This document shows, piece by piece, positions 1 to 64,000 of a stretch of 64,000 nucleotides of DNA (its first letter is position 1; every line of letters begins with the position of its first letter). Under the pieces are notes generated by a model, which saw only the letters and a program-made list of their open reading frames with translations, ran no database searches and had not been told where the DNA came from. This stretch comes from Clavelina lepadiformis (taxonomy: Eukaryota; Chordata; Ascidiacea; Aplousobranchia; Clavelinidae): contig NC_135244.1 in NCBI RefSeq assembly GCF_947623445.1, forward strand, positions 8,990,001-9,054,000. Reading direction: 5' to 3'. Both the position numbers and the translations under genes were made by a program.

Positions 1-161
1 ACTACTAAAATAACGTATTTTCAGAAGTTTTCCATTGCAATGATAAACACCGCATAGTATAAATCTTAGTGCATCAGTGTTGAATACCTCGTTACACTAT
101 TATTAATCACATAAAGTAACTCCAGCAATACAATGCATTGACGCCGTTTTTATTGACACAG

Positions 162-637
162 GTTCAGCGGCGCTATTATGCGCGACTCTGTGTGGTGCAT
201 TCCGTTGGTACCGGAAGCGTTCAATGCGCATGAGCATGAATTTCGACAACCCAGTCTACCGTAAGACCACCACGACAGTACCTGAGGTAAATCACAACGG
301 TTCAGTACCACGCGTGGGATCTCGACTTCACTTGATGGACGACGATCAGCTGGAGGAGGAGAATCGTGAAAGACGGAACTCAGTCGGCTCGGGATCTACC
401 GACGAACACGTTTACCAGCCGGTAGGCGGGCACCGAACTTCCATAGGAAATGTCGATCAAATATTTCGATTACCGCGGCATAGTTATATTATCATCTTTT
501 TACTGTACTTCTACATATACAATAAATTCTTAGAACTTATTGTAGTGAAACTATTTTTTTAGGTTCAGAGAGTTTCTACGGAGGGTGACGACATTTCGGA
601 GGTTTCCTTTTCGGATAAGCGTTACTTGGTCTCCTAG
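162..637 (+). CDS. VLDLR: 3' end of an LDL-receptor family gene (VLDLR/LRP8-like), last two exons
   Basis: Exons 162-421 and 563-637, phase 0 between them. The first exon follows an acceptor ending gacacag and opens with the end of a hydrophobic membrane segment (SAALLCATLCGAF) and a basic stop-transfer stretch (RWYRKR). The endocytosis motif SMNFDNPVYRKT follows. In LDLR, VLDLR and LRP8 the FDNPVY box binds PTB-domain adaptors (ARH, Dab, clathrin adaptors), and the flanking residues here resemble VLDLR most. The rest of the tail is acidic and serine-rich and ends KRYLVS before TAG at 635-637. The donor at 422 (GTAGGC) is inferred. If it is not used, the frame runs on into a hydrophobic stretch ending at 562. 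The ligand-binding, EGF and propeller exons lie upstream, outside the window. The family is secure; which paralogue is less so. Confidence 0.82.
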
Positions 638-2209
638 TCCAACGAATGATACCATAAGAAATAGATGACGTAGCAGATACCGGTTGGTGTTACGTGGCGG
701 GCACACTATAAAAGACCCTTCCTGGTGTTTTAGGAGCTCTATGCTAGGCTGCGACACGCAAAGTTTTTCATATAAAAGGTAACGTTTAACTTTTCTGTTT
801 TTGGTACATCTCAATGTAAAATGTAGGTTATGCATTATCGCGTGTGCCTCACTGAACCACAGAGTAAAATCTCGGTCTACATTGGTACTTATAACGTTTT
901 TTTGTTCACTTTGCTGTTGGTACTGTGCTTTCTTATTAATTGCTTTTATAAAAACTGTTATAAATTACAAAACGCCTCTATACGTTCTATACAAAACGCC
1001 TATGTGAAATTTTCATACATCCAAAAAAAACAACAAATCATGCCTATGGGTGCTATACCGTGGTTATCATATATGATTGGTGGAAGTTTTGTTGACCTTG
1101 TTTATGTATTTTATAAACGGTAAAATCAGTAAATTAGCATTTCGTTTAAGATGATCGTTGAATGCTGGTAGAAACTGTTGCAAACAGATTATGCAGTCTG
1201 TATTTCGCGGTAAGTTCAAGGACCCTGTATTTTAAAATATTTATTATGTTCCATTATCCTATATGATATTTGTTGTTTATACGCTTTGTACTTCCGTAGA
1301 ATGCAGATTATTTCTAACAAAGTTCAGTTACGTCAGAGTCCTCGGCACAATTTTTCCATTTTACTGCTAATTCAAGTTTGCTCACCTAATACAGTATATT
1401 GAGTATTTATGAGTTTTGTACGTTTGTATTAGGCGTACTTTGTTCCTTTGTGTGTATTACGCGTACTAAACCCCATTAATAAGAATTTATTATTGTAAAA
1501 CCAAGTGCAGCAAGAAGCCTTTGTGGCGGTGTATTCACAGCTGAAGAAACACTTAGGGGTAGAGGAAGATTGGTCAAGCAATATTAGAAATTAAAAACAA
1601 TATTTTATTTGATCATAATTTAGCTAACTACGTTTGGAAACATTGATATTAGTAGTATAAATTTGCCACTCTAAGAAAACTCTTTGATGGTACCAGGTAC
1701 CAATACCTCATGGTACCAGATGATACCTGATAGTTGCGATTGCCTTTCTTTCTGCGAGCGGCACCACGTAATATACATCTTGGATTTGTAGTGAATTGGA
1801 AATAGTCTAAGTCTGGTAGTTTGCGATAAGATTTTAGAAAGAAAAGATTAGCCATTCCAACAACGGTTTATAAAAGGAAACGGTAGCTATTGCCACGATG
1901 CTTTGAAAGGATTATAGCGGATCAAGTTTTAGCTAGAAACTACATTTCAAAGCAATCCTACAAAGTAACTTTTGCAATTTCATGAAAGAAACAAAAGTGG
2001 TAATGATAAAACTGAAACAATTGAATACCACGTACCAAATTTTTTATAACATGCCTTTAAACATATCTTCATTTTCAGCACTAAATACTGTATTATATTT
2101 GCGTTTAATTTTAAAAAAAATTAACGTTTCAAGTTTAAACTGAAGGATTCGTATTGGTTTAAATGAGTCACTTCCCACTCATTGACCTGAATAAATTGAA
2201 AGATTTTTT
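638..2209. other. Intergenic, no gene seen
   Basis: AT-rich sequence without a convincing exon. Short open frames here have no hydrophobicity, domain or splice support. Around 1685-1735 there is a cluster of GGTACC-centred imperfect palindromes, the only structure noticed. Confidence 0.4.
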
Positions 2210-2660
2210 TTACTTCGGCAGTGGATAGGCATCCCAGTAATCACTGAGTGGAACAACATAAGATGGCCCAAAAAAATCAATCATCCAAACAAGACCAAGA
2301 TCGAGGTGAGCAGAATAAAAGCCGTGGGATGAGGAATAACTTTTCATAACAGGATGACGAGTAAAGGGAGCATAGGCGACCTTCTTTTCTTCAGCATCCG
2401 TGGCCTTTACCAGTCAGGGTTACTTTGCAGTCTAGCGCGTAAGGGCAACTCATGGTCATACTTTCCATCTTGACAATATTTGTAGCCAACTACATTTTCT
2501 GAAAGTGTGAGAGAAACTTTGTTGTTTTTCACTGCATCTTCCGCAGAAATATCGCCATCAAAAAGGTAAAAGTAAAGCACACCAGTGATATATTACAATT
2601 ATGGAGCGGGCCATCACAGACAACGATCACATTTGTGAAAGGCAATCCTGATCTGTGGTA
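2210..2660 (-). pseudogene. CREG-like (cellular repressor of E1A-stimulated genes) decayed copy
   Basis: On the minus strand the sequence reads, with frame changes, through a GLPFTNV...DGP segment, then GVLYFYL, KVSLTLSE, DCKVTLTGK, RHPVMKSYSSSHGFYSAHL and IDFFGPSYVVPLSDYWDAY, ending in TAA at 2212-2210. The order and spacing match the CREG family, where GVPYFYL, the LSGTVTK-type strand, RHPEMKTWPSSHNWFFAKL and LDYFGGP..V.P.EYY follow each other. CREG proteins are secreted, lysosome-associated glycoproteins with an FMN-binding-like fold. At least three frame shifts are needed (near 2590, about 2440 and about 2415), there is no start or signal peptide, and the sites do not look like introns. 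It is therefore a broken copy or, less likely, a gene with assembly errors. Confidence 0.7.
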
Positions 2661-5169
2661 ATGTGTGGATATGGTCCCAATTAATTATTGGCCAATTTGA
2701 ACACTTAACTTGTCGTATATGACATTTAATTGGAATTGAAATCCTTTAACATTTCTCATACTAGATACTTCAGACTTCTCATACTAGAAACCTAACAGGC
2801 AAAATAAAATTCTTTAATAAAAAAATATTATCAGGGCAATACAGTTTTCAACAATTGCTTACGAAGCTGCATGAAGACAATCTGAATTCCACTCATGCCG
2901 GCATGCAGCCGTCAGCCATGAATTTCTAAACTGATTACCGACAGCAAATCTGAAAAAAATTCTTGCATGTTGCAAAATGACAACTAGCTATCTCGACACA
3001 ACTAGCAATCTTTGACCCCGATTGCTGGTCAATCGTTTGCGTCACTCTGTGTTTAGGTAATAAAAATTAACCGTGTTTTAAATGTTTTGTAAAGCATTTC
3101 CAACCCGCCATTTACACACAGGTCCTTTGTATGTTCATTATATAAAGCATCAAAGATGTTTTCACGCTGTTATTATGGAAGTCTTGTTATGCATTTTCAT
3201 GGTAAATCCATATCCATAATTAAACTAAGCCTACTGAAATACGACATGACAACCACTACAGTTCTCATAAAAGGGGTATTCTCTGGACCAATACAGTTTT
3301 CCGTGTTCAACTGAACGTGAACTTTGTACATACCTGAGGTAATGAGATTGAATATTACGCCAAGTCACAATATACATTACATAACAACACGAACTTCTTT
3401 TTTTGAAAAAATCGAAAACAAAGTAATAGAGTAAATAGACTGACATCCGAAAAGCAACTATAGAGAAGTAGTAGACGTAAATGATCACAAAATATGAAAA
3501 TGCGCAAACTCTCTGAGCGGTTTTTCACTTAGTTTGCAAAATACGAAGGCTTGTTAAGTTTGTTTGTTCAAGTTTTTAACAATTCTATATGCCGGTAAGA
3601 AAATCGTGGAACGACATATATGAATTTAGCGTTCGCAATTTGCATTGAATTGAATTTGCATTTGAAGTCACAGAAAAGCAAGGTTACCACTTCTATGAAA
3701 TATCCAGTGTTTCCGTTCCATTTTGTGGCGTGAGGTGGCAAGGATTTAGTGTTGATGCTTTAACAAAATATCCAATATCAAGGTGGATCAGCTTTTCAAC
3801 AAAGTAAGTGCAAAATGATTAAGGTGGATTTAGGTATTAGCACTGAGTACTTGCAGTGATCATTGTTCCACTGAGATTGTTGGATAATAATAGGAAGAGT
3901 TACGTAATTTTCAGGTAATCTTCGGTGATCGCCGATCTGATTGTTGGCATCATACTGCTGTCCACTTGCATCTACAACTTGGACAGACTGACAATGGAAC
4001 CGCTGGAACCTGGAAAGTTAATCAGAAAGGCCGACAAATTCGAAATCCACTTAGCGTACAACTACCTTCAATTTGTGGAATTTGTTACTGCAGTATCGCT
4101 TTTCGTTTCACTTTACACGCTTACTGCTAACGTCTATACTACTGATATTTGCGTGACACGTTGCGTTTGGTTTCATTCCTCATTTGACCAATATTATATG
4201 CGCAAAGCATAATTTATTTAACGTGGTATGCAAAATGTGTTAGAGTAAGGGAGCACCTGCATCTACCGCTAGCTGGACGGTAAATAATTTTATACGTTAG
4301 TAAGTTAACAGATTTTTGTAGAAAAGAGCACACATAGACAGGGTTGCCATCGGTCTCAACTCAAAAATAAGCACGACTAGGAAACGAAAGACGAATACCA
4401 CATTAAACAGTGCACAACAGGAGAAAGCAACCAATGTTCCTAAAAAAAAGAAACGAGACACTATCTGCATGTTCTTAATTTTGGTATCTCTTTGGTACAA
4501 AATGGTATACTAAAGGTGTCAAAATGCCCAAAATACGAACCTCTGCCCTGAAAATAAGGACATTTCTTAGAAAAAAATATTTTCTACGACACGGACCTTT
4601 AAAATATGGACAAATCTTAGAAATAAGGACGGCGCTTGGCAACCCTGCACATAGGTCAAGTTTGTTCTCTGCGAATTAGTCGTTTTCCTCACAAATAGTT
4701 CATGAAAATTTGCTTTTCCTTTTCGGTATTTGTAAAGTTAACTACTGCATTCGTATTCAGAGTAAATTATAGCTTTCCTACAAATTCAAAAAAAAATTTC
4801 CGCTGTTTTATGCAAGACCACACTATGGGCTTTTTTTCTCGTTTTGATTTAAAAAAGTCAACTTCAACCCATAACCATTGTCTTCTGAATATGGGCCTTG
4901 AATTCAACCTGTCAGGTTTCAATTGCCGCGATATCTATTCGGCACATCCCCGTAGACAACAAATACAGTGCAACTCGATGGTAATTAACTTAAACAATAC
5001 AATACAAAACTGTGTATCACAATAACAATTTTCGCATTTAATTTCAAAAAAAAATTCGCTTTCTTTTGTGATCAAACAGTCGAAAACACATTTTAACAAA
5101 ATAAAACAAAGAACATAATTCAGGTCACAAAACTGGCAGTGGACGAACAGGCAAGATTGATGGTGATTG
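2661..5169. other. Intergenic, one MITE, otherwise empty
   Basis: Apart from the hAT-type MITE at 4339-4647 I see no supported gene. A frame at 3919-4212 encodes two hydrophobic stretches but has an in-frame stop right behind its acceptor and is listed under rejected items. Confidence 0.4.
4339..4647. mobile_element. hAT-type MITE, copy 1 (309 bp)
   Basis: Begins CAGGGTTGCCA and ends with the inverse, TGGCAACCCTG. Flanks are CACATAGA (4331-4338) and CACATAGG (4648-4655), an 8-bp target duplication with one mismatch. Internal sequence is colinear and highly similar to 61826-62135, in the same orientation. An 8-bp duplication and CAGGG termini are characteristic of the hAT superfamily. No transposase is encoded. 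Confidence 0.9.
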
Positions 5170-8100
5170 CTACCTCGTTACTATTCGAATGTCATGGGGA
5201 AAGTCTTCATACAAAGCTACTGCATAAGGACCTTTGTCGTGATCATCGTCCGTGTATTCTACTTCAAACTCGCATTTCAGACCTTTGCTGGAGTCTAAAA
5301 GTCTTAATATTTTGCCATTGTACCACTTGCTACCACCAGCGTCAGTCTGCCATCTATGTAGGATATGAGTACCTCTGCAAATCAAACCAATGTTACTGAT
5401 TGATACAGATGTTTACGTGGTCAAAGTGTACCAAGTACAATCCAAAAGTGCAAAATATCAGACTAAAATAAAACAACCTCCTAAACCATCGCTTTCCATC
5501 CGGCGCTCTGGGAAAAAGCCTGCCTCCATCCGGTTGACTCTTTATCTGCTTTTGTAGTTTTCCAACCATCGGAGGACAACTACTCTCATCAACTTTTACT
5601 GCCGGATTAGGGTCAGAACTCCCCAAACCTAATAAATGTCACATATTAAATTATCTTAAAGGGTTCCAAGGTATCATGGTGCTTTAGTTTTAAAATATAA
5701 CTAACCTGCAATAGTGATACCTGCACTACCACAGACCGTTTTTTGATGTTTTTTGAAAAGCATTGAATTTCCAAAAATCAAAAAACAATCAGGACACTTA
5801 ATTTTGAGTGTGACTGAAAGACAAAAATACGAATGAAACAGCAATTCTTTGAAAGGGGATTTGCGTTTTATGCTTTTGTCATCTTTAACAAACAATGCAG
5901 AAAAAAAGGGTGTTACACGAAAACAAACAAGCCTTAAAACTTATGTTAACTGGTACACATTCAACTAATTTCATGCTTACAATCATTCTTGCTTTTCTTG
6001 TCTTCGTTTTCACTTTCCTTACTTGAATCAGAACGACTACTGTATTCCTGAAAAAGAAAACAAAGTTCTTTTCTACAAAACAAATTAGTAGTCTTATTTC
6101 ATTGATTAACTAACTTCCAGTGTTTTTGAATTGTATGTCGTGGTTTTCTCATCTAGGTCAAGTTTTTTTATCTTTACTCGAGGGATTTTCTTTTCATCAA
6201 TTTTCTCGAATTTTCTTTTCTTTGGATATTAAATAAAACATTGTTAATTTTTGGTATGAGTTATGTGTAATAATAACACAGAATTATGCAGTAAATCAAC
6301 TACAAAAAATGAAGTTAGCGATAAAAACTGGATGTAGATGTTTGATTCCAACAACATACATACATTTTGTTTTGTCTCCTCTTTTCTGGCAATTTGCACA
6401 GAAACTGGTTTGAAATTAGTCATAACTGGCTTGAGTTTTGGAATTTGTATTGTTTTCATACTCGCTGATGTTGGTGTCTGCATTGAAGGTTTCGAAGAAA
6501 CTGTTGTGGAAGCTGAAGATTCTGACTTGGTTGTTGGTAAAGTTTCTTCATTTGTCTTAACTGTCGTTGATGACTTTGATAAAGCTGAAAGGATTTGAAA
6601 TTTAACAAATGAGTTCTGGACAAATAATAGGACAGTTTTAAATTGCTACATACATCTGCTTATTCTGCAAACAAATGTATTTTTCATATCAGATCGATTA
6701 AAAAACAATAATACCTGGCGTTCCATCATACGATGACATAATGACTGCATCATATACCAAACCATCTGTGAATCTTGCAGCCACCTGACAAAATCGCAAT
6801 TAAACAATTGGCAGGGCATTGAAACGGAGTTAAGCAATTGCTCAATTCAGTAGTAATAAAGTTATGTTCTACAGATTGAAACTGTAACCCATTTATTAAT
6901 TAGTGAAAAGTGTCAGATAGCAGAACTAAAGAATAGTTGATAAAGAGGGTACTCGATTAAAAGTTTTCACCTTGGTGCCACGGCTAAGTTTCCATGAAGT
7001 AACAGGCTCATCATCCATGTAAGTTATATGTCTTAGTTTATCAATCCAAAGTTGCTCTCCATCCTCAAACTGGACTAAAGCACCTAAACATGTAATATAT
7101 GGACTAAGCAAGCAACAAAACTTACCATAAAATTTAATTTTACAAATCCATCGTAATAACTTGAACTTGTTCTTATCTAGTACATACCTTTATAGTTACT
7201 TTACCATCTAAGAAAACACTCATATAAATTGTAAATTGTTTTATACCTTAATTAATCATTTGTCATAATTTTGTGGTTTTCAAATTGAAAAGGATTGTTT
7301 GAAATTTTCTTTAAACAAGAGGTTTGAATAAACTAGTTTTTAAACATGATTGGTTTTATGAAAGCAATCATATTCTTTCTGTACAAAGCTAATCACCCAA
7401 TCCAAATAAATCTAGTATTTGACAAAATAACAAACTGTCTCCAGTTTTAGTACCTGGTCTCCTAGGAAAGGAGGCGACTGAGGAGGATGGAGTAGTAACA
7501 TAAGTATTAAAAGGTGAAGACTTATCAATTGACGAAATTTCTTTTCCAACATCTAAACTGAAATTAGTTCAAAAATTAGAGCAATTTATTTTTAATAGAT
7601 ATTTTATACTTAGGAATGTAAGGCTATGAACATACTTTTGCTTGTTGCTTTTCTGAACCGTTTCTGAGTCTGAACATTTCTCATTTATCGGTGCTAAAAC
7701 AAAGGTGGTATAGTTAAAAACAAAAGGTAAGTTCAAAAGCTAACACAGTCATTGCAAAAATTTGCAATAACATACATGCACAAATAACAAAAACTACACC
7801 TGTTGCTGCCTTTGTAACACCTTTTACAACTGAAATTGGTGGGGAATTTACAGATGTTGTTATAAAAGTGGCAGGGATGACCGTTTTTACTTTGAAGTTG
7901 GCTGGTAATATAAACGGTTGTTTGTTCTGTGTTACTGGTGCCACTGTGGGTATAGTAACAGTAGAAACAATACTTTTTACTGCTGTGCTAACAGTATTTT
8001 CAAGCTTGCTGATACTGACGGAAGTGGCACTATTTCCGGATTTTTGTACACAGGTGGAACCAGAAGCTGGCACGTGGACAGTTATGGGCTTTGATGTATA

Positions 8101-9575
8101 TGAGCTGGCTAGAGTAAGAGATAAAGGAACATATGTAAGCGGCCCTGGCAAAGTTTTTTCGGGCAAAGTAACCTGTAAATGTTTATCACCAGGCCACAAT
8201 GATGGTAGGGTTTTTATACGTTTGGATGACAGTGGCACAGTATATTTCTTTTGAACATGGTTCATAGCATAATTGACGGCATCACCCTGCATGCTTTTTT
8301 GTGCATACACCATACTAGGCAAAGAGTCCATCTCGGAGTTATAAAAACTGGGCGATGAATAACTCGGAGAAGTTTCAAAACTTTCTTCAGTTTTCAGAAA
8401 GCTATTCATCATCTCCCTTATATTGTAATCTCCATTGCTGTGTTCATTTACCATAGCAGAATCATCTTTTATGTTGTTTTTGTCATTGTCTTGAATCAGA
8501 TGGTTTGAAGAAACTAAACTTAATGAATCGCTAGCTGTTGGTACTGCATTATTTATACTGCTGATATTCTTTTGTTCTTCAGCTTCCTTTTGCATCATTT
8601 TTCTGTATGCCTTTAAATAAATAAAAAATAGTTTTTTATTTATGAACACTTCCAATATGCTGCATGTTAAAAACCATTGCTTACCTGCATATCTGTTATA
8701 TTAGGCGCACCAATGTAAATGACAGGAAATGGTCCTCTATCGTTGATTAAGTTACGAACGCTAGCATGGCCAAATACCGGTCGCAGTTTCGTTTTTCCAC
8801 CACTTGCCTTGCCACTGCTGTCTGAGTGTTGAACTTGTTTCACAAAAAATTTCTACAAATTTGTTCAAATATAACAATTTAAAAGTTCCATAACAGGTGT
8901 GAAATTTTATAAAATACTATAATTTGTTGATAGTATTTTATGATAAAAGTTAAAGAATACAAAAAACATAGTCTGCACCTCGTTTGTAGACTTTCTACGC
9001 AAAGGTCCATTGGGATAGGTAGCTGGAAAAACTTTTGAACTAATCGATATTGGAACTATTACAATAGGTTGAGATTTCTTTTCCAAAGCTTTTTTTTTGG
9101 TAGACGTAGTATCTAAACTTTGTTGAAAAGGTTTGTTGGCTTTCGGCAATGAAGTTACACTTTCAATAGATAAAACAGGCGAGCCACTAGTCCCACTATT
9201 TAAAGCTATATCGTTATCATCTTCTTTTTCAAGAATTACATTGTTAGAACAAAGGTCAGATTTTACATCTGCAGTGTGGTCTCCATTGTGAAGTATATCC
9301 TGCAATTTTGTAACCCCATCTTTTCTCTGAATTGTTTTATCTGCCATGCCAATGGTAGTGGCAAACTTGCTGATACATATACTTTGTTTTTCACAGGGAG
9401 AATTTTCTATCACATTTTGGTTTGTATTTGTTCTAGAGTCTTGTTTTTCATCATTCAACGATGGGTCTGGTGGCAGATCATCACCATTAACAACAACGTT
9501 TGTTTTACAAGATGAAATCACATCTACACTTTTATCTGCTAAGTTGCTGTGTTGTTGAATCTTTGTTGCATCCAT
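5170..9575 (-). CDS. Tudor/Spin-Ssty and C2HC-finger protein, 13 exons, 948 aa, function unassigned
   Basis: Exons in transcript order: 9575-8979, 8852-8685, 8610-7800, 7693-7636, 7557-7454, 7083-6971, 6784-6715, 6584-6364, 6219-6115, 6047-5981, 5882-5706, 5628-5478, 5374-5170. All junctions keep frame and the total is 949 codons. Residues 1-200 and about 260-580 are Ser/Thr/Asn-rich and look disordered. Residues 200-255 form a conserved-looking block (KLRPVFGHASVRNLI, PFPVIYIGAPNI). Residues about 580-645 read like paired Tudor modules (ALVQFEDGEQLWIDKL, then VAARFTDGLVYDAVI), resembling KDM4-type hybrid Tudors. A finger C801-x2-C-x12-H-x4-C822 follows a basic/acidic linker. The C-terminus (about 876-945) resembles one Spin/Ssty Tudor-like repeat (ILHRW, KWYNGKIL, VEYTDDD, YEDFPHDIRIV). 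Methyl-lysine reading in chromatin is the likely role, by inference only. I do not recognise an orthologue. Confidence 0.78.
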
Positions 9576-9751
9576 AAAAACGCCTGGTGAAAAGGAAAAT
9601 ATATAGTGTATCTAGTAATATATAGTCTATTCTAAACTACAAACTCCCCACTTCTGGGAATTAAACTAAACAAGGATTGGTATATATATACTGTACATAT
9701 CCTTTTTAAGTTCAACCTGGGTTGTTGGTTGGGTAGTAAATAACAACCTAC

Positions 9752-9817
9752 CTCAATCTCCTTTCGATCAGCATATATATTATACAAACCACTCACACCA
9801 GCGGCAGCACCTTGAAT
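9752..9817 (-). other. Possible non-coding 5' exon of the Tudor gene
   Basis: A 66-base segment bounded by an acceptor (ctatag) and a donor (GAG|GTAGGT), open in one frame (IQGAAAGVSGLYNIYADRKEIE in two blocks, IQGAAAGVSG and LYNIYADRKEIE). Joining it to the acceptor at 9584 puts the next exon out of the Met frame and gives a stop, so if real it is 5' UTR or belongs to an alternative transcript. The acceptor just upstream of ATG 9575 does suggest a spliced or trans-spliced leader. Confidence 0.3.
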
Positions 9818-9829
9818 CTATAGAAATGG

Positions 9830-12800
9830 AAAACTTAGATTTTACAGTTGTCACCATTCATCACCGTAAATATTATCATATCTGCTATAGTATGCCAATA
9901 CAGCTGATTATATTTTTGTTTCAGAAAAAACTGCTAACTTGATAACCAAATTATTTCTCAGAGAAAAAGTACGCATCGAGGATGCATAACAAACTTTGAC
10001 ACAAATTAACTAGTGGCAATATTTAACATTTGGCTGCAGTCAGCCAAAATATTTCTTGTTTATGATGGTTAGGACTTTTCAAATAGCAACAGGTCCAACA
10101 CTATTAATTACTTTAACTAATGAGTTAAACAATGGATTTTCTGTCATCTGACTGATGTTAGTATAGCTACGTCATAGAAATACAAAAATTTTATGCTTTT
10201 TTGCTAATGTATAATGTCCTAGCTTGGCAAACAGAACTGCTTAGTTTGGGATGCAATGTACCTCGCATAAAAAAATGTGGCACGAATCTTCAATTCATGT
10301 AAACTCGAATTTTATTTCATAAATTTATGATTTCAAGAATTTTTTTGTATCAATCACTATAAATATTTTACGATGTTTAACAGGTTGCACTATTAATGTA
10401 ATGCTGTTTTGATATCCTCACTAAGTCAACACAAATTTTAATAGCATAATCACCTAACAATCAAAAGTTCAGTAACCCATTTACTAGCCTAAAACTACTT
10501 CTACCTCTGAATTAGTAAGTAGGCAAAGAATGTATAAGGAGCAGTCCCTAAGTTGTGACCAACATGTAACGTTCAACTGACCAAACAAAAATGTACAAAC
10601 TAACGTCACAATTTATAACTATAAAACAATTATTAAGAATTAAACTAAAACAATACAAATCAGTTGGATATTATTTGTTATATATATGTTTTTAGAACTT
10701 TGAACTTATTTGACAGAGATGGCCAGAATAAAATGGATATCTAAGCTAAAATTAATTATAGCACCTCTTATATCTGAAGGCCCACCAGCACTTCACTAAA
10801 AATCAAATTTCATACATTGTTGTAATCTTGCAAAATAGTCTGATGTACTACCATTAATAGAACTGACATTGCAACATACAAGTCTTGTGATGTCATAATC
10901 CAATCTACGATGTTCTATTTATCAGGACTATGCTTGTGTTTGCTCTCCTGACAAAAGTTTGGAAGGACTTGGTTAAAACTATAAGACACAGTTTACATTT
11001 GTGCTAATTTTTTTGTACCACTAACAGCTAATGACTATAAAAATACTACACAAAATATGATAGAGCCTTTTCAAAGAAAGATAACGCGAAGTAACTTAAC
11101 AAAAAACATCCGTTGTATTTATTATATGAAAAAAATTTGTTTTAAACAAGTGTCAAAATTGTGTTGCTTCATAAATGTGCTCATAATCTTTCCATTACAA
11201 CATATAATTATCAGGAAAATTACGTTTTTATGACAACCCTCTTCTTCCTACTACTACAAGTATGGTATTTTAAAAATAGTATGTACACATTCATTAAGTA
11301 TGTAGTGCAAAATGTATCAGTATAAAACCTTTCCGACCAACTTTTCTACTACCTTGATTTTACAGAATCAATCCAAAAACATAACATCCATACATACATA
11401 CACTTAAAGTTTAATAATAACATGATAATTATAATCAACAACTTGAATATGACACTGTAAGTCAACAGTCCTCAAAATTTTTATGCAGAGGACCAGTTTT
11501 GTGCAGGATAATTGTGTCACAGACCAGCTGAAATATTCCATGTGAAGATGAAATAAAAGATTTGCTTTGATCTGTTCATTGGTAAATCACAAAAATGCAA
11601 TGACACTTTTCGGGCTGCTGTCAGGCATATTCCCTTAAATCCTTGGAGAGGGGGAAAACGATAAAGCCTGAACCCGATAAACTTTTCTCCTTGGCTTATC
11701 TCCCAAATGTGCATTCTCGAAATCTGATCTATCTTTTTGGTATCACTACTGAGCAGCCTTAAATAGTAAAGTATATCAAAAGCACAAGCAGTCTGTTTGC
11801 TTGCAACATTGCTCAAACAGTTGCATACGAGAATTACTAAAAATGATTTTTTATGATAGCATAGAAATTATGCAAGGAATGTAGTTTGATCATCAAGGGT
11901 GGAAAGCAAGCAAAAATTTGATCAATTACAATGAATAATTAGCTTTCAGCCACAGCGATAATGTTAACGACAGAAAAAAGGGAAAATGCAATAATTTTTT
12001 TTCTCCAAATGCAAAGGAATTTCTCCAAGACCCATCCTATCAACCTTAACTATTCAACAGCAAATAAGCATATTCATACCATACCAGCATAAGTTTGGCA
12101 ATAAATAAAAAAACACACTATGAAAATCACTTTTTTGCATTTTTGACAATACCATATGGTGCAACATAAATTGATTAACAACCACGTCAGATGTCTCTGC
12201 TTTTGTACTTTTTATGTATAAATTAATTTTATTTTCCAGAACACCATTAAATTTTTTATTGCACAAGAAACTTTTTGCGGCCTAGTAGTAAATTACCAAA
12301 AGCTCAGTGGTTGAGATTTTTTGTTCCACCGCAGACAGTGACGAAAAATAAACATTAGAACACAATATGATGTTACAGCGAGTGTTGAGTGCAGCATGCG
12401 AAACATTTTCCATTTACAAGAGTTGAGTAGTATCAAGCTTCAGTAACTCAGGCCATGTGTTGTTGCGATAAAACTAAACTGCTATGTACATATTTTCAAA
12501 AGCACTTTTATTGGCTCCAATTATTGCATAACAACATCTGCCTACGTCTCTTTGGTGGTTATGGATTTTCTAAAAGTAATTTATTTTCTGAATAACTGCA
12601 ACTTTATGTCTATTTTTTTCAAAGATGTTTTACTTAACAACCTTAAATTCCAGACATAAGGCTGTTTAGATTTCTTTTGATTATTTCCTCAAGTCAAACA
12701 ACCCAAACATGTCCAAAAATCTACTGCAAATTTACAAAGGTTTTAAAAGAAAAAAATTAAAAAGTTACAAAAATTATGTGAAAATCATTACCAATCAAAA

Positions 12801-15607
12801 AAAGCGTAGCTGACCGTATGTTATAGTTTTGTCATGAAGTAACCAATCAACCGATCATCACAAAACAGTTTATAAACTCAATAAAACTGAATAAAAATTT
12901 GCAAAATTTGAGCAAAATCTTTGAGCAAAAAATACACTTGGTAATATAAGTGTTACTAACATCTTACAAATTTCTAAAAAATGCTTTGCCTATGTTCAAA
13001 ACCCAAAGAATATATTTGAAACTAAACTAAGTTTATGTCTAAAACAGGGGTGAAATAAGATATAAATTCACTTCTGTTGATGGGGTTAAAATTATATACG
13101 CACAAAAATCGTTGATTTATGTATTCCAAGTGCCTAAAACATCTTTCAGGAAAGATTAAGAGCTTATGAAAGTTTAACGTTCTGCAAATATCTTTATTAA
13201 AAAAACTCAAAGAGCGTTTTTCTCAAAACATGGATTTAAGACACTTTAGCTTCAACGCAATCCAGACTGGAAAGCATGGCACTATTCGATGAGATCTCGG
13301 GAATGCAGGACGGCCAAAATCGGGGTGAACAGGTGCAGTAGTGCACTGGGTATGAAATGGTGCATCAGGTGCATTTTGCAGTCTGATACGCAAAACACAG
13401 AGCCTGTGGGCTTCGTATTACAGAGGTAAATGTGAAATATTCGGGTGCAGCAAGCATAATCTTCAAAAATCTTGTGAGTGCAGTTACTATGCTTTCGACT
13501 GTAGAACACAATAATGTGCTTTTATCGATTATCCTAAAGTTCTAAACTTTGTTCAGAATGTAAAGAAATATGCAGAATTATGATTATTTGTGAAGTGCAT
13601 CCTCATACCAAATGTATTTAAAATTGCATACTTTGATGACTATGTACTGTAAAACCACACCAATAAAGCGGGAAAAATTTCCAGCACTTTAAAATGAAAA
13701 GTAAGCAGCTTGCTTTCATCATTTGCTGTATTAAGGTATGTAAGAAATCATATGCAAATTATCTTACGAGTGATATATTTACATACCAATACTCCAAGCC
13801 CTTGCAATCGAAAACGAGTAGAAATAGGTTGATAATTTCTATTGTTAAGCAACGAAGGAAACTTTGCCAGTCAAACAAAATGATGGTCAGACTGTCAGTT
13901 TGTTGGAAACCAGAGTCAATAACTGTAAACAAATATACAAGCCGTATTTACAAGAAACATAACATTTAATAAACAAATTCCCTTTAATTATAGTAATGGA
14001 AAAATTTGTAAAGTTGTTTATTTTCATTTCAATAAATAAATTCATAAATGGTTTTTTATTTTTTGTGGCAGTATAGTGTATTCACATGAAATACTTATTG
14101 TAAGCTATAAAACAAAATCCCCATTCTCATGGACTAGCCATTTAGTTCAAAGCTAATGAAGTTCAAAAATAGTCCCCTTGCCAAGGGTACTTTTAAAGGC
14201 CTATTTAACTACAAAAAGACATGTTAAAAAATCTTATGTGAAAATATACAGCATAACAGCAAGCACCCAATTTGATTAGAAAGACTTTGTTTCATGGAAA
14301 GCAGTGCATGATGGGATTCCCATTTTATCCGTGAGAGGCGGCAACGAGCAAACTATTGACATCACCTTCCCATAGACATAGATCTGCTGATAGATATTAC
14401 AGATTTATTTCATCACCTTTTTAAGTAGGTCAACTAGTTTGAGTTCTTCGTACATTGTTTGACATTTATTGTACTATACTCTAACTTCCTTTCGTCAGAT
14501 TGATATCGCTTCACCACGGTGCCATGTCTGGTGAGATCTGCAAAAGCGAACTGCATGCTCAATATGACATCGAATGCGTTGGAGACGAAAATGCAATGAC
14601 ATTTGGTTTTGCATTTGTCACAAGAATGCACAGTTATTCAACTACAGTTTGGTCTGAGTTGTATCACCTTAGTCTAAGATGTAGTCGTTTGAATATGGAC
14701 CGGTGGGCCATTCATAAATGAGGGTGATTAACAGTGCCAGGTGAAGCCGTAGGCTATGTGTGTGAAAAATACTTAAACATAAATAAAACGTAAGAAAAAT
14801 GGTCACAATTTCACCTGGAAAATAGTACGTTTGAAATTATTTTCACAGTTTCTTGTTTTCTTTACTTGAATATTTAAAAATAATAACCTAAATCCAACTT
14901 CAATCAATGCTTCACCTTGAGCCTAAGTTGTATTGTATTGTTATTTTTCGCCACTAACTGTGCGGAGCGAAGTAACGATGCTAATGATTGTAGTTATCAC
15001 ACAATAAAACACATCTTCACGAACAATTAAGGAGGAAAAAAGTGGCAATGCCCAAGGGCTATAAACATGCAAGATAGCAATAATACAATTTTTGCTGATG
15101 GTAGGTTTTGCATGCTCATTCGCCAAACCTAACCGCCAATCTGTAATAACGTGCTTTGACTTACTAACAGTGAAATAGTCACTTACAAGAAACTTCTGGG
15201 TTAATGCTGAATCGCATATACAGTAAATGTTAGGTAGTTGGGTACTAGTGATACATTTGTATGTAGTGGCACCCTGCTATTCAAACTGTGACGTCCTTCA
15301 AAAATGACACAAAAGGAAACAAAGTTATAGGCTATTGTCTGATAGTGGGACAGCAAAATTAAAGGAGACTTGGTAGCTCAGTATACATTGTCATGTATAT
15401 ATGATAGACAGAAAAAGATATCAGGGATTATACTGGATTAGTTGAGTCAAAAGTCCTCTAGCATAGCAAGGTCTGAAGGCTGTAACATGATTATCTACAA
15501 CAACATAATTTAGTTTTCACTACTAAAATGGAAACTTGATGAAGGTTCAATCTTTTTCATGTTACAGTACAGTGACTGTGAACTAAGAAAAAAATCGGTA
15601 GATTTTC
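9830..15607. other. Intergenic, about 5.8 kb, one dispersed repeat
   Basis: AT-rich, no credible exon chain on either strand. Contains the repeat at 12970-13262. Near 14937-15010 a stretch starting TTATTTTTCGC resembles 24563-24640, possibly a small repeat. Around 12320-12370 a short segment resembles the dispersed repeat ends at 31300 and 41800. Confidence 0.4.
12970..13262. repeat. Dispersed repeat A, copy 1
   Basis: About 290 bp alignable by eye, with many mismatches and small gaps, to 59818-60113 in the same orientation. Shared anchors include CCAAAGAATAT, GTTAAAATTAT, GTGCCTAAAA, AAGATTAAGAG and TTTAAG(A/G)CA(C/T)TTTAG. No terminal repeats or target duplications were found, so the class is unknown. 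Confidence 0.6.
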
Positions 15608-15628
15608 GTGATTATTGATGTTGTCGAT

Positions 15629-15908
15629 ATGCCTAGAAAGGTTACTTCTGAGAAGAAGAAACCATGCCAATGCAATTACTGTTGTAGGAGATTTGATGCA
15701 CCGTCTTTTTTGAAGGTCAACATTCGAACTCATACTGGGAAACGGCCATTCAGTTGTGATGTTTGCAATAAAAAAAGACTTCTTATACCATCATAGAAGA
15801 ATAAAGCATTCTCAAAAAAAGCATTTTCCATGCCACTTTTGGGAAAGAAAATTCAGACAAAAACCCCATTTAAATATTCACATTATGAGGCATACAGTGT
15901 TAGAGTAA
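15629..15908 (+). pseudogene. C2H2 zinc-finger copy, frameshifted and degraded
   Basis: From ATG 15629 (MPRKV) there is one nearly intact finger: C-x2-C, RRFDAPSFLKVNIRTH with the first histidine changed to N, and the classical linker HTGKRPF. A second finger starts FSCDVCNK and then breaks: about four residues are missing and the frame changes in an A-run near 15768-15775. The +1 frame then continues LYHHRRIKH and a third finger, HFPCHFWERKFRQKPHLNIHIMRH, here split as PCHFWERKF and RQKPHLNIHIMRH, in which the second cysteine is W. It ends TAA at 15906-15908. There are no introns, and two of three fingers are damaged. Probably a retrocopy or a fragment of a larger zinc-finger gene. Confidence 0.72.
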
Positions 15909-16301
15909 TCCGCTTGGCACTTTTGCCAAAAGAAAAAAATGAAAATATTTTTTGCTACAATAGTCGTATGTAGTAAATTTATTTATTGTTCTCATGTTAT
16001 ATAATTATTATCGATTATTGTGTGAAGTTAGTGCATATTGGATATTGATCAAGATTTTAAAGACAGTGGTTAACAACTATGAATACTTTACTGTACACCA
16101 ATATAAAAATTTATATTTTATTAATGATTGAAGTTTTGTGATCTATGTGCTTTTGAATGTGATCTTGTAGTAATACTGAACTGTTAAGAAAGCTAAAGTG
16201 TCATTTTTATATACACTCATAAATATACATCATATTTCAAATTTTTTGTTAAAGTTGCAGTTTTTTAGTAACTTTAATCTACAGTTGATTTAGCAATAGC
16301 A

Positions 16302-19300
16302 ATGTCCAAGTGTGAGAACTTTTTCAGTTCTGCAGCCATTGTGCACTTTCTTGTATTGATGTTTGGTGCTGGCGCATGGATTGCTGTAAATGGGGTGTGG
16401 GTTGAACTTCCAGTGATTGTTTACTCAACTCCTGAAGGATGGACCCTTCCTTCATATTTAACAGTGATTTTACAAATTGGCAACATTGGCCCAGTTTTGG
16501 TTACAGTAATGCAGGTATGCAGGCATGAAACACATTATTGTATTGTATGATCAGTTTAAATTTCAGGTTTTAATTTTGTCATAATTCGGTAGAGCTTTCA
16601 CTATTCCACCATGGATGAAGTTGTCAGCTGTGCATAGACTTTTTTATAATATGTAAACTTTTAATGTCATACAGTCTGTCACATTTATGTGGATGTGTCA
16701 TGAGGATTTGTATAATGTTTAGAATTAAACGAATTAAATTGCATGAGTTCAGGATTTGTTTTTAAACCATCATATAACATAAAATTTAAATTGATTATAT
16801 CCTTTTAATAGACATTTTACCCGAAGTATTTCCATCAAAATGCGATGATTTACAGCATAGTTGGAATCGGTACGCTCTCCTGTTTGCTGCTTTCATTTTT
16901 TTGGGATACAACTGCTTTTATTGCTGGCCAATCAAGAAGTGTAGCATTGTTTGCTCTTTGGTAAGCTAATAAGTTATCTGTAGTTTCTAATCGTTGGAAC
17001 TTGGAACGTAGTGTATAAAGACTGTTAGGTTTAGAACTGTTAGAATTTACACTACATACAATGTTTGGGTGATACTTCTAAACAACTTGTCCATAAATAT
17101 ATGTTTAATTTAATTTTTTTAGGTTCTGCCTGTCATTTGTAGATTGCACATCTTCTGTCACATTTTTACCTTTCATGACGACATTTCAAGCCTTATTTCT
17201 GTCCACATATTTCATTGGAGAGGGTTTGAGTGGCCTGTTGCCAAGCATATTTGCATTAGCGCAAGGTGTTCAAAATGTGCAGTGTGTGAATACGTCTCAT
17301 ACTAATGCCACTACTAATGTGACGACATATTCAATTGTTGCTGAATATGAAAATGCTAGGTATTGTTGCTGTATTATATTTCATTATGCATACTTTTTAC
17401 GACCACGGTTAATTGTTAAATATATCTGTTAAACAAGAACAACAGCATATATACCTCATAGCAAATGTGGATTTTAATGGGGTGACATGATATGTGATTT
17501 TCTTATTGGTATATCATATTTTGTACAGATTTTCTGCAGACATATTTTTTGTGCTGCTTTGCATTATGATGCTAGGCTGCGGCATGGCATTTGTTCTTTT
17601 GAATCATCTCGGAGTAGCACAGAAATTTTATGCTCCACCTCAGCCAAAGTATATAAAAGTCAAAACCACCAACAATCCTGATGAGGAAGGCACTGGATTT
17701 TACAACAGTGTTGAAATGTCTAGTTCTGGTTCAACCACTCCTGCCAACCTTGATTCCAGAATCTCTGTAATTGGTAAACCGGAGACAGATCAAAGTGCGT
17801 CTGCCACCGTGCTTCTGTCTGCAAAATCCAACCAGCTTACACGGGGGAATTATGCTTACCTTTTGGTAATCATATTCTTTGTAAACTGCATTTCGAACGG
17901 AGCATTGCCAGCAGTTTCATCGTATTCATCATTGCCCTATGGCAGCTTGGCATATCATTTATCAGCTTGTCTGGGCAACATGGCAAATCCTGTGGCTTGT
18001 TTCATTGCTGTTTTTCTTCCCATGCAATCCTTTGTAGGAAATGGTGTTTTTACCCTTATTTCTGCAGGTAAATATATTGGTATTATTGAGACTTGTTTAT
18101 TATATGAAACAACATTTTCAAACCACTTGCTTAGTAGGTCTGTATCAAGTGGATACTTGGAACCCCAGTTTAGAGAAGTTGCTTAACATTTTCTAAAGTT
18201 ATGTATGCTCTATTATCGAGATACATCTTAACTTGTACTGATGTACTCTCGTTGATGATGATAGAGTAAAAGTCACTTTAACCACGAATAATATGACCCT
18301 CCGGCCTCCACTTTTTATGACTATTTTGGAACGATGCCCAATTTTTACATATAAAAGTTTTTCTTTAATACAACTAAACTTGGATGTAATGACCACTTTT
18401 TCCCTTTTCCATAGCTTTTTTTTTCAAGTAATTTATTGTGTTTTTGCGTTTGGGCATTATTGTTAGTTTCACAAACCTTATCTTTTTCGATCCTTAGTCT
18501 TAACATATTTCTGCGTGTGTGCTGCTTGACAGTAATTCTCAACCACAACACGATTACGTACAAGTGTTCTTTTTCATGACATAATTGTTGATTGATGCTC
18601 TCAGCATAACCTGTGCAGCTGAGCTGCAAATAGTAAAAAATGTTTCTTTGTCTTATTGTGGCTAACCATGAAGATGCAGATCTGTTGGTGCTTTGAGTGT
18701 TATGACCAAAATGTTCTGATCTCAAGGTGGTTATATTTAGCGCTTTCTACTGTATTACGTTTGGGAAATGTTTTTGTCGTTTGAATAATCAACTTACAAC
18801 GTAGATTACTTACCAAGTACTACCACATTACATAACTTTGTTGTTTTTAGCGTTGGGAAGTTATTTGATGCTTTTGGCCGTTCAAAGTCCATGCCCTATT
18901 TTGATAAATGAAACAACTGGCGCTGTCTTGATGGTAAGTTTTATGCTGAACCAAATATACTCAATATTAGGGAGATATGAGCGATATTGTTGGAATGGTT
19001 AGATGGAAAACTACACCCAGCACTGTGGTTTGTTATACAGTTCTAATAATAAACCGGCATAGCAGTTATCACGAACGTTTTGTTCTTGTCATCATGACAA
19101 GGCAGCTTACTGACATTTTCTAGCTTGGAACTTTCACGATGATCACCATAGTCTAAATATAAACTTATAAGTCTCTCAGTATGATATTATAATAACGAAA
19201 ATAGCCCAAAACAACAAAATTACCTTGATTAATATACACGTATTGACGTAAATGGTTTGAAACGTGATAATGATTCTAGAAAAAGGATTAATTTTGTTAT

Positions 19301-20071
19301 GACTTCATCTTCAAGCCATGACTATAATCTTTCCTTTATCTTCTTGTTTTTCGTATTGTTTTTATGAATGGCACCTTAATAACTTCCTCCTTGTCCTCCT
19401 CAATAACAAATTTTAATTAATACTTTTTACACACTGTTAGTTTACCTGTTGTGTGCTTAAAACCCTACTGTTGCCAAAATACATGAAATGTTTTTATATA
19501 CTAGGTGATAACTTATAACGCAAGATGCGTTTTATTTATGACAAATTAATTAAACTTTTTTTGCCGAGCATAGAAAGTATTTACAGGCGTAAGTTTCCAT
19601 CACTATACCAGATATTTTCACATAAAATAATTAAATGGTAAAAGCTTAACAATTAATCAATTTTCATGAGATGTAATTAATGACTGAGCTTAGATTTAGA
19701 AGCTCGGCAATTAGATTGATTTAATTCTGCTAGAATACACAACGCAAAGAATGATGAATGTTACCTTGTTTTAGTCAAACGATTGACCGTCAAATTGCTA
19801 TTACTGGTATACATTTTCGTGTTCCAATCTTACAAAAACTTCTTTGTTTCAGATTTTGGCTCAGATTCTGTTTGTGGGCAGTGTATCTTACATCAAAATA
19901 TCAATTGCTCAGATATTCCGGTCAAGGGGCCACAAGAAATCGCTGATATGGTATGGAGCAGTTGTACAAGCTGGGTCCCTTATCGGAGCCTTGATAATGT
20001 TTCCTATGGTGAACGTTTATTCGCTTTTTATCTCTTCAGTCCCATGTGACAAATCATGCTTTAGTGGTTAG
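16302..20071 (+). CDS. SLC52A3: Riboflavin transporter, SLC52 family, gene 1 (479 aa, 6 exons)
   Basis: Exons 16302-16514, 16812-16960, 17123-17359, 17529-18067, 18851-18933 and 19853-20071 sum to 1440 bases including TAG. Phases after exons 1-5 are 0, 2, 2, 1, 0. Family landmarks occur in order: [14 protein letters not shown] and ANIGP-like [11 protein letters not shown] in exon 1; [12 protein letters not shown], then [11 protein letters not shown] in exon 3; [20 protein letters not shown] and NPVACF in exon 4; SPCP in exon 5; [25 protein letters not shown] and [11 protein letters not shown] in exon 6. SLC52 proteins are plasma-membrane riboflavin carriers with about 11 membrane helices. Length is close to human SLC52A3 (469 aa), but one-to-one orthology is not shown. 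Several NxT/S sites sit in the loop encoded by the end of exon 3. Confidence 0.95.
18199..18850. other. SLC52 gene 1 intron 4
   Basis: Intron 4 spans 18068-18850 and intron 5 spans 18934-19852. Neither shows coding signals beyond a chance minus-strand open frame at 18345-18725. Confidence 0.4.
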
Positions 20072-20082
20072 CAAGGAGTTCC

Positions 20083-20088
20083 AATAAA
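20083..20088 (+). terminator. Poly(A) signal of SLC52 gene 1
   Basis: AATAAA starting 12 bases after the stop codon, implying an extremely short 3' UTR unless a later site is used. Confidence 0.6.
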
Positions 20089-20089
20089 C

Positions 20090-21249
20090 CTTTATTTGAA
20101 AATTTCTGTCTGAAGCAGCCATAAATTTGTTACTTTGCCTTAGTTTTATCGATATTTTAAATTTATCGTATTTCTTGACGGTTTTGCTTACTACACAACC
20201 TGTTGTCGCTAACAAAGCCAAGTAACTCTCCTAAAAGTTTTCGCGACGTGAATTAGGCTGCAGATTTTATAATTATGTACATAGTGTATTTTATAACTAT
20301 GCGTACTAGATGTTTGAGCCCCACGCTCCACAGCTTCGTTCTTAAAAGCTATGTACTGAGTATTGTATACTTGGCTACCACTTTGTATATGTTTAATTCA
20401 TTTTTCTTAGCTTTACCACTGATCTACTATATAGCTACAGTGGAATGACAAACAGAAATAAAATATTGACAACTTCATCGGTATGGACTTTATCTGATTA
20501 TTATTTTATAATTGCGCCTCAGTATGCAATCGTTGATTTTAAGCGCGACTTGATACGCAAAGTGTTTATGAAATAAATACAAGTTACATTTTTATTTTGC
20601 AATTGTCGATTTATTGGTTCAAAAATGTATATTTGCCTTATTTATTTGTTGCACAAATGCCCATACGTCGGTTTTCTGCTTGTTTGAAGCAATTGTTGAA
20701 ATAGATCTTATGAAAGTAGTTAACCACATAAGACCGTTGCAGTAAGAATCCTGCGAAGACGTCGATGGAACGTTTTGCTAGTCAGAGCATTGTGTATATC
20801 AGACAACCATTTTACAATCTAGTTTCAGCTTTTTTGTGACCAAGTCGTTCGCCGCATTTTATACTGACATGTAAAAATATCGCTACGTTTTCTCAAGTTC
20901 ACTTCACATTGCTGAATATGAATGGTCCAATGTCTTCCTTTATTTTTTCGCTTGCGGACGTGGTTTCGTGCAAATCAACAGTTTTGTCATGTACTTCTAA
21001 TGTTACATCTCATTTTAATTGGTTTTGTCAACGCTTTATTGCGAAGTGTATGTTGCCGATGTAACGTTACTGTTAGGAAAATATAGGCTAACGTATGCCT
21101 ACCTTTTTAGAACTATTTGTGTAAAAATATACAAATTTTACTCCGAAATATTTATTTACAGTATCCATTCAATGGATTTTATGTCTTTTCTAAATATCTC
21201 CATTTTTAGTACATTTCATCTATTCTATAATAAGATGGTTAGATTAGTA
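20090..21249. other. Spacer between the two convergent SLC52 genes
   Basis: About 1.18 kb between the two stop codons. No exon recognised. A TTTATT run near 21150 (AATAAA on the minus strand) could serve gene 2. Confidence 0.4.
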
Positions 21250-23804
21250 TTAGTGGCAAGCTGTTGTACAGATATCGCCCCCCTCGAAGTAATTGGAACA
21301 CTGAAGAAGTAAAAACATTGTTAGAGCTCCCAAGAATGACCCAAGCTGCACGACAGCTCCGTAAATCAACAAGCTCTGTTTGCTTCCACGTTCACGAAAG
21401 ATTTGCCCAATGGTAACCTTGACGTAAGATAGCACAGCCACGACAGCTATGAATGACAAGACCTGAAGAAATGTTTTCGATTATTTTTACCTACATTTAA
21501 GATATATAAATTATGGCCCTGTAATACACAGACTCTAAATTACCATAATAAAAGGTCCGGCAAAAGTATTCACCAATAGAGGACAAGGACTTTGTAAAGC
21601 AAGGTAGAATAGATATATTCCAAATGCTGCAAAAACCAAAAAAGTTATATTTTCATGTTTGGTTGGAGATTTCACTTTAATTTGATTTACGTAACCTGTC
21701 GTTGTAACTAGGCTATAAGTTTATTACGTTTAGCCAAAGACTATACCAGTCATAGTTCATTGAGCTTAATCACAATAGATGATTCAAATTACCTGTTCCA
21801 AGAAAAGACAAGCACCCGATACCCTGATAATGGCGTGTTGTTACAAACATCGCAAGAAAACACGCAAGCGGATTGGCTAAATTGCCAAGAGTTATCGCAA
21901 AATGATATGCAGTTTGTCCATAAGGAATGCAAGTATAGGATGAAATTGACGGCAACACGCCATTGGTGACAATGTTCGCCCAGAGTACTAGGCAGAGTAA
22001 ATAGAAGAAAGATCTGCTGTTTAACGAGGGAACACCTGATGACGGTGGCTTTTGTTGATCTGCTTTTATGAATTTGCTGCTTTCAAGATCAGTTTTTTTA
22101 CTGCTCTCTTTAACTTTTTCTTCCTTGCCTCTTATTCTCAATTTTCTTCTTTTTTCGTTTAAATTGTTAGAATTGTCCGACCAGCAAACTCTACACTGTT
22201 TTGCGAAGGACAGTGTGTTAAGTAGGACAAAGGAAATACTGCATAACATCATCATCAAAAACACAAACCCAAAGAACACTTTTTCAGAAAATCTAAACAA
22301 AACACAATTGTTAAATATAGCCTTGTAGATGGTTACAAAATTGTTTGTTTTGTCGGTTTTATTGAAGTAACATAACTTATACTGTAACTTGTAATTGTAT
22401 AAACTAAGTTTATACATTATTAAACACACTTTAATTATATAGCCTACCCAACGTTTAATTTTTCACCAACAACAGAAAATACACTGTAATTCTGTATATC
22501 CAACCTCGGTTCTTCATACACTGAATGTTTGGCATTTGTCGATTGGTTCCTGCTGACATTTACTGTGGATTCCTCAACACAATATGTTTTTCCGGCGCCT
22601 TGAAGAAGTGCTACAACGCTGGGAAATACTCCACTTAAGCCTTCACCAATGAAGAATGTTGTAAGAAAGGAATTTTCCAACTCAACCGTAAAAGGTAGAA
22701 ACGTTACAGATGATGTGCAATCAACGCATGCAAGAGCAAAGCTGCGAAAGAAAAAAGTAACCGAGATAATGGCAAGAAAATAGCCTGTAAACACGACATC
22801 AACATAATAACTTAGCCTATAACAATCTTCTTTGTGTATAAACATCGGCTTCTATGTGGTTAAATCCAATATTTTATTGGCAATTTACGGCTGTGTTTTA
22901 TATAAAGTATATATAGCCTTCTTTAGAAAAAGGAAAAACGATGTTTGAAAGTCATACTGCAAACAAATTTTATTACCACCGATAAATACTTACTGTATGA
23001 AATCAAATACTTACTATAGAATATATAAAGCCAAGCTAATTTCTCTGCCACCAACATGTGCCGTTTTGTCACAGAGAAATATTAGTAGTAGCGTTGATAA
23101 TAAACCCACGGTCAAAACTGAGTATATCACTAAATTCCGGTTGTACATTTTCGGGCGGAAAATCTAAAAAATTTCTTTTTACTAACGGTATCCGTTATTT
23201 TTAATAACGGTATCTATTACGTAGTATTAATGCGAGGTCAAATTTCGAACCACATTGCTACCGAGCCGATACATGCGCTACTGCTGCAACTCAAATCCGT
23301 TTGCTTGCATGTTATGTACAATTGTACATTACATATAGCCTTACCTACAAAATATCACTTGGCAGCACAATAATTTATGTTTTTGATTGCGGTGTGACCC
23401 AATGACCGGTAACATCATTAATCAACTCTATTGGCTTAGTAATCGATTTGAAAGCTCACTGCTCTGACCTTTGTATATTTTTTATATTATTTTCTAAAAT
23501 TTATCAAATGCGTCATGGGCCCTTGAAAGTTTTTGCACGGTCCACGGAACACTTATACCCTAGCTAGAAGCATACTATAGGTATCCTAAATTTTCCGTTC
23601 TTACTTTACCTGGACAAGTGTCACCAACAGCGGACTGATGTTGGCAAGCTGCGTGGTGATTGCTAATGTCGACGGAAGATTCCATTGTTCTGGAGACTTG
23701 ATCACCAGAATTGGCAATTCAACCCAAACCCCATTGATAGCAATCCACGATCCCATCCCAAAGAAGCACACTAGCATATGCACGGTAAACCTTTTCGGGT
23801 CCAT
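21250..23804 (-). CDS. SLC52A3: Riboflavin transporter, SLC52 family, gene 2 (477 aa, 6 exons)
   Basis: Exons 23804-23610, 23163-23015, 22741-22448, 22292-21793, 21626-21544 and 21462-21250 sum to 1434 bases including TAA. Introns fall at the same places and in the same phases as in gene 1, and exons 2 and 5 have identical lengths (149 and 83). Landmarks: [97 protein letters not shown] and [14 protein letters not shown]. The loop encoded by exon 4 is unusually rich in Lys/Arg/Glu ([16 protein letters not shown]). It is clearly a paralogue of the convergent neighbour, and in some motifs closer to the vertebrate consensus than gene 1. The function as a riboflavin carrier follows from the family. 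Confidence 0.95.
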
Positions 23805-26800
23805 TATGTCAGTTTGGAAATTTATACTGTAATTTCAAAATTTTATTGTAAGTATTACAAAAAGGCCTAAGGCGGGCCTTTTGATAATCTACATGCAACG
23901 CAGTCATAAGTTGCTGGAAAATATCGCTCACTCTATAGTCTATACATTCTGAACAATAATTTCTGGTTGGCGCTGGTTTTCATCTTTGATTGATATCCTA
24001 CGTCCTGCAAAACTCACTATAACGATTACCAATGCATCACCGATAAACAAAATATACACCGTTATCTACACAAATATAAATGTATATAGCCCAATATTTG
24101 AATCTGAAGGGTGTTTTTAAAATTTAGGCGAAAAAACTTACAAGTCAAAAAGTTTAACTAATGATAGTTTTACCGAAATTTTACACTTTCACAAACTGTT
24201 CGCCATAAAATATTTGCAAATTTATGATTTGCAATAACGAATATAATATACTCTCTTCTAATACCGAAACTATGCGTGCAACAGATAAAATAGTCTCAGG
24301 TGGATAATAAATATGAACAGCCCAAGTTCAAAGACAAGCGACTATAGAAGGTTTGCGCAAATTTCCCCCCATCTTGAGGAAAACCATAAAACACTTTGGG
24401 CAAGTTAGTTGGTATAAACTACTGTAAAACATTGAAACTAAATTCTGTAACCTGTGTACTGAAAATAAACTTAAACGTTTTTAATATTTTTACTGGCCGA
24501 CAAAGAATTCCACATGAAATTTAATATGAAAAACAAGATGAATCTTATCCCATTGGCATCGTTTATTTTTCGCTACTAACCGTGAAGAGCTAAATTTACG
24601 ATGCTAGCCGTTATAATAAATGGGCTAAATGTGTAATAAATAAAAGTGTTAGGTTTGCATAGCCACCACCCTATAAGAAATGTAATAGGCTAGTCAAACT
24701 GTTAACACGTATGTTATTTGAAAATTATAATTTATATTAATTGCAGTTATCGTATAGTTTGTAGTTGACTTTCAATTTTTTATAGCTTAACCTGACATTA
24801 TTTTAACAGTTGACAATCTAACAGCTTCATCTCACTATCAGTCTCTTCGATCAGAGAAACATTGTTTACAAAAAATCTACGTACGTCAGACATATACTTG
24901 TAAAGTTTGCGGTTTATTTAATTGCTATGCTTGTACTAGTGTCGCTCTTCTTATACAAACTGTAGTTACAACTCCGCAATACTGTCGTGCAAAAAATGAC
25001 AAGTGAACACGTAATTTTAACGATCAATTTCAATTTTGCTTTTAATGCAACACCAGCTCAAACATTTATCAGGTATTTGCGTTCTCGGTAAGCCAAAGGG
25101 ACAGAGAAGCACTGGAAGTTTTATAGCTTTATTTTCGTTTACGACGACAGTTTAAATTTTAACTTTGCAATAGCAGGTTGTGTTGGCTCGAGCAAACGTC
25201 GCCGTGCTATTACATTTTTATTTCAGGTAGGGTTATTTGTCAGGTTGGTTCAGGTTATTTCAGGTACATTTTTTAAAAGAAGTTTCGTTAAGTTTTAATT
25301 TCTTTTTTGCACGCACCTTCACCTTCTCCAGTAAAACACTTTCTGAAAACCACACGACTTTTATTTTGTCTTTCCATATTAAATTCATTTGACCAGAACA
25401 CTTCATGCACTGTAATTCCTGTGCTGCTCTAATCTTGTTGATCACTTTTGTTACTTACATGTGGTGGTTACGCGCTTACATTCGCTTCTTCCAATCTCCT
25501 TTGTTGATAAGACAACCTTTTCACACTTGGAGGAAACGCTTTTAGTACAGTAATGTTTTCGTACAGTTTCGTGAGCCTTCTAATAATCAAGGGCGCCTTG
25601 CAAGTAGATGCTGTTTGATTATGTTTCATATATACAGTAGTTATTTGGCGGTTAAAAAAATAACTGTTCGAACAAATCCCCAGTAATAAGTTAACATAAA
25701 CTTTGCTTCAGACTTGAATTCATTTGTTGCCAAATTTTAGTTGTATTTCATTGACAGTGAGTGGTGTGTAGATCAAAATGCACAACCGACGTAAAGAAAA
25801 CTTGGATAAAGTTCAAGGTATACGATTGACACCCCTACTGGTAAACATGTTTGCATGTTCTTTTGGAAGGGAGATCTGACACCAGACCCGACATAGTTCT
25901 AGTCTGAAAGGCTGAAGAAAACCAGTTCATACGACTTTCCGCTTCCGACAGGTGGCGGTAAATTAACTTTAATTTGAGGTAAGCAATCCGGTTTTTAACG
26001 TTTCACTTAGCTTGCGACGGTTGGAGTGAAAAGCATAAAAGTGGAAATTGTGCAAAATTACAGAATATTTTAGATCGATCTTTGACAGAATTTTTATCGA
26101 TGTTTCACTCGCTGATGCATTTTATTGATAGGCTGACTGGTTGATATAAGTTAGTGGCGTATCATATAGGCCTAGTCGTTACACATGAGGAAGTATAGGC
26201 CTACTTACAAATTCACCCATTTTGTTGGCAATATGTTTTATTTTAAAGAGTGTTCTTAGAACACCAGTAGTTTAAAGTTTTTAAGTTTTTAAGTTTATAG
26301 ATAACCTATTTAAAATAGGCCTAAGAGTCTTAAATGTTGTTAAGATATCTGGAAAAAAATTTTTATCGACTTTTATTTTATGTAGATTTTATATTTAATA
26401 GACTTTGTACAAGTTACGATTGTCACACATTTTTTTTTTTTTTTTTAAATTTTTCATAGCATCGCCAAAATTTTGTCAATAAAGTGATATCAAGTTAGCC
26501 TCAGTTGTGGTCAAAGTCTTTATATACCTATAGCCTATATATATTGTGACGATTACGTCACGACTCACGAGTTGTTTTCGAGCTGTTTGAAATTTAATTT
26601 AGAATCCCGTAATTCAGTTGTTTACCAGACTTGAGTTTTCCTTAATGAAGTCAGATAATTTCCTCGATTGAACTAGTGTGCCACATATAAATACCGATGT
26701 AATGTTTATAACCTTCCCTTTTCCCTTTTACCGTCTCACGTGTTACTGAGCGCGATGTAACATTCAGCAAGCTTTGCCCGAAGGTGAAAACCTTTGTGTT

Positions 26801-27194
26801 ATAATAAATAAAATGGGAACTTTATAAGTTAGTAATTTGTATAGACAGAATCAAGCAACTAACAGCATAGTCACGCAAATTTGAGAAATGAGAACTCATC
26901 CATCGAAGCAGAAGTAAAACAAGTTATCAACCATCAATCGTCCTCGCTCAAATTCTACCAATTACCGCCAGCATATGCGGTCGTTATGACAGATATGTTC
27001 CTTGTGTAATACCTCACACGAGTAGTGCACAAGCAAATTATCTCTTTGTCATAATATATTTATATGTCTGTCACTGTCGATGTATGGATATTCAAACAAA
27101 TCATCAAAGATCAAACCATCTGGCTGGACATGAGTGACGTCGCTGACCGTCTTTTACTTCCGCTCACAACCGACCTATGTAAAAGATTCTTATG
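23805..27194. other. Intergenic, no gene seen
   Basis: AT-rich with a poly-T run near 26430. No exon chain is supported. The stretch 24563-24640 resembles 14937-15010. Confidence 0.4.
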
Positions 27195-27202
27195 GCGTAC
27201 AC

Positions 27203-28187
27203 CATACGTGTCAAGCTCCCGGCCCGCCGGCCACATTTGGCCCGCTTTTCAATAAAACTTAGCCCGCGTAGTTAATTCATACATTGAACTATTTCTGGCC
27301 CGCGAGATCATTGTACACTATAACGTACTTTTTTCAAGAAAGAAACAAGATTATAACGAATCGCACATTACAGTAGCACAGCAGTTGCCCCACGATACGT
27401 TAGAATAAACAAATTTTGTCTATCGCTTCTAACCTGGGCTTCAACAGAAGAATAATTAAAAATAGTCCAGTCAAAACTGCTCTTATTCAGCAGCCTCAAT
27501 TTAATTTTGGCAAGTCTAATAGTACGGCACCTTTCAATGTGGCGAAACTATCTAATGCAATTTCTAATTTTAACTTTGATATGCATGGTTTCATTTACGT
27601 TTTTTGATGCAGGCTACCTGTAGTACGGTCGTGTTTGACAGAATCGTATTACTGCATTTCTGCGTTATAACATACCGTAAGCCGCGTACATTCCTTTTTT
27701 ACATATTCATTTTATCGGTCTACTTTGTGCTCATATTTGAGAGCGGCTTCTTTAAGCATCGAACAATGCAGCACAGACTTAATAAAATAGTTTTCAATTC
27801 TTGTTGTTCCAACTGATCAAACGGCCCAATTTCCGTGAAATACACTGGTTTTCCCAAAGCCGTGTTTTCAATAATAAGCCTACTTCGTGGAAGGTAAGCT
27901 TTTATTCTACTTCTTGGTAGAGTATATTATCGAGTGCGTCGTATTTTTACTATTTTTCGTCAATATTTGTTGCACTTGTATTCGAAGAAAAGTAATAAAC
28001 CGAGCTTTAAACATAAAAAATTTGGTGTTGTTTTGCTGCCTGTTCCAATTCATGTACTTGTGTCGCGAAACGTTCAATCAAGTCACGTCAAGTTACGAAA
28101 CGTTCAATCAGTTATCATCCTTACAGCCCGCGGCGTTAAATAAATTTTGAGATTTGGCCCCTGGTGCGATTGAGTTTGACACCCCTG
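27203..28187. mobile_element. hAT-type element (985 bp), no intact transposase
   Basis: An exact 8-bp duplication GCGTACAC flanks it (27195-27202 and 28188-28195). The right end reads TTTGACACCCCTG and the left end CATACGTGTCAAG, an imperfect inverted repeat of the CAGGGGTGTCAAA type widespread among hAT elements. Both subterminal zones carry GGCCCGC/GGCCCC motifs. Near the right end CGAAACGTTCAATCA is repeated (about 28066 and 28098). The internal open frames are short and unmatched, so this is a decayed or non-autonomous copy. Confidence 0.87.
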
Positions 28188-28195
28188 GCGTACAC

Positions 28196-30988
28196 AGACC
28201 ACCAGAACGGGACTCCGAACAAATGGTGGGGTTTTTCTTCTTCCATCCAGACACACAGCGTCAGCTCCATCTTGACCGTGGCACAACGTTTATGTCCTGC
28301 TAAACTATCAGCGTAACAATTGTTTCATATTAAATGTGCTTAAATTACGAGTTTTTGTGTTAATTTTAGTTTAAGTAATGTGTTTGTAATTTGGGTTTAA
28401 TGGCGTACTGGCGCTGATAACGTTTTTACATTCTCTTATTGGTCCGTAATGCACGTTTTTGCCCTCGAGTCTTTGTCACATTTACTTGTCCAAATTGTGG
28501 AAATTACTGTAAATAACTGTTAATATGTTTGTGACTACCTGCATCAACACAATTTTTCGTCTACCACATTGAAGACAAAAAATAAGATGAATGTGTATAA
28601 ACATTCTGCCTGTGGTGGAAAATTTTTTGTAAATAAGTTTTCTATGCGATGTCTAAGCATTTTTGATAACTCAGAAAGGCGAAGTCAGATCACTCAGATG
28701 CCGCTTTTGTGGTTTCACAATATCAGATTTGATGGTATGAGAATTTTTTTTTCAGTTCTAAATTTTTACTGTATTCTCCTATTTCGATGAGCGGCAAAGC
28801 GTTTACTGGTTGAGGCCAAGTCTGTACTAGACCTATACCCATAGCACAATCCTCTGACCGTTGTGATACCCATGACAGCCTGACTCGCATCCTGCCATCA
28901 GTCTGTCAGTTAAGGCCATAGGCCTACTGTAGATTTGTAGAGTGTATAGACAGGGCAGGCGTTACCAAACGTTTTTCACAAAGGGCTATAGATAAGCACG
29001 AGAACTGACGACCGCGGGCCGAATTTTCTTTGTTCAATAGGCTATCCGCTATACCATACAATAAGCACATTTAGGGTACAGTGAGGCCGGTCTGTATTTT
29101 ATGGCCACAGGATTCGCCAACATTCCGTGTGTGCAGACACAGCTAGTCAAGGATGCACCTATTCAATCTTCCTTCAGTTCATATCCAGCCTGCCAGGCTA
29201 ATACTTATTGTTAAAACTGTAAATTTATCTATCCTAACATGACTCCTTATCACAAAATCCTGTGTGCTCGATAAGTTTTCATTGATTCTCATTGAAATTT
29301 GGAGGCAAGGTTGAAATGGTTGTCTCCAAAATATAGATGTTGACTTGGACTGTAAAATTGAATTGAAATATTTTGAAATCGTGCATTTAGTTAGGTGATT
29401 TTACAATATTTTAAACATGAAAAGATGCTGCCAATAAAGCACAAATTTTCACATCAATGTTTAATAGACCTGAGTGTTGTTCAATCTTGGCTTTGCATGT
29501 ATGTCCAAGATGGCACTTTTCGTATTCTAAAATAGCGTCCCCAACCAGTTCGCGAACGGCTTTCAGCCAGACTGCAAAGGTTTCACACACATAAGATTAA
29601 ACACGATAATCTTATTGGATAGAACAAAAATATGTAATACAATATAACGCGCATATAACGGACAAGTCAGGACCAGCGGTATTTATCCGTTTATTTCTGT
29701 TTTCCGTTATATATTAAATTGACCCTCGGCACACCAGGCAGGCTCACACCAGAGTTAATTACAAGATTTTTTTGAGTCAGAAACAACATACTGTACTCTA
29801 TTTTTTTCTGTGGACTATTTCAATGTGAAAGAAAATGTTTAGCATAATGGTTAATACAATACAGTACAACGCAATACAAGTGAAAGATCGAATCAAGTAT
29901 GAAAAATAAGGCACGAGTTTTTTGTGACAATAGCAATTGTACTGTCAACAATCGATTTTTTTGCAATGATGAATCGATCCGTTATATGGGAAGTCTTTTA
30001 CATTTTTTTTTCAAAGGGACTGGAGAATGTATTCGCTTTATTTGATAACGGATCTGTTTTAAGCGAGTTGAAATACATTAAAAAGAATAGGAAATCATCC
30101 AGACTAGACTTTTCATCTGATATATACGGTTATCTGTTTATTTGCGAATTCTACTGTATATTGCGTGTCACTGTTTATGATTTATGTCCGTTTCTTGCCT
30201 TCAAACGTACAGGAAATACAAGCATTTTGTTGCAGTGATAATATGTTGATGTTTTCACTATTAGTTACTATACTGACACATTATGGTGAAAGGGCATTTA
30301 ATACGATAATGTATTTCGGTAACTGTAGAAGCGTAGCTATGGAGACGAGAGGACACCTTTGCCTTTCCCCCAAATTTTGACAACGGAAAATTTTTAGAAT
30401 GGGCTCGGTTTAATAATTCGTGTTTTTGCACTTAAGCTAATAGTAAACCTATAGAAAAGTACAGATTGGTCTCCATTGCTTTGCATTCTTCTATCAGGAT
30501 TAAGTACTTTATTGACACATTATTATGTCATAATTTTTTGTATTATCTCATAACTTGTTCAACATGTTAACATCGTAGCGCCTGTTTCGCAGCTGTTTGC
30601 GAAACTAATCTTGCATCATAGTTGATCTGACGTAGTCATTGTAACTTCCTTACATTAAATTGTGCTTCACCATATATATGCTTACCATTTGTAATTTATC
30701 AACAATTATAACTTTGTAATACTTGCCCTCTTTTTAGTCGTTGTGTGTTGTTTTATGTGATTATGGTGTGAAAACGACCATAATAATGTAAAACCAAATC
30801 ATTTGCCTATTAAACATTAACATGAAAATTTGCGCTTCATTTGTAGCAAGTTTTAAAAAATATGTTTAAAATACTATAGAATCATCTAAATAAATGCATA
30901 GTTTCAAAAAAATTTTAATTCGATTTTACCGTTTATGCGGTCTAGGCGATCCAAACAGTCCTAGCGAACCTGTATTTTGGAGGCACCT
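28196..30988. other. Intergenic with repeat debris
   Basis: No gene. Near 28956 a segment beginning CAGGGCAGGCGTTACC looks like a hAT terminus but I found no partner end. The pogo-like MITE at 29640-30156 lies here. Confidence 0.35.
29640..30156. mobile_element. pogo/Tigger-like MITE, diverged, with extra internal sequence
   Basis: The left part (CGCATATAACGGAC, then GACCAGCGG), the middle (CAAAGGGACTGGAGAAT, about 30009-30027) and the right end (GAATTCTACTG) are colinear with the 172-bp MITE at 56231-56402. The copy is longer because of about 270 bp between the left part and the middle. TA dinucleotides flank both ends (29638-29639, 30157-30158). Confidence 0.55.
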
Positions 30989-32585
30989 GGTCGTAACCAA
31001 AAGTACGGATGTTGTTAAATAGCTGCCTGCTGTTTTTCCAATAGCTAGCACCGTGCTACTGCTTGCTAACACAGTGACATACAGGCTGCTCTTTGTAATC
31101 AGTAGCAGGCTACGCCTAGTTTTTCAACAAAGTGTGCGGCTGATGTGGATTTTTTCCAAGAAAACTGTACATTAATTTTTAGAAAAGAATATTGTGTTAT
31201 TGTTTGTTTCATATATTTAAATACTTACGATATATTTAAAGATTGGTTGTGTGGGTGAGGATAACGTAAATTATGATTACGTCTTGATACCTTTGATAAA
31301 CAGTGAGCTGTGAAGTTTTCGCCAGCCAACAACAGCAGAATGCTAATCGAGCAATGGCAGTCTGCTGTTCATTACGTCATGAACAGCAGCATGTTATTTA
31401 CTGAGCAGTAAGCAGTCAAAAGCAGGGTGTTATTTGAAAACAGCCAGCTGCTGTACAACAATAACAGCCGTTCTTATGATAATGACCCCGCCTCTTCAAA
31501 TTACTAATCAGTAGGGCCATTTTTATTTTGACCTAAAAAAATTTTTTTTTGACTTTATTTTTATCAAATTTTGACTTTATTTTGACCTAACGAAATTGCT
31601 TATTTGTAGAGGCCACAGTTCTTCCTCCAGTTACCCAAACATAATATTTTGTCAATTTCAGACCTAAACGTAATATTTTGTTGAAAAGTCAAGGTGTTTT
31701 ATGGATTATAAAAAGTGCGTCGTGTTTTTTGGCGATAGATTTAGGTAGCTTGTGTTATTTTGTCCTTGTGAAAAGGGCACTTTGCCTCGATTTTCTCCGC
31801 ATGGTAAATTCTAATAAACAGCAAATTAAACAGGGAATGCTTGTTGTTGCTCCAATCCAGCTTGATGGCGTTTACTTTTCCTGTGGCTTTCAACAAAATA
31901 CTTTTTATCGCACTTCACTATAACCTCGCAAAAATTGCACCTTAAATCACTCCCGGGAGTTCTCGACAAATCTGTCTAACTTTTGCTGAAGACGATTTAG
32001 CTTGCTTGGGCATTTTTGTATTACAGAATGTCAGTAGGCTATTCCTAAAATCCAAACTGTTGATCTTCGAAAATACCACGTTTATGAAGAGGAAGTGTTT
32101 TATAAGAATTATTTAAATACGTAACAATGAATAAACAATGGACAATTTGCGATAAAAGTTACTGCTGATCCAAGTGGGCATTGTGACTTATTTCCTGCTT
32201 TTATGGGTTAATATGGTTTAATTGTGTCGCAGTTCCTGATTTACAATGCTTCCACGAGGATTTTTACAAGAATTACTCTCAAGAAACACAAAAACTTTGT
32301 AAAAAGCCATATTTTGACAAATTTTGACTTTATTGTAAATTTTGACTTTATTTTGACCTATAAACTTCTTAGAAACAATCCCCTAGGTGCTGAAAACAAC
32401 TTTATTCTTTGATTCGTGGTCAGACGAGGTCCTTAAAAATTTTTGACTTTATTGACTTTTGCGGGCCCTACTAATCAGCAAGTACATGACACCACCAATT
32501 GCAGGGTGCTACTTAAAAACAGCACGCTGCAATTGGTGATGTCATGAAAAAACTTTTAGCATGTGCTCAGTTAAAACTGAAAATA
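30989..32585. repeat. Dispersed repeat B, copy 1 (interrupted by a hAT element)
   Basis: Starts GGTCGTAACCAAAA and is alignable by eye in pieces to 40617-41960 (shared TTTTTCAACA, CAAGAAAA.TGTACATT, ACTAATCAGCAA and GCATGTG(C/T)TCA-type blocks). It carries two hairpins: a 10-bp perfect palindrome TGCTGTTCAT/ATGAACAGCA near 31365 and a 26-base stem (24/26 paired) at 32485-32510 with 32521-32546. A hAT element interrupts it at 31512-32470. Confidence 0.6.
31512..32470. mobile_element. hAT-type element (959 bp) inside repeat B
   Basis: Terminal TAGGGCC/GGGCCCTA and an exact 8-bp duplication CTAATCAG (31504-31511, 32471-32478), which fits the hAT preference nTnnnnAn. Both subterminal regions carry several copies of TTTTGACTTTATTTTGACCT-like sequence, candidate transposase-binding repeats. 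Repeat B copy 2 keeps the uninterrupted site (single CTAATCAG near 41860). No intact transposase is visible. Confidence 0.9.
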
Positions 32586-33480
32586 TGGCAGTTTTTGTTG
32601 GAAGTTTTAGGTTAAATGTTATTAAAATTTTTTTTATTTTGTGTACATACTTAAAATATACAATATAAAAAAGGCCATCACTATATAACCAGAAAAAGGC
32701 ATACGTTTAAAGCTATTTTTATGGATTTTTGTTAACCTAACTTTAATTTATAACATAGTAACGTAAATCTTCCTTCTAATTTAAATTTAACTTCAATTAA
32801 ATCCTAAATAGCTTAAATCAATTTTTGCATCCCCATTCTTCTAACCTAGATGCCTATGTTTAACGATGGGTTGTGTAACCTACTTGTGGTGAAACAGTCG
32901 CTATGTTTAAAAAATGAAAACAATTACAAAACACGCAGTCTTAAACATAGTTTATCAGCTGTTGTTTTAAATCGGTTGCAATACTTGTCAAAAAAGATGC
33001 CAGACAATTCTTATGGTAATTTGGTTTTGTATACCCACCCCTAAAATTTTGGGCATGACAAACGAATAAATAATGTAATTACGAATAACACAATCTTGGG
33101 TTTTATGATAATTAATTCTGCGCAAACTTTAACTTGCTAATTGCAATGTATGTAAACTGCCTCTAATCATAAATTTATTGATCAACATTGTTTACTGTAA
33201 TATGAAAAAGGGAGTAAGGACAGTTTTTTCATGCAAGTGTCAGTATGTCAACTTGTATAAATAGCTGGTTAGTGATTACTTGTTTATCTATTTATCCATT
33301 GGTGAAATATTTTGAACCAATCATACACAGTACTGATTAGAAATCTTGACGTGTTAATTTTCACACTCCATAATAAACTGTAAAAAAAATTTAGTCTAAC
33401 TACTAAATACATAAGAAGGAAATAGAGATCATACTTGAAGCGATGGGAAATCGTATTCTACTGTTGAACATTTTAATATC
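32586..33480. other. Region upstream of PSMD14
   Basis: AT-rich, no exon recognised. The promoter and any leader exon of PSMD14 would lie here, but no element could be singled out. Confidence 0.35.
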
Positions 33481-33486
33481 AAATCT

Positions 33487-33502
33487 ATTTGTTTCTCCAC
33501 AG
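33487..33502 (+). other. Splice acceptor just upstream of PSMD14
   Basis: Pyrimidine-rich tract ending ...tttctccacag, 49 bases before the start codon at 33552. It suggests either a 5' UTR intron or a spliced-leader trans-splice site, which is common in tunicates. The sequence alone cannot distinguish the two. Confidence 0.55.
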
Positions 33503-33551
33503 ATACACACTAAAATTTAGTCCTATTATACATAACATAACCCACAGAAAA

Positions 33552-34487
33552 ATGGAAAGATTACTCCGAATGGGTGGTAGTGGTTTAGGAGGTTTAGGCC
33601 AAGCGCAAGCAGCAGATGCACCGATGGTTGACACAGCTGAGCAGGTTTACATATCATCACTTGCTCTTTTGAAAATGTTAAAGCATGGGCGAGCTGGCGT
33701 TCCAATGGAAGTCATGGGTCTTATGCTTGGAGAGTTTGTTGACGACTACACAGTACGTGTGATCGATGTCTTTGCAATGCCACAGTCTGGTACTGGTGTG
33801 AGTGTGGAGGCTGTTGATCCTGTTTTCCAAGCAAAAATGCTTGACATGCTCAAACAAACTGGCAGACCAGAAATGGTTGTTGGCTGGTACCACTCTCATC
33901 CTGGATTTGGATGCTGGTTGTCTGGTGTTGATATAAACACACAGCAAAGCTTCGAAGCTTTGTCAGAGAGAGCAGTTGCAGTTGTAGTTGATCCAATTCA
34001 AAGTGTAAAGGGAAAAGTTGTAATTGATGCTTTTCGATTGATTAACCCTAACACAATGGTCCTTGGACAGGAGCCTCGGCAAACAACATCAAATCTAGGT
34101 CATTTGCAGAAGCCATCTATACAGGCTTTAATTCATGGCTTAAACAGGCATTATTATTCAATTGCAATCAACCACCGTAAGAATGAACTCGAACAAAAAA
34201 TGTTGCTCAACTTACACAAGCAGAGCTGGATTGACAACCTCACACTGGGAGATTACTCAGAGCACTGCAAAATGAATGAAAAGACAAGTCAAAACATGCT
34301 GCAATTGGCAAAAAACTACAAGAAAGCTTTGGAAGAGGAGGAAAAAATGACTCCACAACAGTTGGCAATAAAAAATGTAGGAAAGCAAGACCCAAAAAGA
34401 CACCTCGAAGAAAAAGTAGATAGCTTGATGACATCAAACATAGTTCAATGTCTTGGTGCTATGATTGATACTGTTGTTTTCAAGTAA
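33552..34487 (+). CDS. PSMD14: 26S proteasome deubiquitinase Rpn11/PSMD14, single exon (311 aa)
   Basis: Almost colinear with human PSMD14 (310 aa) from MERLLRMGG to the C-terminal MIDTVVFK. The JAMM metalloprotease motif is intact: the conserved glutamate lies in [10 protein letters not shown], and H-x-H-x7-S-x2-D is present as [14 protein letters not shown]. This subunit sits in the proteasome lid and removes ubiquitin chains en bloc from substrates before degradation. ATG 33552 was preferred over the upstream in-frame extension because protein similarity begins there and an acceptor lies between. The coding region has no introns, whereas most other genes in the window are heavily split. 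This suggests intron loss or an old retrogene that replaced the parent; the sequence shows no decay. Confidence 0.98.
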
Positions 34488-35696
34488 TTCTTTCTGAGGC
34501 TCCAGCACCTCCATAGCAAAATAGTGGTTTGTGAATGTATAATGCCATTTTTGTACCTTTTTGGCATTCCTGTTCAATATGGCTGTGTTCGTTAAAAAGA
34601 TCCAAATTTCGTTTGCCCATGCATTGTTACTTAGTGCTTTTTATCACATAGTGCATATGGATTCACCTTTAATATTAGGATATTTTATGATTAAATATTT
34701 GGGAAAATGTATTGCAACAGTGTTGGCTTGCTAAGGGCAACTCACCTTCTTAATAATTGCTGTATAGTCATCCAATCCAAGTTTTAACAGTTACTATAAA
34801 ACTCTTTAAGACATTAAACGTTTAAGGATGACAGAATTTTTCAACGATTAATGAAATATATAACTATAAAACTATATGATGCTCTTTGGAATGTTGCCCT
34901 TTGATACATAAAAAGGTTTTGGTCCTCCTTACTTGAATTACGACTTACCAGACAAAAGTGTATTAGAAGCAATAAATTATTATAGAGTGTCATCCAATAT
35001 TGTGCTTCAACAAGATAAGCACGTCAAAGGGAGTGAAGAAAACATGATTCAGTTAACTAATCCACATAACCCAGCATTAGTTTATCAATTGGCACAATAG
35101 TTGGTTCAATAAATTTATAAAATATTATTTTGAAGATAATATCTGCAGGCAGTCAACATCTTTTGTGACCACAGTATTAAAAAATATGTACAACAATGAC
35201 TCTTAAAGTCTCATTACATACTGCTACTGGTGTATAGAGTTAAGATTAAGAGGGTATCTAAGCAGGAAACAAAATTTCCCTAAAATTCTTCTGTACTACA
35301 GTATGTTAGTCAAAATCAGTGCTCACAGGCGCAAGTACATACGAGCTCATTTAGCATTGTTATGTGGCACTTTAGTAAAGTAAAAGGACACAGCTTTTTA
35401 TTGTTGTGCACAAATATTGAGGTAGTGTCATAATAAAAAGTAATGTGAATCGTAAGTGTCTTCATAAAGATTAATTACTTCTGTGAAAGCTTTTTATTTC
35501 AACTTAGCTCATATCTGAACGTCTCAAAGCACCTATTGTAAAACTTGTGGACAACTATACATAACTGTCCCACACATGAACAGTGCTGGTATGGCCATGT
35601 ATGATGCACTTCAGCTGAATGTCCAAGTAGAATTAGGGTTTGATGAGAGACGGCAAAACATTACTAGGCACTGCCCAGTTTCATACCCTTGATATA
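34488..35696. other. 3' flank of PSMD14, no gene
   Basis: Probable 3' UTR at the start, with ATTAAA near 34691. Nothing else recognisable before the mariner remnant. Confidence 0.35.
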
Positions 35697-36206
35697 CAAG
35701 GTCTGCCCAAAAAGTATTGGACTTGAGTGTAAAAACGTAACACAATAAATTTCAGAAATTTTTATTAATGTCCTTCATAATGCTCTTCTGCTTTTGCAAA
35801 GCTCAATGTCGACTTTCCATAATGTCTTCTTGTGTTTGAAATCGATTCCCTTTTAGTGTGGTATTGAGCTTGGCAACAACCAGAAGTTGCATGGTGCCAA
35901 ATTAGGAGAATAAGGAGGCTGTCACACAAGTGCCGTCATTCTTTGCCAGAAACCCTAGGATCACATGGGCGAAATGAGCAGGAGCATTGCCAGTTCTTCC
36001 CTGTCCATATGTCTGGCTGCTTTGCACATTATCACAAAAGAAAGTGATGTGAAAATTCCAAGTAACACTCTTTGTTGATTGTTTGCTTACATACCTGTGA
36101 TGCACAATTCCACAAAAAACAAAGAAACAGGTCAGCATTACTTTCTTTAGCATCATTATCTTTTAGTGGGAGGGGGTACGATTGGATACTTTTTCGACAG
36201 ACCTCG
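35697..36206 (-). mobile_element. mariner remnant (510 bp) with broken transposase
   Basis: Ends read AAGGTCTGCCCAAAAAGTAT on the left and, inverted on the right, CGAGGTCTGTCGAAAAAGTAT, each next to TA (35695-35696, 36207-36208). On the minus strand, in shifted frames, the C-terminal half of a mariner-type DDD transposase can be read: GIVHHRYVSKQSTKSV, NAPAHFAHVILGFLAKN (normally HDNAPAH) and LKGNRF. A full element is about 1.3 kb, so most of the N-terminal half is deleted, and stops interrupt the remainder. Confidence 0.85.
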
Positions 36207-36209
36207 TAC

Positions 36210-37793
36210 ATTTGATACTATTTTCAAACAATGAAAAATTTTGTAGCAAGTGTAGTGTAGCGTAATATAGCAAGAAACAAAGCTAAGAGAAAAGGAAAAA
36301 CAACAAAAACGGCCAAAAATGTGACAAAAGTCAGCAAATAGCCCATTTTATAAAACTGCCTTCGCTGTAGATGAGAACAGGTTGATACAAGCTTAACTTA
36401 CATGGAAATGAGGATCATTATTCTCGGTTAAACTTTATGATGAAACCAATTTATTTCTGACCCTTATACAATAAAATAAATAGATAAAAATAGAACTGTA
36501 GGAAAAAATCTCTCATCCAAAATGGTATAGTCATAATAAATATAATGAAGACACTGGCAAAACATTACTAGGTTGTTATTGCAACAGTGAAAGAAAAGAT
36601 AACATAATAATCCGGTGCTTTAGTGCTTCTGGAGCATGGCTCATAGTTTATACAATGCAAATGTCGATGTCATTTGGTGAACCAAATGTTGGTGAGAAAG
36701 TTTTTCAAAAAATGACGAAGGATTAGCAAAATACATAAATGATAAACTGAGCTCATACTATGCTCATGCAATTATTAAAATTACACAAAACATAAAAATT
36801 GAATAAGTTGGTATCCATAATTTGTGTATGCAAGTACAATATCTCCTTATGGACATTATCAATACACTTCTTTATACATACTGGGTATACACGTACCGTA
36901 CAGTTCTATATACATAATGCAACATCTACAAAAACTCACTGAAATATGTACATTACAATTGTACAATACGTATAAATAACATACAACAAGCTATGCAGCA
37001 AAAATGTTTGGAGTTGTTAAGGGTACAGTGATATATAGTCGTCAGGATCAAAAGTGGTATTCTGTTCTTTGCACACAGGAAAACAATACAAAGTACCACA
37101 TTACTTCAAAGATGGAAAACTAAAACAGAATGAATTATGTAGGTATTGACCTCTTTATAAACATTCTATACAAACACCTAAAAGTTGGTGGCTTCAGAGC
37201 AATAAACTATAAAGATTTAAACATGAAATTTATATTAAGCAATCTCACTATTATAGACGTTGACGTAAAGAATATGTCTATTGGCAACATATCTGACATT
37301 CACAGTTCAATCAAATAGACAAATTTCATGATAATTTAAATCAAACGTGAAGCAATGCATATTAAATAAGGACTATTTTGGGGGCTGTATTTTTGCAGCA
37401 GTGCAAGTACTAGTACATGCTACGTATGTGGCAAGTATATGTGGTAATGATGCTAGAAGCATTTTTAAATAATTATTAAACTACTGCTTAGAATATATGG
37501 AATACTATCATCGCTCGCGCTCTTTTCTGTGCCAATTGGTAATGCGTGCTAATAGTTTTATGCTACAAGATTTTAAAAGAGGGTAGAGTACAACATGCAA
37601 CATTTCCAGATATACCAACAAAAGCATTGCAGATGGAAAATTTTGAAAAGCCCTTTTATCAACAAGTGTTAGATAAAATTCAAACATTAAACGATGCACC
37701 TGTGCGACAAATTTTTTAAACATTTTCACACATGATTTTTAAAAAGAACAAACAGCACAAGCAATTCATACATTACCGATGTATAGGCATATA
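36210..37793. other. Intergenic, no gene seen
   Basis: AT-rich. Small open frames (for example at 37130-37318) have no support. Part is probably the 3' UTR of the SLC39A gene, read right to left. Confidence 0.35.
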
Positions 37794-39326
37794 TTATCCA
37801 AACCTTATTCTGTCTTTAAATAAAGTCAGCAAAAACATAACTAAAAATCCAGATAACAATCCAAAGTTTTTTATGAACAGACACAACCATGGTGTTTGAC
37901 GAAGCTTCTTACTCTCTGCCTGAGCTTGTGCTTCAGGTAACATTCCGGCAAGAGAAATGTATAAAAAAACACCACCAGCTAAGGCAAATATCCACCTTGC
38001 AGCAGATACATCGTGGCCAACAAGAATTCCAACAACCATGCCAATATAACAGCAGCAGGCTGATGTAAAATTGTAAAAGGCAGCTTGCTTAATGGTCATT
38101 CCAGCACTAACTAATATAGCAAAGTCACCAAGCTCGTGTGGAAATTCTTCACAAAAGATTGCAATAGATGTGCTCAAACCTTGCAATGCTGATGTTGAAT
38201 AGGATGCCCCAATTGCCAAACCATCAATCATATTATGGATTCCATCAGCAATTGTTATAAGCCACGCAACTGTCTTTATAGATTTATAGTTTCTAAATAT
38301 CCAGCAAGTCTTTTTCTTTTTTTTTATGGACGTCACACTCTCACGATGCAATGAATGTGACGGTAAACCTTGGTCTTCTTCACAATCATCACATTTACCT
38401 GATATTCGATGAAGCAAAGTGTCGTGACTGCAGTCAGAAGATACATTGTTACAGTTCTTAAATTGTCCAACATTTTCACTGTTGACTACCTGCACAACGA
38501 CATCATCATGGAACTTTAATTGTGAATGAGATTCTTCAGAAGTAGAAATGTATGCAACAGATTTTTCATGACTTTCATCTGAACCATGGTTATGAGAAGT
38601 ATCAAAAATCTTCTCCAAAATATTTTCAGTGAGATAAAACAAATAAAACCCACCAAAAATAACTGCTGACCGCCAAACAGTCATTGGGTCACCATCAATG
38701 CCAAAACCTTCAGGGATCAATTGGAATATAGAATTACTGGAAAGTACACCCACAGCTAGAGTCACAAGGTAGAGTAATATTTTGTCATAAACTTTTGATT
38801 TCATCAGCGGCAAAAAGCTGATTCCAACAAGAGAACAAAGGCTAATAATAGTCACAGATAAAATACTAAATCCCCAAATCGCACTCCTAGACAGAGACAT
38901 GTCAGCTGCACTAACTTCATGATGACGTTCACCTTCAGACATATGATGGTCAAGGACTTGCAAGACAGTGGGACACAGGTAATAAAACTGTCTGATATCA
39001 ACTGAACCTGGATTTTTTTGATCTTCTAACTGTTTCATAATGTTTACAGTTAAGCACTTAACTGCGTCATCAGAAAACTCATCACCGGTAACTAAAATAC
39101 GTTGCAACAATGTCTGCAGCATGGTTTGCAATTGGATAACACTGAATGTGTGTGAAGTGTTGTTGCCATATTTTTCAACAAAGTATGTATATGAATTATT
39201 CATTGAAACCTCGGCAGAAAATGAAACACAAAGTTCATCATATAAACTGAATTCATCCATGTAGTTGACGGTGGCACTGCAAACTTTGTGCAAAACAAAC
39301 AACACAATTGGATATAGAAGTTTCAT
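37794..39326 (-). CDS. SLC39A14: ZIP metal transporter of the LIV-1 group (SLC39A8/A14-like), single exon, 510 aa
   Basis: A signal peptide (residues 1-18) is followed by an extracellular domain with four N-x-S/T sites and a LIV-1-type CP motif (LCPTVLQ, 118-124). Helices follow from about 148, including SVTIISLCSLVGISFLPL and LVTLAVGVLSSNSIFQLIPEGFG. The cytosolic loop (240-345) has scattered His, Cys and acidic residues and an SIKKKKKT stretch. The two metal-site helices carry DGIHNMIDGLAIGAS (361-375) and EEFPHELGD (393-401). Glu instead of the first His in HExPHExGD is the hallmark of ZIP8 and ZIP14, which import Zn, Mn, Fe and Cd, probably with bicarbonate. The single exon is unusual, since vertebrate orthologues are split. 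Whether it is ZIP8 or ZIP14 cannot be decided here. Confidence 0.93.
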   Translation of the reverse strand: MKLLYPIVLFVLHKVCSATVNYMDEFSLYDELCVSFSAEVSMNNSYTYFVEKYGNNTSHTFSVIQLQTMLQTLLQRILVTGDEFSDDAVKCLTVNIMKQLEDQKNPGSVDIRQFYYLCPTVLQVLDHHMSEGERHHEVSAADMSLSRSAIWGFSILSVTIISLCSLVGISFLPLMKSKVYDKILLYLVTLAVGVLSSNSIFQLIPEGFGIDGDPMTVWRSAVIFGGFYLFYLTENILEKIFDTSHNHGSDESHEKSVAYISTSEESHSQLKFHDDVVVQVVNSENVGQFKNCNNVSSDCSHDTLLHRISGKCDDCEEDQGLPSHSLHRESVTSIKKKKKTCWIFRNYKSIKTVAWLITIADGIHNMIDGLAIGASYSTSALQGLSTSIAIFCEEFPHELGDFAILVSAGMTIKQAAFYNFTSACCCYIGMVVGILVGHDVSAARWIFALAGGVFLYISLAGMLPEAQAQAESKKLRQTPWLCLFIKNFGLLSGFLVMFLLTLFKDRIRFG

Positions 39327-40616
39327 ATTTCCTATTATTTCTGATGTTTCTGAAAAATTTAAATGTGAGGAACCTACTTAAAGCAATCTTTATTATCTTT
39401 GGAATCGGGAAATCATTTATGTAAGTTAAACTTAGATTTCCTAAACTAATACCATTAGGTCTTGATTAATAACACCATAAAAAACAAAAATACATAAAAT
39501 TAAGCCATGGCTTACACCGGTTTATACCCATTTGATTAAATGTTATAATTAAATGCATAATTGTTTTAGGTTTGTTGTTTTTTTTAACCAGATTAGTAGA
39601 TTTACTAACAACATTTAACTCTGTTTGGGCTTTAAGCATTGATCAAAAACTCAGCCATATTTCGACACATGGCCTTTGAATGTTAGCACATTCTCATTTA
39701 TGGCCCCTGGTTGGATTAAGTTGGGCCACTCAGACTCCCTGACCAAAACCATCAATTGAATTACAGTCAAATAAAATATAAAAACCATTACTAGTATATC
39801 AGTCAACAAAAAACTGAATGTAATGCTTCCAATTGGAAAGTTTCATGATTACTCCCCAGTACCAAGTCTGCGACTGAAATGATAAACCTGCAGAATTGTA
39901 TTGTCCTAACACCAATTTTTTCTGACTCAAGTCGATTCAACTCGTTTAACCTAGTTTTCCAAACATCTTGGTTAGGCCTAGCACGAAGTCATAACTGTCT
40001 TCAGATTATCCTGGTTGGTATTTTTTTCAGAGAAGGGTAAGTTTTAAAAAATTTTTGATTTTAAAGTCTTGTCCAGACAGGCAGAAGCGGACGTCATTGA
40101 GCAGCAGGGTTCTAGACTAGAACCTAGAATACAAATACATCACTGTGTAGGTATAGGTTGTGACATCACTGTTTCGGTTGTGCACGAGACCCCGATTTTG
40201 TTAGCTACCTTCATAAGCTTCATTCATTGCCACTACCATTGTCATAGCATGACTCAAGGGACGTTTCGCTCAATTTAAATCAATGACTCAACTCATTACA
40301 ACAATGCCATACGATGTCTGTGATTATAGCATATGCAATACTATGGTTACCAGCAATAGCATTTCGTCAATCTAGCGCTCCTGTATTTTTGTACTGCCTA
40401 GTCAAAACCTAGCACTGAGCAATTACCACATCATACGACCATCCGTAAGCTAGGCTATAACCTCGTAAATCTGGTTGGTCAGGAAAACAAAAAAACGGTC
40501 TATCTTGCAGTCGGATTTGGAGCAGATAAACAGGAAATTGTAATCCGTGGCAAATGATGAATGAATATAATTTGTGCGCACCCGTGCGTGACCTGCAAGA
40601 TCATTGTTTGAGGCTG
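39327..40616. other. 5' flank of the ZIP gene, repeat debris
   Basis: No exon. The stretch 39690-39740 (GGCCCCTGGTTGGATTAAGTT) resembles the right terminus of the hAT element at 27203-28187, but no partner end or target duplication was found. Confidence 0.35.
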
Positions 40617-41960
40617 GGTCGTAACCAAAAGGCGGCTGCTGCAGACTGTTGTTTTCCTATAGCATCCTGCTATTGCTTGTTGCTCTGTGACTGACATACT
40701 GCGCTGTACGTGAAGTTCCAATAGCATTTAAGTTTTTCAACAGAGTGAATAGCTGACGTGGACTTGCGGGGGTCGCTGGTTGATTTAACTAGCTATTCGG
40801 ACTTAGGTTACCTGCCGAATTAATGATCTGACTCCGTGGTTGCGTGCGGTTAGAAATCTCTAACCTTAACGTGTTACTACTGTTACTAGCCGAAAGCTAT
40901 TACGATTAACAGATACAGTTTATCAGAAACAATCCTTTATTGTAGGAACTGTACAGGTTCCGATTATTATGACACAAGCACAAACTTAGCATTCACCAAT
41001 TAAAACAAGTCTAACGAATTACATTTTAACACGACTGACGTAATACGTTCGTACGATTCGATATCTCTCTGTCTGGGCGCTTACACGCACAGAAGTTTAA
41101 TCTTATATCAGCGTAGAGCGCTGTGAACGGAAATATTCAACACCATATACACGAACATTTCAAAACGCGCAAACGATAAGCACAAAGCGTTGGCAATGGG
41201 AATTATTTACAGTTAAAGCTCGGATGTTATGAAATCACCTGGTAACGTACTAAACGGCGCTTTCACATAAAGTTATTTAGTGCAAGTTTCCAATGTTGCA
41301 TAATGATTGCAGTTTGTAAATGATGCGATTGCAGCCGAATTGCATCTGCATTGCAAATATTAAATGCTAGCTGTAGGTTTATCAATGAACAATGTTTAAC
41401 TGGCGCATATGTTTCCACAATTGATATAATGGTACTGGGTGTGGCTCCCAAGCCACTACAGACTTTTTTCAAGAAAAGTGTACATTTTTAATCTTTAGAT
41501 GTCTGTTTATCAGCTTATTTGTAGTTTAGTTACCGCATTGCATCAGTATCGAATTTTATATAACTTGTTACATACGTTTATGAACGCGGTTTTGCTGTTG
41601 TATATTTTAACTTACTTATTGTATGTTGGGTTGAGTGGTCATGCAAACTATTAATTATTCATCTTTATCATTTGGTTACATTATTATTCTTGTACATTTT
41701 AAGCCTTTTGGCTTTGGCTTTTCCTGCTCATTGTTTATTGGTGGAATCTTTTAACACGTTATAGGCCTATTGGTTAGCCATATATTTTTCGTTTCCAACA
41801 AACAATGACGAAAAATAAACAATATAATATGACCTTGCCTCTCTAATTCACTAATCAGCAACCATAAGACATCATCAATCGCAGGGAGCTACTAAAAACG
41901 GTAGGCTGCAATCGATGACATCGGGAGAAAAGTTTAACATGTGTTCAATTAAAAATGCTA
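40617..41960. repeat. Dispersed repeat B, copy 2 (interrupted by a solo LTR)
   Basis: Starts GGTCGTAACCAAAA and corresponds in pieces to 30989-32585. It has the uninterrupted counterpart of the hAT insertion site and the equivalent hairpin (about 41868-41925), and it is itself split by the LTR at 40765-41460, where copy 1 is uninterrupted. Confidence 0.6.
40765..41460 (-). mobile_element. Probable solo LTR (696 bp), Ty3/gypsy-like, minus orientation
   Basis: Read on the minus strand it begins TGTAGTGGC and ends CCCCCGCA (TG...CA), flanked by the 4-bp duplication GACT (40761-40764, 41461-41464). A TATAAGA box (about 41105) and an AATAAA (about 40940) lie in the order and spacing expected for U3, R and U5. 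No internal retroelement sequence or second LTR is present. Repeat B copy 1 shows the empty site. The superfamily call rests on size and termini only. Confidence 0.72.
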
Positions 41961-43453
41961 TTGCGCTGATTGGAAAAATGTATTTACATTAACCTTTATT
42001 TTCTTGGGATTTCTACGGTCTTTGGTTTGGAAAAGTTTATTAAATTATAATTATTGTAACATGTCATAGTATACTAAAACCACTAAACCTAATTTAACAA
42101 ACGCTATCTCTAGTAAGGGAAAACCCCTTACACAAAATACAACTTCAACGATTCTTTTTTTATTTGTTCATGGCAGCATCAGTCATCGTAAGGTTAATTT
42201 TTCGCCATTGACTGGGAATAAAACGTTTCGTGCTAACCTTGTTGTAGGATGGTTACACAAGAAATACGCTCACAAACAATTAATAAGCAGGAAATTTTTC
42301 GGTTCCATTAAATGTTTTGGTTTCCTTGGATTTTCCCTGAATTTAATCCTGTGTAGTGCCAAAACCTGTCACCTGTCCAAAACCTTCTCTCGTTGTGATG
42401 TCATGTATTCAAATCCAGCTCAGCAGAAAAGGAGGTGTAACCTGACTGGCGGCTAGCGCAGTTGAGATATTGAACACCGTCCTCAATTTCTTTTAAACCC
42501 TGGGATCTCAAAAGTTCTTTCAGACAACATAAAAGTTTTGATGGGTATTATAGAGTGCTGGAGTAAAATATAGTTGTTTGTTACTTTAAGCTTATTTGTA
42601 TCTATTTGTTTGACTATTGAGTATAAGCTTAACCACTTACGCAGTTGTTATGATTAGGTTATCCAAATTTTTAACATTTATTTTCAATTTGGCACAATTT
42701 TCAATATGCCAATGTTTAATATTCTGCATGACCTACATATGGTGAAATAGTCATTTCATATAATTATATCCAGTAGCGCTCTTCAGGTACGTTAATGAGC
42801 ACAATTATGCGCATTTAGCTGAATTTTGCATTAATTGATCCATTGTGGATACAGTTTTTATGCATTTCTACATAATTTATAGAAAATATTTTTTGCAGAC
42901 TTTGCAGTTTAACTTGCAGAGCGAAAATTGTGCAAAAATGCATTTTTGTGTTTGTATCGTTGCTTGTGCAAAAGAATAGCACACTTGTGGTTTCCGTCTT
43001 CTTCATTCATTAAAGTTAATTAATTAATTCATTAAGTGTCGCTGCCAAAAAAGGTGTGCGCAACTGTGCATGTGCCCAGTGTAAATGTTAACCAAGGATG
43101 TAATAATATTTACTTGACAGCATTTGTCAGCCTGATGGCGGTTAGCTTGCCTGGGTTATGGTAAGAAAATCTTCATCGTCGAGATTTGGCAGTATTTGTT
43201 CCACAGCAGTTGTGCTAAATCAGTTCAGCAATCGGCAAATCAACTGTTATGCACATTATTGAACATGACCAGTTTGTATTTCTAACTTATTAAGGTGAGC
43301 TTAGCTCTGTCCACACATATTCAAAAAATATAATCTACATCATTTTCTGGAATATGTATGTAGATAGGTTAAGATTGTGGTTAGGAAATAATAGTCGGGT
43401 ATCTTATTTGAAAAATTCACCTGTACTAAGAGAACTCTCTATTTGGTGTAAGC
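41961..43453. other. Intergenic, no gene seen
   Basis: AT-rich spacer between repeat B and EEF1AKMT2. No supported open frame or repeat boundary. Confidence 0.35.
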
Positions 43454-44429
43454 ATGAGTGACTTTGGTCCATCTGTTCTTGGGACACTTGGTTACTGGGA
43501 TGGTATTTATCAAAAAGAATTGGAAGATTTTCGTGACAATGAAGACCCTGGTACAGAGTGGTTTGGACACAATGTTGCAAAACGTATAGTAAGCCTCCCA
43601 AGCAGAATATACCTTAACTTTTCAAATTTTTAGTAGATAACTGATATTATACACTTAATGGCCTGCATGGTAACTTGTAATTTTTGGCAGGTTAAGTGGG
43701 TAAAAGAGAGCAATATATTATCAAAAGAATCTACAATCATTGATATTGGATGTGGCAATGGTCTCCTACTTTTGGAGCTTGCCAAACTTGGATACACAAA
43801 CCTATGTGGAGTGGACTATAGCAAAGGTTGGATTACAAATTAATTTACTTGGTGGTAACAAAGAATTTTAAAATTGGTTATAGAGCCTGAAAATATATTC
43901 TTTACAATATAAGATTAACATTATGCACAGCACTTAGAACAGCACTTTACTATGCATAAATAACTGGTTTGATTCAGGAGCACTGAAGTTGGCCAAGAAT
44001 ATTTTTAATCATGAAAAAATACCTGAAGATGTTGCAACATGGTTGGAGCTTGATATCACGAATCAAACAATCGTGGAATCTGAGAATGAACCAGCGATCA
44101 TGAAAGTTTGTAGTAAGTCAAAGCTTAAAGAGCTCGGTTGTCAACCATACGCATTTGACCTGTGCCTTGATAAAGGAACATATGATGCAATCAGTCTTTG
44201 CCCAGATGATGCCGTTTACAAGCGCGCATGTTATATTGAGCAAGTCAAACAATTTCTTTCTAAACGCTCTGGAATTTTGCTCATAACATCCTGTAACTGG
44301 ACCACTGCTGAATTGCTAAGTCACTTTATGGACTTTAAACTGCTTGAGGAACTTCCTGCACCTACTTTTACATTTGGTGGAAAGACTGGAAAAACAGTTT
44401 CCAGTTGTGTTTTTAAGCTGTTGGCGTAA
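43454..44429 (+). CDS. EEF1AKMT2: eEF1A lysine methyltransferase 2 (METTL10), 3 exons, 240 aa
   Basis: Exons 43454-43588, 43691-43826 and 43978-44429 (723 bases with stop; phases 0 and 1). The protein starts MSDFGPSVLGTLGYWDGIY, matching the SALGTREHWDAVY opening of human METTL10. The SAM-binding motif I is IDIGCGNGLLLLELAKLG and is followed by GVDYSKGALKLA. The seven-beta-strand methyltransferase continues with LCLDKGTYDAISLCPDDA and LLITSCNWTTAELL, ending LEELPAPTFTFGGKTG. The human enzyme methylates Lys318 of translation elongation factor eEF1A in the cytoplasm. The stretch between motif I and LDKGT (WLELDITNQ...KLKELGCQPYAF) is longer than in the human protein. Its 3' end faces SMC2. Confidence 0.94.
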
Positions 44430-44434
44430 ATAAA
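44429..44434 (+). terminator. Poly(A) signal of EEF1AKMT2 overlapping its stop codon
   Basis: AATAAA begins on the last base of the TAA stop (44427-44429). The next signal downstream is not close, so the 3' UTR may be only about 20-30 bases. Confidence 0.6.
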
Positions 44435-44468
44435 TGTGGATCAAAAGGCAAGCACTTTGTTTCAGTGT

Positions 44469-44474
44469 TTTATT
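44469..44474 (-). terminator. Poly(A) signal of SMC2
   Basis: TTTATT on the plus strand, i.e. AATAAA about 86 bases after the SMC2 stop. Cleavage would fall near 44445-44455, essentially where EEF1AKMT2 transcripts end from the other side. Confidence 0.5.
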
Positions 44475-44559
44475 ATGCTACACAACTTATATAGTTAAAA
44501 ACAAAAATGGTTGGGTTTTAAAACTATGGCAGTGACAAGGGGGAAGAATATGTAAAATA

Positions 44560-47500
44560 TCACTTTTTCTTCTGTTTATTGTTAAGTTGTAAAGTGTTTG
44601 ACGAAGTTTTGTTTGAACTTGACTGTGTGTAACGTGAAACAGTGGACACTCCATCCAGAAATCTTGTTCGAAACAGTACATTTGCGTTGTTGAACATACC
44701 ATCTTTCAGAGACACAACAATAAACTGTAAATAAATGACGTTTAAACTGTAGCCCCAGTTACAGTCGTACTATAAAATTAACAATATCATGATCAAAATG
44801 TATGACACATACTTGTGAGTGCTTAAAATGTTCGCGCAACATTCCACCGATGTTTTGTGTGTGTGAAAGATCTAATGCAGCATCAACCTCATCAAGGATA
44901 TAGATTGGAGCTGGTTTCAAAAGAAGCATTGCTAGTATAAGTGACAAAGCAACCAACGACCTATAAACAATAAACATATTCACTTTTACTAAACTGTTAA
45001 TGTTAAGATTTGTCAATGCCCCTTGAATTTTTTTACAACATAGATCCCTCAGTAGTCTTGAGAGAAAGTTATGAAGTGATTCATAATAAAAATTTATAAA
45101 AGAATGTTAGACAAGTGCAGCGTGTGCGAAAGAAGGTTCTGTCATTAGACTAAGATCAATGATTGGGCTTATAATGTTCAAGCGATACACTGGAATAAGC
45201 TAATAACAAGAATAGAAGTCATTTCACTGGTACATGCTTCCTGTTAGCCAAACATCATCAGGGAGTGAATTTCTTGATAAACAAATCATGTTTTTACCAT
45301 TGTCTTATCCTGTTTCTCTCCTTTGCAAAGCATAGAAATATGCCACAACAAATCATTTATGAAATGATCGTCACAAGTTCTTTCAACTGAGCAAGCTCCA
45401 GCCCAACCAGCAAGTACGATAAGCTTATCAGTTATCATTCACTGTGTATTTTATACCTTATATCAGGGATGACGAACCTATTCGTTGTTGCGGGCCACTT
45501 AGTTAGCCACTGTCAGTAACAGCTGAGTATGCGGACCGCACAACTATCAATAAATCTATTGAAGACATATACTGCAGCAACTCAATCGTGCTATATCGCG
45601 TTGCGCAAAGATTAGAAACATGTCAAAGAAAATTCATGACTGCTGGTCTCCTGGAATACTTCGCCATGCAAGAGCGATTGTTCAAACCGATCCGCATATT
45701 CGTCACCTCTGCCTTATATGAACAACAAAAATTTACTGTAAACAAAAACTAAAAAAAACAAGGTTCAGCAACACATGCTGTATAAATAAGACCGATTGCA
45801 GTACCAATAGCAGAAAATCTGTTCATAGTTAAATCAAATCGATTAGGGCAGACGTTTCCAAATAAGGCATTGTGACAGACTGATGCATCGTTTAAACATT
45901 GCAAAAGCATTGTAAGCCTAGATCCACATTCACTAACAAGATTTTAAGGTTTTAGAAAAACCTTAGAAAGACTGGTGAGACGAGAAATTGCATTGGGGAT
46001 GAAATTACAAAGTTTAGTAGTGATATATCATGCTCCCTAAAGCTCACAGAATCCCTTTGAAAACTTTTTGGAACACTAGTGTGACCTGTCTGAAAATCAA
46101 ACAACAGCAGAATGAATAAAGCTTTATACCTTTGCCCACCACTAAGTTCATTTAGGTTTGTCTTCCACACGTCGCCAAAGCCAACTTGAAATTCAAGACC
46201 AGCAAGAACGTTGCTACCCTCTGTTGGTGCCAGCTTTGCGGTTGCTCCAGGCAGTAATGTTGAAAAGATTGTACCAAAGTTTTTATTAACCTGCAGGCAG
46301 ATAAATAAAAAAATAAAGCACTAAAGTTCCTGTTTAAATATTTTGAGTTAACTGGATAATTTGAAACAACTAACTTAAAATCTTGTTGGAAATCACCTGA
46401 GCATATGCCTTTGTCACAGCTTCGTTTTTCATTTGGTCAAGCTCTTCGATAGTTTTCTGAATTTTTGCTTTGTCATTTTCAACTATTTTCTTCTTTTTAA
46501 TCAGTTCATTATACTGCAGAATTCAAGATTTTTATAGTTAGGTGCTAATTCAAACAAAAGTAACTTTTAAACACGTATTGTACCTTTTCTTCAGCTTTCC
46601 CAAGCAAACTCATTGCCCGCATGTTAACAGAATTCTTTAGCTTTTCCAATGTCTCTTCCAATTTCTCCAACCTTCTGGAAACTTCTTTTGGGGGATTGGC
46701 TTGAAAATCGTATGGAGAGCCAGACTTTCCAAATAAACTTTTCTCATTTTCTATCCATTCATATTCCTCCAGCATTGCAGCTACCTGACGAAATTCATAC
46801 GGTATTGTATTACCAGAAAAAGAAGTCAAAGCACACTATCATGACAACATTGACACCTTAACCTTTTTATAGCAAACTGAAAAAGATGTCATACTTTGTT
46901 GGTGGCATCTTTGCTATCTCGGATATGTTTTGTGATAGCAGATTCCTGATGCTCAAGTCGTTTTTGACAACTGCCAACCTCACCCAGAATGAGTGCCCTC
47001 TCTTTTACACGTCGTTTAATGTCTCTGTTTGCACTTTGTACATAGTCACGTTGTTTTTGAAGATCTTTTTTTGCTGATTTCACTGATTCCTGACATAAAA
47101 TTCATAAAGTCAAGGAAATCAGTATATAATAATATAAAATATTGCTAAACTGAGAAACAGTCAAAGGTGGTTAACATACTGAAGAAACTTTTGCAGTTTC
47201 ATTAAGGGTTTCAAAGACTTCTTTAGCATGTTTGATTTTCTCATCTGCATTTGTAATCTGGTTCTCGTATTGTTTAAATTCTTCTTCTAATTCGTCAATT
47301 TCCATTTTCAACGTGTTTAATTCCTATACAACATACACCATTAAAGATAAACCTTTAACTCCAAAATCAATTAAAAAATATCACTAACTTCACGCTTTGC
47401 TTCAGCAGCCTGATTGCTTTTTTCAGCTTGTTTTCCAGCTTTATTCATTTCAGTTTGAGCCTTCTTCAATTCTCTTTCCCTCTCAGCTGGAGCATCAGCA

Positions 47501-50500
47501 AGTTTTCTTTCTAATTCTTTAACCTGGGTTTGATAATTTGCCATCTTTTCCTGGAAGGTGGATAGAGTTTCCTCACACGAAGCTAACAGAGATTAAAGAT
47601 AACTTTTTCAGTTATATAGTACAATTAACAGCCATGTATCCTATTACCTTTTGTGGTCTCCAAAGAATTAATTTGCTCCAGAATTTGGCCATGAGTACAA
47701 GCGGCTAACCTCTGTTGCAGCATTTTTATTTCTCTTTCTTTTAAATCAACCTGGTTTCTTAACTCCCGGTATCGTTCTGCTTTGTTAGATTCATTTGAAA
47801 GTTTTACTTCCAATTTTCTCAAGTCCATCTGCAATTGATAAAAAATAAAATCACCAAGTTAAAAAGAAGTGTTTAAAAAAAACCTGTAAAGAACTTTAAC
47901 ATGTACTGCACCTCTGCTTGTGTTAATTCTTCTTTGCAAGATTTAGTTTTCTTTAATTCAGCCAGAACAGAATTATTCCTAGGTCGCGACCCGCCAGATA
48001 AGGTACCAGAAGGATCAAATAGTTCCCCTGCCAAAGTGACTGTTCTTGCTTTTATCTTTGGATCAAACGCCACCTAATTTAAGAAAGCCATTTTTTCAAA
48101 ATTGAAGTTTTTCCACATAAATCTTCACCATAATTATAAAAAATATTCTTCCAAATTAATTACCTTCTTGGCACAGTCCATATTATTACAAACAATCGTG
48201 GTTCCAAAGACATATTCTAAAGCTTTGCTGATTTCCTTGCCTCCAGACACCAGCGAGAGAGCTAAGTGAGCATTGTCTTTCCCAACCAAGGCCTTGGCAT
48301 GGTTTATTTTCTGGATTAAAGAAAAACATTGCAGAAAGTTCACAAAAATATTTAATTGTATCATTGTTATATACAAGATATAACAATGGTTAACACAGAA
48401 AACTCGAGTCTGGTGGAATGGGTGTACAGTGCTTAATTACCTCAGTAGTCAGTGACCGTGCAGCAACTTTATTTAAAGGAATAATAGTGACCCTTCGTCT
48501 CAGCTGCCCTTGCTTCAAAAGCATTGAACCAGTTACATGATTATCTACAACAACGTTGTAGAGTCTTCTACCAGCAACGATCTCCAATGCTAAAAAACAT
48601 AAAGGGTTTGTTTAAAAACACGCTACGCAATCTGTAGTTTATGCAAGTGGCATACAACCTGTTGCATACTTTGGGTCTTCAATGTCAAGCAACTCAGCTA
48701 CCATACCCTTTATTCTATTACGGTCCCAGTTCTTCTCAGGATCTCTAAGAAATCGAATGACAATGATACCAAAAACAATATTCTAGTAGAGACTAGAGAT
48801 TAGGATGTTTCATTTTTTCACCATTTTGTAATTTAAAAAAGCTTGGGGTCTCCCTAGGCGGTATTTTGGGCACAATGAAAGAATCTAAACTTTTTTTTGA
48901 TTTATGACGTCATTTTGAGGTTGCAACCCCTTGTTGAAGTTTCAGTGGAGGTGCATTGTTCTAATTTGGCGATATCTTGGTAACCGATTGAGCTAGGGCC
49001 ATTATCAAGGTGTCAAAAGATGCAGAATGGCTGGTTTCCTATAACCACTCAATTCATTTTAATTGCATTTTCGCTCTAGAAAAAAAGTTATTTGAGAAAA
49101 ACCTAAGTTTTGACATATTTTGTATGTTGGGAACTACATTGTGATTTGCATACAAAATATGTCAAAACTTAGGTTTTTCTCAAATAACTTTTTTTCTAGA
49201 GCGAAAATGCAACTAAAATGTATTGAGTGGTTATAGGAAACCAACCATTCTGCATCTTTTGACACGTTGATAATGGCCCTAGCTCAATCGGTTACCAAGA
49301 TATCGCCAAATTAGAACAATGCACCTCCACTGAAACTTCAACAAGGGGGTGCAACCTCAAAATGACGTCATAAATCAAAAAAAAATTTAGATTCTTTCAT
49401 TGTGCTCAAAATACCGCCTAGGGAGACCCCAAGCTTTTTTAAATTCCAAAATGGTGAAAAAATGAAACATCCTACTAGAGATATTGGTTGTCAACTCCGT
49501 TTTACTCACTTGTAATGAAATTGCAGACTTGGAAATTTGTTATAAACATTTTGAACTTCTTTTCGCAGATGAGCAATTTTATTAGCCAAGTCTCGTTTTC
49601 GCTTATTCAGTTCTTCCTTCAGACCCTCTGTACATTGCAGCGGTGAAAGAAAACCCAGAAAAAGATAACTAAATGACAGCAAAGCATAAAAGCTGAAATA
49701 CCTTCATAATTAAGTTTTTGCAGTTCCGCCAATAATTCTGAATGAACACCTTGAGCTTTTTTCAGTACATCTTCATCAACTTTGTACGTAGCATCTGTCT
49801 TTTTTAGTTCAGACTGCTTGGACTTCAGTTCGTTTTTGATATGCTTTAATTTCATTTCACTCTAAAAAAAATTTACAAAAAAATTTGAAAAATAAATTTC
49901 AAACTTGATAAATTTATGCAAAACATGATGCATTTACCTGCTTCTTGTCTGTCTGAAGCTGACTGATATCTTTTTTAGCTTGTAAGAGCTGAGCATTCCA
50001 TGATGACTCTTGACCATTGTCAGCATTTGCAAGTCCAGCGGTAACAGCCTTAAACACAATTGTAGTATGGCACATAAAGTGATATATTTTTTTTGGTGCC
50101 CAATGCTGGCTTAAGGGGGTACAGGCAAGGTTGCTTATGTTATTAATTGGTGCCTGATGTATGACTCAAATAAGTCAACTGTTTGGCATCTCCAACAGGA
50201 CCCTGTAAACTTAGTAAGTAACGATCAGCATAGGAAAATTTAAAACATTACTTCAAAATGTTTCTGAGCAGATGAAAATTCATTAGTGTGCTTTGTGCTT
50301 TCCTGTTCAGCAACTTTGCATTCTTCTTCTGTTTTGATGCATTTCTGTTTGTTGGCTGCAACAGTGGTCTGGCACTAAGAACAAAATGTGTGTGATGTAA
50401 TTTTATTCCTTAATAATTTTAATTTAGTTGTAGACCATCAGTTGTATGCTGTGAATGTTTTGAAAAATATTGGTGAGAATTTGAAAACAAGTCAGTAATG

Positions 50501-53500
50501 GCTAAACTCACTTCTGCTTTATTTTTCTCCAGATTCTTCAACGCTTTATTTTGTTCATTGATTATCTCTTTCTGATTACGTAAGTTTGCATGTGCCTTAG
50601 CATCAACCTTTTCTTTATCTCCAAGAACATTTTCCAAATCTTTTAACTTGTTACCAGCTTCCTAAGCAAATAAACAACAATAAAATTTAAAAAATCACTG
50701 GGACCACTATGAGAACAAAAATATATATACTTCATTCTATGTTAAAGTGATTATGTTAACAACAAAATTAAATGATATAAATTTTGAATTGTTAACTACA
50801 ATCACTTACATTATCCAAACTATTTTCCAATTCAGCAATCTCCTTGCCCATGACCTCATATCTCACTTGCAATTCATCTTGCTGTAACAGCAAAAATTTC
50901 ATTGCATCTATTGTATTCTATGCTCACCCAACGATAATAACATTAAAAAATTACTTTTATACAACTACTAGTATATATTACAGGTCCACCGAATATATGG
51001 CAAGCTGAATATAAAAATAAATTCAAAAATCGAATATTAAGGTACTTCTAAAAACATGCCTGAAAATTACTTCATTGCAAAAAAACTATAACAACAGTAG
51101 ATAAAGTTGTTTTTGCACGTAACAGGAAATTTACGTATATTTCCGTTGCAAGTTACAACTGAGTAAATGATACTTTGATTAAAGTATATATTGTATTTCT
51201 TCAATTATATAAATTGTAGTGTATGGGCATTTTTTTGTTCTTTTTTGTCATAGGAATACTTGCAATACTGGATTGCAGGATTCGGCCGAAATAATTTGGT
51301 TACTTTTTCCACAATACGGTTTTGAACCGAATCCAAAAAACACGATTCTGTACACCCCTAGTAAATATACGTGTAATGAAACATTTAACTGGTCAGTAAA
51401 TAAGCGACCTCATTCTCGATTTTGGCCTTTTTTTCATTCATCTTTTCAATTTCATCGGAGGCAGAGCTGGCAATCTGATCAGCAACCAAGAACTGATGTG
51501 CAATCCGCAACCTTGAAAACCGTTCAACTTCACGTTGAATCTTCTGATACTCTAAATAAGAGGATCGCTCATCTCGTAATTTTTGCAAGGTTGGTGTAAT
51601 CTCTTCATTTAATGTCTGCGTAAAAGGTACAAACTTAGAAAGAACAAAAAGTACCTGAAAATACACTGGTACAAGTCGTACAACAGTTCAGTGTAAAACT
51701 GAACATCAGTTGAAACTTCTTATATAACTTTGTGGAAAAGAAACAAATGACAATTTAAGAACTTCCACAATTTCAAACTTTTAACCCTGTTTATGTGCGT
51801 AAGTTTGTTTTCTTTCTTCTCTATCATCCGTTGTGCTGACTCTTTCTTTGACTCATACATGCTCGTGCCAGTCGCTTCTTCTATCATAGACAATATTTCT
51901 GGAGGTTTCATGTTCATAACCTGAGGTTGATAAACATGAACATAATTATAGGGTAGTGCAGACCATCAAAATAGGTGTTAAAAGTATGAAAAGAAACACA
52001 TGATAAATCCTCTGAACGACATATATATACATACAATGTAACTACAAAAGACTTATAAGTTATTAAAAAACATGATTTTCTTGTAAGTTCAAATTTTTTT
52101 TATGTATTTGTTTCCATGTTCAAAGAAATTAAGCTGTCAAAAAAGGTAAGTCATTAAAAAAATATATGGTGTCATTTAATTATTTCATGATGAAGCTTAT
52201 CAAAGCATTCAATGGCGTCTGCAGAATCCTAACCAACAGGATATTAGTCAGGAAGTAAAAATCATCTGCAATTACATAAGCCCATTCCAATGACTAAATA
52301 AAGGCCCATGAAAAACTATTAATCATTTCTACCTGCTGAATATCAGTAAGTTTAGTTGTATCAAATCAGGGCAAGTATTTGAATTAGGAACAATAGTTAC
52401 ACACATACATACAATTTAGGAATATTTTCACCTTTGTCACTCTCCCTTGCATAATTAGGAAGTGGGGATTATTGACGTTGAGTCCTACTGAGCGAAAAAG
52501 GTCAGACACCCGAACATTTTGAGCATTGACTCCATTTATGAGGTACTTATTTCTCCCACCAATAACAATTTGTCTGGTAATCTACATAAAACAAACCGTA
52601 TAAGGTCAAGTACACTAGACCTCACATACAGTGATAGATATATATACAGATATATATATACAGTATAATGAATAACAAATAAAACGTCTAGTTTAGATAG
52701 TTTTCCATTCTTTTAAGTGTATTTCAGTCTTGCATATAAATATATACAACAAATCAATTATGTCGTTAAATCAATAGGAGTATTTGTATAATGAAGATTA
52801 TATAGTTCGGTCTTGGTGGCTAACTAATTTATCCATCAACTGCCAAAACTATAAATTACTGTGATTTCATTGTGAGCTTCCATTCCAATAGGACTTTGTT
52901 CTTTGTTGCTGTTGTCAAATGTGATTGATACGGTGGCTTTGTTGATTCCAGCCTGCCCATTTTTGTAAACAAGATCTTGCAGATTAGTAGCTCGAACCTG
53001 GACCAAAAGCAAGAATGTAAATACATGAACATGCAATATTCGGTTTTATTTTCAAGATGCCAACATGCTTATGCTTTGGACATTTTTAACAAATGCAACT
53101 TAAGAAATTATTGCACAAAATATACCTACTTCGTAATTTCAATGAAGTCCAATGTTATATTTTGTTCAGTATAAAACCATAACTAGTAGTGACACTATTT
53201 TTGTACATAGATGAAAATAATACACACTTAGGCATGCAACTGTTATCATTGACGAAGTAACAATGACGTACAATGAATCATCAGCACGAATGATATCTTA
53301 TTTGGTTGCCCATTTGGCCTGTGTGACTAAACCCTCTCTGCAACATACTCTGTCCATTCATCTCATGAAGAATATAAAGACACAGCCAATGAATAATGTG
53401 ATCAATCAGGTCTACTTAATAATTGCAAAACTGACAGCAGATAGACATGGAAAACAACATTAATACTTGGATGCGGCAGCCAAATACTTCCCTTGAATAT

Positions 53501-56500
53501 TACGTTGAAGCAAACAAAGCAAATGCTACAACATATCAAGCAGCAAAGCTTGCCTGCGAGAAATTTCAAAGCATTTTAGCATCCGTTAATGATAACGCAA
53601 CTCAGCTGTTTCTAGAAAGAATCATACCACAGCCACGAGCTAATAGCAGTCTAACAAGATTCTACTGGATAGGAGCACATCGAGCATCAGGAATAAATGC
53701 TCCATGGCTGTGGCAGGACAACTCAACAGTTAACTACAGCAAATGGAGTACATCAGAACCTTCCAACGACACTGAAAATTGTGTATCTATATTCTCAGTG
53801 GACAAGTTTCGATGGTATGACAATCATTGTGAAACTAATGACTACGGATACGTTTGCCAGAGAGATGTAGCTGGTGAGTGATGATCAATTGGTCAGGATA
53901 TAATTTAAGATAACTGCACAAGAAGTGAAAGTAAATGTATGTTTAACTTTGGTGTTAAACAAAATAAAACTATCTTAAAACTACTGTGGTGCTGCATCAT
54001 TTTTTAGAATTAACTACTACAACTTCAACCAGTGGATCAGACACAACATATAAGTCGGTTACCACTGTTTTATCAACAACAGGCAAAGCAACTGCAGCTC
54101 CACAAAGCCAATTTCCAGTTGCACAAGTTGTGGCACCTATAGCAGTTGCTCTTATCTTGTTGGTGATCATAATAGCAGCTGTGTGTGTTTACAAAAAACG
54201 GTAATAAGGAGTATAACATTACTAGCAGATAGCTTGGCAACAAAATAAACCAGACACAATTATTATTGCAGAAGACAGCAAGTTAAATGGTCAGCCATGG
54301 CAACAGACCGATCAACTGAAATCCCTGTAACTCATTCCGTAGTTACTGCTCCTCGGCCAGTACTAGAAAGTACCTCTTCCAATAACAATGTATCAGTTGA
54401 AGCTGGATATGTAAATAGCCCAAAATACCAAAGTATTAAGTGTCAAAATGAAAACGGCCACCATATTCCTGGAAGTATTGCCAATCCCAACTATGAAATG
54501 GTTCAATTCGATAAACAACGTTCACAGTATGTGAATTACAGGAATGGTAAGAGGTATTAGCAAACAGTAATCTTACATATGCACAATGTGCATTGCACAT
54601 ACATAATTGCTAGATAATAATAAAAATGCATCAATAAATCGTCAACTAGTATTGTATAATATAATGTACAGACAAGTATTCTATATTGATATATCATCAG
54701 ATTAGTGATGAAGAATCACTTTCAGTAAGTAGAATGGTATAGCAGGCAGGTATACAAAATGTAGAATTTAAAAACGTTCAGTTTCTTGAGAATATGAATA
54801 ATAAATTTTGAAGCTTTTGCAAATTTGAATCTTTTAACTTTGCTCATTTCGTTAAATCAAAGCAACTTAAGAGCAAGAGAATCAAACCTGTCGTCTTATT
54901 GGTCAATGAAAGAAATGAACTTTCTTTTTGCTTAACCAAATTACCCATAGTTTTCACAACCAATTCATTATCATGCAATAATTTTTTGCACTAAACAACA
55001 CTCGCTTCAATACAACGATACCTATTGTAATGTACATGTACAGTATATTATGAAGTCATAACAACAAACCTCATTCAAATATCGGTTCAAAGATCTTGTT
55101 TGTCCTGACACAGGCCACAAGAGCGGAGTAAAATATCACGTCAACAAAGTCTTTTCATTTTATTTCCTAACTCACTGAAACCTTTGTTTCCTCAAATCCT
55201 AGATCCCATAAACGGTTTTGTTTAATGCTCTGTTCGTAGATAAACTTGAATTGTTTAGTTAGGAATACAGCATTTTGCAGCTAACTCTCTTGCAGCACTT
55301 GCCCCTGTGATTCTATCTTTCTTTTAAAGCATTCTGTAAATTATACGGAATTCAGCTTCTTACATGTTTCACATCAGAAATTATGATGTAGAGAAATTAA
55401 AAATAAAAGTTAATGGTGGATTGCTATCCAATGTACTGCTTTTTTATTTCATTATAGTATGCTGCACTGGGTTAACACAGTTCAACGACCAGTGTTTTCA
55501 TTGAGGTTTCACTAAGAACATCACATTGTAGCATTCTGCAATGTCCGGCTTATTACGAGGATAATATGATGATTAGAAGGTGTTGAGTTTAGAAAAATCT
55601 CAGCGAAGTCAATTTTGCAATGTTACAATATTTTGTTAGAGTTGCAACTGACCACACCTATCTTGAGTAATAGTAAAAACTTAAACTACTTTCAAGCTAC
55701 CTTTCCCATGTCTACATGTGCTTTTTACCCATTTTCTTTGGAAAATAGAAAGGGCCCGAGTCTCTTTTCTCAACTTGAGTAAAAACTCTTAAGGGGGTTT
55801 ATTGAAAACTGAAGGGCAGTATAATTAAACCGATAAGAATTCCTACTTTCAGTGAAAGCCCTGGACTGTGACTGAAGAAGTAAGCAAATCACACGTATAT
55901 TAATAGAGATTATGTTTTTGCAGATAATGAAACACATCAAAAACCACCTTCAAATTCAAATCAAGTTGAAGAAACTTATGTTGATATCTACAGTACATCA
56001 AGCAAAGCGCGCAATCAAAGATTGTAAAAAAAATGGATATATATACCATATATACTGGCGTATAAGCCCCTTTTTTTGACGGTATTGTGTAATTATTGGG
56101 CCTTTAAGCAAGCATATATGGTACAGTAGAATTCGCCTATAGTGACACCTGAAGAGACCGCGGAAAAAGTGTCACTATAAGCGAAGTGTCACTATAGACA
56201 AAGTCAAGGTAAAATGGCCGCAGATGACTACAGTAGAACTCGCATATAACGGACCAGTCGGGACCAGCGAAATTTGTCCGTTATATGCGATATCCGTTAT
56301 ATACGAGGTATTTTACATTGTTTTCCTCAAAGGGACTGGAGAATTAGTCCGTTGTATACGGTTATTCGTGATACACGTGTCCATTATATGCAAGTTCTAT
56401 TGTACATAGCGATTGTTGCTAGATCGACAAACTATACAATGACAATCAACCTGATCACAACTCACAAGAACAAAAGCCTGGAACAAGGCTAGCAGCCACA

Positions 56501-59500
56501 GTAGCCTACGCTTTTATTACATCACAATTATGAAGCCTGCTCATAAACCTTTTCTATCATCTTGCTTGCGCATGGATAAAGTATATATTATTGCATCACA
56601 AACTAACGAGTGTCCTTATACGGAAATTTTTGAGCCCAAGGGACAGAAATGTGGTGTCACTATAAGCAAAGTGTTCTTATACACGAAGTCACTATAGGCG
56701 AAGTCATTTCTATGTAAAACATATGGTTTGCAAACGAGACTTTGCAACAGGTGTCACTATAGGCAAAGTGTCACTATAGCCGAAGTCACTATAGGCGAAT
56801 TCTACTGTATATATATATATATATGGAAGATATGATACTAACTGCATTCTTGTGATTTTTGTCTTTCAAAATTCTGTAGTGTTACCTCTCGCAAATATAT
56901 TACACAGGAAATGAAAACAACTTACATTCAACTTAGTGTTGCATTAAACCAAGCTTCAAATCAAATGAAAGTGAATTTATTATATTTTTCTAATCTGCAT
57001 CATTACATTGCACTTATTTGTTATATATGTACAGTATGCATTTAGCTTTAATAAAAGTACATATGATACAGTGTCAATATATAGGCCATAAACAATTAAA
57101 CGGTGTTTGAAAATGAATCGTTTCCTTATCAATACCAAACTGTTCTTTGTTTTGATTTAAATACAACATATGGTATTTCGTGTGGCCAGTTTGCAAAATT
57201 AGCAGTCATTTGGGTCAAGTAAATACTAATAATTCGTTAAAACAAACTTCTGTTTTGAATTTATAAATGTTTGGATGTAATTAAAGAAACAACTCAAAGA
57301 AGATTTTAATTATAATCTCTCGTGAAGGTGAAGTCAATTAGTACCCAATTTTTTGGGTGAAAATAAGGTGCAAACAAATGCACGATAGTAGAGCATGCAC
57401 ACAAAGTGGAGTTGACCAGATTCAATTCAAAGTACATAAGATACGTTTATGTACAGTATATATAATAGTTAATTAACACAAAAAACAATAAACACCTTGT
57501 TGTTTTTAGTTAATTTCCTACTTTGGGGGATTCCCCGAAAATAACTTTCAGATTGACAAAATTATTAATTTAGGCAATGCCAATAATTATATAGGTACTG
57601 AACACCACGAACTGTTTTTAAGTTCAAGTTCATAACGGTTGAGTCACAGCAAGCTTAGCCCAGGGCTTCTCAAACTATGGGTTATGGCGCAAATACGTTA
57701 TTTTGGGTTTGCAAAACAAATTCAACTTTTATAAATTGAATTGTTTTTTTTTAAATATTTCATTCACTTTGTTGTTTCCATTATGCGGTTCTTTTATTAC
57801 TGTACAGTTACTTTTGTAGATTGTGTGCATTTGTATGATTTTCGCCATAGACAAAAATACCACTCGAGATTTGTGATAGCACCTATTATTAATTATTATT
57901 AACACTAGAACAGCCGAGGTGTCGAAATCGACACTTTTTGAATTTTGATGTATATTTTTTTTAGTAAAAGCAGTTGCAACGATATATAAAATTTTCAGTA
58001 GCTTCCTAACTTTCTTGAAAGGGTATGGATAAGTAACATTTACCGAAATTTGACTTTCGATTTATTTTTTACAACCTGTTATATCTTCAACGGCCGAGGT
58101 GTCGAAATCGACACCAAGATGATTTTAGACTTTCAGTAGACTACAACATCTTTTTACTTTGCACGATTGCACTTGCAACTAACATATATATACTTGAGAT
58201 TAGCCCAGTTTTTATCTTTTCAAGTGATTGTTTATCTCATTTAGTTACAGCTTTTACGGAGAGTGACATCCTAAACGTACTTTGTCCATGTACATTTGCA
58301 CAATACAAACTTGCTTTGCAGCGAAGGCGAACTGTAAAATGCACACGACAGTTTTTGTGCAACGTATGGATTGTATGCCATACGCTATTAGCAGAGCTAG
58401 GCTTTAAACTGTACAGTAGGCTAAAACAAAACAAGGTAGGCGTGGAAGTTTTCGACCAAACGGCGAGAAAATACACAACTCATGCAGCAAGTAGACGATG
58501 ACCTTTGGCTGTTTGGACAAAACTACTGGACATAGTAGAGCTAAATTCCTGGATTCTGCACAGAAAATGTTTCGGTAGCAAAATCAGCCGACGAAGCTTC
58601 ATACTCCAGCTTACGCAGGGGTTGAGGGATGCTTACACGGTGAAGCGGAAGCAGGTGGTCCAAAGAGAAGTGAACCCAGCGCAGAGAAGACCATCTGGAA
58701 AGCGAAGGAAATGTGCGGAAGAAAGTCGTAAAATTATATAGTTAGTTTGAAGTCACTGTAGCAGGCCAACTTGCGGATTGTGTGGTAACGGCGGCTGGAA
58801 ACTTACAGAATGCAAAAACTGCACGACGTAAATAGATCAACATGGGTCCTGCTGTAAACTCTAAAGACTTATCACATTGTGTGTGAGAAACATATGAGCT
58901 TTTTCTGCAATAGTTAGCGTTTTGTTAAGATACCTACCATCAGAATAATGATTGTTTATGTTTCAACTCATAAATTTTTTTCTTTTTCGTTTCTTACAAA
59001 TGTGTGCAACGTCATCAAAAGTAGAATTGCTGTAGCAATGTTAGTTTTTTTTCTCTACTGAACAAACAAAATACATCCTAAATTCATTATGGAAGTATTT
59101 AGTTTTGAGTTTTTCGCTAAATTAAATCAAAAAGTATATATATTCATTTTTAAGGATGGTGTCGTTTTCGACACCACCGGCCGTTAGAGGTAAACTTGTT
59201 TTCCGGCCGTTCTAGTGTTAATGTGTGGGCTATCCATAAAAGGGTGGCACAGAAGTTTCTTTTTTAAAATGGGTCACAGGAAAAAAGTTTCAGATGCCCT
59301 GGGGTAGCCTATTTAACTATTTGTTATTTAGTACATGATCGAGTTAAACTAAATATGAAGTTTCTCTGATCAATCTCAAGTTCATTGTAATGCAGGCTGT
59401 AAAAAAATTAAGAAATTTTTATTGCAATGGTAATAAAAAAGCACTAAAACATGGATATATGCCATGATATGATTTTATATTATACTGTATATAAAATCTA

Positions 59501-60450
59501 AAAACAAATTATAGTTGTATTTAATACATAAGACATAAAATTTGAGTTTACATTTTTAAACTCAAATTTAACATTTTTCAACTTTGAGGTTAAGTTAGTC
59601 CAAATGATGAGTTTTTTGAGTTTGCATCTCTGATTTTTGGTTAGAAATCCTGTCTTGAATGTGAACTGAGGTTAAACCATTTCATTAAAAATCCTTTATT
59701 CAATATAATGGCAGGAAATTATTCTTTTGATTTAAGCCAATGTGTCTTTGGAATTGCCCCTCACTTTAAGTAAACTATCAACTTGCTAAAATATGTTTAA
59801 ATTACTAGCATCCTTCAAATTCTTTAAAAAATTCCTTGCTGATGTCAATAACCAAAGAATATAATATTTGAAACTTAACAACCTTATGCCCACAATGGGG
59901 GTTAAAAGGACATGTTCACCTCTACAATGGTGTTAAAATTATGTACGCGTTAAAACTGTGTAGTTACATATTGCATGTGCCTAAAAGCTACTTCAACAAA
60001 GATTAAGAGGTTAGAAAACTCTGTTTCTGAAACAAATATGTTCATTATAAAACTTTAAACCGGTTTTTCACAAAACTTGGTTTAAGGCATTTTAGTTTAG
60101 TAGTGACAATCTTGCTCACAAGATGACCGTATTCTGACCCTCGATAGAATTAGTTTGGGTACTACTACTAACCAAGGGTAAGTATCATACTACCGGTATT
60201 CAAAATTATTTACAATTCACAGTATGCATTCACAGTCAAGCATGTATTATTATTATCACTTCAGCCAACAGCAACAACAAACCTGTGATAAGTTTGTTAT
60301 GCCGAGCAGAAAACATATTGCATCCAAAATATTTGATTTTCCACTTCCATTTAATCCAGTTATAGCATTGAACTGAACATCAAATCCATTTATTTCTGTA
60401 CGCTGTGCATACGATTTAAATCCATCTATGGTGATACCTTTTATGTGCAT
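44560..60450 (-). CDS. SMC2: Condensin subunit SMC2, 24 exons, 1193 aa
   Basis: Exons: 60450-60283, 52997-52860, 52581-52432, 51920-51786, 51615-51409, 50881-50810, 50661-50512, 50374-50252, 50048-49938, 49861-49702, 49627-49510, 48744-48659, 48589-48441, 48310-48164, 48073-47912, 47828-47648, 47582-47389, 47323-47180, 47089-46895, 46784-46584, 46513-46397, 46290-46130, 44960-44813, 44724-44560. Every junction keeps frame and the total is 1194 codons; human SMC2 has 1197 residues. The N-terminal ATPase half carries [19 protein letters not shown] and Walker [10 protein letters not shown] (32-40). Coiled coil flanks a hinge ([11 protein letters not shown] to [13 protein letters not shown], exons 12-15). 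The C-terminal half carries the LSGGQR signature (exon 22, completed in 23) and Walker [23 protein letters not shown]2 pairs with SMC4 in condensins I and II and compacts mitotic chromosomes. Intron 1 (52998-60282) contains another gene and nested transposons; introns 11 and 22 contain hAT elements. The C-terminal tail (about 20 residues, Ser/Asn/Lys-rich) is lineage-specific. Confidence 0.97.
45464..45711. mobile_element. hAT-type MITE (248 bp) in SMC2 intron 22
   Basis: Left end CAGGGATGACGAA, right end (inverted) CAGAGGTGACGAA, flanked by the exact 8-bp duplication CCTTATAT (45456-45463, 45712-45719). GCGGGCCAC and GCGGACCGC follow the left end. No coding capacity. Confidence 0.88.
48801..49474. 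mobile_element. Palindromic (foldback) hAT-type element, 674 bp, in SMC2 intron 11
   Basis: The two halves are nearly perfect inverted copies of each other (arms of about 325 bp, loop about 49126-49148), starting TAGGATGTTTCATTTTTTC and ending with its inverse. The exact 8-bp duplication CTAGAGAT (48793-48800, 49475-49482) fits the hAT preference nTnnnnAn. Only scattered differences separate the arms (e.g. T/G at the AATTTAAAAAA block, AATTGCATT versus AACTAAAAT). No coding capacity. RNA from this intron would form a very long hairpin. Confidence 0.93.
53447..56027 (+). CDS. C-type lectin-like membrane receptor inside SMC2 intron 1 (4 exons, 332 aa as modelled)
   Basis: Exons 53447-53873, 54008-54200, 54272-54546 and 55924-56027, with phases 1, 2, 1. 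Residues about 15-140 form one CTLD with the four canonical cysteines (LACEKF, ENCVSI, NHCETN, YVCQR), WIG in FYWIGAHR, an EPSND loop where Ca-dependent lectins have EPN, and WYDN at the WND position. A Thr/Ser stalk (143-178) precedes one membrane helix (about 180-204, [19 protein letters not shown]) and a basic stop (YKKRR). The tail has Y253VN, Y259QSI, NPNY281EM, Y293VN, Y296RN, Y317VDI and Y321, resembling SH2/PTB docking sites. No signal peptide follows ATG 53447. An acceptor (ctgacag, 53431-53437) sits just upstream, so a 5' exon with the signal probably exists and was not found. Ligand and pathway are unknown. Confidence 0.85.
54547..54638 (+). other. Alternative short 3' end of the lectin receptor
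   Basis: If the donor at 54547 is not used, the frame continues GKRY and stops at TAG 54558-54560. AATAAA occurs at 54619-54624 and 54633-54638, 60-75 bases later. This would give a 302-residue form lacking Y317 and Y321. Confidence 0.45.
56124..56807. mobile_element. pogo/Tigger-like element (684 bp) in SMC2 intron 1, host of a nested MITE
   Basis: Left end CAGTAGAATTCGCCTATAG and the same inverted on the right (...CTATAGGCGAATTCTACTG), flanked by TA (56122-56123, 56808-56809), as in Tc1/mariner-pogo elements. Both subterminal zones consist of short degenerate repeats of GTGTCACTATAGGCGAA type (at least four near each end). No transposase remains. A (TA)n microsatellite follows directly on the right. 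Confidence 0.85.
56231..56402. mobile_element. MITE (172 bp) nested in the 684-bp element
   Basis: CAGTAGAACTCGCATATAAC on the left and, inverted on the right, CAATAGAACTTGCATATAA, with TA flanks (56229-56230, 56403-56404). Internal TCCGTTATATGCG palindromes. Same family as 29640-30156. Confidence 0.83.
57903..59217. mobile_element. piggyBac element (1315 bp), internally decayed
   Basis: Flanked by TTAA on both sides (57899-57902, 59218-59221), the obligatory piggyBac target. Inverted ends CACTAGAACAGCCG and CACTAGAACGGCCG differ at one base. Subterminal palindromes GGTGTCGAAATCGACAC occur at about 57917 and 58099, with the variant GGTGTCGTTTTCGACACC at about 59158, possibly transposase-binding sites. 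It carries a transposase remnant at 58316-58831. At about half the length of an autonomous element, most of the transposase is deleted. Confidence 0.92.
58316..58831 (+). pseudogene. piggyBac transposase C-terminal remnant
   Basis: One frame reads [22 protein letters not shown], given here in parts KVGVEVFDQ and [12 protein letters not shown], then a stop at 58499-58501 where the family has Trp (RRW; TGG changed to TGA), then [20 protein letters not shown] and SRRSFILQL. After stops at 58739 and 58748 the same frame ends with a cysteine-rich tail ([14 protein letters not shown] and TECKNC). This is the order found in piggyBac transposases (VDxxDQ...RRWP, NAW, C-terminal zinc-binding domain). 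The catalytic core N-terminal to it is missing. Confidence 0.85.
59818..60113. repeat. Dispersed repeat A, copy 2 (SMC2 intron 1)
   Basis: Colinear with 12970-13262 in the same orientation. See that entry for the shared blocks. Confidence 0.6.
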
Positions 60451-61825
60451 GCTCTTAGAACATACTTTGTAAATATGACTTAAAATACTGTAAAAATAAA
60501 TTGCAACAGTAATTTAGTACATTCGGAATGAGATATAAGTTTGAAAGATATAACTCGAGCTCAGCATTTTCGCAAGCCAGTATCAATGGCCCTGGGATAC
60601 GTAACAGATGCTACGGTAAAAAGTGGATATAATAAAATCTAATATTTTTCAGAAAAAGAACACTTCTCTGAAAAAAATATCAACCAGTTAGGCTATTTGG
60701 AGACAACCGTGACAATATGATAACAAATTTAACGCTCAATATGTCTGACTTTTGGAGGTTTAATGAATAAAACGGCAAATTTAATCATATGTCTACCTCG
60801 AACGACAAAGCGTGTCAATTGACGAACATAGCTTAAAATTTCACACTAAGTCTACCAAAGGTTTGATTCCAGTCTGCAGAATCATTACAACGTGATACAT
60901 AGCCTACATGCCTTCTGTCCTTCATACATTTAGAGGGAGAAAAGACAGAGAAGGCTGTACTTCAAAGAAGTTTTTCTTACTAAATAAATGAACGATTTGT
61001 ATTTTATGTGTATTATGCGTCAATTGACGCACTTGGTCGTTTTTCTCTTCGGCTTGGTAGGCATGTACCTTCTTTTGAGGTCCAACTGTTTTACACAAAG
61101 TTTCACCAGCAGATAAGATCAGATTGCAACTGTTTGCTTCAGTTTCCTTTCAGTGTTTTTCTCTGTGTTCGCGCCACTTTTTTCTTTCATAGACATCCTT
61201 CGATTTCATAAAATTTGTATCATTGACATTGTACAAACATCTACTTACTCCAAAAACACGTTTTTAGATGGAGTCGTACCGATGGCACGAAAATATTTAC
61301 AGATCATCACATATGTATACCAGAAATGTGCAAATTATAAATAATGAAACGCTTTTTCAAACTAATGAAAACATATTTGTGATTTGTATCGTGTTTAATG
61401 AAAACGATTACATTCAGACAAATCAAAACAATTGAATTTTTAATCATAAGAATGATATACTTTTCAATATGATAGTTTTTTAACAGTTTTTATACAAAAA
61501 TTTTAAACCCAAACTCAAGAAAACAAATAATGTAATAAATAATAATTAATTCATAAGGGGAATACCCCACCTCAATAAATAAAAATATGTCCCTACCACC
61601 TGATGCAAAAAAAATATGTTTTGTTAAAACCCAGTTTGCCCGAATCGGCAGTCAGTGCATATTAAGCCGTGGTAGGCCTATAGGCACTGGGCAATCGGTA
61701 ATTAGTACCGTCGGTAACCGTTCTGGCGCTTGGTAAAAATGTATCGACTGTCCAATAGGATATTCAGTGCTGTTTTAAGAAAGTAATAGACTCTCGGTAC
61801 CAGTAGGCTACTCATAGGGTATAAC
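60451..61825. other. 5' flank of SMC2, no gene seen
   Basis: Should contain the SMC2 promoter and, on the plus strand, the region before the C1orf198-like gene. No TATA box or other element could be assigned with confidence. Confidence 0.35.
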
Positions 61826-62135
61826 CAGGGTTGCCATCTTTCTCAACTCAAAGATAAGGACGACTAGAAAATGAACGAGGAATACCACCTTAAACAGTGT
61901 ACAACAAGAGAAAGCAACCAATGTTCCTAAAAAAAAAACAAGACACTATCTGCATGTTCATAATTTTGGTATCTCTTTGGTACAAAATGGTATCGTAAAG
62001 GTGACAAAATGCCCAAAATAAGGACGAAAGTGAAAATAAGGACATTTCTTTGAAAAAAGGACAAACATATTTTCTAAGACACGGACCTTTAAAATAAGGA
62101 CAAATATTAGAAATGAGGACGGCATGGCAACCCTG
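61826..62135. mobile_element. hAT-type MITE, copy 2 (310 bp)
   Basis: CAGGGTTGCCA...TGGCA(A)CCCTG termini with the exact 8-bp duplication GGTATAAC (61818-61825, 62136-62143). Internal sequence matches 4339-4647 along its whole length (shared AGAAAGCAACCAATGTTCCT, TATCTGCATGTTC, TTGGTATCTCTTTGGTAC). The exact duplication suggests this is the younger insertion. Confidence 0.92.
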
Positions 62136-62143
62136 GGTATAAC

Positions 62144-63173
62144 GAATCCTGATGCAAGTGCAATTTTTGCCTTAATGCAGTATGGCCCGATTATATAGGT
62201 TACTTTAGGTAAAAATGTAAGTTACCTCATTCCGTACAACTTTACTAGACGTTTGTAAATCAGAAAAGGTCAGCGAAAGCTAGAATTTGCATTAAGGTTG
62301 GGCAGCCTGTCTGCGAAAGTACCAAGTGTCAGAATTTTACCAAAATAGTCGGTATTTTGATATTAATTTTTGGTCCAATTTTAATGGAGTTTTTGCAGGT
62401 AGTTAGCAAGATTCTTCTAACTATATACCAAACTTGAAGTCTCTACTTACAATACTTCTTAAGTTCCATCACGTAAAACTCACCCCAGACTGCAGAGTAT
62501 GACAAGATCACACCCAAGATTTTTTTCTAAAATGGCAATACACACCGAGATAATGCTTGAATGAAATTGTTATTTTATTCATGAAACTGTTGACCAATGA
62601 AATTGTTAGTTCATTCATTCCTAACTGGCACACCACCTAATGAGAAACAGTATGATTAACTTCATTTACCGTTAATTACTATTATTAAATTTAATTATCA
62701 TTCCCTTTAATTTTGTGTCGTACCTTTGTCATTCTGATTACTTTATGAGGTCATTTGATTGAATTGGCCGTCGTGTTTGCATGCTCTGTGTGAGCGCATG
62801 TTAAATTACATAATTGCAAGGATCATCAGTTTAAGTTTTCAAAGAATGGGAAACATTGATTTTTCCCTCTATTTCTATCATATAAGGCTGCACCACAAAC
62901 AACGGGTAGCCTTGGACCACAAGTCATAACAGCTGCTTTCTCACTTACCGTCACCCCGGAATTTTGCTTCTGCACCCCCTGAGATCTTGACAAAAGAACT
63001 CAGAAGAACCTGATTTTCAAGCCTAAAATGAAATTTCGATGTCCAGTTCAAAAACTGTAATATCTTACTAAACAAACAAGAGAGATCTATTTTTTCACAC
63101 ACTTGCATATTAATTCTTCCTCTATGTTTCTTTAAATTTTCACAGTGATATCGATTGCAGGAAACTGAAAATC
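62144..63173. other. Intergenic, upstream of the C1orf198-like gene
   Basis: No exon. An acceptor (gattgcag, about 63160) lies 13 bases before the start codon at 63174, pointing to a 5' UTR intron or trans-splicing. Confidence 0.35.
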
Positions 63174-63504
63174 ATGGCATTGTGGACTAGTGACCCTGTA
63201 AAGGCCAAAATAGTTCACAAGTATTTTGCCAGCCTTAATCCAATGGCTGCAAAAATTATCGAAGCAAAGTCAAGGATCAAGCACTCTTATTCAAAAGGTA
63301 CTTGTTGGCGAACTGTTTTTTTTCAACCAAATATTGTTTTAGAAGTGTTTCATTTTAATATATACTATGGGGTTGAACATTGATACCATGTAATAATGGA
63401 ACGGTAACCTTATTTTAGATGATTGGAAAAGAATGTCAGTTGCTGAACAGGAGGAAGCAATCAACAAGTATATTATCACACCTGACGCAACTGCCAGGTC
63501 ATAA
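63174..63504 (+). CDS. C1orf198: C1orf198-like (DUF4706) gene, first two coding exons, continues off the window or ends early
   Basis: Exon 1 is 63174-63297 (phase 1) and exon 2 starts at 63419. The joined protein contains KYFASLNPMAAKIIEAKSRI, then SYSKDDWKRMSVAEQEEAIN, aligning with the human C1orf198 N-terminus (YFSSLSPMARKIMQDKEKI, then WARLPPAQQDEII). The frame reaches TAA at 63502-63504 (ATARS). A weak donor inside GCCAG|GTCATA at about 63496 could carry the reading frame into exons beyond 64000, as expected from the human length of about 327 residues. The function of the family is not established. Confidence 0.72.
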
Positions 63505-64000
63505 GACATATTTGAAAAACACGTTCTGTCAGTTTGTTTTATTAAGAAACAAAGCTGTCAATATATTTGTAAAAGACGGTGGTTCATATATTGTATCACT
63601 TTATATATATATATGCATATTTTGTTTGGAGATTTAATCTTAAGCTAGTTGTATAATCATTTATTACTTGGCAAAAATCAAAAATACTTTAATCATAACA
63701 AAAAATTGAATCCTACATACTGTTGCACACAACTTATTATATAATTTCAAAATTTACAAGCTACAATAACTTAAGTAATTAGGTAAATTGTCTGTTTAAA
63801 ACATTCTGACCGAACAATTAAACGTAAAGTAAAACATTAATACGTTATTTATTGCTATCATCACTTCCACCATACATTTTCTCCAACCTAATTGCATATC
63901 ATTAACTGTCTTAACTGCAAAACAGTATTGGGTTAAGAAAATTCAGCGTTTCTTGTTTGCTTAATGCATTATGATATTCAACTGTATTAATTTGTTTTTT
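63505..64000. other. Probable intron of the C1orf198-like gene, or its 3' flank
   Basis: AT-rich, with a short TA microsatellite near 63605. No further exon recognised before the window ends. Confidence 0.35.

Follow-up and report, generated by a model that had tools for sequence, protein, structure and literature searches.

Does the first intron of SMC2 hold a working receptor gene on its opposite strand, and if so, to which genes is that receptor related? We addressed this in the window, by which we mean the whole 64,000-nt stretch of DNA analysed here. The host intron and the coding segments on either side of it are as follows:

52998..60282, minus strand: SMC2 intron 1 (host intron), 7,285 nt, GT-AG boundaries read from the sequence
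60283..60450, minus strand: SMC2 first coding exon (MHIKGI...TNLSQ), Pfam SMC_N 2.5e-18, aligned from residue 1 of solved SMC2
52857..52997, minus strand: SMC2 coding exon 2, matched block, sequence match to SMC2

On the minus strand, SMC2 exon 1 runs to 60283 (CAG followed by GT) and exon 2 starts at 52997 (AG followed by GTT), and both splice boundaries agree to the base with the intron of about 7.3 kb proposed in the initial annotation. When SMC2 exons 1-4 were joined (the exon 2-3 junction is approximate), the 197-residue product matched best the solved chain 9f5w_A (E 2.4e-101, query 1-195 on chain 1-195). Because the joined protein aligns with solved SMC2 chains from residue 1, the segment 60283..60450 is the first coding exon of SMC2. 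A single copy of SMC2 was found, since four of the seven matches were the local exons and the other three were places with 30-50% identity. The next-largest gap between matched SMC2 coding blocks measured 1,166 nt, compared with 7,285 nt for intron 1.

The nested gene lies on the plus strand at 53447-56027 and comprises four exons with 999 nt in frame (332 codons), encoding a C-type lectin domain, a Ser/Thr stalk, a single membrane helix and a tail that bears tyrosine motifs:

53447..53873, plus strand: lectin exon 1, C-type lectin domain (Pfam Lectin_C 2.6e-16; PDB matches), ends in phase 1
54008..54200, plus strand: lectin exon 2, phase 1 in and phase 2 out, with the Ser/Thr stalk, the transmembrane helix (about 54118-54192) and basic residues after it
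54272..54546, plus strand: lectin exon 3, carries YVNS, YQSI, YEMV and YVNY in the cytoplasmic tail
55924..56027, plus strand: lectin exon 4, tail end (YVDI) and stop

GT-AG dinucleotides border all three introns, and the four exons found are all inside 52998-60282, which makes this a case of opposite-strand nesting provided that no additional 5' exon lies elsewhere. All four exons are coding-like by codon usage, the fractions of the noncoding null at or above their scores being 0.0045, 0.0020, 0.0055 and 0.040 for exons 1-4, with exon 4 the weakest. The gene is single copy, and matches of its tail elsewhere reach E 0.017 at best. The domain match, the GT-AG junctions and the coding-like codons support the frame as coding, and so does the fact that it has stayed open in a single-copy gene sharing just 26-46% identity with its relatives. 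The four-exon lectin gene and its receptor architecture, both claimed in the initial annotation, were borne out. At the 3' side, the first AATAAA after the exon 4 stop appears only at 57050 (ATTAAA at 56943), with none within 1 kb, and a possible alternative end lies further upstream:

54547..54638, plus strand: possible alternative 3' end, exon 3 read-through to a stop at 54558-54560, AATAAA at 54619 and 54633

The lectin domain matched the Pfam profile PF00059 with E 2.6e-16 and 60.7 bits (cut-off 22.6) over profile positions 3-107 of 107. In a six-sequence alignment the residues C37, C112, C128, C137, W87, W100, W123 and G76 were invariant, and the domain is of the short form, without the first-strand cysteine pair. 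C-type lectins that bind sugars in a calcium-dependent manner carry the signature EPN or QPD plus WND. This motif set is absent from the nested domain, which has EPS and WYD at the aligned positions. The best whole-chain PDB matches were LY75 (2e-28) and the mannose receptor (2.3e-19), values that sum over several lectin domains; by single domain, the best LY75 domain reached 1.2e-4 and the single-domain chain of CD23 4.9e-10. The AlphaFold model was poor (mean pLDDT 63.6). Foldseek with this model placed C-type lectin domains on top (CD23, E 3.5e-5), with TM-scores by query of 0.40-0.47 in the best 50 of 101 matches at E <= 0.001, and we rest no conclusion on it. Lectin exon 1 contains seven N-glycosylation sequons against 2.45 in shuffled sequences (P 0.0032), whereas the tail shows no enrichment (2 vs 2.46). 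The basic stretch KKRRQQVK immediately follows the membrane helix on its inner side, and the enrichment of tail motifs is weak (YxN, P 0.028; YxxPhi, P 0.09).

Relatives of similar design are clustered at C5:15.29-15.32 Mb, about 6.3 Mb from the nested gene on the same chromosome, which ties the receptor in the condensin gene to a lectin-receptor cluster. This cluster had been missed in the first reading of the sequence. In local alignments the nested lectin is 26-46% identical to these relatives, and an EYxVE-type lead-in (EY[LYF][VI]E) is common to both. Like the cluster genes, the nested gene has a lectin domain followed by a transmembrane exon that starts in phase 1 and ends in phase 2; in the cluster this was seen in both readable exons of the three inspected, out of nine hydrophobic segments listed there. 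Non-canonical calcium-site motifs, including WWD and WYN, occur in several cluster copies, and the cluster contains one Tyr-rich candidate tail exon, so that in these respects the two resemble each other. They differ in that the cluster has a signal-peptide-like start in the same exon in four of the eight lectin N-half exons found, as well as lectin domains divided by an intron into separate N- and C-half frames, whereas the nested domain occupies one exon and no cleavable signal peptide was found ahead of it, either in that exon or in an upstream scan.

The missing signal peptide bears on the description of the gene as complete-looking, and here the initial annotation went too far. At the nested ATG the best 8-residue hydrophobicity is -0.08, compared with 2.48-3.38 in four relatives, where a signal-peptide-like start was judged by hydrophobicity and by eye. 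A plus-strand ATG-to-donor scan of 44.4-53.4 kb gave ten candidates, all weak, none of which paired a good donor with a credible signal peptide; under stricter settings and from 36 kb onward there were two, each lying upstream of 44 kb. Hydrophobic starts at 53263-53463 sit in a different frame from the lectin. As 76 of 298 noncoding ATG frames reach an 8-residue hydrophobicity of 2.2 or more, such starts are not evidence of a signal exon. TATA-like sites were seen at 53170 and 53373 and were discounted since the DNA is AT-rich. Directly before the ATG lies a short segment of interest:

53438..53446, plus strand: stretch between possible 3' splice sites and the ATG, with CAG 6 and 9 nt upstream of the ATG, read directly

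Either site could serve as a cis or spliced-leader acceptor with a weak pyrimidine tract. The Ciona spliced leader followed by GT, with at most one mismatch, has 857 forward and 705 reverse matches in the genome, while the backwards control gave 0 and 0. Most of the 100 places listed belong to a 745-bp tandem array on C6, in which two adjacent units are 99.6% identical. The presence of the Ciona spliced-leader exon in this array marks the genome as ascidian-type. COX1 had no match in the assembly, with its control positive in 8 of 14 genomes, and GH6, sought as part of the tunicate cellulose synthase, had none either, nor did the GH6 control match anywhere. A copy in the array reads AGCTTTTG, and the Ciona spliced leader is AGCUUUGG (PMC7986045). 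Four dispersed matches (L020-L023) lack an Sm-like motif in the 60 nt inspected and may be chance or decayed sites.

These observations are probably best explained by a real receptor gene that has diverged within an ascidian family of type I C-type-lectin-domain receptors and works in the ordinary way from the opposite strand of SMC2 intron 1. The position, the exons, the domains and the likeness to the cluster are observed, whereas its expression and signalling, the ligand and the true 5' end are what we infer. The family design would consist of a signal peptide, a lectin domain, a stalk, a single membrane helix and a tyrosine-containing tail. The nested receptor would have a promoter of its own, active in some cell type, our guess being haemocytes or epithelium. 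The lectin domain would face outside, with a ligand that is probably other than a classic calcium-held sugar, and the tail might recruit SH2 or endocytic adaptors through its Y-x-x-hydrophobic and Y-x-N motifs. The two transcripts, host and nested, would have a common template and no common exon, each being spliced from its own precursor. The true 5' end may be a signal exon that escaped our scans, a spliced-leader start or a signal-anchor start. A specific version, which we regard as quite unlikely, is that the receptor starts at ATG 53447, 6 nt past a spliced-leader acceptor, having lost the family's signal start and lectin-domain intron on its way into SMC2 intron 1, and that the membrane helix serves as a reverse signal anchor.

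That the gene is instead a recently decayed or 5'-truncated copy, a young pseudogene whose signal start has been lost, appears rather unlikely. The nested exon does align with the mature start of the cluster N-half exons, without the signal start that four of the eight possess; yet its frame, its four conserved cysteines and its splice sites are intact despite 26-46% identity to the relatives, and with four coding-like exons any decay would have to be recent. It is also unlikely that the gene is not wholly nested or that its 5' model is wrong, with a signal exon further upstream within intron 1, inside a different SMC2 intron or outside SMC2 altogether; a location outside intron 1 would make the two genes interleaved. 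The acceptor-like CAG sites agree with such an exon, as does the lead-in, which resembles the linkers of those four of the eight cluster exons with the appearance of internal modules. The frame at 53290-53397 is a candidate: it opens with a hydrophobic stretch (2.36), ends at a phase-0 donor scoring 3.2 and is borderline in codon usage (null fraction 0.0735), but it needs a 40-nt intron, and its hydrophobicity is of the kind expected by chance. The other phase-0 candidate with a fair donor, at 52538-52576, lies on the strand opposite SMC2 exon 3 and has poor codon usage (null fraction 0.836), and all ten candidates of the scan are weak.

The opposite-strand geometry means that the receptor would be crossed in antisense by SMC2 transcription. 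One could suppose an ancient pair kept by selection as a regulatory unit, with SMC2 transcription in dividing cells repressing the receptor, or with transcription of the receptor shortening SMC2. This we consider very improbable, as two repeat-element insertions indicate that the content of SMC2 intron 1 is fluid:

56122..56809, no strand: inverted-repeat element of about 690 bp, 25-nt perfect termini, TA flanks
57898..59222, no strand: element of about 1.3 kb with TTAA ends and inverted termini, reading frame broken

The former, which we take to be a pogo/Tigger-like MITE, recurs at no fewer than seven other places that span 600 or more of 698 bases at 82-98%, plus partial ones, among 92 matches listed (40 of 174 candidates scored). 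The latter, presumably piggyBac-like, recurs at nearly full length in at least 32 other places (91-95%), 48 matches being listed and 40 of 113 candidates scored, and its two open pieces had no Pfam match. Rfam gave no matches at the gathering threshold within the 64-kb window. In addition, mammalian nested pairs show no added expression divergence according to PMC8467205, which reports that Drosophila nested genes, unlike the mammalian pairs, do show it.

The antisense geometry is unsurprising in itself, since it is common to hundreds of known animal gene pairs. Nesting is routine in animals, and what is documented here is a receptor gene in the condensin gene of an ascidian-type genome. The SMC2/lectin pair would be well suited to studying whether nested surface receptors are silenced by proliferation genes. 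In the open-licence literature searched, no paper joined SMC2 with a nested gene, and nothing on ascidian or tyrosine-motif lectin receptors was recognised as the nested gene. Members of the mannose receptor/LY75 family (MRC1, LY75, PLA2R1) carry many lectin domains together with cysteine-rich and FnII domains. They provided the best whole-chain matches of the nested lectin domain and differ from the nested gene in their many lectin domains, only one having been found here.

Precedents for such nesting are described in PMC3786989, PMC3933685 and PMC12274878, and nested structures account for 4.3-8.7% of protein-coding genes across seven vertebrates (PMC8467205, section 3.1). Opposite-strand cases are well documented, among them 2mit in tim2, LRRTMs in alpha-catenins and hundreds of C. 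elegans pairs. Drosophila 2mit, in intron 11 of tim2, likewise encodes a membrane receptor whose cytosolic part carries motifs, on the strand opposite to a chromosome-stability gene (PMC3786989); it differs in its LRR ectodomain, its known function and a nesting that is kept across Drosophila species and also occurs in the honey bee, and no functional link to the host was found for the circadian light response. LRRTM1-3 in vertebrate alpha-catenin introns are also receptor-type genes for the cell surface that lie within a large intron of an unrelated host and run on its other strand, although they encode neuronal adhesion proteins and their nesting is found in most jawed vertebrates (PMC3933685). 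With CiCD94-1 of Ciona the nested receptor has in common that it is an ascidian lectin-domain receptor, in that case one thought not to bind carbohydrate, whereas PMC5465252 classes the CD94-like receptor as type II and the nested gene is type I by its layout.

Eighteen coding blocks of SMC2 were matched on the minus strand (44563 to 60450), and the coordinates that the initial annotation had given for the first intron coincided exactly with the GT-AG junction joining exons 1 and 2. When exons 1-4 were joined into a 197-residue protein, with an approximate exon 2-3 junction, the product matched solved SMC2 chains from residue 1 (best 9f5w_A, E 2.4e-101) and the paralogues far more weakly (SMC3 5.3e-24, SMC4 1.8e-19, SMC1 2.3e-18). 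Since this match begins at the first residue, exon 2 follows exon 1 with no coding stretch left out. The remaining gaps between matched blocks were at most 1,166 nt; thus, intron 1 is unusually long for SMC2. The features of this region are as follows.

60283-60450, minus strand: SMC2 exon 1, matched coding block
52998-60282, minus strand: SMC2 intron 1, GT-AG boundaries read from the sequence
From 52997 downward, minus strand: SMC2 exon 2, matched coding block
53447-53873, plus strand: lectin exon 1, in frame in the 332-codon model
54008-54200, plus strand: lectin exon 2, in frame in the same model
54272-54546, plus strand: lectin exon 3, in frame in the same model
55924-56027, plus strand: lectin exon 4, in frame in the same model, with the stop
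56122-56809: inverted-repeat element in SMC2 intron 1, TA flanks, perfect 25-nt ends
57898-59222: TTAA-flanked element in SMC2 intron 1, near-identical inverted ends, broken frame

The element at 56122-56809, which we take to be a pogo-like MITE, occurred in at least seven other near-full and many partial places among the matches listed. The presumably piggyBac-like element at 57898-59222 was found in 32 other near-full places (91-95% identity) among 48 matches listed, with 40 of 113 candidates scored. Given these two elements, the intron has been receptive to insertion. Another SMC2 intron carries a near-perfect foldback of about 670 bp (48801-49474); the exact blocks pairing across it reach 82 nt. 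Some 130 bp separate the SMC2 end (44563) from that of a convergent plus-strand frame (43938-44429), which we assume to resemble the C-end of a lysine methyltransferase; a Pfam search of this frame gave no match. The window also holds a single uninterrupted 336-aa RPN11/PSMD14-like proteasome deubiquitinase frame (33477-34487; Pfam RPN11_C 7.2e-36), possibly a retrogene, and oppositely oriented SLC52 riboflavin transporter fragments (17491-18186, plus; 21770-22462, minus), perhaps an inverted gene pair.

The four-exon plus-strand gene with intact frame and splice sites claimed at 53447-56027 was borne out, with 332 codons and a stop, and GT-AG at every junction. The frame matched Pfam Lectin_C (E 2.6e-16) and 49 distinct Protein Data Bank sequences; the best whole-chain values (LY75 2e-28, IgY receptor 2.1e-27, PLA2R 4.4e-23, mannose receptor 2.3e-19) sum several lectin domains, the best single LY75 domain giving 1.2e-4. 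A single-domain CD23 chain gave E 4.9e-10. A codon-usage score trained on 2,403 codons from other window genes ranked exons 1-4 higher than a noncoding null (null fractions 0.0045, 0.0020, 0.0055 and 0.040, respectively) and, in all four, higher than both alternative frames.

The gene is single copy: DNA 53001-56030 matched itself, other genome matches being shorter than 200 bases each, and its stalk-to-tail protein had no other genome match better than E 0.017. The lectin exon had seven genome matches, namely itself, two at C5:15.30-15.32 Mb on the same chromosome and four on C8, and a PF00059 search gave at least 142 (150 of 291 candidates scored). On C8, lectin-domain matches at 18653899, 18693259 and 18714992 recur at 18733372, 18772732 and 18794409, each shifted by about 79.4-79.5 kb, which suggests that a large lectin region was recently duplicated in tandem. 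A motif scan of C5:15288001-15324000 (minus strand) revealed eight lectin N-half exons with EY[LYF][VI]E; N-half identity to the nested exon reached at best 46% over 54 residues. In four of the eight, a signal-peptide-like start opens the same frame, with W and the lead-in a few residues further on, and four are preceded by a linker, as expected of internal modules. Three TM-like segments were inspected among nine hydrophobic segments listed in the cluster; both TM exons with readable ends enter in phase 1 and leave in phase 2, like the nested gene, the third running past the inspected stretch. A candidate Tyr-rich tail exon is present in one relative; none of the candidate exons listed in the other three stretches was convincing. 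We take these similarities to mean that the nested gene and the C5 cluster share ancestry, and the intact frame at such a distance from its relatives argues for selection.

The gene had also been described as complete-looking, which is not supported at its 5' end. The nested exon lines up with the start of the mature protein in its relatives (TWYRFSGKEYYVE in one of them), and no signal peptide was found before it (best 8-residue hydrophobicity -0.08, versus 3.38, 2.48, 2.88 and 2.85 in the four C5 relatives with a signal-like start). The lectin domain is intron-split in the C5 relatives, whereas that of the nested gene has no intron. An upstream signal-exon scan yielded ten candidates, all weak; the best of them, 53290-53397, combines a hydrophobic start with a weak donor and a 40-nt intron, its codon score is borderline (null fraction 0.0735), and its hydrophobicity is attained by 76 of 298 noncoding frames. 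At the 5' end there may be an undetected further exon or a start supplied by the spliced leader, or the gene may have decayed recently. The Ciona-type leader exon plus GT had 1,562 genome matches with at most one mismatch, the backwards control none; among them is a 745-bp tandem array that carries a GTAAGT donor and an Sm-like motif (AGCTTTTG, versus AGCTTTGG in Ciona):

C6:12.14-12.23 Mb: long spliced-leader gene array of 745-bp units, including locus L043 (G000:C6:12159142-12160700)

In Ciona, at least 58% of the expressed genes receive the same 16-nt leader by splicing, according to PMC7986045. Genome searches for GH6 (whose control was also without a match) and COX1 gave no match. At the 3' end, no AATAAA follows exon 4 until 57050, and exon-3 read-through meets a stop at 54558-54560 with AATAAA at 54619 and 54633; thus, the receptor may exist in two forms, one with the long tail and a shorter one ending at 54558-54638.

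N-glycosylation sequons exceeded those of shuffles in the exon-1 protein (7 vs 2.45, P 0.0032) and the ectodomain (7 vs 3.16, P 0.021) but not in the tail (2 vs 2.46, P 0.75), and the basic KKRRQQVK directly follows the TM helix; both agree with the predicted topology, lectin domain outside and tail inside. The excess of tail tyrosine motifs over shuffles (three YxxPhi, P 0.09; three YxN, P 0.028) is suggestive only. Lectin calcium sites usually carry EPN and WND. Because EPS and WYD replace these in the nested lectin, we infer that its ligand would be other than a classic calcium-held sugar; the C5 relatives also differ at the WND position (WWD, WYN).

Nesting on the opposite strand is common. 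Nested structures are reported to hold 4.3-8.7% of genes in seven vertebrates (PMC8467205), and PMC12274878 describes ceh-10/polq-1 plus 566 further opposite nested pairs in C. elegans. Receptor-type genes in unrelated hosts are described as well, namely 2mit within tim2 (PMC3786989) and LRRTMs within alpha-catenins (PMC3933685). The lectin receptor/SMC2 pair adds one case to this already known arrangement.
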